The position numbers and the translations under genes were made by a program. Below are positions 1-64,000 of a stretch of 64,000 bases of DNA, piece after piece. The stretch lies in contig NZ_JAGTAR010000002.1 in NCBI RefSeq assembly GCF_018156225.1, positions 186,001 to 250,000 of the forward strand, read 5' to 3'. Source of the stretch: Carboxylicivirga sediminis. GTDB taxonomy: Bacteria; Bacteroidota; Bacteroidia; Bacteroidales; Marinilabiliaceae. Under the pieces are notes generated by a model, which was given only the letters and a program-made list of their open reading frames with translations, did no database searches and was not told the DNA's origin. The stretch's first letter is position 1. Each line of letters starts with the position of its first letter.

Positions 1-99
1 ATCACACCAATCATTTGCGTCTCTTCCATGGTTTTGTATTTTTTTGGCGAAAATACTGTTTTATCATCGAATCATCAGATTTTTAAGTCGAAAAACAAT

Positions 100-107
100 T
101 ACTTTTG
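100..107 (+). promoter_or_regulatory. Candidate -7 box for glnS
   Basis: TACTTTTG matches the Bacteroidota -7 consensus TAnnTTTG exactly. It lies about 60 bases before the preferred glnS ATG at 167. No good -33 TTTG is visible at the right spacing, so this is half a promoter. It supports the downstream start, because it would fall inside the coding sequence if the longer frame opening at 44 were used. Confidence 0.35.
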
Positions 108-166
108 TGCCTGATGTTCACACATCTCAAAAAGCAAATACTATAATAGACAAAATACACGAGCAG

Positions 167-1876
167 ATGGAATTGAACGAAACGCCGAAAACGAATTTCA
201 TTCATCAGGAGATTGACAAAGATTTAAGTGAAAACAAAAACGGAGGAGCTGTACTAACCCGTTTCCCTCCAGAGCCCAATGGCTATCTGCACATCGGGCA
301 CGCAAAATCTATCTGCCTGAACTTTGGCCTTGGCAAACACTACAAAGGTGGTACCAACCTGCGTTTTGATGATACGAACCCTACCAAGGAAGATACTGAA
401 TACGTAGAATCAATTAAGGAAGACGTAAACTGGCTGGGCTTTCAGTGGAAAGATGAGCCTAAGTTTACCTCCGACTATTTTGAGCAACTATACCAATGGG
501 CTGTTTTATTTATTAAAAATGGCAAGGCCTATGTAGATGACCAGAGTGCCGAAGAGATTGCTGCACAAAAAGGAACACCTACCATGCCTGGTCAGGAAAG
601 TCCATATCGCAACCGCAGCGTTGAAGAAAACCTGGATTTATTTGAGCGCATGCGTAAAGGGGAATTTAAGAACGGTGAGCGCGTACTGCGTGCCAAAATT
701 GATATGGCTTCGCCAAACATGCACATGCGTGACCCCTTGATGTACCGCATCATACATGCTCATCACCATCGCACAGGCAATGACTGGTGCATTTACCCAA
801 TGTATGACTTTGCCCATGGGCAGGGCGACTTTGTGGAGGGCATCACCCACTCTATCTGCACATTGGAATTTGAAGTACACCGTCCATTATACAACTGGTT
901 TCTGGAACAAATATTAGAGTTTCAACCTGAGTTAAAAGAGCAGGCGCGTCCTCGTCAGATTGAATTTGCCCGACTGAACCTCAACTACACCGTAATGAGT
1001 AAGCGCAAGCTGCTTCAACTGGTGAATGAGAAGTATGTGGCTGGTTGGGATGATCCACGCATGCCTACTATTTCGGGTTATCGTCGAAGAGGATACACCC
1101 CTGAGTCGATTCGCCGATTTGCAGAACAGATTGGTGTGGCTAAGCGCGAAAACGTGATTGATGTGGCCTTATTGGAACACTGCATCCGTGAAGATTTGAA
1201 TAAAAAAGCACCTCGCGTTTATGCCGTATTAGATCCGGTTAAGGTAATCATCACCAATTATCCTGAAGGCCAGGTGGAATGGATGGATGCCATCAACAAC
1301 CCTGAGGATGAAAGCATGGGTTCTCGCCAATTACCATTTAGCCGTGAGATATACATCGAACGCGAAGATTTTATGGAGAATGCACCCAAGAAATTCTTCC
1401 GCATGGATGTGGGCCGCGAGGTACGTTTGAAGAATGCATACATTGTAAAATGTGAGGGCATTAAAAAAGATGAGAACGGTGAGATTACAGAAATTTACTG
1501 TACCTACGATCCGGATACCAAGAGCGGTATGGAAGGAAGTAACCGGAAGGTGAAAGGCACATTGCACTGGGTAAGCATTGAGCACGCGAAAACTGTTCAG
1601 GTGAAACAATACGACCGCCTGTTTATGGATGAAGAACCGGATGGACATAAGGACAAGGACTTCCTTGAGTTTCTGAATCCAAACTCACTTTCGGTTATTA
1701 ACACGGCCTATATAGAGCCTAATTTCAAAGATGCAGGTGCTAAGTTTGATGATGGCATTGAGCGCTACCAATTCCAGCGCCTGGGCTATTTCTGTATTGA
1801 TAAAGATTCTACAGAGGAGAATGTTGTTTTCAACCGCACGGTGACATTAAAGGATTCGTGGGCTAAGAAGAAGTAG
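167..1876 (+). CDS. glnS: Glutaminyl-tRNA synthetase
   Basis: Cytoplasmic class I aminoacyl-tRNA synthetase that charges tRNA-Gln with glutamine. From the ATG at 167 the protein has 569 residues, close to the usual 550-570. The ATP-binding HIGH motif is at residues 42-45 in the context [15 protein letters not shown]. The KMSKS-type loop appears as VMSKRKL near residue 277. The anticodon-binding beta-barrel fills the C-terminal third. The frame is open from position 44, but the extra 41 residues look unlike any GlnRS N-terminus and overlap a candidate -7 box, so I place the start at 167. A hairpin terminator follows 33 bases after the stop. The reading is secure; only the start is a judgement. 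Confidence 0.97.
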
Positions 1877-1908
1877 TTCAAGACTTAAGATTCCAGATAT
1901 AAAACTAA

Positions 1909-1938
1909 AATCCCGCTTTCGAAAGGAGCGGGATTTTT
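1909..1938. terminator. Bidirectional terminator, glnS / sulfotransferase
   Basis: AATCCCGCT (1909-1917) pairs perfectly with AGCGGGATT (1927-1935) around a 9-base loop and runs into a T tract on the + strand. On the - strand the same hairpin is followed by TTTTAGTTTT. It separates the convergent glnS and sulfotransferase genes and can serve both. Confidence 0.85.
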
Positions 1939-2668
1939 ATAGCTCTGTTTTATAATTCAGTTTTTCGAAGTCTTCTCTATAGGCCTTAAGGATGTTCTGC
2001 TTACTATCTTCGCAATAGTATTGCTTATAATACTCATGCTCGGTGGTGTTCAATCGAGGAAACTCAAACTCCAGCTGCAGGTGTTGTTTAATTACCTCCA
2101 CATCCTCATGGATATTCTCCAGCCGGGCAATAAAATCTGTCAATAAACTATCTCGATTACTGATATACTTTAACTGCGGAAACAGGTAGCCTTCATAAGT
2201 ATTAAAGCTGGAGCAATCCTTTTTGAAATCAATTTTGTTGATGTGATAAGTAAACTCCCTGAAGCTCATTTTTGGATGAATCCATTTGTTCTGCTTAAAA
2301 TAAAAGAAAGAGGAAACAGTACGGTCATATGGGTTGCGAACAATGGCAAATCTAAACGCCGATTGATGAAATGATTCATTAACCAGATTCTTAGCCCGTA
2401 AATGGGAATAATTAAGCGGTCCAAACGACACCAGTCCTTTATTGGGGAAATAAAAGCGAACAGCAGCTTCATTGTCAAGGTACTGCATACCATGTGGCTT
2501 AAGCGCCTGATACATGCTGGTTCCGCCATTCTTCGGAATCCAGATAAATACTGCATCTTTAACGGTAGGATATTGCCGCCTGTACTGCCGCTTATAATAG
2601 CCTGTTCGCCGTTTTATCTTATTAACAATTTCAGGAACAGACCACCTTTTCACATCTCTCTCTGCCAT
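1937..2668 (-). CDS. Carbohydrate-type sulfotransferase family protein
   Basis: Predicted to transfer sulfate from PAPS to a glycan or other hydroxyl acceptor; the acceptor cannot be read from sequence. From the ATG at 2668 it has 243 residues. The 5'-phosphosulfate loop reads IPKNGGTSMYQAL (about residues 44-56) and the 3'-phosphate-binding motif reads IVRNPYDR (about residues 110-117). Both are typical of the Golgi-type/Sulfotransfer_2 fold as found in bacteria. No signal peptide or membrane segment is seen, so it is probably cytoplasmic, and the N-terminus is very basic. The frame opens at 2701, but the ATG at 2668 begins a more typical N-terminus. It stands alone between glnS and gltX, with terminators on both sides. 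A role in making a sulfated surface polysaccharide is inference. Confidence 0.75.
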   Translation of the reverse strand: MAERDVKRWSVPEIVNKIKRRTGYYKRQYRRQYPTVKDAVFIWIPKNGGTSMYQALKPHGMQYLDNEAAVRFYFPNKGLVSFGPLNYSHLRAKNLVNESFHQSAFRFAIVRNPYDRTVSSFFYFKQNKWIHPKMSFREFTYHINKIDFKKDCSSFNTYEGYLFPQLKYISNRDSLLTDFIARLENIHEDVEVIKQHLQLEFEFPRLNTTEHEYYKQYYCEDSKQNILKAYREDFEKLNYKTEL

Positions 2669-2773
2669 ATAAAAACCTGTTTGATATACAATATTACACA
2701 ATTATTAAGAGCTAAAACAAAAGGCTTAAGACATAAGAGAGAAGACATGTGGCCACTTCCATCTAAAACGGAA

Positions 2774-2801
2774 AATCCCGCACCTCGTGAGATGCGGGAT
2801 T
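2774..2801 (-). terminator. Terminator of gltX
   Basis: AATCCCGCA (2774-2782) and TGCGGGATT (2793-2801) form a perfect 9-bp stem. Read on the - strand the stem is followed by TTTTCCGTTTT. It lies 28 bases after the gltX stop. Confidence 0.8.
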
Positions 2802-2828
2802 CTGTATTGTTGTGGCTATAACCATTTG

Positions 2829-4361
2829 TTAGCGAATATTCTCAACAGCAGCTTTAAGGCGCTGAATCGTTTCTTCCTTACCAATCATCTCGGCAATTGT
2901 CATCAGGTCAGGACCAAAGCCACCACCCACTAAAGCCAGACGGAAGGCATTCATCACCAAACCAAAGCCCAGTTCTTTCGCTTCAATCTGCTCGGCTATG
3001 GTTGCTTTAATGGCATCGGCCTGCCAGTTATCCAGCTGCTCCAATACGGGTACTAGTTCTGTCATAAAAGCCGGCACATCACCCTTCCAGCGCTTCTTCA
3101 CCACCTTACCATCGTATTCAACAGGTGCCTCAAAGAAAAATGAGCACTGCTCCCACAGCTCACTCACGAAGTTAACGCGCTCTTTAACCAGGCCAACCAC
3201 TTCCGACACATATCCATTTTCACGTTCATGACCGCGTTCCTTCAGCTCGGCCTGGAACAGCTTTGCCAGCTCCTCATTGGATTTGCGCACCAGATGCTGC
3301 TGATTGAACCATCTTGCCTTATCCGGGTCGAAGCGGGCACCCGACTTATTAACCCGCTCGATGGAGAATAACTGAATCAGCTCATCCATTGAGAACAACT
3401 CCTGCTCAGTTCCGGGGTTCCATCCCAATAGAGCCAGCAGATTAACCACCGCTTCAGGGAAGTATCCGCTTTCGCGATAGCCGGCCGCAATGCCATCTTC
3501 CAACTGCCAGTTCAATGGGAATACCGGGAAACCACCTTTATCACCATCGCGCTTCGATAGTTTTCCTTTACCGGTAGGCTTCAGAATCAGTGGCAAATGT
3601 GCAAACTGTGGCATGGTATCTTCCCAGTTCAATGCACGGTACAGCATGACATGTAAAGGAGCTGATGGCAACCATTCTTCACCTCTAATTACATGAGTAA
3701 TACCCATTCTATAATCATCTGTTACATTTGCTAAATGATATGTTGGCAGATTATCTGAACTTTTATAAATAACTTTATCATCCAAATTATAAGTTTGGAA
3801 ATGCACTCGTCCCCTTACTAGATCATCAAAATAGATTTCTTCATTCTTTTCTGGCATTTTAAACCTTACAACATATGGTTCTCCATTATTAATTCTTTGA
3901 TGAACAAACCTTTTATCCTCAATATTTAGTGAATTATCAAGTTGTCTTCTGGTTTTAACATCATAAGAAAACTTCTCTTTTCGCGATTCAGCTCTTTCAC
4001 GCAATTTCTCAAGTGATTCAGGTGTATCAAAAGCATAATATGCATGTCCACTTTTTATCAACTTATCTACATATTGCTTGTATGACCTTTTTGATTGTCT
4101 GTAAGAACGTTGATGTCCTTTTTTATGCCTCACTCCAACTCCTTCATCTACCTTCATTCCTAACCACCTCATACTCTCATTGATATACTCTTCGGCCCCC
4201 TCAACAAAACGCGTTGAATCGGTATCTTCAATGCGAAGGATAAAATCGCCCCCGTGCTTTTTGGCGAACAGGTAGTTAAACAATGCGGTACGAACACCAC
4301 CAATATGCAATGGTCCGGTTGGACTCGGTGCAAAGCGCACACGTACTTTACGAGTTGTCAT
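2829..4361 (-). CDS. gltX: Glutamyl-tRNA synthetase, compositionally mosaic
   Basis: Class I synthetase charging tRNA-Glu in the cytoplasm; 510 residues, normal for Bacteroidota. The HIGH-equivalent reads PLHIGG at residues 17-22 and the KMSKS-equivalent reads KLSKR at 267-271. RGEEWLPSAPLH before the second motif is characteristic of the family. The odd feature is composition. By hand count, windows within about 3680-4190 (residues about 57-227) are 25-33% G+C, while windows on either side are 45-50%. That middle part is rich in Lys, Tyr and Asn codons and carries HKKGHQRSYRQSKR where relatives have a shorter Gly/Pro/His stretch before YRQSER. The frame is intact and the catalytic motifs are present, so the enzyme should be functional. 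The pattern suggests replacement of an internal segment by recombination. Confidence 0.96.
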   Translation of the reverse strand: MTTRKVRVRFAPSPTGPLHIGGVRTALFNYLFAKKHGGDFILRIEDTDSTRFVEGAEEYINESMRWLGMKVDEGVGVRHKKGHQRSYRQSKRSYKQYVDKLIKSGHAYYAFDTPESLEKLRERAESRKEKFSYDVKTRRQLDNSLNIEDKRFVHQRINNGEPYVVRFKMPEKNEEIYFDDLVRGRVHFQTYNLDDKVIYKSSDNLPTYHLANVTDDYRMGITHVIRGEEWLPSAPLHVMLYRALNWEDTMPQFAHLPLILKPTGKGKLSKRDGDKGGFPVFPLNWQLEDGIAAGYRESGYFPEAVVNLLALLGWNPGTEQELFSMDELIQLFSIERVNKSGARFDPDKARWFNQQHLVRKSNEELAKLFQAELKERGHERENGYVSEVVGLVKERVNFVSELWEQCSFFFEAPVEYDGKVVKKRWKGDVPAFMTELVPVLEQLDNWQADAIKATIAEQIEAKELGFGLVMNAFRLALVGGGFGPDLMTIAEMIGKEETIQRLKAAVENIR

Positions 4362-4377
4362 ATGTTGTTTTTTTTTG

Positions 4378-4385
4378 CAAAGATA
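4378..4385 (-). promoter_or_regulatory. Candidate -7 box for gltX
   Basis: On the - strand this reads TATCTTTG, an exact TAnnTTTG match, 17 bases before the gltX ATG. A -33 TTTG is not evident, and the implied leader is very short, so confidence is modest. Confidence 0.3.
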
Positions 4386-4464
4386 GTTTTAAAATGTTGA
4401 TTTGTTAATTGTATGATTTGGTTAGTTGTGGATAATATCAAGATCGCTTTTACATGAAGACCTT

Positions 4465-4610
4465 GCTGCAGGTTGCAGGAACCATTAACAGAAACCTAGG
4501 AGACGTCCTGCAGATTGCAGGAGCAGTTAACAGATACTAAGGATGAGTCATGCAGGTTGCAGGAACCATTAACAGATGCTGAGGATAAGTCCTGCAGGTT
4601 GCAGGGAGTC
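4465..4610. repeat. 42-bp tandem repeat, about 3.5 copies, each with a hairpin
   Basis: Copies start at 4465, 4507, 4549 and 4591, exactly 42 bases apart; the last is partial. The core of each copy is CCTGCAGGTTGCAGG followed by a GAACCATTAACAGA-like stretch. CCTGCA and TGCAGG are inverted around three bases, so every copy can form a small hairpin. The array fills most of the gene-free stretch between gltX and the terminator of the oxidoreductase operon. No open frame uses it. There are no variable spacers, so it is not CRISPR. Confidence 0.85.
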
Positions 4611-4659
4611 ATTCTATGAACAAAAAATTGGACCTGACTGCCTGCGAGAACGATTTCAT

Positions 4660-4694
4660 AAAAAAAGAGGTTGCCCCAAAGATGAACAACCTCT
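4660..4694 (-). terminator. Terminator of the 3-keto-glycoside operon
   Basis: On the - strand AGAGGTTG (complement of 4687-4694) pairs with CAACCTCT (complement of 4666-4673) around a 13-base loop and runs directly into seven T residues. It is a textbook intrinsic terminator, 20 bases after the stop of the isomerase-like gene. Confidence 0.9.
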
Positions 4695-4714
4695 CGACTT
4701 AAACATGAACTAAA

Positions 4715-5563
4715 CTATTTGACGTAAGGTGCTTCCATCAAAAATGAAAGACTGCGCTCAACACTCTCCAGTGGAGGGTAATTGTAGCGCTCCACCTCAA
4801 CAATAATGTCTTTCATACCTGCTAAAGCGGCTTTTTTAAAGATGGGTTCAAAATTCATCTTTCCGCTCTGCCCCAGCTCCATCTCATCTTTCACGTGCCA
4901 TAATTCAAAGCGTTTCGGATACTGTTCAAAATAAGCGGTGGCCTCTTTTCCGCCTTTCATAATCCAGTACAAATCGAGCTGAAACATCACTTTGTCCGGA
5001 TCAGTATTTTGCAACATGTAATCGTATCGCACCATGCCATCCACCTCCTCAAACTCCTTGTCGTGGTTATGGTATCCAAAACGAATGCCTTTAGCATTGC
5101 ATTTTTCTCCTACAGCATTAAAATAATCGCAGTAGCGCTTCAAATCGGCTAGCGAACCATAGCCCTTTTTATCCATCGATGCCTGAACGATGTATTTAAC
5201 GCCTGCTCTAGCATGAGCGTCGATACACTTATCCCACCATTGCATGGTTGCTTCCCACTGCTCTTTATCGGGCAAGGGATGACCACAATGCGAAGCAGTA
5301 AAACTCAGTCCATTGCTGCTTAACAGCTTGTTAAATTTTTCTGGTGACATACCATAAAACTGACCATCTGAGTAACCGGCCGCCTCCACAAAGGCGTAGC
5401 CCATCTCGCCCAACTGCTTAATCGTGGCTGCGGCATCCTTTTTCATATCATCGCGCACCGACCACAACTGGATGCCGATGCTTTTTTCTGCTTTTTGAGC
5501 ACATATATTCATAAGCGTCAAAGTAATTAAAACAATGCCCATAATGGCAAGGTGGCGTATCAT
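4715..5563 (-). CDS. Exported sugar isomerase/epimerase-like TIM-barrel protein
   Basis: Member of the AP-endonuclease-2/xylose-isomerase-like TIM-barrel superfamily, 282 residues. A signal peptide occupies residues 1-22 (hydrophobic, ending NICAQ), so it acts outside the cytoplasm. The barrel starts with IGIQLWSVRDD. Putative metal ligands are the conserved acids and histidines in YHNHDKEF, FQLDLYW, LWHVKDE and IIVEVERY. It is the last gene of the operon and its start overlaps the stop of the DUF1080 gene by four bases (ATGA), which implies translational coupling. In characterised Bacteroides clusters of this layout (from memory) the homologous protein hydrates the 3-keto-glucal intermediate left after DUF1080 lyase action. 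That role is inference here; an isomerase acting on a free keto-sugar is the alternative. Confidence 0.85.
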   Translation of the reverse strand: MIRHLAIMGIVLITLTLMNICAQKAEKSIGIQLWSVRDDMKKDAAATIKQLGEMGYAFVEAAGYSDGQFYGMSPEKFNKLLSSNGLSFTASHCGHPLPDKEQWEATMQWWDKCIDAHARAGVKYIVQASMDKKGYGSLADLKRYCDYFNAVGEKCNAKGIRFGYHNHDKEFEEVDGMVRYDYMLQNTDPDKVMFQLDLYWIMKGGKEATAYFEQYPKRFELWHVKDEMELGQSGKMNFEPIFKKAALAGMKDIIVEVERYNYPPLESVERSLSFLMEAPYVK

Positions 5564-6306
5564 AATTCTTTGATTTTTATATTACGGAACCACACATCAT
5601 CGCCATGATCCTGAAGTCCAATGTAACCTTCACTAGCCACATCGGCCCAGGTTGGATTAAGCCCCGGAAACTTACTGCCGGCCACCAACTCATTCCACTC
5701 TGGAGTCCACAGATGGTATTCAACCACTGTTTCACCATTCTGCATATGCCATACCGAACCCTTGTATACTTTTATCTCCACCGAATTCCACTCGCCGGCA
5801 GGCTTGGCATTCTGAGGTACAGCAGGGTACAGATCGTAAAGTGAACCAGCCTGGCGGTTACCGGCAATACCAGCTGCGGCATCAGGATGCTTCTCATTAT
5901 CCAGAATCTGCATCTCCGGAGCTGTTTTCCAGATGTAATCCAATGAGTCACTTTCCTGTCCCAGGTAAAAAATACCCGAATTACCACCCTCAGAAATTTT
6001 CCATTCCAGTTTCAGATGGAAGTTACCAAATTTTTTATCGCCATAAATAATATCACCTCTGTCTTTTCCACCTGCTTCTCCCCTACCAGAGCCAGGACAG
6101 TGGAGCGTACCGTCTTCAGTAATATCCCAACCGTCGGGGAAGGTGGTTTTACCATAGTTGCGCCAGCCATCAGTCGTTTTTCCATCGAACAACAACTGCC
6201 AGCCATCGGCTTTCTCTTCTTTTGTTAGTGTGTTAACTTCCTGCGTTTTATCACAACATGAGCTTAGTATCACTGCTACTAAACTGATTAAAAATAGATT
6301 CTTCAT
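5560..6306 (-). CDS. DUF1080 lipoprotein, probable 3-keto-glycoside cleaving enzyme
   Basis: DUF1080 (3-keto-disaccharide hydrolase-like, PF06439) jelly-roll protein. From the ATG at 6306 it is 248 residues with a lipoprotein signal and lipobox LSSC at Cys17; the frame opens at 6348 but the longer N-terminus is not signal-like. Family hallmarks include LFDGKTTDGWRNYG near the N-terminus, SGIFYLGQE in the middle, and the C-terminal stretch GYIGLQDHGDDVWFRNIKIKEL (in parts). Family members cleave glycosides oxidised at C3 of glucose. It is anchored in the periplasm or outer membrane beside two exported oxidoreductases that could make the 3-keto substrate, so the context agrees. It overlaps the next gene by four bases. 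Confidence 0.88.
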   Translation of the reverse strand: MKNLFLISLVAVILSSCCDKTQEVNTLTKEEKADGWQLLFDGKTTDGWRNYGKTTFPDGWDITEDGTLHCPGSGRGEAGGKDRGDIIYGDKKFGNFHLKLEWKISEGGNSGIFYLGQESDSLDYIWKTAPEMQILDNEKHPDAAAGIAGNRQAGSLYDLYPAVPQNAKPAGEWNSVEIKVYKGSVWHMQNGETVVEYHLWTPEWNELVAGSKFPGLNPTWADVASEGYIGLQDHGDDVWFRNIKIKEL

Positions 6307-6404
6307 TTTTATTAGATTTTTTTGCGCTTCGGCCATTCTGGCGAACACGCTTTTCTTTAGTTTGATATTGATCTTATAATTCTTCGGTTCAACTACTCTA
6401 CATA

Positions 6405-7889
6405 TTAAACTGGCATGTCCGGCAGTGTCCAGCCGTTGCGGTAAGTGTGCTTAATAAGTTCATTGGCAAAGGCATTGGCATTAACCGGCTCGGTCCATTC
6501 TTTGTCAAAAGTAGGATGCCCATCGTGTATCTTAAAGCCATCACTTATCACTGTGCGGATGGTTTCGTCATCGCCAATATTTGTGAATCGCATATTTTCA
6601 CCATCCCACTCCAGCTCTTTGTTGAGTGACTGCAAACGAACGGCCAGTACACCCATCACCACCATCTCATTAAAAGGTCCGGCCTCGCTAAATGGCGATA
6701 AGGTTTCAACTCTGGTTTCGGGTGATTCTTTACAAGCTCTTACCCAATCCATCTCATGACTGGTTGTAATACGCGGTAATGTTTTGGGCACATTTGGTGT
6801 TCTACCCGAAAGCAGCCAAGGATCGCGACCATAGCATCCACAAACCAGTGTATCTTTTGAGCCGTGAAAGAGCACACCACCTCCGTGGTGATTCATATCT
6901 TTTCCTGCTGGCCATCCGTCTGGTTTAAGGGGCTGTAAACCGCCATCGTACCAATGCACTTCTACTTCGGGCATGTTTACCTTCGGCAGGCTCTTGCGTT
7001 CAGGAAATACCAGTCGAACTTTTTGGGCCACAGGAGCCGCATCTGTCAGTAACAAGGTTGAGCTGCCCTGCGCTTTTATGGGATAGCCCAGATTGAGCCC
7101 TTTAAACACCGGATGCAGAATATGACAGGCCATATCTCCCAGCGCACCTGTACCAAAATCCCACCATCCACGGAAATTCCAGGGCGTATAAATCTCATTA
7201 AACGGACGCATCTTAGCTGGTCCAACAAACAAATCCCAATTCATGGTTTCGGGTATGGGCTGTACTTCTGTCGGGCGATTCAGCCCCTGTGGCCATATGG
7301 GGCGGTCAGTAAACGCTTCCACTTTACGCACCTCTCCGATCTCACCATTGCGAATCCATTCGGTAGTGGTTGCCACACCATCGCCCGATGCTCCCTGGTT
7401 ACCCATCTGCGTTGCCACCTTGTATTTGGCTGCCAGTTTGGTTAGTAAACGTGATTCATATACGGTGTGAGTCAGCGGCTTCTCAACATACACATGCTTA
7501 CCCATGGTAATGGCCGTAGCCGCAATGATGGCGTGCGTATGGTCGGCCGTGGCTACCACCACTGCATCAATATCATTGCCCATTTCGTCTAGCATCTTAC
7601 GCCAATCCCAGTAGCGTTTAGCCTTTGGAAAGTACTCGAAACAGCCTTTGGCATATTTCCAGTCCACATCGCACAATGCTACAATATTTTCACTTTCGAC
7701 AGCCTTCAACACACCAAAGCCTCTTCCGCCAACACCAACTCCGGCAATATTCAGTTTGTCATTTTTCGATTTCCGGCGACTGTTCATGGCCACAACAGAG
7801 GGCATCAAGGTCAGACCCGCAGCAGCCAGTCCTGCATTGGATATAAACCTGCGCCGGTTCATTTCATAGATTTTTTCCTTTTTGTTCAT
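6405..7889 (-). CDS. Tat-exported Gfo/Idh/MocA oxidoreductase (1)
   Basis: NAD(P)-type sugar oxidoreductase of 494 residues. A twin-arginine signal NRRRF (residues 11-15) precedes a hydrophobic stretch ending about residue 35, so the folded, cofactor-loaded enzyme should be sent to the periplasm. The Rossmann loop reads GVGVGGRGFG (about 50-59) and the family signature VYVEKPLTH is at 133-141, with the catalytic-type Lys137 present. The C-terminal half is the alpha/beta substrate-binding domain, and it includes the WWDFGTGALGDMACH motif common to exported members. In this operon it is the natural candidate for oxidising glucosides at C3, or for reducing 3-keto-glucose; which of the two paralogs does which cannot be told. 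Translation might start at Met10 instead. Confidence 0.9.
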   Translation of the reverse strand: MNKKEKIYEMNRRRFISNAGLAAAGLTLMPSVVAMNSRRKSKNDKLNIAGVGVGGRGFGVLKAVESENIVALCDVDWKYAKGCFEYFPKAKRYWDWRKMLDEMGNDIDAVVVATADHTHAIIAATAITMGKHVYVEKPLTHTVYESRLLTKLAAKYKVATQMGNQGASGDGVATTTEWIRNGEIGEVRKVEAFTDRPIWPQGLNRPTEVQPIPETMNWDLFVGPAKMRPFNEIYTPWNFRGWWDFGTGALGDMACHILHPVFKGLNLGYPIKAQGSSTLLLTDAAPVAQKVRLVFPERKSLPKVNMPEVEVHWYDGGLQPLKPDGWPAGKDMNHHGGGVLFHGSKDTLVCGCYGRDPWLLSGRTPNVPKTLPRITTSHEMDWVRACKESPETRVETLSPFSEAGPFNEMVVMGVLAVRLQSLNKELEWDGENMRFTNIGDDETIRTVISDGFKIHDGHPTFDKEWTEPVNANAFANELIKHTYRNGWTLPDMPV

Positions 7890-7933
7890 GTTTGATAATG
7901 TAAGGTGATTAATACTGAGTTTATAAAGGGTAA

Positions 7934-9484
7934 TTATATCAGTTGTTCTTTATCGGCATCCCAATACACTTTGCGATTCTCACGATAGGCAATAGTAGCC
8001 ATGTGTGCGGTAACAGCCTCTTCAAAGGCTTGATGAATATCGCAACTGGGCTGCTTGTTGCTTCGTATGCCATTGAGCCATTCTTTAATGTGCAGATGCG
8101 CCGTATTGACTCGCTTACCCTTCACATGGGTGTATAACAGACCTCTGCTGGCAAAATATTGCTCAGTTGCCGAGCTATAGCCATCCAGGCTGTTTTTACC
8201 TGGCTGATAGGTAATCATAGGCTTATCGGGTGAAATCAAGCCGGCATCAAGCTGCTTGCGGTACTGTGTCGAACGGTTATCGGGATACACCTCCAGTACA
8301 TTTTCCATTTTCATGGTGGCATCGTGCCCCATCAATACTTTACCACGGTAATGATCATTTGCCAGAGAGGCACTGTACATGAAAGTCAGGTCACGCTCAG
8401 GGTATTCAAACACCGCCTGAAATACGTCAGGTACTTCACGGCCATCTTTATAAAAATAGATACCGCCCGATGCCACTGCCGAATGCGGTATCCCCAGCTG
8501 CATCACCTGGTTAATGGCATCGTACTCATGAGTCAGCAGGTCGCCGGCCAGCCCTGTACCATAGTCCCACCAGCAACGCCAGCGAAAGAAACGCTCGGCA
8601 CTAAACGGATGATTATTGGTTGGCTCAATAAATTGTTGCCAGTCGATGGTTTGTTCATTAGCATCGGGATGAATAGGATATACCCAGGCACCATTGGGGT
8701 CATTTCGGTTGGTACATACCTCAATGAGGGATATTTTTCCAAGCACATTTTTATCAACTAACTGCTTTGCCTTTTTAAAACTGGCCGTTTGCCGCCCCTG
8801 GTGTCCTAACTGAAAAACAACGCCCGACTCTTTAACCGCTTTACGAAGCGCAAACGCTTCCTCGATGGTGCGGGTCAAACCTTTTTCGATATAGATGTGT
8901 TTACCTGCCTTGGCGGCATCAATGCCCATTTGAGCATGCCAGTGGTCGGGTGTGGCAATAATCACCGCATCTATATCTGCGGCTGCCAGCAAATCGCGAT
9001 AATCAGTATAGCGTTTCACCTTCGAGGACACCTCGTTTAACTCCGTTGATTTTTCTTGGTTGCTGCACGACAACAGGGCTTCTTTGGCATTAACATCGAA
9101 AATGTCGCATACTCCACGTATCTCAATATTCAGGTCATCCTGCTCTATAAAATCTCCATAACGGGTATCAGATGAGTTAAGCTGAGCTTGCTCGTACCAA
9201 TGCTTTAGCGTATTGGGATGCGCAAAACCTGCTGCTTCCAACAAGTACCTGCCACGGCCACCTGCACCAATAATACCCAGCCTGATAGTTTGCCCATTGG
9301 AAATTGAGGCCGGTTCGGGATCATCATATAACTTCAGCCCCAGCTCATCAGCCATGTTGAAGCTATGTTGTTTTTGATAGTCGGTTTTTTTAAGCAGAGC
9401 ATATGCAAATGCCCCTAACACAGGTACTGTTGCCAGTGTTTTGACTATATCTCTGCGGGAGTAGCTTCGTTTATTATCGTCCAT
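7934..9484 (-). CDS. Tat-exported Gfo/Idh/MocA oxidoreductase (2), EKG variant
   Basis: Second paralog, 516 residues. An SRRDIVK twin-arginine motif (Arg10-Arg11) and the hydrophobic stretch PVLGAFAYALL give an export signal. The dinucleotide-binding loop GIIGAGGRG is at 70-78. The usual EKP signature reads IYIEKGLTR (198-206), with Gly in place of Pro, while the lysine is kept. The WWDYGTGLAGDLLTHEYDA stretch matches the same exported subfamily as its neighbour. Its ATG lies 11 bases inside the DoxX gene, so the two are probably co-translated. Likely partner of paralog 1 in oxidation and reduction of sugars in the periplasm. Family assignment is firm; substrate is unknown. Confidence 0.9.
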   Translation of the reverse strand: MDDNKRSYSRRDIVKTLATVPVLGAFAYALLKKTDYQKQHSFNMADELGLKLYDDPEPASISNGQTIRLGIIGAGGRGRYLLEAAGFAHPNTLKHWYEQAQLNSSDTRYGDFIEQDDLNIEIRGVCDIFDVNAKEALLSCSNQEKSTELNEVSSKVKRYTDYRDLLAAADIDAVIIATPDHWHAQMGIDAAKAGKHIYIEKGLTRTIEEAFALRKAVKESGVVFQLGHQGRQTASFKKAKQLVDKNVLGKISLIEVCTNRNDPNGAWVYPIHPDANEQTIDWQQFIEPTNNHPFSAERFFRWRCWWDYGTGLAGDLLTHEYDAINQVMQLGIPHSAVASGGIYFYKDGREVPDVFQAVFEYPERDLTFMYSASLANDHYRGKVLMGHDATMKMENVLEVYPDNRSTQYRKQLDAGLISPDKPMITYQPGKNSLDGYSSATEQYFASRGLLYTHVKGKRVNTAHLHIKEWLNGIRSNKQPSCDIHQAFEEAVTAHMATIAYRENRKVYWDADKEQLI

Positions 9485-9965
9485 GGGTATTGCTTTTGTT
9501 GAATATCAGGCGGTCGAGACCAATCACCTGGCTGGTAGGAATGGCATAAAGTACTAAAAGCAGAAGGGTAAATATCAGATTCTTATCTACCCATAAAGCC
9601 TGCTCAGAACCAGGCATCAGCTGTGCTGCAATAGTGGGTGGGTGGGCCAGGTAATATAGAAATACCAGCAAGGCTCCTGCCAGAGAAGCAATGCGCGCCA
9701 GTGTGCCTGTGATCAGGCCTACTCCTATGGCAATTAATCCCCAAACATTAAGGAAATTAGTTACATCAAGACTAGTGGAATTTCCAGCCAGTGAATGAAA
9801 GAAGCCTGAAAAGACACCTTCTGTACTCATTAAAAAACCGAAGGCACTCCATCCGGGATGAATTAATTTGATTATACCTTCATAGAGGAAATACCATCCG
9901 GTAAGCACGCGCAAGCCAACCATGGCGTACAGTTGAAAGGTATTCAAAGAAAATGGGTTATTCAT
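9474..9965 (-). CDS. DoxX-family membrane protein
   Basis: Integral membrane protein of the DoxX/DoxD-like family, 163 residues from the ATG at 9965; the frame opens at 10040 but that extension is not family-like. About four membrane helices are visible: YAMVGLRVLTGWYFLYEGIIKL, LNVWGLIAIGVGLITG, IASLAGALLVFLYYLA and NLIFTLLLLVLYAIP (shown in part). The motif GWYFLYEGIIKLIHPGW is typical. DoxD relatives act in thiosulfate:quinone oxidoreduction. Being first in an operon of Tat-exported dehydrogenases, and overlapping the next gene by 11 bases, it may pass electrons between them and the quinone pool. That is inference. Confidence 0.85.
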   Translation of the reverse strand: MNNPFSLNTFQLYAMVGLRVLTGWYFLYEGIIKLIHPGWSAFGFLMSTEGVFSGFFHSLAGNSTSLDVTNFLNVWGLIAIGVGLITGTLARIASLAGALLVFLYYLAHPPTIAAQLMPGSEQALWVDKNLIFTLLLLVLYAIPTSQVIGLDRLIFNKSNTHGR

Positions 9966-10148
9966 TTTATTGGTCAATTGTATGATTAGTTTAGAGGATG
10001 TAAAATAGAAACAATTACAACTTAAACAAATACTAATCAATCAAATAACCATATTATCTGAACATTTTGAACATACGTCAACCACTTAACAATAGCAACT
10101 AACATAAGCCAGGCTGCCAAACAAGGAAGTATGGCACATACTAATGAG

Positions 10149-10243
10149 GTAAAAGTAAGCCCGCCTGAATTTGAATCTGCGATTATTATTTTATTCTATT
10201 GTTTAATACTGTTCTAAAACAATTAACGGGCTTACTCTTTTAC
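10149..10243 (-). terminator. Long inverted repeat downstream of the GH3 gene
   Basis: GTAAAAGTAAGCCCG (10149-10163) is the reverse complement of CGGGCTTACTCTTTTAC (10227-10243) apart from two inserted bases. The spacer is 63 bases, and its right part can fold through ATTGTTT/AAACAAT. The structure lies between the end of the beta-glucan locus and the DoxX operon. It may end the long - strand transcript, but the large loop makes this uncertain. The rest of the stretch 9966-10263 shows no other signal I can support. Confidence 0.4.
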
Positions 10244-10263
10244 TTATTGACTAATACAATTTA

Positions 10264-12651
10264 TCAGAAAGAAACATTCTCCACCTCCTTAAACGTCCGG
10301 TAACTGGGCGCATAAGTAATGTTTTTACAACGCTCAATCAGTTCATTCACTTGCTCATGAGTAATTTCATTGTTGGTGATGTAGGGAAACTTAATCATCG
10401 GATGTTCCATAAAGAATCCGGGAATATTAGCTTCATCCATGGTTTTGCCTTCCGGTACCCAGCCATTAATCCAGTTTGGCATGTATTCTTTCAGTAATTC
10501 GCGGGTTTCTGTATTATCCCATAGCTCTTTGGCAAAAGTATATTTATCCACCATCATTGGTACTTGCTGAGTGGATTCCAACTCAAACTGTGCTTTCAAA
10601 CGAATATCGCGCGATGAGGCCGCTGCCATAACTTCAAAACTGCCACTCTCTGCAATCCACATATCCCGTTTGGCATCATAGTATGAGAAATCGCGACCGG
10701 ACAGCTCGAAGCTCACTTCTTTCGTTTCGCCCGGTTGCAGTTCAACTTTAACAAAGTGCTTTAGCTCTTTTTCAGGGCGTTGCAGGGTACTTTCAAGGTC
10801 GCTGACATAAAGCTGTACTGTTTCTTTACCTGCTATTGCACCTGTATTCTTTACTTTTAAGCTGACTACCAACGCATCCTTATCGCTTATTTTTTTAGCG
10901 GACAATTGAATATCGGAATAATCAAATGTGGTGTAAGACAATCCATGACCAAAAGGAAACAGTGGTTCAATCTGCTTCTCATCGTAATAGCGATAGCCCA
11001 CAAAGATACGCTCACCATAGAGCACATTGCCCTGCTCACCCGGGAAGTCAAAGGCAGCAGGCGTGTCAGCCAGTTTAACAGGGAATGTTTCTGCCAGCTT
11101 ACCAGAAGGATTGACGGTTCCAAACAATACATCGGCCACAGCTCCTGCGCCTGCCTGTCCACCCAACCAGGTTTCTAATACTGCAGGTACTTGCTCAATC
11201 CAGGGCATAGCCACTGCACTGCCATTGGTTAAAACAGCCACTGTGTTATTCTGTATTTTTGCCACTTCAGCTATCAACTGATTATGTGCAGCCGGCATAT
11301 CAATGTGTTTGCGATCAATGCCTTCCGACTCATAATGCAACGGTAATCCAGCAAAAACCAAAGCGACATCAGACTCTTTTGCCAATTGCACAGCTTCCTC
11401 AATCATGGTGAAATCATTATCATCCTTCAGGTTATAACCCTGGGCATAACTTATTTTCACTCCTTTACCATATTCCTTTTTGATGATATCCAACACATTA
11501 TCCAATTGGGTCGGCTTCACCTCTGAACTGCCGTTACCCTGGTAGCGCGGATTAGCTGCAAACTCACCAATGATGGCAATCTTTTTGTATTTATCTTTAC
11601 TCAAAGGCAGCACAATTTTATTGTTTTTAAGCAATGTAATGGCCTGCCCATGTACCTCGCGAGCAAATTGATGATGCTCCTCCTCCTTTTGATCAACATC
11701 TTCTTTATCAAGCGACTTGGCTTTTAATACCACCATCAGTATTTCTTTCACCAGATTATCAAGAACCGCTTCATCTAATTCGCCCTCCTGAACTGCTTTA
11801 AGCAGTATCTCATCATTAACACTGCTCACATGCGGCATTTCGATATGCATGCCTGCTTTAAGAGCCGCTACACGATCCACCACCGCAAACCAGTCAGATA
11901 TGACAATCCCTTCAAAACCCCACTCTTCTTTCAATAAGTTGGTTAGCAGATACGGACTTTGCGTACCATACTCGCCCTGCACCCTATTGTAACAAGCCAT
12001 TACCGTCCATGGCTGCGCCTTCTTAACGGCAATTTCAAATGGTGTCAGGTAAATTTCATGCAGCGTGCGTGTATCCACATCGGAGTTCATAAACATGCGC
12101 ATGGTTTCAACATTATTAGCCACAAAATGCTTGAGCGAAGTACCCACGCCCTGACTTTGCACACCATTGATGTAAGCTGCTCCCAATTCACCCGACAGAA
12201 TAGGATCTTCAGTGAAATATTCGAAGTTGCGGCCACCTAATACCGAACGCTTGATATTGACGCCTGGCCCCAGCAATACATTCACACCTAAAGCCTGACA
12301 TTCCTCCCCCAAAGCTTGTCCCACTTTGTAAATCAAATCCGTATCCCAGGTGGCGGACAAAGCTGAGGCCGTTGGGAAACAAGTGGCCGGATGCTGATCG
12401 CCATAACCAGCTTTGTTGGTAGCAGGAGCCCGTCTTAGGCCATGAGGTCCGTCAGCCATCCATATCCATGGAATATCCAGTCGTTCGATGGGTTCGGTAC
12501 TCCAATCGTCGCGACCAGAACAAAGCGAAACCTTTTCCTCGAGCGTCAGTTCAGACATCAACTTATTTACTTTATCTTCCAACTCTTTATCCTGAGCTGA
12601 TAATGACAATGCGGCCATAAACACAAATGTTAGTATACCTACAAGTCTCAT
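10264..12651 (-). CDS. Secreted GH3 beta-glucosidase/glucan glucosidase (1)
   Basis: Glycoside hydrolase family 3, 795 residues, removing terminal beta-linked glucose from oligosaccharides. Signal peptide at 1-19 ending SLSAQ, so periplasmic or outer. The N-terminal TIM barrel contains KHFVANN (Lys174-His175) and the nucleophile Asp253 in IVISDWFAV. A (beta/alpha)6 sandwich follows and then a fibronectin-III-like domain (about 590-685). A further C-terminal stretch of about 100 residues is of the kind seen in BglB-like GH3 enzymes. Start ATG at 12651, 21 bases after the transporter stop, so it is the last gene of the beta-glucan locus. Its sequence differs strongly from the other GH3 enzymes here, so its linkage preference may differ too. 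Confidence 0.93.
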   Translation of the reverse strand: MRLVGILTFVFMAALSLSAQDKELEDKVNKLMSELTLEEKVSLCSGRDDWSTEPIERLDIPWIWMADGPHGLRRAPATNKAGYGDQHPATCFPTASALSATWDTDLIYKVGQALGEECQALGVNVLLGPGVNIKRSVLGGRNFEYFTEDPILSGELGAAYINGVQSQGVGTSLKHFVANNVETMRMFMNSDVDTRTLHEIYLTPFEIAVKKAQPWTVMACYNRVQGEYGTQSPYLLTNLLKEEWGFEGIVISDWFAVVDRVAALKAGMHIEMPHVSSVNDEILLKAVQEGELDEAVLDNLVKEILMVVLKAKSLDKEDVDQKEEEHHQFAREVHGQAITLLKNNKIVLPLSKDKYKKIAIIGEFAANPRYQGNGSSEVKPTQLDNVLDIIKKEYGKGVKISYAQGYNLKDDNDFTMIEEAVQLAKESDVALVFAGLPLHYESEGIDRKHIDMPAAHNQLIAEVAKIQNNTVAVLTNGSAVAMPWIEQVPAVLETWLGGQAGAGAVADVLFGTVNPSGKLAETFPVKLADTPAAFDFPGEQGNVLYGERIFVGYRYYDEKQIEPLFPFGHGLSYTTFDYSDIQLSAKKISDKDALVVSLKVKNTGAIAGKETVQLYVSDLESTLQRPEKELKHFVKVELQPGETKEVSFELSGRDFSYYDAKRDMWIAESGSFEVMAAASSRDIRLKAQFELESTQQVPMMVDKYTFAKELWDNTETRELLKEYMPNWINGWVPEGKTMDEANIPGFFMEHPMIKFPYITNNEITHEQVNELIERCKNITYAPSYRTFKEVENVSF

Positions 12652-12672
12652 ATCTTAGTTTATTTTGTTGAT

Positions 12673-14394
12673 TTATTCAATACCTATCTGATTTCTTCGT
12701 TCCTCCAGGTCTGCCTGCATTTGCTTACTCGTTTTTTTATCGATGGTGTAAAAGAACAGTAATGCAGCACAGGACATGTACAAGATGCCTGGTATCACCG
12801 AAATCATTAACTTGATACCTGCAATAGTTTCTGCCGTCTGAACAGCATTAGCTTCGAACTTAAACAGTACCAGCAGCCACCCGGCTAAAGCACCACCAAT
12901 ACCCCATCCGGCTTTTTGTGCAAAGGTAGCAGCTGAAAATACCAATCCAGTTGCTCGCTGCCCTGTTTTCCACTCGGTGTAATCGGCTGTATCGGCCAGC
13001 ATCGTCCATAATAGTACAACTGCAGGAGCATACGTGAATTTGGCAAGCACATTAAAAGTGTATATCAGTGTGTAATCTCCGGCTTCAGGAATATACAGCA
13101 AGGCAAAGAAAATACCTGATAGAATAGTACTCGCCATGAACACATTGCGGTTGCCAAATTTTCGTGCCAATGGTTTAGCTATTGGCAGGCCAATAATGAG
13201 GGCAACACTGCTTACCACATTAAACAGCTGCACATTTTCTTCGGTACCAATGTAGTACTTAAAATAGTAGGCAATCGATAAGTTCTGTAAGGCAAACATT
13301 ATGAAGGACACAATCCCTACAAGGGCCAGCACGACCCAAGGCCTGTTCGACCCAAGATTTTTAATATCGGACCAGATGCTTTGATTCGGATTACGTGGTG
13401 GCGCTACCCTTTCTTTGGTTGAAAAGAAAGTGATGAGGAAAAATACCACACTCATAAAACCAAGAACGATAAGCGTATATTGATACCCTTTAGCTTTGTC
13501 CACCAGGTTATCATTTGCCCTAACATCAATGACTGACTCGCTTATTCTGGTATCGATATAATGCACATCCTCGCGGGCAAGCGGATAAGGTATAACACCC
13601 GCTTCTTTGACCTGTTCTTTTATGGCAGTTGAGTCAAAAGCTACTACTACACCGCCATAGTCAAGCGTGTCATTAGGTGAAGGTGACACAACAACATATA
13701 CCACACCTTCTGTAATATTATTATCAGCATCCTCAATGGTATATATCAGGGTATCAATTCCTGCAAATCCGGCATTAAGCTGATATTTGAGGCTGTCATT
13801 GTTAATAACTTCCACATATCCGCCTTTGGTTTGTGGTTCATTGACTTGAGTGGTAAACTCGCCCTTACCAAAATAAATAGCCATTGAAAGCGCCAGACCA
13901 GTAACTATCAGCTGTCCCGAGAACGCACTAATGAAACGGTAAGTATTAATGCCGGCCCTTTCATTGGAGTCGGATGTCATGACTGCCATTAATGATGAAT
14001 ATGGCAGGTTGATGGCTGTATAGGCCGTCATCAGTAAGAAATAAGTAACGGCGGCCCAAATAATTTTACCAGTATAACTCAGGTCTGGCGTGGTAAAGGT
14101 TAACACAGCCAGTATAGCATAAGGCACAGCCGTATACAAGATATATGGTCGAAACTTTCCCCATCGTGTATTGGTGCGATCGGAGATAATACCCATCAGT
14201 GGATCGTTTATCATATCCCACACACGGGCAATGAGCATGATAGTACCCGCTGCCGCTGCCGAAATACCAAAAGTATCGGTATAAAAAATGAGGATCCAAA
14301 AACCCACCATGTCCCATACAAAATGGGAGGCTGTATCGCCCAGGCTATAGCCCAGCTTTTCTTTAAACGATAATTTAGACGCTGTTTTATTCAT
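12673..14394 (-). CDS. GPH-family sugar:cation symporter with a periplasmic Ig-like insertion
   Basis: Major-facilitator carrier of the glycoside-pentoside-hexuronide family, 573 residues, inner membrane; imports sugars or short oligosaccharides with a cation. Family motifs are GYSLGD, ARVWDMINDPLMG and RWGKFRPYI. About 12 helices can be traced. Between helix 5 (ending about 175) and helix 6 (starting about 304) lies a hydrophilic insertion of about 125 residues that the other GPH carrier in this locus lacks. It contains LKYQLNAGFAGIDTLIYTI and later SVIDVRANDN, which resemble the two ends of a cadherin/Big_9-type Ig domain. With the N-terminus in the cytoplasm this loop faces the periplasm. 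It sits between GH16 and GH3 genes with gaps near 20 bases. Carrier assignment is strong; the insertion's nature is my reading of the sequence. Confidence 0.9.
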   Translation of the reverse strand: MNKTASKLSFKEKLGYSLGDTASHFVWDMVGFWILIFYTDTFGISAAAAGTIMLIARVWDMINDPLMGIISDRTNTRWGKFRPYILYTAVPYAILAVLTFTTPDLSYTGKIIWAAVTYFLLMTAYTAINLPYSSLMAVMTSDSNERAGINTYRFISAFSGQLIVTGLALSMAIYFGKGEFTTQVNEPQTKGGYVEVINNDSLKYQLNAGFAGIDTLIYTIEDADNNITEGVVYVVVSPSPNDTLDYGGVVVAFDSTAIKEQVKEAGVIPYPLAREDVHYIDTRISESVIDVRANDNLVDKAKGYQYTLIVLGFMSVVFFLITFFSTKERVAPPRNPNQSIWSDIKNLGSNRPWVVLALVGIVSFIMFALQNLSIAYYFKYYIGTEENVQLFNVVSSVALIIGLPIAKPLARKFGNRNVFMASTILSGIFFALLYIPEAGDYTLIYTFNVLAKFTYAPAVVLLWTMLADTADYTEWKTGQRATGLVFSAATFAQKAGWGIGGALAGWLLVLFKFEANAVQTAETIAGIKLMISVIPGILYMSCAALLFFYTIDKKTSKQMQADLEERRNQIGIE

Positions 14395-14416
14395 TTTGTA
14401 TGGTTTAATTGGGTAT

Positions 14417-15214
14417 CTATTTCTGGTAAATTCTTACATAATCCACTTCCATTGTTTGTGGGAAAACTATGGTATCGATGCCTTCAACACTTCCCCATGC
14501 GCCACCTACTGCCAGGTTCAACAACAAATAAAAAGGTTTCTCGTATGGCCATTTATCTTCACCCAATCCTTCATTGGCATAGACAAAGTACTGTTGGTCA
14601 TCCACAAAAGCTTTTAAAGAATCAGCTGTCCACTCAAGTGCATAGGTGTAAAATAAGCTATCTACATGAGGAATCTTAACCGTTGCCGTTTGCTGTGTAC
14701 CAGCCTGCCACTGATAGTCTTTGGAATGAGCAGACGCATGAATGGTTCCTAAATCATAGCCCACATGTTCCATGATATCTATCTCACCAATATTGGGCCA
14801 GTTTCCGTCGTTGAAGGTCCAGCCGCCAGGCATCATCCATATGGCCGACCAGGTACCAATCCCTTTGGGCAGCTTTGCTCTGACTTCTAAGCGACCATGC
14901 TGCCAGTCGGCTTTTGACATTAAGCGGGCTGATGTAAATTCCTTCCCTTCATAAGGTTCATTGACCGCTATGATGTGTAGTTTCCCATCCTCTACCCAGG
15001 CATTCTCTTTGCGAGCCTTGGTATAAAACTGTGCTTCATTATTACCCCATCCGTGAGGATTGCCTTCCTGATCATAAGCCCACTTGCTTGAATCGGGCAA
15101 ACCCACGTAATCGAATTCATCCTGCCAAACCAGTTTGTACTCATTATATTCCTGACAGGCTGATAGCCAAACCAGAATAACGATGCTAACAGCTACAATA
15201 TTGAATCGTGTCAT
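14417..15214 (-). CDS. GH16 laminarinase-type lipoprotein (1)
   Basis: Endo-beta-1,3-glucanase-type family 16 enzyme of 265 residues. Lipobox LSAC at Cys20 indicates lipidation, so it is likely on the cell surface or in the periplasm. The single catalytic domain has the family 16 signature GEIDIMEHVG with nucleophile Glu144, Asp146 and acid/base Glu149. WGNNEAQFYT and the C-terminal MEVDYVRIYQ are also typical of laminarinases of this subgroup. It lies between the two transporter genes (gaps 17 and 22 bases). Its closest relative in the window is the GH16 at 26541-27344, which suggests duplication within the locus. Confidence 0.94.
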   Translation of the reverse strand: MTRFNIVAVSIVILVWLSACQEYNEYKLVWQDEFDYVGLPDSSKWAYDQEGNPHGWGNNEAQFYTKARKENAWVEDGKLHIIAVNEPYEGKEFTSARLMSKADWQHGRLEVRAKLPKGIGTWSAIWMMPGGWTFNDGNWPNIGEIDIMEHVGYDLGTIHASAHSKDYQWQAGTQQTATVKIPHVDSLFYTYALEWTADSLKAFVDDQQYFVYANEGLGEDKWPYEKPFYLLLNLAVGGAWGSVEGIDTIVFPQTMEVDYVRIYQK

Positions 15215-15231
15215 GTTCTAAAATATTTAAA

Positions 15232-16680
15232 TTATGCCTCTCCCTGGTGTTTCACTTTCCCTCTGCGTGCAATTAGCTTGTTTTTTATTTCATTCGCCTT
15301 TTCTTCAGTTATATCGTAATTCTTCATCACGACGATGGCAATAACTCCGAATAGGATGGGTATAACTATGTCGGCAATGCGGAGCCTTGTCATGGCCTCG
15401 GCCGACTGCACTTTTATGTCTTCATTAAATCCGATATAATGCAACACTACACCACTTACAAACATGGCAATTGATTGGCCAATCTTTGTCATCCACCAAT
15501 ACACGGCACCAAACATGGCCTCACGGCGTTCACCGGTATTTAGTTCATCTAAATCACACACATCGGCTGTCATCGACATCATTAGTGTAAATAAACTCCC
15601 AATACCAAAAGATAAGAACGGAATAGGCATAAACATCAGCCATGGCATTTCTGGATAATTAAATCCCCACCATTTTAATATATAGCCCACAAAGGATATT
15701 AATGTAGCAATAATGAAAGCGTTCTTTTTCCCGTATTTTTCGGCAATTTTAGTAATGATAGGTATTACAATAAACATGGTACCCAAGGCACTGACCGACC
15801 CAAAAAGGCCAACCCAGATATTGGCTGACTCCTGATTACCATTAAACCAGAAGTAGACAATTATATACATAGCGAATTGCGCAATAATCTGAAAACCATT
15901 AAATATAAGAAAGGTGGCTGCACATAATCTTAAAAAGGGCTTATTAACAATGGTGAGTTTAATCCCTCTGAAAAATTCCTTGATATTTTCCTTTAATTCT
16001 TCTTTGGATAAATTATGCTTACTTTCCTGTTCAGGGACGATTATTTCTTTATTGAAGAATGCCGGCAGGATTCCCAGAACCATACAAATTGCCCCTACCC
16101 ATATGGCAATTGTTTTGGCTCCTTGAGGAGCACTTTCAAAAATTGTTGGCTCATATATAATCACCCAAAGCCATGGCGCAATGACCCAGGCTATTTGTCC
16201 CATAAACTGTGAAATTGCCATCAATCGGGTGCGCTCATTATAGTCAGGTGTCATTTCATAACCTAACCCAATTAAAGGTGTAGCGAAAATGGTGTAACCG
16301 ATGTAAAAGAAGATGGAGACAATTAAAAAGTAGAAGAAATTGTAAAGCTCTGAATTTTCAGGATTTAATTGCCACATAATCATATATGAAACACCGGCAA
16401 TCACACTTCCTATAAAAATATAGGGTTTTCTTCTGCCCCATTTCGACTTGGTATTATCCGAAATATATCCCATTAAAGGATCTGTAAGGGCATCAATAAT
16501 TCTTGGCACGGCCAACAGGGTGCCCACCAATATTGGATTCATACCCAGCGACATGACCAATACAGCCATACACATTGTCAGAGCTGCCGGAAATAGTTGA
16601 TTGGCCAAATGGCCCGAACCAAAGGTTATTTTCTGAATAGTAGGAACTTTGTCTTCCTTTGCTATTTTAATGGCGTTCAT
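15232..16680 (-). CDS. GPH-family sugar:cation symporter, standard length
   Basis: Inner-membrane carrier of 482 residues with about 12 helices and no large insertion. Family features are ALTDPLMGYISDNTKSKWGRRKPYI and a short acidic loop between the halves (IIVPEQESKHNLSKEELKENI, in part). The TADVCDLDELNTGERREAMFGA motif near helix 10 is typical of GPH proteins that take up glycosides. It follows the GH17 lipoprotein gene after 57 bases and precedes a GH16. Probably brings glucose oligosaccharides from the periplasm to the cytoplasmic phosphorylase and GH17 enzymes. Having two differing carriers suggests different chain lengths or branching; that is inference. Confidence 0.92.
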   Translation of the reverse strand: MNAIKIAKEDKVPTIQKITFGSGHLANQLFPAALTMCMAVLVMSLGMNPILVGTLLAVPRIIDALTDPLMGYISDNTKSKWGRRKPYIFIGSVIAGVSYMIMWQLNPENSELYNFFYFLIVSIFFYIGYTIFATPLIGLGYEMTPDYNERTRLMAISQFMGQIAWVIAPWLWVIIYEPTIFESAPQGAKTIAIWVGAICMVLGILPAFFNKEIIVPEQESKHNLSKEELKENIKEFFRGIKLTIVNKPFLRLCAATFLIFNGFQIIAQFAMYIIVYFWFNGNQESANIWVGLFGSVSALGTMFIVIPIITKIAEKYGKKNAFIIATLISFVGYILKWWGFNYPEMPWLMFMPIPFLSFGIGSLFTLMMSMTADVCDLDELNTGERREAMFGAVYWWMTKIGQSIAMFVSGVVLHYIGFNEDIKVQSAEAMTRLRIADIVIPILFGVIAIVVMKNYDITEEKANEIKNKLIARRGKVKHQGEA

Positions 16681-16737
16681 AGATTTTTTCTTTAGTTAGT
16701 TGATATGGATGTATGGGATTTTCCGATTAAGTGTCTG

Positions 16738-17796
16738 CTATTGCATCATGGCTTTTTTAGGTGTTCTATCTATATTAAACAGCCCCCAGTGTTTTTCAGC
16801 ACCTAAGGGGTTATCAGGGTTTCCTTTCCAGTCTTCATCAAAAGCCTCAAAAAAGAAAGTGGTTATATTCATTTCTTTTGCCCAGTTCATTAGCTCGTTG
16901 TAATAGCGCAACTGCTTTTCTTCGCTGGCACGTTCACCAAATTCTGAGGCCACAGAAGCCCAGCCGGCCTCACTGATGACAATCCTACAATTTGGCAGTG
17001 CCTGTCGCACTTTTTCTACATTAGCAATCGAATAGGACAATGCTTCATCAATATCTTTTCCTTCCCATACCGGGTATAAATGAATGGAAATAAAATCAAG
17101 CTCACGAGCTAATTGTTGACCCTTTGCCGCCCACCATTCATAGTTTTCGGCTACTGTAACGGGTTGTTTTACGGCCGCTTTCACTTTTTGGCAATAGGCA
17201 ATAATGGAATCTGTTTCCACCAGATGATCATTCCAGTCTACTAAAGCTTCGTTGCCCACATTAACGGCCGCCACAATGCTTGGATATTGGTTAGCCAGTT
17301 GGATGCCCCGCTCAATTTCCTGTTGGTTATCCAGCCTGTTTTTAGTCAACACCTCATCGGCAATAGGTTCTGTCAGCCATGAACAGCCCTCATGGTTGCT
17401 CAGTTCGGCTTTTAGCCATATGCCCAGCATGACTTTGACAGGTAGTGAATGCTCTTTAATTATTCGGAGCACAGTCGCAGAATTCTCCTGTGAATCATAC
17501 ACGCGAATCAGGTTAAAAAGAGAGTCCTTGCTGATTATCTGTAAATCCTCCAGTATCTGTTTATCGGTCGGCCAAACCGCACCATCACCTCTATCAGGAT
17601 GCTGTCCTGTTCTGAAACCGGAATAGCAAACAGCCCTGTGGGTGCCTGCCAGCAAGTCACTTGGTTGTTGCAGAACCGCTGGTGTTTCTTTTACAGGCGA
17701 CTCCTGCTCTTCTGCTATATCCCTTTGAATTTTACACCCTACAACACTGAACATCAGGGCACTGATTAAAACAACTGCTTTTATACGATTCATCAT
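16738..17796 (-). CDS. GH17 beta-1,3-glucanase lipoprotein
   Basis: Family 17 endo-1,3-beta-glucanase-type TIM barrel, 352 residues from the ATG at 17796; a second ATG follows at 17793. The frame extends to 17814 only through a TTG. The signal peptide ends in lipobox SVVGC, so the enzyme is a lipoprotein. The acid/base Glu is in NVGNEALVDW and the nucleophile Glu in VISEAGWAS; both are intact. HLYPVWEGKDIDEAL is shared with the next GH17 gene, so the two are paralogs. It starts 14 bases after the stop of the neighbouring GH17. It is the only one of the three GH17 enzymes here with an export signal. Confidence 0.9.
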   Translation of the reverse strand: MMNRIKAVVLISALMFSVVGCKIQRDIAEEQESPVKETPAVLQQPSDLLAGTHRAVCYSGFRTGQHPDRGDGAVWPTDKQILEDLQIISKDSLFNLIRVYDSQENSATVLRIIKEHSLPVKVMLGIWLKAELSNHEGCSWLTEPIADEVLTKNRLDNQQEIERGIQLANQYPSIVAAVNVGNEALVDWNDHLVETDSIIAYCQKVKAAVKQPVTVAENYEWWAAKGQQLARELDFISIHLYPVWEGKDIDEALSYSIANVEKVRQALPNCRIVISEAGWASVASEFGERASEEKQLRYYNELMNWAKEMNITTFFFEAFDEDWKGNPDNPLGAEKHWGLFNIDRTPKKAMMQ

Positions 17797-17810
17797 GTGT
17801 TTAAATTTTC

Positions 17811-18770
17811 TCAAACTCTAGATTTTTTCATTTCTATTAATTCGGGATATAGTTCCTGCATCACTTTCTTTGGCTTTCTATCGACAGTGAATAATCCCCA
17901 ATGTTTCTCAGGCTCCATGGGTTCTGGCGAGCCTTTCCATGGCTCATCGAAAGCTTCAAAAACAAAGGTCATTACTTCCTCCTGCTCACTCCAGTTCACC
18001 AAATCATTATAATACACCTCTTGTAACTCTTCACTCACATTCCAGGGCTCAATACCTCTCCCATTTGAATTAGTAGCCCAGCCAGCCTCGGTTATCACAA
18101 CAGGTTTGTGTGGATATTTTTCGGCCACGCCATTGTAATTCTGACGGGTATATTCCAGGGCCTCATGTATGTTTTTATACTCCCACACCGGATATGTGTG
18201 GATGGAAATAAAATCCACTTCTTCGGCCAGTGCCTTAAGTTTGCTATGCCATGGCAGATAATTCTCACAAAATGTTACAGGCTGGCGGGCTCCTTTCTTC
18301 ACCATTCGCACATAATCAATCACTGAATCAACCGACACATAATGGTCGGTCCAATCCACCGTTGCCTCATTGCCAACCGAAAGCGAAAAGATGATATCAG
18401 GATACTGATTGGCCTGCGTGATGAGCTTCTCAATCTGTTTTACATTTCTTACCTTATTCTCTTTGAGTTGTTCCTCGGCATATATACCTCCCCAGGGACA
18501 CCCATGGTTATTGACTTCTGCACCTATATAAGCTCCCAGCATCACCTGAAAGTCCAGTTTCTCTGTACGAATCACATCCAGCACCAAGTCTGTTTGTTTA
18601 TCGCAATCGTACAAACGCAGGTACTTCCAGTTTTTAGAAAGAATCAGTAAATCCTCCTTTACCTGGTCATAATCTGGAAACACACCTGTATCCGGGCTTT
18701 GCCCATGACGAAAGCCCGAATAGCAAATGGCATTCCCCGATTTAATATTTATTAATTCACTTAATTTCAT
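17811..18770 (-). CDS. GH17 glucanase, probably cytoplasmic (1)
   Basis: Family 17 enzyme, 319 residues from the ATG at 18770. An SD-like GGAAGAGAG lies just upstream on the - strand, inside the longer TTG-started frame, which favours this start. There is no signal peptide. The acid/base is in SVGNEATVDW and the nucleophile in VITEAGWAT. SIHTYPVWEYKNIHEAL parallels the lipoprotein paralog. Missing export and the neighbouring cytoplasmic phosphorylase suggest that it acts on imported beta-1,3-gluco-oligosaccharides. Some GH17 enzymes of this size act as exo-enzymes or transglycosidases rather than endo-glucanases, so the exact action is open. Confidence 0.88.
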   Translation of the reverse strand: MKLSELINIKSGNAICYSGFRHGQSPDTGVFPDYDQVKEDLLILSKNWKYLRLYDCDKQTDLVLDVIRTEKLDFQVMLGAYIGAEVNNHGCPWGGIYAEEQLKENKVRNVKQIEKLITQANQYPDIIFSLSVGNEATVDWTDHYVSVDSVIDYVRMVKKGARQPVTFCENYLPWHSKLKALAEEVDFISIHTYPVWEYKNIHEALEYTRQNYNGVAEKYPHKPVVITEAGWATNSNGRGIEPWNVSEELQEVYYNDLVNWSEQEEVMTFVFEAFDEPWKGSPEPMEPEKHWGLFTVDRKPKKVMQELYPELIEMKKSRV

Positions 18771-18798
18771 TTCGCTCTCTTCCAATCCCCCAAATGAC

Positions 18799-19686
18799 TT
18801 ACTTATATTTTAGTTGCTCATGCTTATCCCACAGTCCCCAGTAAGCTCCTACATCACCTTCGGTACCCGTTTTCCAGCTTTCATCAAATGAAGAGAAATA
18901 AAACATGTCGATATCGTCTTCGCGCGACCACTTTTGCGCATCGATGAAATACTTAAGCGCATTTTGCTCTGATGGCTGTGCCCCATGAAAAGGCATTCCT
19001 TTGCTTGGCCAGCCGGTTTCTGTGATTATCACTTTTTTGCCGTTGGCTGCCTTCACAGCCCTTCTGTACATATCTTTCATATAGAGCAAGGAATACTCCA
19101 GGCTACATCCTTCCCAGAATGGGTAACAATTGGCCAGAATCACATCGCATGCTGCTGTAATAGCCGGACAGTTCTCAAACTCATAATATGCATCAACATA
19201 TCCAACCGGAATATCCTTCACACTGCCTTTTACCTGGTTAATGTGAAATAGCAGCTCCTCTTCTGTTAGATCTTTGCGATACAACACTTCGTTACCAACA
19301 GCAATCACATCGGCATAACCATTGTGTGCCAATTCAATTAATCCCTCTATTTCCTGTTGGTTAATTGCTTTGTCTTTGCCCAACCATGCACCAACCAGGG
19401 TTTTAATTCCCATTTCCTTGGCAATCACTGCAATCAGCTCATTGCCCTCGGTGCACGAAAAGGTTCTGACCCACTTAATGTAAGGACGAATGATGCTTAA
19501 GCGTCTTCTGACCTGCTCCTCATTCAGTTGGTCACCTGGCTTTTGCCCTTCTGCATATGGACTGATGCATAAACCATGCAGGCCACCTTTTAACACATTC
19601 TGAAAAAGATTAATTAACTCATCATAAGACATCGCAGAAATATTAACTCCTACTAATGACATGACATATTCGTTCCTTACTGACAT
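18799..19686 (-). CDS. GH17-like glucanase, probably cytoplasmic (2)
   Basis: Divergent family 17 protein, 295 residues, start ATG at 19686. There is no signal peptide. The TIM barrel begins near GLCISPYAEGQKPGD. The acid/base Glu lies in AVGNEVLYR and the nucleophile in IITETGWPS, both present. NCYPFWEG replaces the HLYPVWEG/HTYPVWEY of its paralogs, and the sequence is clearly further from them than they are from each other. It lies directly after the hairpin behind the phosphorylase gene and 28 bases before the next GH17. Likely acts on imported glucan fragments. The more SPYAEGQ-like N-terminus resembles the yeast/plant-like GH17 branch, so chain-length preference may differ. Confidence 0.86.
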   Translation of the reverse strand: MSVRNEYVMSLVGVNISAMSYDELINLFQNVLKGGLHGLCISPYAEGQKPGDQLNEEQVRRRLSIIRPYIKWVRTFSCTEGNELIAVIAKEMGIKTLVGAWLGKDKAINQQEIEGLIELAHNGYADVIAVGNEVLYRKDLTEEELLFHINQVKGSVKDIPVGYVDAYYEFENCPAITAACDVILANCYPFWEGCSLEYSLLYMKDMYRRAVKAANGKKVIITETGWPSKGMPFHGAQPSEQNALKYFIDAQKWSREDDIDMFYFSSFDESWKTGTEGDVGAYWGLWDKHEQLKYK

Positions 19687-19714
19687 AGATTTGATCTGAC
19701 TAATTATTAAAATA

Positions 19715-19740
19715 GCCTGACTACCCGCAAGTAGCCAGGC
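19715..19740 (-). terminator. Intercistronic hairpin after the phosphorylase gene
   Basis: GCCTGACTAC (19715-19724) and GTAGCCAGGC (19731-19740) form a 10-bp stem with one G-T/A-C mismatch and a 6-base loop. On the - strand it is followed by TATTTTAATAAT. It lies between the phosphorylase stop and the first GH17. It may be a partial terminator or protect the upstream message end. Confidence 0.6.
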
Positions 19741-19748
19741 GAACTCAT

Positions 19749-22700
19749 TTATTTAAACTTTACCTGTATCGATTTAACCTGGGTGCTGCGGTTAAAAATC
19801 ATTGCAGACATCTCAGCATTGATGGTATGACCATTGAATTGTTTATGTTCACCATCAACCATTGTAATCAGCACCTCATTAGCCTGGCCTTTTGAATAAA
19901 CTACCGGTATTTTGCAAATGGTAAAACCAAGTTGACCAGCTTCCAGACTAATTTGCTCCTGACTGTGCTTTGTATCAAAATAGTTAAACACTTCAGGTGT
20001 TGGCAACAACTCTTCCATGTTAAACAAAGCTGTGTTAAAGGTGATTTGGCCATTTTCAACATGCACACCTAATTCTCCCATTCGGGTAATGACATCCTCT
20101 TTCACCTGGCCAGTCATACCTGGTTGCTTAACCCCGGCTCCTCCAGGTGTATGCGAATAAGCATCAGTTGGGAATGCACCATATAATTCAGGTGACTTAT
20201 TCAGTCCTATACCTGCTTTAATCTCATAATAATGGTCCTTCATTCGTCCCAATAAAGCTTCATCGGCATTGGCTTCTACCGCGGCAAAGTAATTCTCCTG
20301 AACGGCCAGCAATAGTTTTGATACCATGTGCCAATAGATACTTCCCAATCCTTCGTAACCATAGAATGTGCCGGAGCGTCCGGTGAATGACTGGTGGTCA
20401 AACATCTCTTCAAAAGTTGCCAGAACATCATCCTTGCATGCTTCAATTAATTCGCCATACTTTGCAACATCAAGGCTGTTCAGCACTTTGTTTAATTCAT
20501 CGGCATTGCGAATGGTACCATTGAAATGATAACCTCCAGTATTATCTTTTGATAAAACGCTGATATTCTTATCCGCCACCAGCTGTTGTAATAAGGCTGA
20601 ATTTTCAACCCTGGCCACCGGTATGTTATTTTTCTCAACAAAAAGAGGCAGCTGTCGGTCTGGATACAGAATATAGCTATATTGGTCTTCGCGGAATAAA
20701 GCACTTGCTTTTAGGGCATCCATTACACTCAGGCTTTCTTCAGCATTTAAATAGCCGGCACTTAACACGGCTACCTGGCCTTCGAGCATTTCGTAGAGGT
20801 AACGCACCGACACACCACCTTCATCAAAAGCGATCAGGTTATAAGCATGGTACAAACCATCGGCACGTTTATTGGCCCGGATGGATTGATCCATATAAGC
20901 CAGGGCAACATCCATAAACTGCTTCAGGTCACTTATATTAATGGTTGCCCTGTTTTCGCTAAACGACTGCGAATAAATCCTGTTTCGATAGGTTTCTCCG
21001 GCTTTTCCTAGCACATCTGCAAACTGCTTTCTTTCGGTGTTGCTGAATCCTTTTTCGGTCAGGCTTACATTCTCAACAAACAAGGTATTAATAGCATCCA
21101 GCAATTCTTTTACTTCTTCTGAAACTGTCAGCTCTTTATGAGTTGATGCTGCTAATTTATCAGACCAGAACTGTAGGAAGCGACGCATGTAATACAGTGT
21201 GACCATAGACACCCCATTACCAACCAAAGCATTATTGGCATCGTTCCATTCCGGACGCTGTGTATTTAACCAGATACCCGCTTCAGGAATAAAGTTGCTT
21301 AATTTAGCCAGCAAGGTCACCAGTACTTTCTCTGTCAGGTTAACCTGGTAAAGACCTCCGGCCTTATTTTCCAGCATGCGGGCATCAGCTCCCAGACCTT
21401 TGACCTTAGCTTTTATTTTATCGTTTAACTCGGCGTCAAATAAAATGGTATCCTGAGGATTAGCCACGATATCGGCATACGGCTTGATGCGATAAGGCAC
21501 ATTGGCGTAAACAAAAATGTCTTTACTCAATAGCTCATCCAGTTTTCCCGGGTGGTATTTCTCAGATAACTCCAATAATTTCTGAAGGTAGATAATCTGG
21601 TGATCGCCCCAGTAGCCGATGTAGGCCCATGGATCGTGCGGATCAGGACATTCCCAATCAATGCCTTCGCGTGTTATGCGATAAGGGTTATAACCATCAG
21701 GTGTTGAGGCATTCACAAACTTAGCAATCATACCTTCGATAAACTCGGGGTAAGACAAGCCCAGCGCTTCCCAGTTCTGGAAGATATCACGCCAGTTACC
21801 CTGATAGTTTAATTTAGGACTGCCATCTTCATTCTTAGCATCAATAGAAAATTGATTCCATGGACGACTCGGATCGCCATGACGGCGGCTAAATGTTAAT
21901 GGCAAATACTCGTATGCAAGGCGTATCAAATCAGCATTACCTGTTTGTTCTGCTGCATCAATCAATGCTTTGTATGTAAGCGTTTCAGGCAAGTTCGCCA
22001 TCCATTCGCCTGCAGTAGTAGCCACAAATTTGTTGTTCTGTTCAACATATAGCTTAAAATCAGCCATGCTTATATTGTAGCCATCATTAAAGATACCACC
22101 ACGCATCACATTAAACATGGTATTTGAAAAATGACGTGCACAACTTAACTCATCATTACCTAACTGCAGACCATCGGCACCAGCAACAATTTCGATTAAT
22201 TTTTTAGTACCCTGCTCAATGTCTTTCTGAATAAGAGCTTCAATGTTGTCTTCTGATTTAATCAGGTCGTTGAGGTTTGCTACATCACCGGCATCTTTAT
22301 TAATATCTGCAACGATGCTCCATTTCTGAGCTTCTTCGGGCTTTAATGACATTTCAGCTATAAGTAGATAAGAGCCTCGTGCAGCTCGTATATCACTTTC
22401 TGTACTAACAGCCTTACCTTGCTTAAACTGAGTAATCTGACGGCCTGAAAGCAACACCTTGTAATTATCTAATCCGTATGACCATACGGTTGTAGTCTTC
22501 AGTGACTCACTCGGCTCAGCTCTGTCCACCGGAATAGAACTTAGAGAAAACAATCCGAGCCCGGTTTCTTCAATCAATTCATTCTTTTTATAGGCATCCA
22601 GCAAGTTGCTGTATTCATTCTGAAAAGCATAATCCAGGCCATATGGCAGGATATTGCGGATACCATCCAGCACTTCCACTTTCAAAGTTGCAGCTCCTTC

Positions 22701-23201
22701 ATTTTGAATGGCTGACGTACGAACAAAACCAAATTGTTCACTATTGTTCCATTGGTATTTAAAGCTTAATCCAAGATCAAGATTAATTTCCTCGAAAATG
22801 ATTTTGTTGCCATAAATACTTTTGTAAATATTTCGGACCGTTTTGTATATATCTTTAGTGATACCTTCGAAAGGCTCCCATAAATACGTTTTGTTATCTT
22901 TCTCGACCAGAACAGCAGTGGCACTGCCTGTTATTCCCTTATAATCATGAATCTTATCATCCGTATAATATGGAAATAAAGCATTGTTACGATCTTTTCT
23001 TCCTGCAGACAATGAACCATTACTTGATAAGAACATCCAATGATCAGAATCGCTTACGATTGACATGAAAAAATCATCCATCTGATCATAGTTGCTAATC
23101 TTATAATACTTCTCATTTTCACAGACTACGAATTGTCCTTCTACTTTCTTTAAGCTTGCGTTTAAATTCGTATCCCCTAAATAGATCTCTCTCGTTTTCA
23201 T
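19749..23201 (-). CDS. Cytoplasmic beta-1,3-glucan phosphorylase (clan GH-Q, GH149/GH161 type)
   Basis: Very large protein of 1150 residues without a signal peptide. Length and architecture (N-terminal beta-sandwich, (alpha/alpha)6 barrel, C-terminal beta domains) fit the inverting phosphorylases of GH149 and GH161, relatives of the GH94 cellobiose phosphorylases. The proposed general acid is Asp654 in RPEWNDANNALVGNG, which lines up with the WNDG motif of GH94. PHDPWAYIGYWGDHQIIYLQ (about 515-535) lies in the barrel. The reaction would be beta-1,3-glucan(n) + phosphate giving alpha-glucose-1-phosphate + glucan(n-1), saving ATP. Its neighbours, an aldose-epimerase-like gene 25 bases upstream and three GH17 genes downstream, support this. 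GH149 versus GH161 cannot be settled by eye. Confidence 0.85.
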   Translation of the reverse strand: MKTREIYLGDTNLNASLKKVEGQFVVCENEKYYKISNYDQMDDFFMSIVSDSDHWMFLSSNGSLSAGRKDRNNALFPYYTDDKIHDYKGITGSATAVLVEKDNKTYLWEPFEGITKDIYKTVRNIYKSIYGNKIIFEEINLDLGLSFKYQWNNSEQFGFVRTSAIQNEGAATLKVEVLDGIRNILPYGLDYAFQNEYSNLLDAYKKNELIEETGLGLFSLSSIPVDRAEPSESLKTTTVWSYGLDNYKVLLSGRQITQFKQGKAVSTESDIRAARGSYLLIAEMSLKPEEAQKWSIVADINKDAGDVANLNDLIKSEDNIEALIQKDIEQGTKKLIEIVAGADGLQLGNDELSCARHFSNTMFNVMRGGIFNDGYNISMADFKLYVEQNNKFVATTAGEWMANLPETLTYKALIDAAEQTGNADLIRLAYEYLPLTFSRRHGDPSRPWNQFSIDAKNEDGSPKLNYQGNWRDIFQNWEALGLSYPEFIEGMIAKFVNASTPDGYNPYRITREGIDWECPDPHDPWAYIGYWGDHQIIYLQKLLELSEKYHPGKLDELLSKDIFVYANVPYRIKPYADIVANPQDTILFDAELNDKIKAKVKGLGADARMLENKAGGLYQVNLTEKVLVTLLAKLSNFIPEAGIWLNTQRPEWNDANNALVGNGVSMVTLYYMRRFLQFWSDKLAASTHKELTVSEEVKELLDAINTLFVENVSLTEKGFSNTERKQFADVLGKAGETYRNRIYSQSFSENRATINISDLKQFMDVALAYMDQSIRANKRADGLYHAYNLIAFDEGGVSVRYLYEMLEGQVAVLSAGYLNAEESLSVMDALKASALFREDQYSYILYPDRQLPLFVEKNNIPVARVENSALLQQLVADKNISVLSKDNTGGYHFNGTIRNADELNKVLNSLDVAKYGELIEACKDDVLATFEEMFDHQSFTGRSGTFYGYEGLGSIYWHMVSKLLLAVQENYFAAVEANADEALLGRMKDHYYEIKAGIGLNKSPELYGAFPTDAYSHTPGGAGVKQPGMTGQVKEDVITRMGELGVHVENGQITFNTALFNMEELLPTPEVFNYFDTKHSQEQISLEAGQLGFTICKIPVVYSKGQANEVLITMVDGEHKQFNGHTINAEMSAMIFNRSTQVKSIQVKFK

Positions 23202-23226
23202 TATAAAATAATTAGTCTATAGCGCT

Positions 23227-24099
23227 TTATATTTCTTTAATCTCGAAAACCCTTTGCCAACGCTCTGTTGCACCTGGCTGAAGGTTAATGTTTTTAAATA
23301 GCTCGGGACTAACCACATGTGCTCGTCCCCACAGATTGATTTTGCAGGGTTTAAAATCGGTTGATTCAGATATTGACAGGTTCAGTTGCTTATCGCTTAT
23401 ACACCAGTTCTGGCCACCATCTGATGGCTCGGCTATGTACTCGAAGAAAAAATCGGATTGAGGGGTTTGAGTAAATTGCAGGTACCCATTGGATGCGAGG
23501 ATACCTCCGGGATTTAATCCGGCATTAAACTGATTCATATCCACCCCAGTTCCAACACTTAAATGAATATCGTCAGACAAAAGTTTTTGACCTGGAGACA
23601 GGAAATTATGCACATATTCAGTTGTTTCAAAAACTTTCTCGCCTATATTTTGAAGCTGGTAGTCAATAATAAAACCATCGTTTTTGATGGTAAATGTTTT
23701 GTTCAGGGTAAAAGGGAAAGGTACCTGCCTGTTAATACACTGAAAAGTGACCGAATCATGATTATATTCAAAGGACATTTGGAAAGGCATAACAGGATAA
23801 TGGCCTGCAAAACTATAAGGTGTATCACTTTCCTTTTTAAGGTGTCCCACCCCAATTTTTGGGAATAATTCGCCAATGCCACATTCTGAATAGCCTATCG
23901 CCTCATCAATACCAAATTCGTTAAAAAAACCTTTTCCCTGTTGGTTGGCTGTACTATTTATCATTTCGGTGGTACACAAAGGCACTTCCTTCCACCACAT
24001 TTGAACTAACTTGCCGGTCCAGTCAAAGCGCGTTCCAAGGTAGTTTTCCCCAGGCTCCTCAAACAGCATCCTTATATGTCCTTTGGCTAATTCAATCAT
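23227..24099 (-). CDS. Aldose 1-epimerase-like protein
   Basis: Galactose-mutarotase-superfamily beta-sandwich protein, 290 residues from the ATG at 24099, with no signal peptide. An in-frame ATG exists at 24153, but the extra 18 codons would be encoded by a terminator-like hairpin (24113-24146), so the later start is much more likely. Visible features are GTRFDWTGKLVQMWW at the N-terminus, FNEFGIDEAIGY and ETTEYVHNFLSPG, where the conserved Glu and His residues of the family would lie. It may interconvert glucose anomers released by the cytoplasmic enzymes. It comes just before the phosphorylase gene (gap 25 bases). Specificity is not known. Confidence 0.78.
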   Translation of the reverse strand: MIELAKGHIRMLFEEPGENYLGTRFDWTGKLVQMWWKEVPLCTTEMINSTANQQGKGFFNEFGIDEAIGYSECGIGELFPKIGVGHLKKESDTPYSFAGHYPVMPFQMSFEYNHDSVTFQCINRQVPFPFTLNKTFTIKNDGFIIDYQLQNIGEKVFETTEYVHNFLSPGQKLLSDDIHLSVGTGVDMNQFNAGLNPGGILASNGYLQFTQTPQSDFFFEYIAEPSDGGQNWCISDKQLNLSISESTDFKPCKINLWGRAHVVSPELFKNINLQPGATERWQRVFEIKEI

Positions 24100-24112
24100 T
24101 AATAAGTTGATT

Positions 24113-24146
24113 AAAACTGGTGGTATAAGGCTATACCACCAGTTTT
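24113..24146 (-). terminator. Perfect 15-bp hairpin between GH3 and epimerase genes
   Basis: AAAACTGGTGGTATA (24113-24127) and TATACCACCAGTTTT (24132-24146) are perfect inverted repeats around the loop AGGC. On the - strand the stem runs out in TTTTAATC. It lies in a 159-base gap inside a same-strand gene series and is the strongest terminator-like structure within the locus. The remaining gap (24147-24258) holds no other clear signal. Confidence 0.85.
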
Positions 24147-24258
24147 CATTCATCCAGTTAATAAAGTCAGCAAAATTTTGTTTCCGACTGAGATTGCTCC
24201 CCTTGCTGCCTTACTATAATTGTCTCAAAAACTACACACTTATTCGCACACTTATTAT

Positions 24259-26514
24259 CTATTGTACGCTAAAGCTGGCTGATAACTCAGCATTTGAATC
24301 ACCTCCAACCCATAGCTGAAAATCACCTGGTTCAACCACTTTAGCCATGTCAATATTATGAAATGCTAAATCCAGAACTGCAATCTCAAGTGTAATGGTT
24401 GTTTTATCGCCAGACTCGATACTTACACGCTTAAATGCTTTCAATTCTTTCACTGGCCTTGATACACTTCCAACTAGGTCACGCACATATACCTGGGCTA
24501 TTTCATCACCAGCAATTTCTCCCGTATTTGCCAGCTCAAACGACACCTTGATAGTTTCATCTTTGCCATACACTTCCTTATCCAATTGCAGATTAGCATA
24601 TTCAAATGATGTGTAGGACAAACCATAACCAAACGGATAAAGCGGCGTGAATCCTGCATCGATGTAATGTGACTCATTGCCCAACGATGTTTGGGGCGCC
24701 TTTACAGGAATATCATACATCTGTGTCCATGAATGTGGATTGGCAGGACGACCGGTATTTTTATGATTGTAATGCATTGGTATTTGGCCAACTAATTTAG
24801 GGAAGGTAACCGGCAGCTTGCCCGATGGATTAGCCTTACCAAGCAATATATCGGCTAAAGCAGCGCCTCCCATTGTTCCGGGATGCCAGGCATAGATAAC
24901 GGCATCAGCGTATTCGCTAATTTCACCAATCGTCAATGGACGACCTGCCATTACCACTAGCACCAAAGGCTTGCCAGTTTGCTTCAAGGCCTTGATTAGC
25001 TCATTTTGAACACCCGGCAGATTGATATCGGCACGCGAATGGGCTTCACCCGAAAGGATCGATTCTTCACCGCCACAGAATACAATCACATCCGCTTTCT
25101 TTGCTTGCTCAATGGCCTTCTTAAATCCTTTTGTGTGTTGAGTACGACTAATAGCCATGCCATCGGCAAATAGCACCTGCTCGTCACCCATCTCTTGCTG
25201 TAAGGCCATCAGAGGTGTTACCGACAAGGTACTGTCGCCATCAAAAATCCAGGTACCTAACTGTTCGTAGGCCTGATTAGCCATTGGGCCAACTAGCGCG
25301 ATTTTTTGATTCTTCGCTATTGGTAATATTTTCTCCGTGTTCTTTAGTAAGACCATACTTTGTGTGGCCGCCTCTTTGGCTGCCTCCAGGTACTCAGGTT
25401 TGGCAAACTGATACTGATTATCCTCGGTTATATATGGGTTCTCAAACAAACCCATCTCAAACTTCACTCTTAATATTTCGCGCACAGCCTGGTTAATGGT
25501 GGCTTCACTCACCTGTCCTTCCTGTAGCAATTCGGCGATGTTATCAACATAAGTCGTTGAAGCCATTTCCATGTTGACACCAGCATTAATGGCACGCCTG
25601 GCTGCTTCCTTCTCATCAGCAGCAAAGCCGTGGTTAATCATCTCCCATGACGAAGCCCAGTCGCTCACTACAAAACCATCGAACTGCCATTTATCGCGCA
25701 ACACATCACGCATCAGGTAGGCATTACCGGTAGCCGGCACGCCATCAATATCATTAAAGCCCGACATAAACGTTCTGACACCTGCGTCAACAGCTGCTTT
25801 AAAAGGAGGTAAGTAAATATCGTGCAGTTCGCGCGGTGGTATTAATGTAGAGTTATAATCACGACCACCTTCGGCAGCGCCATAACCGGCAAAATGCTTG
25901 GCACAAGCAGTGATGCTGTTTGGGTTGGTTAAATCGTCTCCCTGAAAGCCTTTGATCATAGCGCCGCCTAATACCGATGTCAGGTAAGGATCTTCACCCA
26001 AGCTTTCGGCAATGCGTCCCCAGCGGGCATCTCTGCTTATATCAATCATGGGGGCAAAGGTCCATCGAACACCAGACGAAGCAGCTTCAGCAGCAGCTAT
26101 ACGGCATCCTTCGCGAATAATTTCAGGATTCCACGAAGCAGCTTGTCCCAAAGGGATTGGAAACACTGTTTTAAAACCATGAATAACATCACGGGCGATA
26201 ATCACCGGTATACCCAATCGACTCTCCTCAATAGAGATGCGCTGCATTTCATTGATGGCAGCTACATCTACCTCATTTAATATAGAACCAATGCGTCCTT
26301 CTTTCAGTGCTGTTTTAAGCTCTTCCGGAACAGTACCGCCGGCACCATTAATCTGGCACATTTGGCCAATCTTTTCTTCCAGCGTCATCTCATTAAGCAA
26401 GGCATCAACCCGGCTATCAATTGAAGATGATTTCGCTTGGTTATTATTTTGTTGACAGGCTCCCAGAATGAACACTGCAATTAACGTTAATATAATGTGT
26501 TGTAATACTTTCAT
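24259..26514 (-). CDS. GH3 beta-glucosidase lipoprotein (2)
   Basis: BglX-like family 3 enzyme, 751 residues, with lipobox LGAC at Cys20. It should remove terminal glucose from beta-1,3-gluco-oligosaccharides in the periplasm. The barrel carries AKHFAGYGAAEGGRDYN (about 205-221) and nucleophile Asp285 in FVVSDWASSW. A sandwich domain with GGEESILSGEAHSRADI contains the loop for the acid/base, and an fn3-like domain ends the protein (about 665-751). It follows a GH16 gene after 26 bases and ends before the 15-bp hairpin. It resembles the GH3 of the second locus (38623-40875) more than the 795-residue GH3. Confidence 0.94.
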   Translation of the reverse strand: MKVLQHIILTLIAVFILGACQQNNNQAKSSSIDSRVDALLNEMTLEEKIGQMCQINGAGGTVPEELKTALKEGRIGSILNEVDVAAINEMQRISIEESRLGIPVIIARDVIHGFKTVFPIPLGQAASWNPEIIREGCRIAAAEAASSGVRWTFAPMIDISRDARWGRIAESLGEDPYLTSVLGGAMIKGFQGDDLTNPNSITACAKHFAGYGAAEGGRDYNSTLIPPRELHDIYLPPFKAAVDAGVRTFMSGFNDIDGVPATGNAYLMRDVLRDKWQFDGFVVSDWASSWEMINHGFAADEKEAARRAINAGVNMEMASTTYVDNIAELLQEGQVSEATINQAVREILRVKFEMGLFENPYITEDNQYQFAKPEYLEAAKEAATQSMVLLKNTEKILPIAKNQKIALVGPMANQAYEQLGTWIFDGDSTLSVTPLMALQQEMGDEQVLFADGMAISRTQHTKGFKKAIEQAKKADVIVFCGGEESILSGEAHSRADINLPGVQNELIKALKQTGKPLVLVVMAGRPLTIGEISEYADAVIYAWHPGTMGGAALADILLGKANPSGKLPVTFPKLVGQIPMHYNHKNTGRPANPHSWTQMYDIPVKAPQTSLGNESHYIDAGFTPLYPFGYGLSYTSFEYANLQLDKEVYGKDETIKVSFELANTGEIAGDEIAQVYVRDLVGSVSRPVKELKAFKRVSIESGDKTTITLEIAVLDLAFHNIDMAKVVEPGDFQLWVGGDSNAELSASFSVQ

Positions 26515-26540
26515 TGCGCGAGTACTTTTTGGTTTAAAGC

Positions 26541-27344
26541 CTAATTATGAGGCTTGCTTTTTTGGTAAACTCTCACGTAGTCGATCTCCATGGTGCTTGG
26601 AAAAATAGACTCATCAATGCCATATTTCCCGCCCCAATGACCGCCTACAGCTACGTTTAAAATCAGGTAGAAAGGTTGGTCGAAAGGCCATTGGTCACTG
26701 CTGGCCTTTGCTTCTTTATGGAACACAAAACACTTGTGCCCATCAATAAAAAACTTGCAGCTTTTCTCTGTCCATTCGATGGCGTAAACATGAAATTCAT
26801 GTTGAGCATCGGCCAGATGCCAGGCTGCTGATTTTTGTGTATTTTTTGTGTGATTGTAGGCACCTGTATGAACGGTACAATAAATTGAGTCGGGCTGATA
26901 GCCAACATACTCCATTATGTCAATTTCGCCACTGGCTGGCCAATTACCATATTCATTCCTAACAGGTAACATCCAGATAGCTGGCCAGGCGCCTTGCCCT
27001 CCTGCTACTTTTGCGCACACCTCAATTCTTCCATATTGCCATTCGCCTTTGCCTTTAGTAATGATGCGGGCTGATGTATATGGTTGAGCTGGATTGCCTG
27101 ATTTTGTAGCTGTGATGTACAGCTTATCATCCTGCACCCAGGCATTTGTTTCATTATGACTGGTGTAGTGCTGTAACTCATTATTCCCCCACTGCCAACT
27201 ATTCCCTTCGGTATCGTAGCTCCACTTTGTTGAGTCAGGTAACCCTATGTAATTAAATTCGTCGTGCCACACCAATTCATAGCCCTCATGCCTGAAGCAA
27301 GAGCTCACTATCAATATAAAAATGGACACAAGGATTACTCTCAT
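26541..27344 (-). CDS. GH16 laminarinase-type lipoprotein (2)
   Basis: Single-domain family 16 glucanase, 267 residues, with lipobox VSSC at Cys16. Catalytic motif GEIDIMEYVG: nucleophile Glu140, Asp142, acid/base Glu145. WGNNELQHYTS and MEIDYVRVYQK are typical of laminarinases. Its sequence is very close to the GH16 at 14417-15214, from the shared LVWxDEF start through the FYLxLNVAVGGxWG end. This suggests an old duplication within the locus. Located between a GH3 gene and the PKD-GH16 gene, with gaps of 25-26 bases. Confidence 0.94.
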   Translation of the reverse strand: MRVILVSIFILIVSSCFRHEGYELVWHDEFNYIGLPDSTKWSYDTEGNSWQWGNNELQHYTSHNETNAWVQDDKLYITATKSGNPAQPYTSARIITKGKGEWQYGRIEVCAKVAGGQGAWPAIWMLPVRNEYGNWPASGEIDIMEYVGYQPDSIYCTVHTGAYNHTKNTQKSAAWHLADAQHEFHVYAIEWTEKSCKFFIDGHKCFVFHKEAKASSDQWPFDQPFYLILNVAVGGHWGGKYGIDESIFPSTMEIDYVRVYQKSKPHN

Positions 27345-27369
27345 ACTACTTGAATTGAAAAAAGTTAAT

Positions 27370-28461
27370 CTAATTCAGTTCGTAAACCCGCACATAGTCA
27401 ACTTCCATACTCTGCGGAAAAATGGCATTGTCAATTCCCTGGGCTCCACCCCAATTGCCACCAACAGCTACATTCAGAATAAAGAAATGAGGTTTATTAA
27501 AAGGCCAGTTGGCATCATTTTTCTCAGCAGGGGCATAAACATGTACCACATTGTCGGGCGAGTCAACATAAAAAGTCATGGATGTTTCGGTCCATAACAA
27601 ACCGTAAATATGAAACTCCTCTTCGCATGTTGGCAATGACTTACTGCTGCCGTTACCATCGCCTGCATATCCTGCCGGGGTATGCACAGTGGCATGCACT
27701 ACATCCGGTTGATAACCGACGTACTCCATGATGTCAATCTCACCACAAGCAGGCCATCCTACCTGACCCAAATTGGCACCTAACATCCAGATAGCTGGCC
27801 AAACGCCAGTACCTGAAGGTAGTTTAGCACGTACCTCAATACGACCATAGGTAAATTCTTTTTTACCCCAGCTAATCATGCGTGTAGAGGTATAAGAACC
27901 TTGCACTTTGTCATCATTAACTTTCTTGGCAGTCAGAATCAACTTGCCGTCTACTACTTTTGCATTATCACCATTGGTGTAATATTGCAGCTCATTGTTT
28001 CCCCAGCCATTATCACCGGTTCCTACTTCAAACTTCCAATTAGCGGTATTAATAGTCGCACTGTTAAACTCATCAGACCAAATCAATCCTTCCGGATTCA
28101 CATAATCCGGATCATCAGCATCAATAGATATAGTCTTTGTAACTGTTTTGGTATCCGATTCAGTATTCAGATTGCCCCAAAGCTTAAGCGTCACCTCATA
28201 TTCTCCTTTCAAAGGAAAATAGATAGTATGAACTTTGCTTTTATCGGCACTTTTTCCAGTGGACTCATCATTGCCAAAATCCCATTCTACATACAGGTAA
28301 TCGCCAGTTGATGCGTTAGTGAAAATGACCTGATTATCTTGAACATCATAGCTAAAATCGGCATAATAGGTTTCTTTATTATCTTCTTTACTGCAAGATA
28401 AACATGCAGGCAATATAATAGAGATGGCCAATACCTTGAGAATGAGTAGTAGCTTATTCAT
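27370..28461 (-). CDS. PKD-GH16 laminarinase-type lipoprotein
   Basis: Two-domain enzyme of 363 residues. Signal peptide and lipobox near LPAC (Cys20; Cys23 follows). Residues about 32-112 form a PKD-like domain (YVEWDFGNDES and FPLKGEYEVTL), then a family 16 domain from about 125 with GEIDIMEYVG (Glu241, Asp243, Glu246). Probably the surface endo-glucanase that makes the first cuts in laminarin, since the PKD domain would hold it away from the membrane. It follows the surface-binding protein gene after 72 bases that contain a perfect hairpin, so it may be expressed less than the SusCD block. Confidence 0.94.
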   Translation of the reverse strand: MNKLLLILKVLAISIILPACLSCSKEDNKETYYADFSYDVQDNQVIFTNASTGDYLYVEWDFGNDESTGKSADKSKVHTIYFPLKGEYEVTLKLWGNLNTESDTKTVTKTISIDADDPDYVNPEGLIWSDEFNSATINTANWKFEVGTGDNGWGNNELQYYTNGDNAKVVDGKLILTAKKVNDDKVQGSYTSTRMISWGKKEFTYGRIEVRAKLPSGTGVWPAIWMLGANLGQVGWPACGEIDIMEYVGYQPDVVHATVHTPAGYAGDGNGSSKSLPTCEEEFHIYGLLWTETSMTFYVDSPDNVVHVYAPAEKNDANWPFNKPHFFILNVAVGGNWGGAQGIDNAIFPQSMEVDYVRVYELN

Positions 28462-28495
28462 CTGTCTTAATTATGGTTTGTTGTGATAGGGAATA

Positions 28496-28521
28496 ATAGG
28501 TGCACCATTTGGTGCACCTAT
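28496..28521 (-). terminator. Perfect 11-bp hairpin after the SusC-SusD-binding protein block
   Basis: ATAGGTGCACC (28496-28506) and GGTGCACCTAT (28511-28521) pair perfectly around ATTT. It lies in the 72-base gap between the surface-binding protein and the PKD-GH16 gene. The T tract on the - strand is weak (TATTATTCCC), so it could act as a transcript-stabilising or partial-termination element rather than a full stop. Confidence 0.7.
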
Positions 28522-28533
28522 ATTTTAGCTACA

Positions 28534-30294
28534 TTATTTTTTTGCAGACTTTAATCCTTCAACGTGAGGTCCGGCCAAATCGTCGAAATAGAATTCGTGA
28601 ACTCCTTCGCCAACACCCGGGTTACACATAATGCGAACAACATTATAGAATCCTTCGTTGAATCTAGCATCAGTAGTTACATCGCTTGTAAACTGATCGC
28701 CAGTCCAATCCCAACCTGCGCCAACACCAGCGAAGTCAAATTCGGCAACTTCCCATGTATCATCCTGCTGAATTGTGTAAATCAAATCATATGTTCCAGT
28801 TTGCCAAGCATTTCCTCCTTTATCAGTATTTTCCAGCTTAAGAAGTATTTGCTGGCCTGCTTTACCGCGAACCATCATCTTAAATACTGATGTTTTAGTA
28901 AGGTCAAAACGATAACCAGCAGGCAATTTCATGAAGGCATTTGCCCATTGCTGATTCTCTTTTCTGTAATGGAATACTTTACTTCCTTTGTTAGGATAAA
29001 TTCGCTCAGGACTATCAACAACCGTTACTGCACAGTCTTCACCCAATACAGGTGCCATCTCCACCTCACTGTTATCAACATACATTACCATGTAGTCTAA
29101 CAAGAAGATTTCATACTCTGAGTGATAGTTTTCAACAGTGATTGATTGGTTATCAACTGCATTCTCATTTGATGCAAGAACAGTTACGGTTACTGGGTAA
29201 GTGCCCTTACGCATATAAACGTGTGAAAGAGTAGCATTGTAATCTTCAGTTGAATAAACATCAGTTCCATCACCAAAATCAACTGTGAATCCATTAACTG
29301 AAATTCCGTCAGGAATCACAACATTAGCTAGGTTAACTGACCATTCGTTTTCGTTTCCTGTAGCAGCAATCTGCGATTCGAATGTTACTACCGGTTTCTC
29401 ATAGCCTTTAAGAATTAACTTATTGTACCAACGGTTACCATCACCACCAATAGTACTCATGCTGATATTTGTCTCAGTAATCTCATCAATGCGGTATTCG
29501 TATGTACCACCATAATCAAATCCAAAGAAAGATGGCTTAGCGGATGATAGTACTAAATAGTTTACTCCATCCTTTTCTATCATAGACCATGTTGCTGAAG
29601 CTTCAGGCGTATAAAGCACCCGACAGTCTGTACCGTCAACAGGAACAGGATTAGTATAATTAGGATCATCTTTGCGGTAATCCTTTACGTATGAATCACC
29701 ATTATTTTTAAATTCGAAGATAAAATCAACCAGCTTAAAAGTAAATTCATCGTCATAAGCACCTGATTGCGTTTTCTGAAGTGATGTAGCAGCCCACCAT
29801 TCTAATCCACTACCACTAGGGGGACCAATACCAAAGTGACCACTGGCCAAGCTATCAACCACCCAGGTTTTACCATCTACGGCATCAGCACCGCCAGTTA
29901 AAGCTGTTAAGATTGGACTAGCCAAAAATTCATAATCCGTTTCTGCCTGCTCAATCTCATCTACTTTAGAATTAGCTTCACCATTATTAGCTGTAATAGT
30001 TAATGTTACTTCATAAGTACCTGGCAACGGATAGTAAGCAACAACTTTATTACCTTGTAATGTTGAACCATTACCAGTACTCCATTTAATGGTATTCACA
30101 CCATTTATGGGTGTATTGTTTTCCAATACAAAATGGAATTCATCCTCACCTGGCGTAATCGTAAAACTCATTTGCTCATCAGTAGGAGCTCCATTACTCC
30201 CCAGATCAGACTTGTCAAATTCTTTAGGCTCACAACCCAATAGCACAATAGCTGCCATTAAAAATGCGATACCTGATTTTATAATATTTTTCAT
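28534..30294 (-). CDS. PKD-domain surface glycan-binding lipoprotein (SusE/F position)
   Basis: Lipoprotein of 586 residues with lipobox LLGC at Cys21. A first PKD-like domain spans about 40-112 (IKWSTGNGS, YPLPGTYEVTLTI), a middle region about 120-300 is rich in aromatic residues, a second PKD-like domain lies at about 305-385 (FTVDFGDGTDV, MRKGTYPVTVTV), and a C-terminal beta-sandwich at about 400-580 has a galactose-binding-like end (HEFYFDDLAGP). No catalytic signature is seen. Its place directly after SusD (gap 19 bases) is where surface glycan-binding proteins of laminarin loci lie. It likely holds beta-glucan at the outer membrane for the PKD-GH16 enzyme and SusCD. Confidence 0.85.
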   Translation of the reverse strand: MKNIIKSGIAFLMAAIVLLGCEPKEFDKSDLGSNGAPTDEQMSFTITPGEDEFHFVLENNTPINGVNTIKWSTGNGSTLQGNKVVAYYPLPGTYEVTLTITANNGEANSKVDEIEQAETDYEFLASPILTALTGGADAVDGKTWVVDSLASGHFGIGPPSGSGLEWWAATSLQKTQSGAYDDEFTFKLVDFIFEFKNNGDSYVKDYRKDDPNYTNPVPVDGTDCRVLYTPEASATWSMIEKDGVNYLVLSSAKPSFFGFDYGGTYEYRIDEITETNISMSTIGGDGNRWYNKLILKGYEKPVVTFESQIAATGNENEWSVNLANVVIPDGISVNGFTVDFGDGTDVYSTEDYNATLSHVYMRKGTYPVTVTVLASNENAVDNQSITVENYHSEYEIFLLDYMVMYVDNSEVEMAPVLGEDCAVTVVDSPERIYPNKGSKVFHYRKENQQWANAFMKLPAGYRFDLTKTSVFKMMVRGKAGQQILLKLENTDKGGNAWQTGTYDLIYTIQQDDTWEVAEFDFAGVGAGWDWTGDQFTSDVTTDARFNEGFYNVVRIMCNPGVGEGVHEFYFDDLAGPHVEGLKSAKK

Positions 30295-30313
30295 AATTAT
30301 CCAGTTTTGCTAA

Positions 30314-31834
30314 TTAGTTATAACCTTCGTTTTGAACCAACTTGAATTCACCTTCAGTCTTATCAATTTCCGACTGAGGAATTGGCAGATACTTCTTATA
30401 ATCGGCCCATGTACGATTTGATGAAAAATCAGGGATATTCTCAGTTAAAACATCAGCTTCACCCCAGCGTACAAGGTCCCAGAAGCGTATGCCTTCACCA
30501 ACAAACTCACGACGACGCTCTAACTTAATGTTATCAACATTAGCTGCAATCGACTCTAAACCGGCTCTTTCGCGGATATCATCCAAAGCACTCTGAGCTG
30601 TTTTAGCTCCTGCTGCAACACCATGCACGACTTCCAGTTCAGCAATATTCAGCAGAGCTTCAGCATAACGGAAGATGCGCACATTGTTTTCGAAGTTTAA
30701 GTCTGGTGTATAAGGTGCATCGGCATAATCGGCACGAGCGGCATATTTAGCCATAAAGTAACCTGTATTCTGAAAACGTTCGGTGTAGGTGCCTTTAGCA
30801 AACTGATTGATAGAACCAGCCAGACGCTTATCACCTTCTTCAAAAATACTCACCAACTCAGTACGTACTGGACCAAATCCCCAACCGCCTTCATAGAAAT
30901 CAGCTCCTGAAAGCAGGTCGTCACCTTTCAATTCGTTTGGAGAGACAAAACGTGGCAGGTTAGTACCGAAACCAGTCCAGGCAGCACCCCAGTCTTTACC
31001 TTCTGGTAAATGATTCGCTTCAAAAATAGAACCAGCACCAAATTCGCCATCGCGAGCCCAAATACTTGCATAATCTGGCAAACTGTAACCACCTTCGCTA
31101 ACGATGGTCTGCATATCAGCCATTACCTCTGCATATTTAGAAGCATCTTTCTGGTACATTACCACGCGAGCTTTAAGCATCATAGCGGCTGCACGTGTTG
31201 CTCGTCCATCATTAGTTGATGTTGTATTCATAGGTAAAACATCTTCAGCTGTAGCAACAGCCAGGTCTGCCATTAACTCAGCATAGACTTCATCAGCGGT
31301 ATACTGACGTGCCATGTATGGCTCTTCAAGATCTTCTTCAAAATATGGGATGTTACCCCAGAATTTCCATAACCAATGTACATAGTAAGCACGTAAATAG
31401 TGTGCTTCAGCGTTATATTGCGCTAGTCTGTCTTCATCAACATCAACTGCATTTTCGCAGGCAATAATAGCATTGTTTGCACGGCTTAGTCCACTGTAAT
31501 AGATGTTCCATAAGCCGGTTGGTACATCGTTCGACTCAAGTGCTAACTGAGAAAGACGATATAAAGCAGCCTGGTCACCGGCATCACCACCACCTTTATA
31601 GATATCATCCGATCGCAGGTCTGACATCAAAGGCACACTGTTGAACTGAAAATCTGCATAACTATCAAATAGTAATATCTGATAGGTGGCACCAAGGTTA
31701 GCCAAAATAGCCCCTTCGGTCGCTGGTCCGCCTGCCTCTTGCGAAGAGGTTGGCTGAACAGTCAGAAAGTCTTCGCTACACGCGGTAAAACCAATTAGTG
31801 CAGCTAAGAATAATGATTTAATATATTTAGTCAT
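30314..31834 (-). CDS. SusD-family glycan-binding lipoprotein (1)
   Basis: RagB/SusD outer-membrane lipoprotein of 506 residues, with lipobox FTAC at Cys19. The helical TPR-like scaffold is visible in AEAHYLRAYYVHWLWKFWG, and the C-terminal conserved region in RRREFVGEGIRFWDLVRWG. It forms the lid of the SusC transporter and binds the incoming glucan. It is 20 bases after SusC and 19 bases before the PKD-binding protein, so the three are one unit. Substrate is inferred from the GH16/GH17 neighbours. Confidence 0.96.
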   Translation of the reverse strand: MTKYIKSLFLAALIGFTACSEDFLTVQPTSSQEAGGPATEGAILANLGATYQILLFDSYADFQFNSVPLMSDLRSDDIYKGGGDAGDQAALYRLSQLALESNDVPTGLWNIYYSGLSRANNAIIACENAVDVDEDRLAQYNAEAHYLRAYYVHWLWKFWGNIPYFEEDLEEPYMARQYTADEVYAELMADLAVATAEDVLPMNTTSTNDGRATRAAAMMLKARVVMYQKDASKYAEVMADMQTIVSEGGYSLPDYASIWARDGEFGAGSIFEANHLPEGKDWGAAWTGFGTNLPRFVSPNELKGDDLLSGADFYEGGWGFGPVRTELVSIFEEGDKRLAGSINQFAKGTYTERFQNTGYFMAKYAARADYADAPYTPDLNFENNVRIFRYAEALLNIAELEVVHGVAAGAKTAQSALDDIRERAGLESIAANVDNIKLERRREFVGEGIRFWDLVRWGEADVLTENIPDFSSNRTWADYKKYLPIPQSEIDKTEGEFKLVQNEGYN

Positions 31835-31854
31835 AATAAAAATCTTTAATCAAA

Positions 31855-34800
31855 TTAGAAAGTAATGTTAGCACCAATTGAGATAGTTCTCGATTGAGGA
31901 TAGATACCACGGTCAATACCAATAGTAGTGTAACCTCCAGAAGCAATTTCAGGATCAAATCCATCATAATCGGTCAGCGTAAATAAGTTCTCACCCATTA
32001 CATATATTCTGCATCGACTGATATAGTTATTAAGCACTGATTGAGGAATGGTATAACCAATTTGTAAAGTTTTTAGTCGTACATACGAACCATCTTTTAC
32101 ATACAAGTCTGATGATACCCAGTTATCGTTATGATTTTTAGATGTTACGCGTGGAATTGAGTTAGATGTTCCTTCACCAGTCCAACGATCTAAAATCCAT
32201 GAAGGACGATTCATCATTGGGATATCACCACGTGTAGAGAAGTCGAAGATATCATTACCAAGGCTACCCTGGAAGAAAGCTGTTAAATCAAATCCTTTGT
32301 ACTCAGCACCAAGGTTAAGACCAAATGTCCAATCTGGCATTCCTTTACCAATCTTAGTACGGTCATCTGTATCAATAACACCATCACCGTTTATATCAAC
32401 AAATCTTACATCACCTGGTACAGAAGATTTACCATACATATCATTGTATGCAGTGGCTTCAGCCTCATTCTGCAGGATACCATTTGTTTTATAACCATAG
32501 AAATATGGGAATACTTCGCCATTCTGTCCTTTTACGAAGTCACCAACACCTGATGCACCGGCACTTTCGTAAACAATCTCACCAGACTCATTACCCAAAT
32601 TAATCAACTCATTCTTTAGATATGATGCATTGGCACCAATGCTATATGTGAGGTCACCGATGTTATTCTTGTAAGAAACTTCAAATTCCAAACCACTGTT
32701 TTCCATGTCACCAGCATTGGCAATAGGAGCACCTTTACCGTTGTAGCTAGGTATTGGTTGATCCATTAACATGCCATTTGTTTTCTTTACATAGTAGTCA
32801 AATCCTAATGATAATGAACTATTAAAGAAGCGGGCATCAAATCCGATATCCAACTGCTCTGACTCTTCCCAGATAACATAGGGGTTGGCAATACGTGATG
32901 GGCTGCTACCATACTGCATGTACTGGTTATCGCCACTACCAAAGTAGTAGTTCTGATTACCATCCATCAAACTGGTATATGAGAAAGCACCGATATTTTC
33001 GTTACCGTTCACACCCCAACTAGCTCTTAACTTCAAATATGTGAACCATGTAGGACGTCCATCCATAAATCCTTCGTTGGTAACGTTCCATCCACCAGAA
33101 ACAGAAGGGAATGTTGCCCATTTGTTTTCAGGACCGAAGTTTGATGAACCATCACGACGAACAGTCAACTGAATCATGTAACGCTCATCGTAGTTATAAT
33201 CTAAACGACCAAAATATGAAGCTAATGTTTTGGCACTTACGCCATCTGTACCACCAGCAGTTCTTTCGTCATCTCTATCTGCAGTTGCATAATCAATAAC
33301 TGCTTTGGCAGGATCCTCCTCCAACAGGTCATAATCATCACCATATAAATGACGTGACGTATACTCCTGTGCTGATTGACCAACCAAAACGCCTAAATTA
33401 TGTTTCTCAGCAATTGTTTTATTGTAGCTTAATGTGTTTTCAACCTGCCACGTGAAACCACGGTGCATATTTGACCATACGGTGCTACGGTCAAAATCCT
33501 TACCCTGAGAGGCTAAGAAATGTGGAAAACGGTATCCATCACCACCCCAGAAAGCTAAATCAACACCATAACTACTTTTGAATTTCAGCCCTTCGTATAA
33601 TTCCAGTTCTCCCCAGAAGTTAGCAACAATCTTATCTGAATTATCCTGACTATTCTCAGGTGCATTCAACATTGCAACCGGGTTAGCAATTTCCTGGAAA
33701 CCAGATGGTGGCAAAGAAAATACCCGGCCATTTTTATCTTTTACGGCAGTTGGATATTCGGCTAATACACCGTCTGGATCTTGCGCATAAACAGGAATTG
33801 CTGGGTTAAATGCCAAAGCACTTCCCAAGATAGAACCATACTCTGAGTTGGTTTCGATACCTGATGATACAACTCTTGAGTAACCAGCTGTAACTCCAAC
33901 CTTCAAATTTGAAAGAAACTTACGATCGTAATCAAATGCCTCATAAGTATTGTTGGTACGAACACTATAACGTTCAAAGTTTGAACGGTCGTAATTACCA
34001 CCTACAATACCTTCCTGGTTGAAGTACCCGAAAGATAAAAAGTATGACACATTATCACTTCCTCCGTGTAAACTCATCTGATGGTTTTGAACAGGTGCAT
34101 CGTAATTAAATGTTTCATCCTGCCAATCGGTACCAACACCTGCACCTGCTACTTGTTCAGGAGAGTAAGGAGCGTCATTACCATCGTTTAAAGCAATCTC
34201 ATTCATGATTACCATGTACTCTTCGGCGTTCAGCACAGAGCGCTTCTTCCATGGATTCTGCCATCCGTAAGAAAAATCATAATTGATGGTAGCTTTACCC
34301 TTCTTTCCTTTTTTGGTGGTTACTAATACAACACCATTGGCAGCACGTGCACCATAAATAGCAGCAGAAGCAGCATCTTTAAGCACCTCAACAGATTCAA
34401 TATCTGCTGGGTTGAGGTAGTTGATGCCACCACCAACAGCCATTCCATCTACAATGTACAATGGATCACTGTTGTTAATAGTACCAATACCCCTGATGCG
34501 TACTTTTGATTCTGCACCTGGCTGACCAGAGCTTTGTGTAATCTGAACACCTGATACGCGTCCTTTTAATACATCTTCTACCCTTGTTGGTGTACTTGCT
34601 TCCAAATCTTCAGCAGATACACTACTAATGGCAGCGGTTACAACACTTTTCTTCTGAACCCCGTAACCAATCACCACTACTTCATCCAAATCAGTTAGCT
34701 CTTCTTCCATTACTATATTAATTGTAGAAGAAGCAACTGTGACTTCCTGTGATGTCATGCCAATAAATGAAAATACTATCACATCGCCCATGTTGGCTTG

Positions 34801-34977
34801 TAATGTATAATCCCCATCAATGGTAGTAATTGTTCCAGTGGTTGTACCTTTAAGTACGACACTTACCCCAGGAACAGGTGCTCCGTCAGTACCCGTTACC
34901 TTTCCCGAAACGGTTATGTCTTGTGCCTGACTTGTGAGCGTCAGTAAAAAGAGAATAATCCCCAATACGTGTTTCAT
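31855..34977 (-). CDS. SusC-family TonB-dependent transporter (1)
   Basis: Outer-membrane oligosaccharide importer, 1040 residues. Signal peptide 1-18, carboxypeptidase-D-regulatory-like domain about 20-95 (VSGKVTGTDGAPVPGVSV), TonB box LDEVVVIGYG about 97-106, plug about 110-220 with IYGARAANGVVLVTTKKG, then the 22-strand barrel ending in a terminal Phe. Takes up beta-glucan fragments together with the SusD encoded next. Its G+C content appears low (a sampled 60-base window is 35%) compared with the GC-richer genes at 55283-61614. A gap of 268 bases with a -7 box candidate separates it from the regulator gene, so it probably has its own promoter. Confidence 0.97.
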   Translation of the reverse strand: MKHVLGIILFLLTLTSQAQDITVSGKVTGTDGAPVPGVSVVLKGTTTGTITTIDGDYTLQANMGDVIVFSFIGMTSQEVTVASSTINIVMEEELTDLDEVVVIGYGVQKKSVVTAAISSVSAEDLEASTPTRVEDVLKGRVSGVQITQSSGQPGAESKVRIRGIGTINNSDPLYIVDGMAVGGGINYLNPADIESVEVLKDAASAAIYGARAANGVVLVTTKKGKKGKATINYDFSYGWQNPWKKRSVLNAEEYMVIMNEIALNDGNDAPYSPEQVAGAGVGTDWQDETFNYDAPVQNHQMSLHGGSDNVSYFLSFGYFNQEGIVGGNYDRSNFERYSVRTNNTYEAFDYDRKFLSNLKVGVTAGYSRVVSSGIETNSEYGSILGSALAFNPAIPVYAQDPDGVLAEYPTAVKDKNGRVFSLPPSGFQEIANPVAMLNAPENSQDNSDKIVANFWGELELYEGLKFKSSYGVDLAFWGGDGYRFPHFLASQGKDFDRSTVWSNMHRGFTWQVENTLSYNKTIAEKHNLGVLVGQSAQEYTSRHLYGDDYDLLEEDPAKAVIDYATADRDDERTAGGTDGVSAKTLASYFGRLDYNYDERYMIQLTVRRDGSSNFGPENKWATFPSVSGGWNVTNEGFMDGRPTWFTYLKLRASWGVNGNENIGAFSYTSLMDGNQNYYFGSGDNQYMQYGSSPSRIANPYVIWEESEQLDIGFDARFFNSSLSLGFDYYVKKTNGMLMDQPIPSYNGKGAPIANAGDMENSGLEFEVSYKNNIGDLTYSIGANASYLKNELINLGNESGEIVYESAGASGVGDFVKGQNGEVFPYFYGYKTNGILQNEAEATAYNDMYGKSSVPGDVRFVDINGDGVIDTDDRTKIGKGMPDWTFGLNLGAEYKGFDLTAFFQGSLGNDIFDFSTRGDIPMMNRPSWILDRWTGEGTSNSIPRVTSKNHNDNWVSSDLYVKDGSYVRLKTLQIGYTIPQSVLNNYISRCRIYVMGENLFTLTDYDGFDPEIASGGYTTIGIDRGIYPQSRTISIGANITF

Positions 34978-35006
34978 AATAAATGGATTTTAATTATTCG
35001 ATGAAG

Positions 35007-35014
35007 CAAACATA
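35007..35014 (-). promoter_or_regulatory. Candidate -7 box for the beta-glucan locus
   Basis: On the - strand this reads TATGTTTG, an exact TAnnTTTG match about 30 bases before the SusC start. It lies in an imperfect inverted repeat (GATGAAGC ... GCCTCATC, one mismatch) which might be an operator. The nearest TTTG-like -33 is 27 bases away, too far, so the element is tentative. The remainder of 34978-35245 is AT-rich with no other clear signal. Confidence 0.35.
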
Positions 35015-35245
35015 TGCCTCATCTGTTAATTTTTCCTAATACAAAGACGCACTTAAAACTCTCAATATGCACTTGACAAACTCACATTAAACTCACTTAC
35101 TATTTATCTATACGCTGATTTATTAGTATTTAAAGATTCTTAAATTCAAATTTACACCCACACCTTACCACTCACTTTTTGACATTTTACCAAAAAGCAA
35201 TAATTAAACACTTTTTAACATTGGAAGTTTATAGAATTTGTGTGA

Positions 35246-38146
35246 CTAGATACTATTTATATACCTGGAAAGGTTTTCTCCCGATTCAATCCCCAGGTTT
35301 TGTCGCAGTCGATAGCGATTATTTTCTACAGCCCGATAGGAGACGTTCATAATAACAGCTATTTCTTTTGAAGACATTCCCATCCGAATGTAGGCACAAA
35401 GTTTTTGCTCGCGAGAAGAAAGCTCAGGATGTTTTGACTTTAATCGCTTAAGAAAATCTTCATGTACTTGCTCGAGGTGTAACTCAAACACTTCCCAGTG
35501 ACTTTCACTATCGAGATCTTTATTAATTTTCTTAATCAGCAAATCGAGCTTATGAGCAATTTCAGAGGAATCTTTTAGTGTTTTAATCCGCTTTAACTGT
35601 TCTTTGACCGACGCCAGAAATTCATTTTTCTGAATAATATTCATGGTGGAGTTAGCTAACTCTTTTTCCTTGAACAGCATCTCATTGCGCAACTTTTCAT
35701 TACGCATTCTAATCATCTCCTTCTCAGCTCGCAACGCTTCGTTGGTCAGTTGTTCTTCTTTGGCTTTGTAATGCTGGCGCTGTTTCAATTTTTCCTTTTG
35801 TCGGCTAATTTCAATCCGGCGATTAAAAATAAAAGCCACGAAACCCGCAGTTATCAGAATTAGTATGAGATAGATTATTTTAGCATAAATATGACGATGC
35901 CAGGGCGGATGAATTTTAAATTTAAAAGTAAGAGGTAAGGCCTCCACTCCATATCGGTTGCGTGCACGTATTGTAAATGAATAATCACCCTCTTTTAATT
36001 TGGTGTATTGTACAAATGACTGAGTAGACCAACTTGTATGTTGCGCATCAGGCCCTACCAAGTCCGTAGCATACTCAACATCCTTATCCTGAAAAAAGGT
36101 AGCAGCATAGCTAATGGTGAAAGCATTCTTCTTAAAAGGATACTCCGGAATCACCAACTGCCTGGTATCTTTATTAGTAGATTGGTGAAGTACATATCCA
36201 ATACTATCGCCGACTCCTTTAAATGAACGTAAATGCACTTTAAATGGCAAACGAAAATTAGTATTGTCCAGCACATAATAGTGTGCAAAACCATCTTCTA
36301 TTCCAAAAAACACATTATTAGAATTACTAACGAAAATGGACTCAAACGATGAAACAAGTTTTTGTTTTAAGGGTACAAAAGGGAATTCAATTTTCTTATA
36401 AGTACCATCCTCCAACCGCCGTAAAACACCTGTATTATTATTCATGAAGAACCAGATATTGCCAAAACGATCTTCAATCAACTTTTCAGGATAATGACCT
36501 GCCTGAAAAAAAGCATCATAACTATCCTCTTTCCCCACTATTCCATCAGCATTAATCCGGTAATAGGCATCTTTACCGATAAAAACTAAACGCCCGTTAA
36601 TTTTTGAAACCAAGCCCATTTTATTGCTCGGAAAGTTTGAGAATGCATATTCTTTGACCTTATCAACCGACTTATAATCATCGCTAAAGGTCAACTGAAA
36701 TATTCCTCGGTCGCCATGAGATACCCAAAGGTTTCCATTTTCGTCCCATTCGGCAAATCGAGATGATTCAACAAAACCATCTACTTTACAAACAAATTTC
36801 CAATTGCCCTCAATGTTTTCCAGAAGAATAAAACCATCATAAGTACCAGCAAGCATTAACCCCGGATTATCTTCAATCTGAATAAATTTCCAGACTCCAT
36901 TAACAGAAGAAGGGGTAATGGTTTCAGCCCGGCCATTCCTTACTCTGAGCACGCCTAAATTATGTCCACATAAAATTCCATTTTCGTCTTTATAGAGGCT
37001 CCATACCTGTCCGTCTGCTCCCGGCACCTTTTTAAAGTGAGACCTGCCTTTAAGCGGGTTGTAAAAATCCTTCTGTGAAATTCGGAATAGTCCCTGATTC
37101 GTACCAAAATAATAGCTACCCTCATAAAAATCCATCACGTAGCCAGTACCTAAATCATAATAACCATTAATAAAAGAAATGCCTGACTTCAGATTAATTC
37201 GCCCAATTCCATTGTCAAGCCCACACCAGATACTTCCTTCCTTGTCAACAAACAAACTCAGTACCGTATTATTTATTAAGCCCTTATCCTTATCCACTTG
37301 CAAAACCAGCTTACCTTGCTTATCGGCAATCAATACACCTTGCTGAATAGTTCCAAAAACCAGATAATCATCAGCATATGTTGTGCCACAAAAAATATTT
37401 GCTGCCTGTAGCTGCGGAGCTACTTCCACATTCCATGGCTGTATTGCTTGTAAATCCCATAAATAAAGCCCATTCTTCATGGTGCCTATCACAATCTTGT
37501 CGTCAGCAATAGCCATCACTGTTGATACATTCATGCCTGAGAAAATTTGTCCACCTGGCAGAGGATAAGCATTCTTGCCCCTTACTTCCAATAGACCCTG
37601 GGATATATCCTGAACCAGCAACATTCCGTTTACCAGAAAAACCGATATAAATCGCTCTTTAGCAGGTATTATTTCCTGCAATTCATCATTCTCATAAATA
37701 CAAAGCATCAACTCAGATTGAAAAACAACTTTATTGTCCCATTGAGTAATAGTCCAGACATTTCCAATGCTTTTAAGTTGCGGTAGGCCCGATAAACTCA
37801 TATAACTAAGGTGGTGAAGAGAATCATATCGAAAATAGCCAAACTCATTATAGCCTCCAACGTAGATTTTTTCATCAATACATCTAACGCTTCTGATAAT
37901 AATATCGCCCATATCTTTATGCAGCCGCCAGTTAACGCCATCATACTCCAGCAAACCATCATTGTTGGCAAAGTACATCAGATCACTATTACTTTCATTT
38001 ATTTTCCAGTTTTGTGTACCGGCCTCGTACTGACGCCGGTTAAAATACTCCAGATCGGGTATTCCCAATTTTTGTGAATCAACTAACTGACTTATGATTA
38101 CAAAAAACAAAAGGAATATGTGCTTGATAATGGTGATTTGTTTCAT
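35246..38146 (-). CDS. Membrane-anchored propeller sensor with LuxR-type DNA-binding domain
   Basis: One-piece sensor/regulator of 966 residues. Signal peptide about 1-24, a long periplasmic region of two-component-regulator-propeller repeats (about 40-660; for example NNTVLSLFVDKEGSIWCGLDNGIG in part), a Y_Y_Y domain (about 680-742), one membrane helix (about 751-772), a cytoplasmic coiled coil rich in Lys/Glu (about 775-870), and a C-terminal LuxR/GerE helix-turn-helix (about 900-962; ELSSREQKLCAYIRMGMSSKEIA and SYRAVENNRYRLRQ). It has no histidine-kinase or receiver domain, so it is not a classic hybrid two-component system. DNA must be bound while tethered to the membrane, or after release. 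It lies upstream of SusC and divergent from the second locus, and may control both. Confidence 0.93.
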   Translation of the reverse strand: MKQITIIKHIFLLFFVIISQLVDSQKLGIPDLEYFNRRQYEAGTQNWKINESNSDLMYFANNDGLLEYDGVNWRLHKDMGDIIIRSVRCIDEKIYVGGYNEFGYFRYDSLHHLSYMSLSGLPQLKSIGNVWTITQWDNKVVFQSELMLCIYENDELQEIIPAKERFISVFLVNGMLLVQDISQGLLEVRGKNAYPLPGGQIFSGMNVSTVMAIADDKIVIGTMKNGLYLWDLQAIQPWNVEVAPQLQAANIFCGTTYADDYLVFGTIQQGVLIADKQGKLVLQVDKDKGLINNTVLSLFVDKEGSIWCGLDNGIGRINLKSGISFINGYYDLGTGYVMDFYEGSYYFGTNQGLFRISQKDFYNPLKGRSHFKKVPGADGQVWSLYKDENGILCGHNLGVLRVRNGRAETITPSSVNGVWKFIQIEDNPGLMLAGTYDGFILLENIEGNWKFVCKVDGFVESSRFAEWDENGNLWVSHGDRGIFQLTFSDDYKSVDKVKEYAFSNFPSNKMGLVSKINGRLVFIGKDAYYRINADGIVGKEDSYDAFFQAGHYPEKLIEDRFGNIWFFMNNNTGVLRRLEDGTYKKIEFPFVPLKQKLVSSFESIFVSNSNNVFFGIEDGFAHYYVLDNTNFRLPFKVHLRSFKGVGDSIGYVLHQSTNKDTRQLVIPEYPFKKNAFTISYAATFFQDKDVEYATDLVGPDAQHTSWSTQSFVQYTKLKEGDYSFTIRARNRYGVEALPLTFKFKIHPPWHRHIYAKIIYLILILITAGFVAFIFNRRIEISRQKEKLKQRQHYKAKEEQLTNEALRAEKEMIRMRNEKLRNEMLFKEKELANSTMNIIQKNEFLASVKEQLKRIKTLKDSSEIAHKLDLLIKKINKDLDSESHWEVFELHLEQVHEDFLKRLKSKHPELSSREQKLCAYIRMGMSSKEIAVIMNVSYRAVENNRYRLRQNLGIESGENLSRYINSI

Positions 38147-38622
38147 GTGTATTCAAAATGGCTAAGATTGCTTGCTCTATGATTTCAAAGCAGACAGATA
38201 ATTCTAAAGTACAAGTTAAGCGGTAAATCTACAAGTAAAGACTTAAATTCATCGATAACATCGAGTTTTAATAAGATTAAAAAGTAGAGTGTAAAATATT
38301 ACCGTGCATCATTACTCTTCAAAAATTAGCTTATTCGTCACCTCTGCCTTGCACTTATGGTCTTTAATAATAGTTGTTACAATGCCGCTACCAACATTTC
38401 CTCAAATTGTTTTGAGCCTATTACATTTAATCACTGCATAAAAACACCCTAACCATCTACATATATGCCTATTAACAAATCCCTCATAAAGCAATGTATA
38501 GGTAAAATGAAGGTTTAAAAAGTTGATTATTTCATTACATGCAAGTAAAGCTGCAATACTATTACACTGAGAGCTGCAGCCATCTCATAATTTTAACCAT
38601 CGTAGATTAAATCACATTAAAC
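38147..38622. other. Divergent intergenic region, regulator / GH3
   Basis: A 476-base AT-rich stretch between the divergent regulator and GH3 genes. It must hold both promoters. I find no exact TAnnTTTG box on either strand. CTCAAA/TTTGAG (38401-38416) form a 6-bp inverted repeat around TTGT that could be an operator. Confidence 0.4.
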
Positions 38623-40875
38623 ATGAAAAAATTCCTCACAAGTCTAATAGTATTTGGCTGCATCTACTTGCAAGGACAAGACCACAAAATGAATGATTTT
38701 ATTGATTCACTGATGAATCGGATGACCCTTGAAGAAAAACTGGGGCAGCTCAACCTCTCATCGGGCGTTGGCAACCTACCTGTAATAACCGAAGGTGAAG
38801 GTAAAATTGAGTTTATCAAAAAGGGCCTGATTGGTGCATCTGGCGGCTATAATAGCCTGAAAGCTTCTGTTGAAGAGTCGAGACTTGGCATCCCTGTTAT
38901 TACCGGACGCGATATTATTCACGGCTACAAAACCACTTTTCCCATACCATTAGCATTATCTTGCATGTGGGATCTTGAAAGAGTTGAAGAAATGGCACGC
39001 ATCTCGGCGATTGAGGCCAGTAGTGATGGTGTTAACTGGACCTATTCCCCCATGGTGGATATCAGCCGCGATCCTCGCTGGGGACGTGTGGCTGAAGGGG
39101 CTGGCGAAGATGCATGGCTAGGTTCTCGAATTGCCCAGGCCTACGTGCGAGGCTATCAAGGCGATGATTTATCGGCCAATAACACCATCATGGCTTGCGT
39201 CAAGCATTTTGCCTTGTATGGTGCATCTGAGGCCGGGCGCGACTACAACACCGTTGACATGAGCAAGATAAGTATGTTTCAGGATTACCTGCCCACCTAC
39301 AAAGCAGCGTTTGATGCGGGAGCCGGTTCAGCTATGAGTGCCTTTAATGTCATCGATATGGTACCGGCAACCGGCAATCGCTGGCTGATGACTGAGTTAC
39401 TGCGCGAGCAGTGGGGCTTTGATGGCTTTGTAGTAACTGACTTCACAGCCATTAACGAGATGATGCATCACGGCCTGGGTGACCTTAGTGAAGTTGCGGC
39501 ACAAGCACTAAAAGCAGGCATTGATATGGATATGGTTGGCCAGGCTTTTATTGGTACCCTCAGCCAGTCAATGGAAGAAGGTATGGTAACGGAAGATGAA
39601 ATTGACACAGCCTGTCGCCGGGTATTGGAAGCCAAATATAAGCTTGGTTTGTTCCACAAGCCCTTTCAATACTACGATCAGAAAAGGGCTGATAAGGTAT
39701 TACTTTGCAAAGCACACAAAGAAAAAGCACGAGAACTGGCGGCTCACTCCTGTGTATTACTAAAAAATGAAGATCAACTACTACCGTTGAGCCGAAAAGC
39801 CAATATTGCTGTTGTAGGGCCATTGGCCGACGCAAAAATTGATATGCTTGGCACATGGGCAGCTACACGAGACACAACAGATATTATCACTATCCTGCAA
39901 GGCATACGAAACGAAATCAGCAAAAAAGCACAAGTGAGCTATGCACAGGGATCGTATTTCACTGAAGACCATTACTTGTTAAACGTTAACCGCAATCACA
40001 AAAAGAAAGGCAGTCCGGAAATGACAATAACAGCAGAACAATCGGAAAACCTATTAAAGGAAGCCATTGAAGTAAGCCGTGATGCTGATGTAATCGTTGC
40101 TGTTTTGGGAGAACCACGTAGCTGGTCGGGTGAAGCGGCCAGTCGTTCTGATATTAGCATTCCTGACTGTCAGCAAAAGCTGCTAAACGCTATGTTGGAA
40201 ACGGGTAAACCAGTTGTATTGGTTCTTTCTAACGGGCGACCACTTACCTTGAGCTGGGAAAATGAACATGTACCTGCTATACTGGAAACCTGGCATGCCG
40301 GTATTGAAGCAGGTAATGGCATTGCCGATGTGCTGTTTGGCAACTACAACCCTGCCGGTAAACTAACCATGACCTTTCCGCGCAATGTGGGTCAAATTCC
40401 GATTTATTACAACCACAGAAATACAGGTCGCCCAATCGATCCTAATCACAAGTTCACCACCAAGTACCTGGATGTTCCTAATACACCGCTCTATCCGTTC
40501 GGCTATGGACTGAGCTACACAACCTTTGAGTATGGTGAAATTACCCTTAGCAATAAAGAATTGAATGGTAATACGATACTCACTGCATCCATAGACATAA
40601 AAAACACAGGTAGCCGTAACGGAGAAGAGGTAGTGCAACTCTACCTCCAGGATCCTGTTGCCACAGTATCACGGGCAGTAAAAGAACTGAAAGGTTTTCA
40701 GAAGATTCACCTCAATGCAGGAGAAAGCAAAACGGTTACATTCCAAATCACACAAGACGACCTGAAGTTCTTCAATAGTGACTTATTTTATGATTGGGAA
40801 AGCGGTGCTTTCAATGTATTTATCGGAACTAATTCACAGGATGCCAAACAATCGTCATTCACTTGGACAAAATAG
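38623..40875 (+). CDS. Secreted GH3 beta-glycosidase (3)
   Basis: BglX-like family 3 enzyme, 750 residues, signal peptide about 1-19 (ends LQGQD). Barrel motifs are VKHFALYGASEAGRDYN (about 193-209) and nucleophile Asp273 in FVVTDFTAI. GEPRSWSGEAASRSDI in the sandwich domain bears the loop with the acid/base. An fn3-like domain closes the protein (about 660-750). First gene of the + strand locus and followed after five bases by a sulfatase, so it probably acts on the desulfated product. Glucose or xylose specificity cannot be judged. Sister of the GH3 at 24259-26514. Confidence 0.93.
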   Translation: MKKFLTSLIVFGCIYLQGQDHKMNDFIDSLMNRMTLEEKLGQLNLSSGVGNLPVITEGEGKIEFIKKGLIGASGGYNSLKASVEESRLGIPVITGRDIIHGYKTTFPIPLALSCMWDLERVEEMARISAIEASSDGVNWTYSPMVDISRDPRWGRVAEGAGEDAWLGSRIAQAYVRGYQGDDLSANNTIMACVKHFALYGASEAGRDYNTVDMSKISMFQDYLPTYKAAFDAGAGSAMSAFNVIDMVPATGNRWLMTELLREQWGFDGFVVTDFTAINEMMHHGLGDLSEVAAQALKAGIDMDMVGQAFIGTLSQSMEEGMVTEDEIDTACRRVLEAKYKLGLFHKPFQYYDQKRADKVLLCKAHKEKARELAAHSCVLLKNEDQLLPLSRKANIAVVGPLADAKIDMLGTWAATRDTTDIITILQGIRNEISKKAQVSYAQGSYFTEDHYLLNVNRNHKKKGSPEMTITAEQSENLLKEAIEVSRDADVIVAVLGEPRSWSGEAASRSDISIPDCQQKLLNAMLETGKPVVLVLSNGRPLTLSWENEHVPAILETWHAGIEAGNGIADVLFGNYNPAGKLTMTFPRNVGQIPIYYNHRNTGRPIDPNHKFTTKYLDVPNTPLYPFGYGLSYTTFEYGEITLSNKELNGNTILTASIDIKNTGSRNGEEVVQLYLQDPVATVSRAVKELKGFQKIHLNAGESKTVTFQITQDDLKFFNSDLFYDWESGAFNVFIGTNSQDAKQSSFTWTK

Positions 40876-40880
40876 CACTT

Positions 40881-42332
40881 ATGAAAAAATCTAACATACT
40901 CCTGTTTGCGCTGGCTACATTGGTTTTATTTGGAAGCTGCAGTACAAATATAGAACGAAAAAAGCCTAATGTTATCGTTATTTTAGCTGATGACTTAGGT
41001 TATGCCGGACTAAGTTGCTTTGGTGGTGAAGGCATTGCAACTCCCCACCTGGATAAGCTGGCACAAAATGGTGTTAAATGCACCAACTTCTATGCCAACA
41101 GTACGGTCTGCTCTCCTACCCGCGTAGCACTGTTTTCTGGTCGCTACCAGCAGCGCGTGGGGCTCGACCACATCTATTTTCACTGTGTTGACTCCGTTGG
41201 TCTCGACCCAAAAACAAATCCTTCATTACCATTAATAATGAAAGATGCCGGCTACAAAACTGGTGTATTTGGTAAGTGGCACCTTGGCTCGGGCGAAGCC
41301 TTTCAACCTAAACAACATGGATTTGATGAGTTTACCGGCTTTTTGGATGGTAACATCGACTTTGTAACAAAGCACAATACAGAGAGCGAAGTAGATTGGT
41401 TTGTGCATCATCAACCCAGCACCCAGGAAGGCTATGTAACCAACCTGTTGAATCAGGCTGTCGTCGATTTCATTGACAAAGAACATGAGCATCCGTTTTT
41501 TATCTACCTCCCGGAAGCTGCTGTGCATGTACCCATGCAAGGTCCCAACGATGCCCCTTTACGCACCGATGATTTCTACGTCTATGCGGTACAACATAAA
41601 TTCCCGAAGAATGAATACATGCGTCGCTATTCCGAAATGGTTAAAAGCATGGATGATGGCGTGGGTATGATAATGCAAGCCCTTAGAAAGTACAACATCG
41701 AAGATAATACGCTCATCATCTTTACATCAGACAATGGTGGTGAAGGCGTAGGTGTTAAACACGGCAAGGTCAATGGCGAGCACAGAGGTCATAAAGTACA
41801 ACTTTACGAAGGTGGTATAAAAGTACCTGCCTTGTTTTACTGGAAAGGTCAATTAACACCTTCAACCAATGAGAACAAGATGCTCACCATGGATTTACTG
41901 CCCACTATTATGGATATCTGCGACATTGAATACACGTTACCATATCAGCTGGATGGTATCAGTGTTAAAGAGAGCGTTTTTGAGAACAAACCTATAGCAG
42001 AACGCGACCTTTTCTGGATGCATACCGACCGTATTGCTATGCAACGCGGTAACCTCAAGTTCCTCTGGCTTACCAACGGTATAGAGCTATACGATCTGAA
42101 GGCCGATCCACTCGAACAGATCAATCTTGCCGAAAGTCAAGCTTATCAATCAGAACTTAAGCAAATGCAGGAAGCTTGTTTAGCATGGAAAGAACAAACC
42201 GCAACCGGCTTCCCCGGTCAACGGCAGTTTGGTGATGGTGTTAGAACACCATGGCCATGTACAAGAGACTTAGATACATATAATGCAGGTAAAAAATACT
42301 ATTGGGAAAATGATGGCCCGCTCATCAGGTGA
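40881..42332 (+). CDS. S1-family sulfatase lipoprotein
   Basis: Formylglycine sulfatase of 483 residues from the ATG at 40881; the frame extends to 40863 only through a TTG inside the GH3 gene. Lipobox FGSC at Cys20. Metal-binding Asp37-Asp38 in LADDLGYAG and the formylglycine site Cys77 in VCSPTRVALFSGRYQ are present, as are KWHLG and FTSDNGG. It would remove sulfate esters from a carbohydrate. The preceding GH3 and the two downstream SusCD pairs suggest a sulfated glycan as the target of this locus. It needs the formylglycine-generating or anaerobic maturase enzyme, which is not in the window. Confidence 0.94.
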   Translation: MKKSNILLFALATLVLFGSCSTNIERKKPNVIVILADDLGYAGLSCFGGEGIATPHLDKLAQNGVKCTNFYANSTVCSPTRVALFSGRYQQRVGLDHIYFHCVDSVGLDPKTNPSLPLIMKDAGYKTGVFGKWHLGSGEAFQPKQHGFDEFTGFLDGNIDFVTKHNTESEVDWFVHHQPSTQEGYVTNLLNQAVVDFIDKEHEHPFFIYLPEAAVHVPMQGPNDAPLRTDDFYVYAVQHKFPKNEYMRRYSEMVKSMDDGVGMIMQALRKYNIEDNTLIIFTSDNGGEGVGVKHGKVNGEHRGHKVQLYEGGIKVPALFYWKGQLTPSTNENKMLTMDLLPTIMDICDIEYTLPYQLDGISVKESVFENKPIAERDLFWMHTDRIAMQRGNLKFLWLTNGIELYDLKADPLEQINLAESQAYQSELKQMQEACLAWKEQTATGFPGQRQFGDGVRTPWPCTRDLDTYNAGKKYYWENDGPLIR

Positions 42333-42425
42333 TAATTTATTATTTCAGAAGAGTTCCCAATTAATAAATACCACTACTGGAAACAGACCAGGTAAATATT
42401 AGAGATTCTATTTTGAAACCACTAC

Positions 42426-42455
42426 AAAAGCTGTTCTTGATGAGCAGCTTTTTTT
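42426..42455 (+). terminator. Terminator after the GH3-sulfatase pair
   Basis: AAAAGCTG (42426-42433) and CAGCTTTT (42445-42452) pair around an 11-base loop and continue into a T tract. It lies about 95 bases after the sulfatase stop, so the SusCD genes downstream are probably transcribed from their own promoter. Confidence 0.8.
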
Positions 42456-42725
42456 GTATAGTATGTACAAATTGGCGGATGGGCGAAGTACATTATCAGC
42501 TCCTATCTGATCAAAATATTCATATTCAATAGCATAAACACACTTTTATACACATCTATATAACTGCAAGTTACCAGCACCAGGCTCTTTTGTGTTTGGT
42601 TGATATAACAAAAGATTTTTTGCGCATGAAAGTGCTTTTGTGGCACTTAATTGTTAACGGATGTTAAGGCTCTCTAATTTTAAATTCTGAATATAAAACA
42701 TTCAGAGAACCTAAATTCAAATTGT
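42456..42725 (+). promoter_or_regulatory. Leader region before the second SusC
   Basis: The 270 bases between the terminator and SusC hold two inverted repeats: AAGTGC/GCACTT with a 7-base loop (about 42629-42647) and TCTGAAT/ATTCAGA (42686-42692, 42700-42706). These could be operators or leader hairpins. No exact TAnnTTTG box was found on the + strand. Confidence 0.35.
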
Positions 42726-45700
42726 ATGACTAGAAGATTATTTCTATTGATGTTTGTGTGTTTGCAATTCTTCATTGCCGGCGCTCAAAACATCCGTATC
42801 CAAGGAAAAGTTTTGGATGAGAATGGAGAGCCTCTGATCGGAGCAACCGTGATGCTTAAAAATGCAAGCGATTTAAGCACAGCCGGTACTATCACAGACA
42901 TCAATGGTTCATTTAACCTGAACCTGCCTGCAGATGGGACACTGGTTGTTACCTTTATTGGTTATCGTAAGCAGGAGATTCCGATCAACGGACAAACATC
43001 ATTCACTATTAACATGCAAGCCGATGTAAGTGAGCTGGACGACATTGTTGTTGTTGGTTTTGGCGTGCAGAAGAAAGAAACTGTCGTGGGCTCCATTACC
43101 CAGGCTAAAGGAGAGGAATTATTAAAAACAGGTGGAGTAACCAGTGTTAGTGAAGCTCTTACTGGCCTCTTACCAGGTGTGGTTACGTTACAAAACTCAT
43201 CGCAACCGGGTGATGCATCAACCGATATTCTTATACGTGGAAAATCATCGTGGAATGGCAATGCGCCCCTGGTATTGGTCGATGGTATTGAACGGCCTTA
43301 CGATCAGGTTGATCCCAACGAGATTCAATCATTATCAGTTCTAAAAGATGCCTCTGCTACTGCTGTTTTTGGGGTACGAGGTGCCAACGGCGTTATACTC
43401 ATCACCACCAAGCGAGGTACTGAATCTAAACCCAAAATTAGTTTCAATGCAAATGTTACAGCTAAACAGATGACGTCTGATTATACCATACCGACGCATG
43501 CTCAGTCGATGCAAATGTATAACGAAGCATTGATAAACGGCAACAGTTATAGCGGCATGTATTCAGAGCAGGAAATAGCCATGTGGCAAAACCAGGTTGA
43601 TCCTTACTTTTACCCCGAAATTGATTGGGAGAAAGAACTATTGAAGGATTTGGGATGGAGCCAGACAGCCAACCTGAATGTATCCGGAGGTAACAAATTC
43701 ATGAAGTATTTCACTTCGGTAGGTTACACTCACGAAGGAGACATCTTCAAAACAGAAAAGCAAGCTGAATACGATCCCCGGTTTAACTTTAATAAATACA
43801 ACTTAAGGAGTAATTTTGACTTTAGTGTTACCAATACTACAAAATTATCTGTTAACCTGGGTGGTATCATCAGTAAACAAACACGCCCGGGTGGTGTAGG
43901 TGCCAGTGCTAACGATTACTCAAAAAATGAGTTTTTCCGCCGTATTTACTCTACCCCAAATCACCTATATCCGTTGTATTACGAGAATGGTCAGTTTGGC
44001 GAAGATCCTTCCTTCCAGAATGCCAAAAACATGTATATCCGACTAAATAAGGAGGGTTCAAACATCATTAATCAAGCCAATGTATTCGTTGATTTTAAGC
44101 TCGACCAAAAGCTCGATTTCATCACCAAAGGCTTATCTTTTAAAGGAAGTGTATCCTACACAAATAAAGCTCAAAGCAGCCGCAAAATCAATAAAACGAT
44201 AGATCGCTACTTTTATGCATCCAGTGAGGACTATGAAAATAATGTCTTTCTTCGCTGGCCTACGATGGATACCTATGAAGAGCCCATATCCTATGCCAAC
44301 GAAGAAATGGGCACATACAACCGTCAGCTATACTATGATGCCAGCTTAAATTACAATCGTGATTTTGGTAAACACAGCGTTAGTGCATTACTATTAACAC
44401 TGCGCGAAGAAACCAAAAGCAAAGTACAATTTCCGGATCGTTATATGAGCCACGTAGCTCGCGCTACCTATGCCTATAACGCGCGCTACCTGTTAGAGTT
44501 TAATGGCTCTATTTCGGGCATCAACTGGTTCCATCCTGATTATAACACCGAAGATTTTTATTCAGGAGCCATTGGTTGGATCATTTCCGAAGAAAATTTC
44601 ATTAAAGACAACCTGCCCTTTATCGACAAAATGAAGGTTCGCTACTCATGGGGTGAAAGTGGTAGTTACGATGGATTCCGAAGCCTAAAGTTTAACTGGG
44701 ATATCCAACCTGAAACATTTAATGTAAACGGCAACCGCATTCTTTACTTTGGTGATCCGGTAAATCCTGTCAACCAGTTTTATGTCACCAGTGGTGCCAG
44801 CAACAAGTTTGCCTTCTGGGAAATCGCTATTAAGCAAAACATAGGCGTCGAGTTGGATATGTTCCGTAAACTATCTTTGACATTTGATTTTTACAAAGAA
44901 CAACGTGAAGGAATACTGAGTGAACAGCTGATGCCAACCTGGGCTGGTATTGATGGTAAGATTATTAGCAACCTGGGTGAGTCAAAAACGCAAGGCTTTG
45001 AGTTGGAAGCCACCTGGCGTAACAAAACCAGATCTGGACTTAACTACTGGATAACCGGCATATTTGCCTACACTGAAAACCGTGTTGTAAAACGTGGCGA
45101 CCCCGATGGCATGCCTGAGTACCAGAAATATGCCGGTAAACCCATTGGTACTGTTAATGCCTTGCTAACCGATGGCTTTTACGGTTCTTGGGACGACCTG
45201 TACAATCGACCACAATCTGAATGGAGTGGCAACCGTATACCAGGCGACCTGGCTTATCTGGACTATAATGCTGATGGCGTTATCAACGACCGCGACAGGG
45301 TACCGATGAAATATCAGTCGACTCCTAACCTGACGAGTAGTTTGCAATTAGGTATCGAATACAAAGGGTTCCATTTAACAGCCATGTTAACGGCTACCAA
45401 TGGCATGTATCGTAATATGCCGGGCACCATGCTGTGGGAGTTCCAGAATGGTAATACCATGACATTCAATCATAGCCTCAACCGTTGGACGCCTGAAACA
45501 GCCGAAACAGCGGAGCATCCGGCGCTTCACTTGCAGGGTGATAACAAACACAATATGCAAACGAGCCAGTTTACTTATCGCGATGCCAGTTATATACGTT
45601 TGCGCAACGCCGAATTTGGTTACACGCTACCAAAAAAGACAGCTCAGAAACTGCTGGGCATGACAAAATGCGAGCTCTATTTAAGTGGAAACAACCTATT

Positions 45701-45803
45701 AACATTTACCGACTTTGATAACCGCATCGATCCTGAACAAGGTACAACCAATCTATATCCGATTGTTCGCAGATTCAATGCCGGAGTAAGAATAGGATTC
45801 TAA
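42726..45803 (+). CDS. SusC-family TonB-dependent transporter (2)
   Basis: Outer-membrane importer of 1025 residues. Signal peptide 1-20 ending AGAQ, regulatory-like domain about 22-98 (GKVLDENGEPLIGATV), TonB box LDDIVVVGFG about 103-112, plug with AVFGVRGANGVILITTKRG about 215-233, and barrel to the terminal Phe. Starts an operon of two SusCD pairs and one further lipoprotein. Its SusD starts 12 bases after the stop. Substrate unknown, but the GH3-sulfatase pair just upstream hints at a sulfated oligosaccharide. Confidence 0.96.
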   Translation: MTRRLFLLMFVCLQFFIAGAQNIRIQGKVLDENGEPLIGATVMLKNASDLSTAGTITDINGSFNLNLPADGTLVVTFIGYRKQEIPINGQTSFTINMQADVSELDDIVVVGFGVQKKETVVGSITQAKGEELLKTGGVTSVSEALTGLLPGVVTLQNSSQPGDASTDILIRGKSSWNGNAPLVLVDGIERPYDQVDPNEIQSLSVLKDASATAVFGVRGANGVILITTKRGTESKPKISFNANVTAKQMTSDYTIPTHAQSMQMYNEALINGNSYSGMYSEQEIAMWQNQVDPYFYPEIDWEKELLKDLGWSQTANLNVSGGNKFMKYFTSVGYTHEGDIFKTEKQAEYDPRFNFNKYNLRSNFDFSVTNTTKLSVNLGGIISKQTRPGGVGASANDYSKNEFFRRIYSTPNHLYPLYYENGQFGEDPSFQNAKNMYIRLNKEGSNIINQANVFVDFKLDQKLDFITKGLSFKGSVSYTNKAQSSRKINKTIDRYFYASSEDYENNVFLRWPTMDTYEEPISYANEEMGTYNRQLYYDASLNYNRDFGKHSVSALLLTLREETKSKVQFPDRYMSHVARATYAYNARYLLEFNGSISGINWFHPDYNTEDFYSGAIGWIISEENFIKDNLPFIDKMKVRYSWGESGSYDGFRSLKFNWDIQPETFNVNGNRILYFGDPVNPVNQFYVTSGASNKFAFWEIAIKQNIGVELDMFRKLSLTFDFYKEQREGILSEQLMPTWAGIDGKIISNLGESKTQGFELEATWRNKTRSGLNYWITGIFAYTENRVVKRGDPDGMPEYQKYAGKPIGTVNALLTDGFYGSWDDLYNRPQSEWSGNRIPGDLAYLDYNADGVINDRDRVPMKYQSTPNLTSSLQLGIEYKGFHLTAMLTATNGMYRNMPGTMLWEFQNGNTMTFNHSLNRWTPETAETAEHPALHLQGDNKHNMQTSQFTYRDASYIRLRNAEFGYTLPKKTAQKLLGMTKCELYLSGNNLLTFTDFDNRIDPEQGTTNLYPIVRRFNAGVRIGF

Positions 45804-45815
45804 AAACACACAGAT

Positions 45816-47579
45816 ATGAAACGAATAATATATATAATCATATTGATACCAGTCTTTTTCTTGAGCTCGTGCTACGATTATCTGGATAAAGCACCTGAAC
45901 AAGAAGTTGACATTAACGTGGTACTGAGCGATTATGCATCATTTCGCTCCTACACCGACTATTTGTATTTCCTACGAAAAGATTATTTTGAATGGTTCCA
46001 CCGTGGTTTACCTTGTGCAAACTCCGATGAGGCAGCTACAACCAATACCTCGTGGATGGACTCGTTCAAATATAAGAAAGGCGACAACTGGCAGGCACCG
46101 GACTACAAAACTACCTACGAACTGGGTTATGCAAAAAAAGCTGACAACAAGGAGTATGGTAAGGAATCTCCCATTATTGCCAATGCTATGCAAGGATTGC
46201 GTGTGGCTAACACAGCCCTTGAATACTTTCATGTATTAACCGATGCCACTGAGGAACAAAAGCACCAGATTAAAGGCGAGATACATTATTTCAGGGCTTG
46301 GTATTACATGCAGATAATTCTTCGATATGGTGGCATGCCCATTATCGATCAAACCTATGGACCAAGCGACGACATTAATCTTGAACGCCTATCCTATCAG
46401 GAATCGAATGAATGGCTGCTCGAAGAGTTTGACCGCGCCATTGAACTATTGCCCGAAACCTGGCCACAAAATGAGTTGGGACGCGCTAACAAAGGCATGG
46501 CTTATGCCGGCAAAAACCTGGCACTGCTCTATGCTGCAAGTCCTCTGATGAATCCTGAATTGGGACATGAGTATAATATTGAGCATTGCAAAGCTCTGTG
46601 CGATAATGCCATTAATCTTTTTGAAATGGAACAGAAAGGCATCTATCGTCTTTACACGCTGGATGAATACGATGATATATGGTACAGCAAAACCAAACCG
46701 GTATCCGACGAAGCCATTGTATACGTGAACTTTAAAACCCGCGAAAAAGGTGATATGAAGGTAGGCGGTGTTTGCCACCGACTGGGAGGTTTCCAATTTT
46801 TCGACTCACCCACTCAGAATGCTGTGGACCGCTATGAAACCTTGAATGGTCTGCCCATTAGCGAGGACCCAACGTATGATCCCCAGAATCCATATGTCAA
46901 TCGCGATCCTCGCCTGAACAAAAACGTTTATGTGAATGGCGATGTTATTGCCCGACAAGGTACTACTGAATTTAAGTTTGAACCTTTTGTAGGTGGATTA
47001 GATGACCCCACTAAAGAAAAAGCCGGTAAATTCAGAAGTGCTCGTGGCGGATACCTAATGCGCAAACACTGGCCCTTTGGCGTTAATAACAAGGCCAACG
47101 ATTGGGACGGCTGGTTCAAGCCATGGATCAACTATCGTCTGGCACAGGCATACCTCGATTTTGCAGAGGCTGCCAATGAAGCTTACGGGCCAACAGGTGC
47201 AGTACCAGGCACGAGCATTACCGCACTGGAAGCAGTGAATATTATTCGCAGACGCGCACAGATGCCGGAAGTAAATAGTCAATACACTGGTTCGAAAGAC
47301 TTATTCAGAGAACGTATTCGCAACGAAAGAGCTGTTGAGTTGATGTTTGAGAACCAACGCAGCCACGATTTACGTCGATGGATGATTGCCACCGAAGTAA
47401 TGAAGGATCTGAAAAGAGCGCATATTACAAATAATAATGACGGCACATTTACCTATGGAGCTGTTCTGCTCGACGATATTTACCAGCCCATTTTTAAGGA
47501 ACGTAACTATTGGTATCCGGTACCAAACAACGACGATTTTCTGTCAACATCGTTTGAGCAAAACCCAGGCTGGTTATAA
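45816..47579 (+). CDS. SusD-family glycan-binding lipoprotein (2)
   Basis: RagB/SusD lipoprotein of 587 residues, lipobox LSSC at Cys19. SusD hallmarks are EIHYFRAWYYMQIILRYGG, NLALLYAASPLMNPE and the C-terminal RNERAVELMFENQRSHDLRRW (in part). It pairs with the SusC ending 12 bases upstream and should be its substrate-binding lid at the outer membrane. A second SusC gene follows after 29 bases, so both pairs look co-transcribed. Confidence 0.95.
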   Translation: MKRIIYIIILIPVFFLSSCYDYLDKAPEQEVDINVVLSDYASFRSYTDYLYFLRKDYFEWFHRGLPCANSDEAATTNTSWMDSFKYKKGDNWQAPDYKTTYELGYAKKADNKEYGKESPIIANAMQGLRVANTALEYFHVLTDATEEQKHQIKGEIHYFRAWYYMQIILRYGGMPIIDQTYGPSDDINLERLSYQESNEWLLEEFDRAIELLPETWPQNELGRANKGMAYAGKNLALLYAASPLMNPELGHEYNIEHCKALCDNAINLFEMEQKGIYRLYTLDEYDDIWYSKTKPVSDEAIVYVNFKTREKGDMKVGGVCHRLGGFQFFDSPTQNAVDRYETLNGLPISEDPTYDPQNPYVNRDPRLNKNVYVNGDVIARQGTTEFKFEPFVGGLDDPTKEKAGKFRSARGGYLMRKHWPFGVNNKANDWDGWFKPWINYRLAQAYLDFAEAANEAYGPTGAVPGTSITALEAVNIIRRRAQMPEVNSQYTGSKDLFRERIRNERAVELMFENQRSHDLRRWMIATEVMKDLKRAHITNNNDGTFTYGAVLLDDIYQPIFKERNYWYPVPNNDDFLSTSFEQNPGWL

Positions 47580-47608
47580 TCCTATTTATTGAAAGAAAAA
47601 CGAAACAA

Positions 47609-50600
47609 ATGAAGATAATATATCATAACATAAGAGTCATGGCAATGCCTCTGTTACTGTTAGTATCGATGTTGTTTTTAATACCTCAATACGGTATGTC
47701 GCAAAAAAACAATATCACCATCAGCTCAACCGTAACAGATGCCAATGGCATCCCGGTTGCCAACGCCATGGTACGCGTATTTAACAAGGGAAAGGTCATC
47801 CATACCAATAACGATGGCCTCTTCAAACTAGAGGTGAATAGCGATGCTGCTATTTACATTTCGGCCAATGGCTTTGAAACGCAAATGTATGAACTAAGCC
47901 AGGGCTTACCAGAGAAAACAATTACGCTTGCTGCCCTTACCCCATTCTTGTTCCCCGAAGACCAGATCAATATACCTTTCGAGACTATTGAAAAGAACAG
48001 GCTGACGGGAGCTGTATCTGTAGTTGATGGAGACGAGCTATTAAGCTATCCTGATCTGTCGATGCTGAATTCATTGGCGGGTCGTGTGGCAGGTCTTTAT
48101 TCAACTCAAAACAGTAGCACACCCGGATGGAACTCTCCAACTTTAACAATCAGAGGATTGGGGGGCTTAGGCAATAATCGCCCGCTTATCCTGGTGGATG
48201 GTTTTGAGCGTGAGGCTAATGCTCTGCTACCCGAAGAAATTGAGTCGGTTGAGGTATTGAAGGATGTAACAGCCAAAATGCTTTATGGAAGTAAGGCTGC
48301 CGATGGCGTTATTGTTATCACAACCAAAAGAGGTAAAAACAACTCGCGTGATGCCAACATCAGCATGGAATATGGTATAATGGCACCAACCAGCGACCCT
48401 CAATGGCTGAATGCAGCTGACTATGCTACCCTGTACAATCAGGCGCGGGCCAACGATGGTTTGGCACCCATATATTCCAACGATGCCATAGCCGCCTACC
48501 GCAACGGTTCGTCACCAATATTGCATCCCAACAACGACTTTAATGGCATGTACCTGAATAACCATATGCCAATGAAACGCGTTACTACTGAATTCAGGGG
48601 TGGAGGCAAAAGCTCAGCCTACTATGTCAATATGGGTTATACCGGCACCGGTGGTTTAGAAGATATTAAAGAACCCACCGAATACAATAAATTCAATTTG
48701 CGTGGGAACCTGGATATTGATGTTACCAGCGTTACTTCAGTTAAAATGGATATCGCAGGTCGTATGGAGTATCGCCGTTCTGCTAATATAACAACACAAG
48801 ATTTCTTTGGAGCCTTGTCATCGCATCGCCCGAATGAATATCCGGTATTTATTCCCACCGATTCGTTGGCACTACTTGGAGGTAGCTATCTGCACTCTGA
48901 CAATATTTATGGATTAGGCAATGAAACAGGCTATAAAAAACAGGAAAACAGAAATATACAATTCAACCTGGGCTTACACTTCAACCTGAATAAATACATT
49001 GAAGGTTTGTCGGCTGGTGTAGCCTTATCATACGATAACGAAAACTATTACCGCTATGCCAATGCCATAAATTTTGCATCGTACCAGTTGGTACCAACTT
49101 ACACCGATGAGGAGTATAACCTGGTTAAGTTACGTCAGGAAAACCATGGTTCGCCCGATAAGCTATCGGAAAAAGATAAATCATATAACCACCGCGTAGG
49201 TAGCACCTGGAATATTGATTACAGTCGAACATTCAACGGTTCTCATGAATTAAATACCAACCTGGTGTTGCAACAATACCAGACACAGCGTTACAATCAG
49301 ATTCAGTATGACAAGTTTGCCAACTACGGACTGCGCATTAATTATGCCTACAAAAACAAATACGTAGCCGAGTTAAACACCTCTTTAATGGGTAGCTCTC
49401 ATTTTACTGGCAGCAATCAGTTTGGTTTATTTCCAGCACTGGGGCTTGCGTGGATCATTAGTAACGAAGACTTTTTAGCCGACAACGCCAGTATTAACTA
49501 TCTTAAGTTGAAAGCTTCGGGTGGTGTTATGGGCAGCGATAAAGGCCTCAGCTACTTCCTTTATGAGGATCAGTACTCACAAAACGGATCGGTAAGCTTC
49601 GGCCCTACCAACAAGAATAATCGCCGCGTTTACCAACTTGACAAATACGGCAATGCGGACTTAACCTGGGAGAAACGTCGCGAAATCAACGTGGGTATCG
49701 AGTCGCTACTTTTCAACAATACCTTAAGTGTAGAGCTGAATTACTTTAATATTTTTGATTACGACATCATCACATCACCATGGGCCAATCATCCAAGCTA
49801 CATTGGGACTAATCTATACAGTGTTAATCATGGCGAGGTAGTAAACAATGGTTTCGAAGGTGATATCATCTATTTCAAAAATATGGGTGATTTCAAGCTA
49901 TCGGCCGGTGTCAACTTTGTGTATTCAAAGTCAGAGGTCCAAAAAAGCATCGAGTTGCCTTATCCAGCCGAACTGCAATACTTGTCAGGTGTAGGCCAGT
50001 CAGTGGATGTAATGCGCGGCTACGCGCACAATGGTTTCGTAACAGATGCTGATATAGCTGCAGGTTACACGTCAACGCTGGGTGCCGTTAAAGCTGGTGA
50101 CATTATGTATGCCGATATAAACAATGACGGTGTCATTGATCCAAAAGATCTGCAGGTGATTGGCAACTCATTTCCTCGCCTGAATATGGGTATGCACATC
50201 AACCTGCAGTATAAAGGTTTTGGATTATATGCTTTAGGCGTATTTCAGAATGGTTTCGATGTGATGAAGAACAACCGCTATTTCTGGAACTATGGCGAAC
50301 GCAAATATTCTGCTGAGGCCATGAGCAACGATTATGTGCCATTAACTACAACCAATGGTACCAATAACTTTACGGGGTCCAATTACTGGCTGGAAGATGC
50401 CGGTTACTTCAAGCTGAAAAATGTGGAATTAAGCTATCTATTCCCCGAAAAGCTACTGCCAAAGCTATATATGAAAAAGGCAAAGGTATTCGTTAGAGGC
50501 ACAAACCTGCTAACCATCAGTCAATTTGACAACTTGGATGCCGAAAATATTGATGCTGGCATTAATGATTTCCCATTGATGAAAGCCATTACCGGTGGTA

Positions 50601-50617
50601 TTTCTGTAACCTTTTAA
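47609..50617 (+). CDS. SusC-like transporter with degenerate TonB box (3)
   Basis: SusC-type outer-membrane protein of 1002 residues. Signal peptide about 1-31 (MPLLLLVSMLFLIPQYG core), regulatory-like domain about 37-110, plug (TIRGLGGLGNNRPLILVDG and LYGSKAADGVIVITTKRG) and barrel. Where other SusC proteins have DEVVVVGYG, this one reads DQINIPFETIEKNRLTGAVS, so the TonB-contact sequence is poorly conserved. It could be weakly energised, use another TonB, or belong to the RagA-like branch with divergent boxes. The plug and barrel are intact, and it is followed after nine bases by its own SusD. Confidence 0.93.
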   Translation: MKIIYHNIRVMAMPLLLLVSMLFLIPQYGMSQKNNITISSTVTDANGIPVANAMVRVFNKGKVIHTNNDGLFKLEVNSDAAIYISANGFETQMYELSQGLPEKTITLAALTPFLFPEDQINIPFETIEKNRLTGAVSVVDGDELLSYPDLSMLNSLAGRVAGLYSTQNSSTPGWNSPTLTIRGLGGLGNNRPLILVDGFEREANALLPEEIESVEVLKDVTAKMLYGSKAADGVIVITTKRGKNNSRDANISMEYGIMAPTSDPQWLNAADYATLYNQARANDGLAPIYSNDAIAAYRNGSSPILHPNNDFNGMYLNNHMPMKRVTTEFRGGGKSSAYYVNMGYTGTGGLEDIKEPTEYNKFNLRGNLDIDVTSVTSVKMDIAGRMEYRRSANITTQDFFGALSSHRPNEYPVFIPTDSLALLGGSYLHSDNIYGLGNETGYKKQENRNIQFNLGLHFNLNKYIEGLSAGVALSYDNENYYRYANAINFASYQLVPTYTDEEYNLVKLRQENHGSPDKLSEKDKSYNHRVGSTWNIDYSRTFNGSHELNTNLVLQQYQTQRYNQIQYDKFANYGLRINYAYKNKYVAELNTSLMGSSHFTGSNQFGLFPALGLAWIISNEDFLADNASINYLKLKASGGVMGSDKGLSYFLYEDQYSQNGSVSFGPTNKNNRRVYQLDKYGNADLTWEKRREINVGIESLLFNNTLSVELNYFNIFDYDIITSPWANHPSYIGTNLYSVNHGEVVNNGFEGDIIYFKNMGDFKLSAGVNFVYSKSEVQKSIELPYPAELQYLSGVGQSVDVMRGYAHNGFVTDADIAAGYTSTLGAVKAGDIMYADINNDGVIDPKDLQVIGNSFPRLNMGMHINLQYKGFGLYALGVFQNGFDVMKNNRYFWNYGERKYSAEAMSNDYVPLTTTNGTNNFTGSNYWLEDAGYFKLKNVELSYLFPEKLLPKLYMKKAKVFVRGTNLLTISQFDNLDAENIDAGINDFPLMKAITGGISVTF

Positions 50618-50626
50618 TGTTAAAAG

Positions 50627-52351
50627 ATGAAGACACAAAAATATAATATTACTAGTCTGTTCCTGATTCTACTCATGGTTTTAGCAAGCGGATGCAGCGA
50701 TTACTTTGAACCCGAAATAGATAAGAACAGAACTGAAGAGCAAATATGGAGTATACCCGATTATGCCGAAGGCATTTTGATGGCTGCCTATAAGGAGATT
50801 CCAGACATGTACAATACTTACGGAGGCGATTTTCTGGACTGTGCCACAGACAATGCCACCTCAAACAGGTATGGAGCTTCTGTTGATAAACTGCGCGCAG
50901 GAGGCTGGTCATCTAATTACAATCCTTTGGATGTATGGGGTGCCGCCTTCAACCAGATTCGTAACATTAACCTGTTTATCGAAAATGGCCTGGACATCAC
51001 CTATGTTGATTACAACAAAGAGATTGATTCAGCTAAAAAGGCACGTTTAAAAGGAGAAGCCTATTTTCTGAGGGCCTGGTACCAGTGGCAACTGTTGCAA
51101 AACCATGCCGGACCCAATGAGCAGGGCACTGTGCTAGGTTATCCCATTTTAACACGGGTATATACGCAGGACGAAGAAGTAAAGTTGGCACGCAACACCT
51201 ATGCCGAATGCGTGCAGCAAATACTGAACGACTGCGATACCGCTGCAGCCTACCTCCCGCTGGAATACCTCAAAGGAGATGAAATTCCGGAAGAGATCAA
51301 TGACAACCAGATTGGCCGCGCAACTGCCACGGCAGCCCTGGCTCTTAAATCGCGGGCCGCTTTGTATGCCGCCAGTCCGTTGTTTGCTAACAATGAAACT
51401 GACAAATGGGCAACTGCTGCTCAACTGGCTAAAGCGACCATTGATGTTATTGGAGCACTGCCTTCTATCGATGAAAAGTTTTATAACGACGAAAATTCGC
51501 CAGAGCTGATCATGCGCAAATATGCGCTAAACCGTGCACTGGAAAGCTCTAACTTCCCTGTAGTACTATTTGGGCAAGGACGCACCAACCCAAGTCAGAA
51601 CCTGGTGGATGCATTCCCTATGGCTAATGGCTATCCCATTAGCGATGACTTAAACAGCGGGTACGATGAATCAATGCCATACGAAGGTCGGGATCCTCGT
51701 TTCTACCGCACTATTCTATTTCATGGTGCATTATTTAAGGACTCAACCATTGATATGTCAACAACAGGCTTAAATTCCGAACTGGCCAGTCCTGAGCGTG
51801 CCTCACGTACCGGGTATTTCCTGCGCAAATGGATGAGTCCGGATGTTAACCTGGAAGTTGGTAACGCCAAATCAGATAATCACTATTTTGCCTTATTCAG
51901 AAAAGTAGAGCTGTACCTGAATTATGCTGAGGCTGCTAACGAAGCATGGGGTCCTGAGGCCGATCCTTTAGGACTGGGCTTAACTGCTAAAGATGCCATT
52001 AACGCCGTTCGAAGCCGTGCTGGAATTGGCTCAACAGCTTATGCTGATAATGTGGCGAGCGATGGAGCAGATGCTTTCCGAAGCCTGGTACACAACGAGC
52101 GTCGTATAGAGCTGTGCTTCGAGAGCCATCGGTTTTATGACCTAAGGCGTTGGAATAGTTCCCTTGAACAACTGAACACTACCATCAAGGGCGTTAAAGT
52201 AGAACGCATTGTCAGCGATGTTGATACCACGTTCCAATTAACACCTATCGATGTGGAAAACTATCAGTATGGCCAGCACATGTTCTATGGGCCTATACCT
52301 TTCAGCGAGGTGATTAAATCTGGTGAAATTGTGCAAAATAAAGGTTGGTAA
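50627..52351 (+). CDS. SusD-family glycan-binding lipoprotein (3)
   Basis: RagB/SusD lipoprotein of 574 residues with lipobox ASGC at Cys23. Typical motifs are GEAYFLRAWYQWQLLQNHAG, ALKSRAALYAASPLFANNE and the C-terminal HNERRIELCFESHRFYDLRRW (in part). Partner of the preceding SusC-like protein; nine bases separate them. The next gene begins within 50 bases. The two SusD proteins of this operon share architecture but are clearly different sequences, so the pairs probably bind different glycan pieces. Confidence 0.95.
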   Translation: MKTQKYNITSLFLILLMVLASGCSDYFEPEIDKNRTEEQIWSIPDYAEGILMAAYKEIPDMYNTYGGDFLDCATDNATSNRYGASVDKLRAGGWSSNYNPLDVWGAAFNQIRNINLFIENGLDITYVDYNKEIDSAKKARLKGEAYFLRAWYQWQLLQNHAGPNEQGTVLGYPILTRVYTQDEEVKLARNTYAECVQQILNDCDTAAAYLPLEYLKGDEIPEEINDNQIGRATATAALALKSRAALYAASPLFANNETDKWATAAQLAKATIDVIGALPSIDEKFYNDENSPELIMRKYALNRALESSNFPVVLFGQGRTNPSQNLVDAFPMANGYPISDDLNSGYDESMPYEGRDPRFYRTILFHGALFKDSTIDMSTTGLNSELASPERASRTGYFLRKWMSPDVNLEVGNAKSDNHYFALFRKVELYLNYAEAANEAWGPEADPLGLGLTAKDAINAVRSRAGIGSTAYADNVASDGADAFRSLVHNERRIELCFESHRFYDLRRWNSSLEQLNTTIKGVKVERIVSDVDTTFQLTPIDVENYQYGQHMFYGPIPFSEVIKSGEIVQNKGW

Positions 52352-52396
52352 CAAATGATTAAGAATATCAACCCCAAACAATTAAAACATAACATA

Positions 52397-53329
52397 ATGA
52401 GACAGATATTATTACTACTTTCAGCGGTGTTGTTGACACTCACCAGCTGTGAGAAATACGAGGACTACCAGTACGACTACGAGTACACCGCTACTTACTT
52501 TGCCTTACAGAAACCTGTACGCACCATTACACAGGCCAACAACATGGCGCTTCAGGTAGGTGTTACCATTGGCGGAGTACGTGAAAATAACCAGGAGCAT
52601 ATTGTCAATTTTGAAATTGACGAAACCCTGTTGGAAGCGACACCTTTTGCACTATTGCCAGAGGCCTATTATAGCTTAAGTGATGCCAACAAAATGGTTA
52701 TTCCCAAAGGAGAATTTCTTGGTTTAGTTGATGTTGATTTGAACGAAGAGGCTTTTATGGCCGATGAACAAGCGCACCTCAACCATTATGCATTGCCCTT
52801 GCGCATTACTGAAACAACAGCTGATTCAACACTTGGTAATGCTGAAAACCCAATGGCTGGTAAAGACTATACCATACTGGTTGTAAAATACATTAACAAC
52901 ATGCATGGGTATTATTACCAGAAAGGGAACGAATACATTACTGATGCAACAGGTGCTGCCATCGATACGATTGAATATAGCCATGAAGAACTGGTCAGAA
53001 ACGAAACCAGAATGGTTGCAACCGGCGGCAAAGATAGTGTTGTAATTAACGGCGTTGGCAGCCATTTGGATGGTACTGTGATAGATAAAGTAACTTATAC
53101 CTATAAGATGGCCTTGCAAAGAGATGCCAACGGAAGCATTAGCATTATAAATGTTGCAGAATCAGACATTAATAATGTGGAAGATTTAGGTAGTAGTTTT
53201 GATTTGAGTAAACGCCTGTTTACGCTCCATTATAAATGGATTGATGCCGACGGACTGACGCATACCGTTGAAGAAGAATTACTATTTCGTAATGACGGCA
53301 TCTTGTTTGAAGAGTGGTCATTAGAATAA
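52397..53329 (+). CDS. DUF1735/BT_3987-like surface lipoprotein
   Basis: Lipoprotein of 310 residues from the ATG at 52397, which gives a clean signal with lipobox LTSC; the frame opens at 52355 but the longer start is not signal-like. The N-terminal half (about 25-150) is of the DUF1735 type found after SusD genes (TYFALQKPVRTI, QVGVTIGGVREN, YYSLSDANKMVIPKGEF in part). The C-terminal half (about 175-305) is the companion beta-domain with YYQKGNEY and the ending LLFRNDGILFEEWSLE. Such proteins occupy the SusE place and are thought to bind glycan at the cell surface. It is the last gene before a strong hairpin. Confidence 0.85.
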   Translation: MRQILLLLSAVLLTLTSCEKYEDYQYDYEYTATYFALQKPVRTITQANNMALQVGVTIGGVRENNQEHIVNFEIDETLLEATPFALLPEAYYSLSDANKMVIPKGEFLGLVDVDLNEEAFMADEQAHLNHYALPLRITETTADSTLGNAENPMAGKDYTILVVKYINNMHGYYYQKGNEYITDATGAAIDTIEYSHEELVRNETRMVATGGKDSVVINGVGSHLDGTVIDKVTYTYKMALQRDANGSISIINVAESDINNVEDLGSSFDLSKRLFTLHYKWIDADGLTHTVEEELLFRNDGILFEEWSLE

Positions 53330-53356
53330 CAGCATCATTATCAGTGCAAACAGTTA

Positions 53357-53386
53357 AAGCCCTGCAATAGAGCTATTGCAGGGCTT
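53357..53386 (+). terminator. Terminator of the double-SusCD operon
   Basis: AAGCCCTGCAATAG (53357-53370) and CTATTGCAGGGCTT (53373-53386) are perfect inverted repeats, giving a 12-14-bp stem. The following T tract is weak (ATTGGC). It lies 28 bases after the lipoprotein stop. Confidence 0.75.
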
Positions 53387-53458
53387 ATTGGCTAAAAACA
53401 TCAGCAACCTATACACTAAATTTATCTCATCTCAGTTTTACTCTAAAAACAAAATCCT

Positions 53459-54883
53459 ATGAAAGAGCTAACAATCCTACTTTTTATGGTGCTTATAGCC
53501 TTGCCGGCACAGTCCAGGGGCCCAAAGTTCCAGAAGAAAGTTACGATGAACTACATTGTACCTAAAAATGCCCTGCAGATGGGTATTGAAAAGGTGGCCG
53601 ACTCCACCTATCACTACTGGTTTAGGCGCATGATAAACGATGATTATACCGAAACCTTTCAGTTTATGACCACACAAAAAACCATTATGGCTGAAAGGTT
53701 TAACCTGGACTGCAAGGAGGGAACCATCATCCGCGATGGGCTCTATCAAAAAAGCTACAAAGGCGAGGTTATATCCGAAGGCAATTATCGCAACAACCAC
53801 CGCGATGGCTATTTTTGGGTAAAAAACAAAAAAGGCAAGCTCATCCAAAATGAAGCTTATAAGTGGGACGGACAGCATGAGCAAGGCCTCATCGCCTATT
53901 TGAACAGCGATGAAACCATTGCGCGTAAAACGTACCTGCGTGATAAAAAAAAGCACGGCAAGGACTTATTCTACTACAAAAACGGCCAGATGATGATGAG
54001 CTGCGAGTATGCAAACAATCAGAAGCATGGCGAGCTGACTGCTTATTACCCCGATGGCCAGCTTCGACGGGTAGAGATGTATGAGAACGACTCACTGGTT
54101 TCGGGTGAAATGCTTGATCTGAATGGTAGTAAAATACCTTGGGAACCGGCACAACAATCGTCAATTGATGCTGACCAGCTGGCACGTATCAAAGCCGACA
54201 TTCACGCTATTATAGAAAGAAAACAGCCTGATAAGGCTCGTACCAAGCATTTGTCATTTGGCTTCACCCTCAATTCTGAGGGGAAGATACCCCCAAAATC
54301 GTGTCGATACAAAACAACGCTCAACAAAGAGGTTACAGCTGCCATTACCAGATATCTAAGTCAACTTAAACTTGAACCTTGCCGCCATGAAAACCAATCG
54401 GTTAATGCATACTATAGAATAAAACTGAATTTTGCTGAAGACATCAGTTATGATATTTCAATGGAGCGATTAAACCAGTATGAAGGCAATACCACACTCT
54501 TCTATGGTGCCAAACCCATCGATGATTCCGAACCACTTTATTTTATTGTTGAACAGATGCCAGTTTTTCCTGGAGGTGAACAAGGTCTGAGGAAATACAT
54601 TTCGCAAAGTGTAAAGTATCCGGTAGAAGCCCAGAAAATGCGTGCACAGGGGCGTGTATACATCTCATTTGTGGTGGATAAAAACGGAAATTTAAAAGAT
54701 ATTAAAGTAGCCCGAAGTGTGGATTATAACCTTGATAAGGAAGCTCTGCGCGTAATCAGTAATATGCCTAAATGGATCCCAGGTTATCTTAATGGCGAGC
54801 CTGTAGATGTGTCTTATACAATTCCTATAAATTTTATCCTTCAATGCAATGCGGATAGAATGCTCAATGTTGATAACTTTTAA
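53459..54883 (+). CDS. MORN-repeat protein with two TonB C-terminal domains
   Basis: Exported protein of 474 residues, signal peptide 1-19 (ends PAQSR). Residues about 90-215 hold toxin/MORN-type repeats such as YYKNGQMMMSCEY, GELTAYYPDGQLRRVEMYEN (in part). At about 362-462 is a canonical TonB C-terminal domain (MPVFPGGEQGLRKYI, VYISFVVDKNGNLKDIKVA). A second, degenerate copy lies at about 262-325 (LSFGFTLNSEGKI ... AYYRIKLNF), matching the first in order and spacing. Unlike classic TonB it has no evident N-terminal anchor or Pro-rich spacer. Possibly an accessory energy transducer or periplasmic linker for the SusC proteins upstream. Transcribed alone, with terminators on both sides. Confidence 0.87.
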   Translation: MKELTILLFMVLIALPAQSRGPKFQKKVTMNYIVPKNALQMGIEKVADSTYHYWFRRMINDDYTETFQFMTTQKTIMAERFNLDCKEGTIIRDGLYQKSYKGEVISEGNYRNNHRDGYFWVKNKKGKLIQNEAYKWDGQHEQGLIAYLNSDETIARKTYLRDKKKHGKDLFYYKNGQMMMSCEYANNQKHGELTAYYPDGQLRRVEMYENDSLVSGEMLDLNGSKIPWEPAQQSSIDADQLARIKADIHAIIERKQPDKARTKHLSFGFTLNSEGKIPPKSCRYKTTLNKEVTAAITRYLSQLKLEPCRHENQSVNAYYRIKLNFAEDISYDISMERLNQYEGNTTLFYGAKPIDDSEPLYFIVEQMPVFPGGEQGLRKYISQSVKYPVEAQKMRAQGRVYISFVVDKNGNLKDIKVARSVDYNLDKEALRVISNMPKWIPGYLNGEPVDVSYTIPINFILQCNADRMLNVDNF

Positions 54884-54904
54884 CACCTATCAATAAAACC
54901 GTGT

Positions 54905-54944
54905 AAAAAACCTGACATGATGTAGAGTCCTGTCAGGTTTTTTT
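54905..54944 (+). terminator. Terminator of the TonB/MORN gene
   Basis: AAAAAACCTGACA (54905-54917) pairs with TGTCAGGTTTTTT (54931-54943) around a 13-base loop, with the T tract built into the stem end. It is an intrinsic terminator 22 bases after the stop. Confidence 0.9.
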
Positions 54945-55022
54945 ATGCCTTATCACATCCTCATCTTTTCCAAGCATACACTCCTTTTTACTAAATAACT
55001 GTACAATCATCTGCTGCACACT

Positions 55023-55207
55023 GCAGCAAGGTTTCCAAATGTTTGGAAGTGTTCACGCTGACGGCAGCAAGGTTTCCAAATGTTTGGAAGTGTTCACGCT
55101 GACGGCAGGAAGGTTTCCAAATGTTTGGAAGTGCTCCCGCTGACGGCAGCAAGGTTTCCAAATGATTGGAAGTGCTCCCGCTGACGGCAGGAAAATTTCG
55201 AAATGGT
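55023..55207. repeat. 41-bp tandem repeat, four copies plus a degraded fifth, each with a hairpin
   Basis: Copies begin at 55023, 55064, 55105, 55146 and 55187 (degenerate), exactly 41 bases apart. The core is GTTTCCAAATGTTTGGAAGTG followed by TTCACGCTGACGGCAG or a CTCCCGCTGACGG variant. TTCCAAA and TTTGGAA are inverted around TG in each of the first three copies; the fourth has a base change in the arm. Since 41 is not a multiple of three, the frame running through it on the - strand is not a conserved protein repeat. It lies between two convergent terminators. Confidence 0.88.
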
Positions 55208-55259
55208 AAAAAAGTCATACGGTTCGCATCCTTATAGGCATCTTGATGATAAGGATGCG
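55208..55259 (-). terminator. Terminator of the esterase-sulfatase genes
   Basis: CGCATCCTTAT (55225-55235) and ATAAGGATGCG (55249-55259) form a perfect 11-bp stem with a 13-base loop. On the - strand a T6 tract follows about 11 bases later (55208-55213). It lies 23 bases after the esterase stop. Confidence 0.7.
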
Positions 55260-55282
55260 GCCCATTATGAATTCTATAGCGT

Positions 55283-57055
55283 TTAATCCTCCAGCTGCAT
55301 GGCAGGACGCGGCCAGTCGGCATCCACAAAACCGGGCTCTTTCTTCGGCTTGTTCACCACCACCTCTTCGGCCCCTTCGGTATGCAAGTCCCAGTTATCG
55401 GTTCTGAAGGGCGATGCCGGAAAGCTCTCGGCATTATACAGCAGGTTCTGTTGCGAGGGATTCATGGCCCATGCATAGCGCACCGCCAAAGGTTTAGCCA
55501 CCTTGGGTGAGCTCACCACAACAGTATTTCCTTTTATCTCGGCTTGGGCCCAATACCACTTTTTGTCGGCACCGGCAATGGCAAAGCTGTTCAAGGGCGC
55601 CTCTGTGGCTTTGGTCAGGCCCTTACCCACCCCATCGAACGACAATACTATACTATTACCTTGGCTTGTATGACTGGTATAATACGGCCCGTGCCCCACC
55701 ACATCTTTATGGTACACATCGCGCAGCACCGTGCAGGCATGGCGTACACCGATGGGCTTCTTATTTTTAGGGTGCAAGGCTATGGGGCTACCCGTATCGA
55801 TGGATACCACCATGCCCACATTCTCCATCTCCTGTGCCAGCTCCAGCATCATCTGCCTTGATACAGCCCAGGGAGCTTCCACCCCTTCCACCGCCTGCTT
55901 CTGCTCAATGCCCCAACCGGGCAATTGCGTCATCGAAAAATAGAAGTCGCTCTGCGTGTGGCCCTCCGAATGCGTGTACCACAGCTCGCGATAAGTGTTA
56001 ATCAGGCGCTCAAGCTGCCCTTTAAAGGCCAGGGCCTGTTGCACCGTTTTGGAGTTGCGCTCGCCCTGGTACCAGATGATGCCCCTGATGCCATAACCCA
56101 GTAACGGATGCACCATGACATTATAAATATGCTGCGGATACTGATTGCCCAGGTTGGCCGGTTTGGTAATGATGGGCGCCATTAATGTTTTGTTCCTACT
56201 CTTCATGGTATCGCCATTGGCCATAGCCTGATGGTAGGTCTTCAAATCGGCGAAATACTGATTCAACATACTATCAGGATCAATACCCAGCTTGCTGGTC
56301 TGCCGAAGCGTTACCTCATCCAGTCCCTGCTTATGGTAGCGGCTGCGGGCTATATCGTCCTGTTTCTGCCATGGTATCCAGCCCTCCACGGGCGTGCCGG
56401 CATAGGCCTGCACAATGATGCCCACCGGCACATTGAGCTGCCGCTGAAGCGTTGAACCAAAATACCACGACACCGCTGAGGTGGCAGCAGCCGATTCTGC
56501 ATCTGATTCCTTCCATTGGCCAGTGGGACAATCGTTTTTAGGTTCGTGCCAGTGCTGACGGTCCGATTTATAGATCCGTAGATTCTCCTGTTTAGCGTGC
56601 TTAAGGTCCTCTTCAGCCGTAAAGGTGTTGCGCAGGGCCCAGCCCATATTCGATTGCCCCAGACAAAGCCATACCTCGCCAATGGCCACATTCTTTATGG
56701 CGATTTGTTCTGATGATGTTTCAATTGTAAGTGATTCGCCTGTGCGGTAAGATGGCGTAGGCAATAGCACTTTCCAGCGGCCAGTCTCATTGGCCAGAGC
56801 TGCAACCTCTTCACCCCATGAGGCGGTTACACTCACATTATCGCCAGGCTTTGCCCAGCCCCAAATAGCGTTGGAGGTATTTTGCTGCAACACCATGTTA
56901 CTGTCAAAAAATGTGGGCAGCTTCAGTTGTGCTGTTCCCGCTACTGGAAGGATACATGCCAACAGCATCAAGCCTAGGTATTTCAAAGAGGTGATACTTC
57001 CCAACAAAGACTTAACGATAGATTTCATCATATTTTGGATTGATTTTGTAAACAT
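55283..57055 (-). CDS. SGNH-type acetylesterase (sialate O-acetylesterase family)
   Basis: Secreted SASA/DUF303-type esterase of 590 residues, expected to take acetyl groups off a polysaccharide. Signal peptide ends about residue 43 (PVAGTAQ). Met9 or Met10 (57031, 57028) would give a more usual signal and are possible true starts. A beta-sandwich (about 45-120) precedes the SGNH domain. Motifs are the Ser in CLGQSNMGW (GQSN 133-136), the block-III GIIWYQGERNS, and the Asp/His pair in DTGSPIALHPKNK. The start is four bases from the stop of the upstream sulfatase, so the two are translated together. Two sampled 60-base windows are each about 58% G+C by hand count, well above the beta-glucan locus. 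Confidence 0.88.
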   Translation of the reverse strand: MFTKSIQNMMKSIVKSLLGSITSLKYLGLMLLACILPVAGTAQLKLPTFFDSNMVLQQNTSNAIWGWAKPGDNVSVTASWGEEVAALANETGRWKVLLPTPSYRTGESLTIETSSEQIAIKNVAIGEVWLCLGQSNMGWALRNTFTAEEDLKHAKQENLRIYKSDRQHWHEPKNDCPTGQWKESDAESAAATSAVSWYFGSTLQRQLNVPVGIIVQAYAGTPVEGWIPWQKQDDIARSRYHKQGLDEVTLRQTSKLGIDPDSMLNQYFADLKTYHQAMANGDTMKSRNKTLMAPIITKPANLGNQYPQHIYNVMVHPLLGYGIRGIIWYQGERNSKTVQQALAFKGQLERLINTYRELWYTHSEGHTQSDFYFSMTQLPGWGIEQKQAVEGVEAPWAVSRQMMLELAQEMENVGMVVSIDTGSPIALHPKNKKPIGVRHACTVLRDVYHKDVVGHGPYYTSHTSQGNSIVLSFDGVGKGLTKATEAPLNSFAIAGADKKWYWAQAEIKGNTVVVSSPKVAKPLAVRYAWAMNPSQQNLLYNAESFPASPFRTDNWDLHTEGAEEVVVNKPKKEPGFVDADWPRPAMQLED

Positions 57056-57059
57056 ACTA

Positions 57060-59309
57060 TTATCGTTTTAGGAATTTCCGAACCAGATAGCCCTCGTCCA
57101 TTTTCAGACGCAGCACATACATGCCTTTAGGTAACATGGCCACATCAATCCCCCTGGTAATAGCCTCATCACTGGCCGAGCAACACACCTTGCCGTTTAC
57201 ATCAATCACTTCAGCACACGAGCCATCGTAGCCCTCTATGTATATTTTTTCGCGAGCCGGATTCGGATATAAACTTACCGACTGCGCCATACGCTCTGTA
57301 ATAGCTGTGCTCACCGGCTCGCGAGAATTGGGATCGTTATTAAAAAGGATGTCATCCACATAGATATCCACCGGACCAACCTCGCTGGTGTAATCCACCT
57401 GTATCCACACTTTGCCGCAAGCACTGTATTCGGCCCCCATGTCAAACACCAGGTCCTGCCAGGTATTCAGCTGAGTAGCATCATAGGCCAGCATACTTTC
57501 GGTGATTACCTTGCCCGAGTTGTCGCTTTTCGATAGTTGAAAACGCGTACCCGACGCCCTGCTTTTCAGCACTTTCATGTGCACATAGCGGGGAGCATCA
57601 AACTCTTTCACCACGGCCGAGGTACCAATGTAGTTGCGTGTATTATCGGCCCCGCGTGTCACCTTCAGCACCGTATTACTGGTATTAATGCCTGCTTTCA
57701 AAGGATTAGCCACAATATCAACCTGCACAGCTCCCAGCACTCCATACTTATAGGATGTGTTTTCAAAATCTTCGGAATAGATAGTACCATCGGGCGGATA
57801 AATCGTCCATTTATCTTCAACCACCACCAGATTAGGCGCATGTCCTACCCAGTTAGCATCAGCAATCACCTTCACAAATTCGGCATATGTTTGCGCCACA
57901 TCGCCGGTTGACTGGTAGGTATTAAACACGGACAGAATGGGATCGCTGCTCTGCTGCATCTCCTCCAGCAGGTATTGCCGATAGGCTTCAATCTCATCGG
58001 CATAGCCCGGATCATCAATCAGGTTGTTGAGGCAATCGGGGTCATTGGCCACATCATAAAACTCTTCTGGAATACGTGTCAGGATGAAATCGCAACGCTC
58101 CTGCCAGTAGCTGTCGGTTTGCCCCAGGTTAAGCATGGTTTCGAAAAAACTGGCACCCAACGATGAACTGTTGTAGGTGGTGCGCCCATCGTGCCATGGG
58201 TTGAAGATATAGGCGTATTGTGTGTTATGCACCTTACGGAAGGCGTAAATATTTTTACCGATGGTGGTATTATAAGTTGTAAAAAGGCGCTTCCGGCCGT
58301 TCTGTTGTTCGCCTCGCACGTGCGGTAACAGCGATTGCCCGTCTAATCCTTCTGGAATACTGATGCCGGTGGCCTCGCAGATGGTAGGAAAAATATCCAG
58401 AACGGACACCAGCTCGTTGATATCGGTACCGGGCGTTACCAGCTCACTGCCGTTCCAGCGCATTATCAGTGGTGTTTTAGTACTGTGATAGTATATATTT
58501 GATTTGATACTTGGTGCTGCCATGCCATGGTCCGACAGGAAGAACACCAAGGTGTTATCAGCAATATTCTGTTCGTCGAGCACCTGCAGTACTTTGCCCA
58601 CCACATCATCGCAGCGGCGCGACGAACAAAGGTACTCGGCCATTTCGGTGCGCACCGTCTCGTCTTCGGGCAGCCAGGCTGGCATAATGACATCCTCAGG
58701 ATAAAATATTTTTGAAGGGTGGGATAGCTTTTCGCTCAGCGTAGAGCCCACACTGCTCAATTTATAATAAGGCCGGTGTGGGTCGTGCGAATTCACAATC
58801 AGGTAAAAGGGCTTGCCCACATCGTTTAAGGCCGAATCGATAACAGTGGATACCCTGTCGTAAAATACATCGGTGTTACGCTCCATCTCTTCGTCGATGG
58901 CCCAGGGGGTCACACCTTCGTAAGGGGTGCTGTGCGCTACCTTACCCAATATACCAACAAAATAGCCATTGGCATTAAATACATTGGGGATGGTAGGTAT
59001 GTTTTTAATACGTAAATCATGGAAGCCCTCTCCTCCACTACGGTGCGGCAAACGCCCCGTATTAATGGCATTACGCGATGGCATGCAGGCTGTTGAAGCC
59101 ACGTGGGCATTGCTAAAGATAATGCCGTCGGCCGCCAGCTGATCAATATTGGGGGTGACACCTTCAGCCTGTTGCTCTCCATTGAAGCAGCCAACGGTGT
59201 TCCAGTTCATGTCATCGGCTGTTATAATCAGGATATTGGGGCGCTGGCCAGACAAGCCAACACAAAAACTTAGCAGCAGTGCAACTATTGCATATTTCAT
59301 TTGATTCAT
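57060..59309 (-). CDS. S1-family sulfatase with T9SS C-terminal sorting tail
   Basis: Large sulfatase of 749 residues. Signal peptide about 1-21 (Met4 is an alternative start). Metal-binding Asp32-Asp33 in TADDMNWN and formylglycine Cys75 in ACMPSRNAINTG are of the heparan-N-sulfatase-like S1 branch. The catalytic part ends about residue 500, followed by a beta-sandwich (about 515-660, IYVDDILFNND at its end) that could bind carbohydrate, and a type A type IX secretion tail from about residue 675 (SLYPNPAREKIYIEG ... LPKGMYVLRL). It should be secreted or fixed on the cell surface. Its stop is four bases before the esterase start, so desulfation and deacetylation look coupled. Confidence 0.93.
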   Translation of the reverse strand: MNQMKYAIVALLLSFCVGLSGQRPNILIITADDMNWNTVGCFNGEQQAEGVTPNIDQLAADGIIFSNAHVASTACMPSRNAINTGRLPHRSGGEGFHDLRIKNIPTIPNVFNANGYFVGILGKVAHSTPYEGVTPWAIDEEMERNTDVFYDRVSTVIDSALNDVGKPFYLIVNSHDPHRPYYKLSSVGSTLSEKLSHPSKIFYPEDVIMPAWLPEDETVRTEMAEYLCSSRRCDDVVGKVLQVLDEQNIADNTLVFFLSDHGMAAPSIKSNIYYHSTKTPLIMRWNGSELVTPGTDINELVSVLDIFPTICEATGISIPEGLDGQSLLPHVRGEQQNGRKRLFTTYNTTIGKNIYAFRKVHNTQYAYIFNPWHDGRTTYNSSSLGASFFETMLNLGQTDSYWQERCDFILTRIPEEFYDVANDPDCLNNLIDDPGYADEIEAYRQYLLEEMQQSSDPILSVFNTYQSTGDVAQTYAEFVKVIADANWVGHAPNLVVVEDKWTIYPPDGTIYSEDFENTSYKYGVLGAVQVDIVANPLKAGINTSNTVLKVTRGADNTRNYIGTSAVVKEFDAPRYVHMKVLKSRASGTRFQLSKSDNSGKVITESMLAYDATQLNTWQDLVFDMGAEYSACGKVWIQVDYTSEVGPVDIYVDDILFNNDPNSREPVSTAITERMAQSVSLYPNPAREKIYIEGYDGSCAEVIDVNGKVCCSASDEAITRGIDVAMLPKGMYVLRLKMDEGYLVRKFLKR

Positions 59310-59399
59310 CGATTTGGAATTATTTTATGTTAGCACAGCTTAACACAAGACAAGAAAAGGTTCTCATCTGATTTCATATGGCTATAACCCGCCTTCGCT

Positions 59400-59669
59400 T
59401 CATACCTTTTTAATTATTTTGATTTCGCCATCTATCTGGTTAATCACCAAAAAACAAAATCCAGATAACTTGGGCAGGGTATTCTGAGCCCGATACAAAT
59501 CTTCGTTTACAATAGGGTAGCAAGTTCCATCGGAAAAATGAACCGATGCGAATAAAATGTTAGCCAGCTGACCATTTTGTATAGTCTCTTTCATCTCAAT
59601 CACGTTTAAGTACTCATCACAACACACTATACTTTCATTAAATAATGAAGTAACAAGAGCTATATACAA
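59400..59669 (-). CDS. Small orphan ORF, function unknown
   Basis: An open frame of 89 codons in the 507-base stretch between the T9SS sulfatase and the LTxxQ-like gene. I do not recognise it. It has no signal peptide or clear membrane segment. Met26 (MKETIQNGQL) is another possible start, and the part after it has a beta-rich pattern ending LVINQIDGEIKIIKKV. It may be a fragment of a larger lost gene. Coding status is doubtful. Confidence 0.3.
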   Translation of the reverse strand: MYIALVTSLFNESIVCCDEYLNVIEMKETIQNGQLANILFASVHFSDGTCYPIVNEDLYRAQNTLPKLSGFCFLVINQIDGEIKIIKKV

Positions 59670-59807
59670 ACTCCTATCTCCCGTACTTACGAGTGGTTAT
59701 ATTCAGCCACGTGTTTCCGGCACCAACTTCTTTTTGCGTTTTTTAGTCAATCAGTAGGAGAAGGACTAAAAGCTCTTTGGCTGTTACTTCATTACAATTA
59801 TCTACAC
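59670..59807. other. Spacer with a weak inverted repeat
   Basis: TTTTAGTC (59741-59748) and GACTAAAA (59764-59771) form an 8-bp inverted repeat with a 15-base loop. It lacks a T tract on either strand, so I do not call it a terminator. Nothing else is evident in this spacer. The gap 59310-59399 likewise shows nothing I can support. Confidence 0.3.
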
Positions 59808-60161
59808 TTACTTATTCTTTTGCGCTTTTTTATGCTTCTGCCATTTGGCCATTTGCTCCTTGGTACACACCTTTTTCATGTCAGCCATGTATGCTTGCAT
59901 ATTGGCCTTTCTAACATCCTTAAGTTCTTGTGAACCTTTGGCATGCTCCTTTGATGCCTTTGCATTCTTCAATCGCAACTGGGTCTTCAGTTCAATCATC
60001 TGGTTTTGCTGATCCTGACTCAAATCCATCACTTGTGCCATCTCAGTCACTTCCTGCTTTACGGCATCCTGTGCTTTCTTGCTCAACTTCTGTGCATTTA
60101 CGTTAGTCATCAGTGCCAATGCACAAATCATCATCGTCAATTTTAAAATCTGCTTTTTCAT
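59808..60161 (-). CDS. Small exported helical protein, Spy/LTxxQ-like
   Basis: 117 residues with a signal peptide (about 1-23, ending NVNAQ). The mature part is highly charged and almost all helical, with MDLSQDQQNQMIELK resembling the LTxxQ motif of Spy/CpxP proteins and a Lys-rich tail (KWQKHKKAQKNK). Spy/CpxP proteins act as periplasmic chaperones or stress sensors. Such small proteins are frequent in Bacteroidota but little studied. It starts 25 bases after the sulfatase stop, so it is co-transcribed and may help folding of the exported sulfatases; that is inference. Confidence 0.75.
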   Translation of the reverse strand: MKKQILKLTMMICALALMTNVNAQKLSKKAQDAVKQEVTEMAQVMDLSQDQQNQMIELKTQLRLKNAKASKEHAKGSQELKDVRKANMQAYMADMKKVCTKEQMAKWQKHKKAQKNK

Positions 60162-60186
60162 AACTCTTTCCTTTTAATTTAGTTGA

Positions 60187-61614
60187 TTATTTTATCCTAT
60201 TAAATGGCACCTTGAATAAGCCACGATCGGGCATTTGCGAATCCATACGATGGAAAGCATCCAATAGCTCATTAAACTTCTCGGGGTAGGCTTCCGACAG
60301 GTCGTGGCGTTCCCAGGGATCGTTTTTGATATTAAACAATTTAGGTTTGATGCTGTGCTTATCCATGACCATATCCTTGGTCATGTGCAACACCTTCTCC
60401 TGGTCGTTCCAGGTAATCTTCCAGTCGCCTTCGCGATAAGCATAATCATCCTGATAACGCCAATACAGGTAGTCATGCGGGCTTTCCTTCTTTTCATGGT
60501 TCAGGTAGGGCAACAAATTCACTCCATCGTAGCCGGTTGAAGGCATATCAATCCCCAGAAAACCGGTGATGGTTGGTGCAACATCAATAGCTATCACCGG
60601 TTCGTTGTAGCGTTTGCCGGCAGGCACCTCGCCAGGCCACTTCACACAAAACGGCACACGGATGCCCCCTTCGTAGGTATCCCCTTTATAGCCGCGCAGG
60701 CCGTTGGTTTTACTCATCACAAAGTCGCCGGTGTTAATTTTGGTTGGCCCCGCAATAGTAGCGGGTGAGCCATTATCCGACAAAAAGAAAATAGCCGTAT
60801 TCTCGCTGATACCGCACTTTTCCAGGATCTCCATCAAGGCGCCCACACCGTCGTCAATGGCCAGTGTCATAGCAGCCAGTATGCGTCGGTATTTATGGTC
60901 GTATTCATACAGCTCATCCACACGGGCCAGGTCCTCCTCAGTTGCCGACCACGGATAATGCACCGCGTTGTAGGCGACGTATAAGAAGAAAGGCTCATTG
61001 TGATTGGCCTCAATAAAACCGACTGCTTCTTCATTAATTTTAGTCGTCAGGTAATCGCCTTTTTTGTAGTTCACAATCTCGTTGTTGCGATGAATGGGCC
61101 AGTTATCTTTACGGGCCTTGTAGGTTGTATCGGCCCAAAAGTAATCGTGTCCGCCAGCCAGAAAACCATAGAAATAGTCGAAGTTGCGGTTCCACGGCAG
61201 AAACTCGTCCTGCGCCTTACCGAAGTGCCATTTACCAAGGGCACCGGTTGTGTAGCCGGCTTTTTTCAGCATGTCCTGCAGCATGGGCTGGTCCGTTGGA
61301 AAGCCCCCTTTGGAATTAGGCCCGAAATTACCATTGATACCAAATTTATTCTGGTAGCGTCCTGACATCAATCCGGCGCGTGATGGGCCACACACCGAGC
61401 AAGTAACGTATCCCTGGGTAAAGTAAGTTCCTTCGGCCGCCAGCTTATCAATATTGGGCGTTATCATATCCAGTGCACCATGGTAGCCCACATCCCCATA
61501 GCCCATATCGTCCACCAGGATAATGATAAAGTTAGTTGGCTTTGGTTTGTTGGAAGCTATGACACCACCACTAAACATCCATAAAAGGCCTAGTAATAAA
61601 GGTATTTGTCTCAT
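60187..61614 (-). CDS. S1-family sulfatase (arylsulfatase A-like)
   Basis: Exported sulfatase of 475 residues, signal peptide about 1-20 (GGVIAS). Metal ligands Asp35-Asp36 in LVDDMGYGDVGYHG, formylglycine Cys75 in CSVCGPSRAGLMSGRYQ, then GKWHFGK and FLSDNGSPA. The set is complete, so it should be active once matured. It lies eight bases after the GH43 gene and 25 before the LTxxQ-like gene. The coding sequence is GC-rich (one sampled 60-base window is 60% by hand count). Specific sulfate position cannot be told. Confidence 0.94.
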   Translation of the reverse strand: MRQIPLLLGLLWMFSGGVIASNKPKPTNFIIILVDDMGYGDVGYHGALDMITPNIDKLAAEGTYFTQGYVTCSVCGPSRAGLMSGRYQNKFGINGNFGPNSKGGFPTDQPMLQDMLKKAGYTTGALGKWHFGKAQDEFLPWNRNFDYFYGFLAGGHDYFWADTTYKARKDNWPIHRNNEIVNYKKGDYLTTKINEEAVGFIEANHNEPFFLYVAYNAVHYPWSATEEDLARVDELYEYDHKYRRILAAMTLAIDDGVGALMEILEKCGISENTAIFFLSDNGSPATIAGPTKINTGDFVMSKTNGLRGYKGDTYEGGIRVPFCVKWPGEVPAGKRYNEPVIAIDVAPTITGFLGIDMPSTGYDGVNLLPYLNHEKKESPHDYLYWRYQDDYAYREGDWKITWNDQEKVLHMTKDMVMDKHSIKPKLFNIKNDPWERHDLSEAYPEKFNELLDAFHRMDSQMPDRGLFKVPFNRIK

Positions 61615-61622
61615 CTTGATTT

Positions 61623-63530
61623 CTATTTACATTTATGAATTTCGGATAGTTCTGATACACCCACCTCATTAAAGGCTTCAATGGCAAAGTAATACTCTTG
61701 CTTGCTATTCAGTGCCCTTACCTCACGTTCACACCCTTCATCGGCCCACACCTGGTAGCACGAGTACAGCTTATCGGGTGCGATGCCCCACAGGATGTTA
61801 TAGCCAACAGCTCCATCAACCACTTGCCAACTGATAAAGGCATTACGGTCATCTGTATCGCGCTTAGCTATCACTGCCTGAGGCTGAGCTGGTAATTGGC
61901 CTCGCCCTTTCCCGAATATCCTGATGTCTGACAGAGCCAGGTTTTGAGTTGGTGTATGAATGTTTTCAAATTTGATGTAACGTGCCTCAATACTTTCAGG
62001 CAGCTCAATGTATGGGTTAGAGCGATTAACCATTTCGGCACTTTTATCTGCAATCAGACTCCACTTTTTGCCATTTAACGATGTATACACCTTATAGCGA
62101 TTATACACCTTCTTCAGATGACTCTCCAAATCGCCTCTCACGGGATAAGGTGCATATAAGGAAGTATCGTGCTGCAGATAATCGCTGTAGTTCAACTGAA
62201 TGGCATTGACCTGGCAAGCATCACCTAAATCGATGATGGCATACTCACCAGCCTTATTATCCTTTGCCACCCAATAGGTCCTGGGGTTTTCATCCGTCAG
62301 GTGCTGTCCGCCTAATGCATCATCCTTCTGCGATGAAACCTTTACATCTTTTTTATAGGATAGTAGCATCCAGCCTGCAAACAAGTCGTTGCTATCGGTC
62401 CATTTCTCATTGGCCTTCAACTGGGGGAAATCGGCAAAACGGCTGTTGGCATACATCAGGCCATCCTGATCAAAACAGGCCGGCAGCATGCTAATGCGGC
62501 GCTCAAATACCCAATTGACACCAATCCAGCTGGTTCCCGTATTCCAGTAGTTGCCATGCTTATCCTGAAATAAGTTACCATGCCCGGCGCCATTGAGAAA
62601 ACCTCCCGGCTTATAGGCCACCGGGTTATTAGGCGCATACTCCCATGGTCCGAGAGGAGAATCGGCAGTGTATACCCCATTGCCATACATATTTTCACTG
62701 GTACCTGGTCCGGCATAAGTCAGGTAATACTTCCCGTTGTACTTATCCACCTCTGGTCCTTCGATATAAGGGTGCATATTGGAACGATGGTCGCGACCAA
62801 AGCGCTCCCAGCCATGTAGCTCAGGATACAGGTAGATCATTGCTTTCTTACGACTATCCAAATCAAAATGTGAAGATGTTTTTGTACTAATAAGCTTTGT
62901 GCCATATAAGGGATACAAGTTGGATGAACCCCAGTAAATGTACCATTGCGACTGTTCATCGTCGTAAAACAGGCCCGGATCCCAGATGTTGCCATCAGCA
63001 GAGGTTGGAAAGGTCAGACTTTCTTCATAAACAGCCCATTCGCCTGCGGCTGGATTTACACTGTAAAACACCGGTACTTTTCCTTTACGGCTTGAGGCCA
63101 TCAGAAACAAGGTATCGTTATGCGAAATGGCTGCCGGTGCAATCATATCTTTGAAATACAATTCCTGCCCATTCCAGTTTTCAACACTGCAGGTTGAGCT
63201 CTGTTCTTTAAAATAGCTGACCGGCCAATCGCCTTTGGGAATGATGCGTGTCCAGCTGACCAAATCATCAGAACGCCAGTAACCACGTGCCGAAGTAGAA
63301 AACAAGTAATACCCTTCATGCTTACCATTGATATGGTGATTGATAAACACCGGGTCGGCACTTCCCCGGGCGATAATAGGTGGGTGATCTTTAAAATTAG
63401 AGCGATTATGAGGTATGAACTCACCATACTGGTAATCCACATCAACGGGGTTACACCAGGTCGTCTGTCCCTCTGCCACGGTTTGAACCAGGCTAATGGC
63501 ACATATGAATAATAGTAGGATTCGAAACAT
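61623..63530 (-). CDS. GH43-type glycosidase with F5/8C and fn3 domains
   Basis: Secreted protein of 635 residues from the ATG at 63530; the frame opens at a GTG (63557). Signal peptide about 1-21. A five-bladed propeller of family 43 type fills about 25-360, with catalytic-type residues Asp59 (GSADPVF), Asp184 (NIWDPGLFYDD) and Glu257 (YIEGPEVDKY). A discoidin/F5-8C carbohydrate-binding domain follows (about 385-540, AKDNKAGEYAIIDLGD), then an fn3-like domain (about 550-635). GH43 enzymes cut alpha-arabinofuranosides, beta-xylosides or beta-galactosides; which one is open. Neighbouring sulfatases on both sides indicate a sulfated polysaccharide. Neither the GH43 nor its domains show damage. 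Confidence 0.88.
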   Translation of the reverse strand: MFRILLLFICAISLVQTVAEGQTTWCNPVDVDYQYGEFIPHNRSNFKDHPPIIARGSADPVFINHHINGKHEGYYLFSTSARGYWRSDDLVSWTRIIPKGDWPVSYFKEQSSTCSVENWNGQELYFKDMIAPAAISHNDTLFLMASSRKGKVPVFYSVNPAAGEWAVYEESLTFPTSADGNIWDPGLFYDDEQSQWYIYWGSSNLYPLYGTKLISTKTSSHFDLDSRKKAMIYLYPELHGWERFGRDHRSNMHPYIEGPEVDKYNGKYYLTYAGPGTSENMYGNGVYTADSPLGPWEYAPNNPVAYKPGGFLNGAGHGNLFQDKHGNYWNTGTSWIGVNWVFERRISMLPACFDQDGLMYANSRFADFPQLKANEKWTDSNDLFAGWMLLSYKKDVKVSSQKDDALGGQHLTDENPRTYWVAKDNKAGEYAIIDLGDACQVNAIQLNYSDYLQHDTSLYAPYPVRGDLESHLKKVYNRYKVYTSLNGKKWSLIADKSAEMVNRSNPYIELPESIEARYIKFENIHTPTQNLALSDIRIFGKGRGQLPAQPQAVIAKRDTDDRNAFISWQVVDGAVGYNILWGIAPDKLYSCYQVWADEGCEREVRALNSKQEYYFAIEAFNEVGVSELSEIHKCK

Positions 63531-63586
63531 AGTAAGGATAGAAAAGGCAGCCCGCACTTAACAATACAGGCCACCTGATTAAACAA

Positions 63587-64000
63587 TTATTTCATATGTC
63601 TCAATCGCTTTAGCGACTTTTGAAGGTACTCATCAGTTAATTCATCAGAATCCTGATATTTCACTCTTAGTTCTTCCAAACGTTTATGCAGGTCCGTCTG
63701 TAAATCAGCATACTCAGGCTGCCCATAGATATTATTCATCTCATTGGGATCTTCCTGCAGGTCATACATCTCCCACTCATCCACATCGTGATAGAAATGA
63801 ATTAGCTTATAGCGCTCGGTGGCAATACCATAATGACGCTTCACCAAGTGCCAGCTTGGGTATTCATAGTAGTGATAGTAGTGCTCCTTACGCCAGTCGG
63901 CAGGTGTTTCACCTTTTAACAATGGCACAAAACTGCGGCCTTGCATATCTGTTGTATTCTCTACTCCGGCAATTTCCATGAATGTTTGTGCAAAATCGAG
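63587..64000 (-). CDS. Sulfatase, C-terminal part (cut by window end)
   Basis: The frame stays open from the stop at 63587 to the last base; the visible 137 residues begin [15 protein letters not shown], which equals the VDFAPTILDLAGV stretch of S1 sulfatases. [28 protein letters not shown] and [16 protein letters not shown] (in part) are the usual sulfatase C-terminal features. The active-site half lies beyond the window. It is followed by the GH43 gene after 56 bases, in the same direction, so it is likely the upstream gene of this operon. Confidence 0.9.

Follow-up and report, generated by a model that had tools for sequence, protein, structure and literature searches.

Why would a sugar carrier of the inner membrane hold, within one of its loops, a domain of the kind that is found as repeats in secreted proteins? 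Of the steps by which Bacteroidota use glycans, passage across the inner membrane has been comparatively little studied, and no description of an Ig-like, cadherin-like, or otherwise periplasmic domain inserted into such a carrier was found in the full text of open-licence papers. The question is raised here by a carrier of the GPH family that is encoded within a 64-kb stretch of DNA, the whole of which is referred to as the window. An earlier note on this DNA had pointed to a hydrophilic block in that carrier, residues 176-303, located between the fifth and sixth membrane helices (TM5 and TM6), and both the block and its position are confirmed (Table 1).

Table 1. The carrier, the parts of its insert, and genes of the surrounding locus, with positions counted within the window
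Feature	Position	Strand	Basis
GPH:cation symporter with inserted domain	12673-14394	-	573 aa; TIGR00792, MFS_2, MelB-like model
Inserted domain of the TM5-TM6 loop (residues 176-303)	13486-13869	-	Big_9 match, conservation, modelled strands
First half of insert, matching Big_9 profile positions 39-88 (final two thirds)	13669-13866	-	Profile match; five modelled strands
Linker with conserved FDSTxIK motif and short low-confidence helix	13588-13668	-	Alignment; helix 82-88, pLDDT <50
Second half of insert, similar to the opening third of Big_9 (YPLAREDVHY...IDVRANDN)	13486-13587	-	Profile comparisons; two modelled strands
GH3 glycosidase, signal-like N-terminus (by eye)	10264-12651	-	PF00933 143 bits, PF01915 188.2 bits
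GH16, lipoprotein by eye, adjoining the carrier	14417-15214	-	PF00722 73.4 bits; Cys after signal-like N-terminus
Second GPH carrier (GPH2), 482 aa, insert-free	15232-16680	-	MFS_2 240.2 bits
GH17, lipoprotein by eye	16738-17814	-	PF00332 38.5 bits; lipobox-like VVGC
GH17-like, no signal peptide seen	17811-18785	-	PF00332 25.9 bits (below 28.2 cut-off); PF02836 35.5 bits
GH17, no signal peptide seen	18799-19686	-	PF00332 44.9 bits
GH149 beta-1,3-glucan phosphorylase, 1150 residues, no signal peptide seen	19749-23201	-	NF058639 1733.8 bits versus 1150; PDB 6hq6 E 0
Two GH16 proteins	26541-27344, 27370-28461	-	PF00722 91.6 and 89 bits; second with PKD 27.5 bits
PKD-domain protein, SusD-like, SusC-like (TonB-dependent plug)	28534-34977	-	Same locus

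The carrier and its inserted block

By sequence, the carrier is a member of the inner-membrane GPH symporter family. TIGR00792, the GPH:cation symporter model, is matched with 376.1 bits versus a cut-off of 231.35, and Pfam MFS_2 with 343.8 bits versus a cut-off of 27, with both hitting the carrier as two stretches which flank residues 176-303. An AlphaFold model of the whole carrier (13 rows; mean pLDDT 74.2, pTM 0.70) has 12 membrane helices, as in the MelB-like 12-helix fold, and aligns with MelB structure 9old over 441 residues with a Z of 40.0 and an rmsd of 3.5. Common to the carrier and MelB, i.e., along with fold and sequence family, are the aspartates D55 and D59 of MelB helix II, which we take to be those of the cation site and with which D60 and D64 of the carrier align. 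The carrier differs from MelB, however, in having H24 and N129 at the positions of D19 and D124, presumably the galactoside-binding residues of MelB. Nor is it placed among the melibiose carriers by PRK10429, which yields 218.2 bits versus a cut-off of 456. From its locus, as considered below, the carrier probably imports fragments of algal beta-glucan.

The block itself, of 128 residues, stands between the model helices 143-176 and 300-325, whereas the insert-free GPH carriers with which it was compared have only 8-13 residues at this place. The other GPH carrier of the same locus, said previously to lack the block and to be about 90 residues shorter, is indeed without it and has 91 fewer residues. 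With the N-terminus taken to be cytoplasmic, helix count places the loop between TM5 and TM6 on the outside, and with four flanking residues included there are 24 Lys and Arg in the seven cytoplasmic stretches, compared with 3 in the five short stretches on the periplasmic side. We infer from the helix parity of the model, with the charge of the short loops in agreement, that the insert faces the periplasm, as the earlier note had suggested.

As to what the block is, its residues 183-234 score 27.2 bits against Big_9 (PF17963; E 7.6e-6), the cut-off being 23.6, and the inserts of three other loci (L112, L113, and L114) in their native order also score above that cut-off. Comparison by hhalign of the first half of the insert with local Big_9 repeats results in a probability of 96.5%. 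Alignment of the inserts reveals motifs that are invariant across rows, with tyrosine and acidic residues conserved, and the motifs F.GxDT..Y.IED and IDVxANDN are shared with the cadherin-like repeats (Big_9, or tandem-95) that secreted Bacteroidota proteins contain. The insert is not a product of chance or of assembly, because it is found in frame and free of stops in eight further genomes of the family; an assembly or frame error as its source is ruled out. Searches of solved structures resulted in no match up to E 10 with the insert sequence and in weak rows only (best E 0.52) with a 10-row insert profile. That the insert is a domain derived from Big_9 we nevertheless hold to be close to certain.

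Order of the halves within the insert

The prior description of the block as Ig-like or cadherin-like stands insofar as Big_9 is matched above cut-off, but the domain most likely is circularly permuted rather than in its usual order. The direct match to the insert of the window spans only positions 39-88 of the 89 of the Big_9 profile, with native rows reaching positions 33-88 at most. The likeness to the missing start of Big_9 is found instead at the opposite end of the insert, and it is for this reason that permutation is proposed. There, the stretch YPLAREDVHYIDTRISESVIDVRANDN is similar to PVATDDEASTTENTAVSINVLSNDTG, with which the domain begins in secreted repeats from the same bacterial family. 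The insert would differ from those repeats in being single-copy, in standing within a membrane carrier, and in having its halves apparently swapped, with a linker placed between the old termini.

When the halves are swapped and the linker is omitted, the Big_9 score goes up in four of four rows (from 27.9 to 36.1, 28.5 to 36.2, 35.9 to 43.9, and 37.3 to 42.7 bits), part of which is explained by the shorter query, and these swapped rows match profile positions 13-88, 4-85, 4-88, and 6-88. The same is seen without change of length using a local model that was built from 16 Big_9 repeats, taken from secreted proteins which have them in tandem (L017, L018, and L024). Rotation of the block then gains 4.4-10.4 bits in nine of nine rows, and out of 127 rotations the best one begins at an offset of 66-94, i.e., inside the linker or at its edge, though given their shared ancestry these nine rows are not nine independent tests. 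Against this same 16-repeat model the second half contributes 2.7-8.9 bits on top of the first half. On the opposing side, among 300 shuffled versions of each row, 0-9 attain the score of the swapped order.

One alternative is that the insert is not permuted at all, but instead consists of a truncated Big_9, of which the last two thirds remain, with unrelated sequence after it. The limited span of the direct Pfam match is as would be expected of such a domain, and the second half is weak by itself: neither of two second halves, when searched by itself, matched Big_9 in Pfam up to E 1, and by hhalign the second half aligns over 13 columns only, with a probability of 2.3% and with 5 of 200 column shuffles scoring as high (for the complete swapped profile, 9 of 200 do so). 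Yet the second half alone matches within model positions 1-30, that is, in register, in all nine rows, at 4.0-9.1 bits and with six rows at or above 5.5. Among 13,855 overlapping 34-residue segments from 25 other proteins of the 64-kb stretch, by comparison, only four, all from one protein, reach 4.0 bits in register, and none reach 5.5; with the register condition lifted, 0-49 of these segments equal the scores of the second halves. Two predicted strands also stand in the right place. A truncated domain is for these reasons unlikely, and a circularly permuted Big_9 is, from profiles and model together, the probable reading.

Those strands come from an AlphaFold model of the insert alone (10 rows), the confidence of which is medium (mean pLDDT 67.9, pTM 0.62) and which consists, in order, of five strands, the linker with its short helix (residues 82-88; pLDDT <50), and two final strands located in blocks of mean pLDDT 74-75. 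The earlier note had looked to structure prediction for presence or absence of an Ig fold. Seven strands are predicted. Absence of such a fold is not what is seen, but neither is the fold proven, the best structural match (VIA-align) being a phage collar protein with a Z of 4.7. VIA-align of approximately residues 1-65 of the insert gives weak likenesses to a Rib domain (Z 3.8) and, with Z no higher than 3.0, to cadherin domains. Foldseek with the insert model found nothing at E 0.001 or better, with RAD52, which is not an Ig protein, topping its list.

The beta-1,3-glucan locus and possible roles of the insert

The carrier lies in what can be described as a GH149 locus, with GH149 above its NCBIfam cut-off along with a SusC-like plug, SusD, GH16, and GH3. 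In Bacteroidota, according to excerpts of two papers (PMC5827456, PMC6484121), GH149 genes occur within polysaccharide utilization loci together with sugar transporters and other GH genes, i.e., the same combination as here, and those excerpts do not mention an insert in the carrier. Since the phosphorylase has no visible signal peptide, beta-1,3-gluco-oligosaccharides should enter the cell intact. Beside the phosphorylase gene are two further genes, at 17811-19686, for GH17-type proteins that likewise are without visible signal peptides and which therefore are probably intracellular. The gene at 23227-24153 encodes a 308-aa protein that matches no Pfam or NCBIfam family and that adjoins GH149 also in loci L108-L111 and L115.

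As proposed, the GPH symporter would bring beta-1,3-gluco-oligosaccharides across the inner membrane to a cytoplasmic GH149 phosphorylase. Upon leaving TM5 the chain would form, within the periplasmic loop, those strands which usually make up the last two thirds of Big_9, and would then pass through a linker of roughly 27-35 residues that connects the old Big_9 termini. The strands that usually come first in Big_9 would follow, and the chain would then enter TM6. The insert would lie outside of the transport path and could serve as a docking or positioning module, one which holds a periplasmic laminarinase (e.g., the GH16 or GH17 of the locus), or other partners in the envelope, near to the carrier. 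We consider this explanation in its entirety, i.e., permuted Big_9 insert, import for GH149, and docking, to be evenly poised between right and wrong.

PepT1 possesses its Ig-like outer domain in the loop between TM9 and TM10. Like the present carrier, it is an MFS carrier of short oligomers that works beside substrate-making hydrolases, and the extracellular domain of PepT1 and PepT2 is described in PMC4597091 as two tandem Ig-like folds, that of PepT1 being proposed to engage trypsin. The carrier considered here differs in having but one, apparently permuted domain, located instead between TM5 and TM6, and no common origin is claimed; the likeness extends to the working principle alone. Docking, by analogy to PepT1 with trypsin, is the leading suggestion for the function of the insert, though a tentative one that we hold to be less likely than not. 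Other MFS proteins, i.e., OCT1 and SV2A, also have an extracellular or luminal domain in an outer loop, and a match of their MFS part to the carrier model was observed, but the loops and the folds of those domains are different ones.

Which partner might be docked can be considered in terms of the neighbors of insert-bearing carriers. For the locus counts that follow, one locus (L116, of a Bacteroidales MAG), which begins inside of the insert, was excluded. GH149 is present in eight of nine insert loci, that is, in seven of the eight fetched plus the window; in the exception, L112, the contig begins just ahead of the second carrier. A GH16-like gene, as found by blastp with window proteins, is directly beside the carrier in nine of nine insert loci, with the match in L113 a weak one (39% over 266 aa), versus one of four insert-free sister loci (L118). 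In L116 a GH16-like frame is located two genes downstream of the carrier, with none immediately downstream. Docking to GH3 is not favored, as GH3 adjoins the carrier in only three of the nine (the window, L108, and L112). The four insert-free sister carriers (L117-L120) all have GH149, GH17-like, and GH3-like genes nearby, and because these sisters, too, are found with GH149, the insert is not required for such import, i.e., it is an accessory.

Rather than a protein partner, the insert could bind periplasmic oligosaccharides, passing laminari-oligosaccharides on to the carrier. The locus is built for beta-1,3-glucan, the insert possesses conserved tyrosine and acidic residues, and for Saccharophagus degradans it is stated in PMC12153261 that proteins with cadherin-like domains bind carbohydrate. 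Tryptophan, however, is absent from ten of ten insert rows, no Pfam carbohydrate-binding family is matched by the insert, and the weak rows of the solved-structure profile search include just two chains of F5/8 type C domains (E 2.8 and 3.7). Absence of tryptophan, together with the existence of insert-free sisters in comparable loci, makes it less likely that sugar capture is essential, and we view such capture as rather improbable. Acidic residues exceed basic residues in nine of ten rows, with equal numbers in L113, and a tryptophan-free, acidic composition would suit contact with protein more than stacking upon sugar.

A different kind of partner would be the second GPH carrier, with the insert joining both carriers of the locus as a heteromer, or else anchoring its carrier within a larger envelope complex. 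A second carrier is present in eight of eight insert loci as well as in the window, versus none of six insert-free GH149 stretches. Those insert-free loci are from other families, however, so that the co-occurrence may reflect shared descent. Furthermore, the second carrier seems, from sequence comparison, to have been exchanged between species, which speaks against tight co-evolution with the insert carrier. We hold pairing of carriers to be very doubtful. The second carrier of the window is 94% identical to that of L115 and 68% to that of L108, the corresponding values for the insert carrier being 85% and 96%. In two insert-free GH149 loci from which the second GPH carrier is absent, L117 (1011-2687) and L119 (18456-19901), there are frames that by eye are sodium:solute symporter-like.

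Descent, constraint, and other domains in the same loop

Further GPH proteins with the insert, for which the earlier note had suggested a search along with study of their neighborhoods, do exist. An insert profile at E 1e-8 finds them in nine of 71 genomes of the GTDB family, that of the window included, and insert identity is 43-88% in the seven aligned of the eight other genomes. A scan of named genomes gave nine insert loci, from Carboxylicivirga mesophila, Carboxylicivirga sp. A043, Marinilabilia salmonicolor, M. rubra, Marinilabilia sp. UBA5340, Labilibacter sediminis, and three Bacteroidales MAGs. At E 1e-5, a search across 395 phylum genomes found the insert in no carrier other than that of the window, the five remaining matches not being GPH genes. 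Big_9-like matches located outside of carriers (L028-L032 plus weak ones) are not GPH genes, with no GPH match in 15 of 15 such loci; a sixteenth, L024, was read as an open reading frame only.

In a 77-row tree of the membrane part the ten insert carriers form a single clade (support 100/100) within which no insert-free row is found, and the rows nearest to that clade are without insert (support 87/93, with the tool warning of long branches there). By the NG86 method dN/dS for the insert is 0.06-0.14, as computable for six of ten pairs, four of which have a dS greater than 1, with values of 0.136 and 0.066 for the two that do not. For the membrane part dN/dS is 0-0.03 where computed. From these comparisons, the insert is changing faster than the membrane part, yet is under constraint.

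Might the insert then be a mere passenger, structural or neutral, that is, a rearranged Big_9 fragment which is kept without specific task in a loop that tolerates insertions? Its faster evolution would fit such a passenger, as would the presence of unrelated inserts at the same loop of other GPH carriers, as described below. The constraint upon the insert, its invariant motifs, and a clade without a single insert-free row all speak against it, and we regard a passenger as unlikely, though as a rival of some weight to a docking module.

The insert carrier is no lone oddity, since other Bacteroidota GPH carriers bear unrelated inserts in the same loop. An insert of approximately 82 residues is found between TM5 and TM6 in at least 20 more GPH carriers, one of these in the window's own genome, with 87-93 residues between the aligned membrane parts. 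This group (L003 and L089-L107) was picked by frame length among the matches listed, with L003 added and L172 being one more. Its members sit in a separate clade of 22 rows (100/100). Kinship with Big_9 gains no support from hhalign, which returned probabilities of 0.12% and 0.16%; the copy of L003 matches no Pfam family, and the comparison with solved structures gave weak rows only (best E 0.13). Among 390 genomes of the phylum, at E 0.001, there were two matches, in frames of 539 and 541 aa, both of which are GPH and the second of which is L003. The domain is an uncharacterised one, seen in GPH carriers only. Yet another carrier, L063:1426-3276(+), from a different family of the phylum, has its TM5-TM6 loop occupied by an unrelated block of 142 residues; no GH94 or GH149 is present in its stretch, and one neighbor is ribokinase-like by eye.

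A gene for GH149 or GH94 is found within the stretch for 29 of 31 insert carriers (window included) versus nine of 33 insert-free ones, the latter covering 33 of the 39 insert-free tree rows and including one weaker GH94 match (L147; 533 bits). As the inserts belong mainly to two clades, and so are not independent, this association is not used as a test, and the idea that an insert signifies a neighboring phosphorylase was set aside. More speculatively, the TM5-TM6 loop of Bacteroidota GPH carriers may be a recurrent docking site, one at which at least three unrelated, probably beta-rich domains would have been gained independently, coupling, much as does the outer domain of PepT1, the periplasmic release of oligosaccharides to their import for cytoplasmic phosphorolysis. 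We think that generalization unlikely as it stands.

A carrier with its own outer domain suggests that periplasmic hydrolysis and import may be physically coupled, and the carriers of phosphorylase pathways, which need intact oligosaccharides, are a place to look for such coupling. With unrelated domains recurring in a single loop, what was an oddity becomes a testable rule. To protein engineers, a natural circular permutation that plugs an Ig domain between two membrane helices should be of interest as well.

Among carriers with the approximately 82-residue domain, a GH94 gene adjoins the carrier in 21 of 21 loci among the matches listed, i.e., 20 single-copy loci plus L088, whose carrier has two copies of the domain in tandem (56.3 and 42.3 bits). 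The closest solved relative of the GH94 copy in L125 is cellobiose phosphorylase 3qde (E 0). One row of the same clade, L062, is insert-free and also stands beside GH94.
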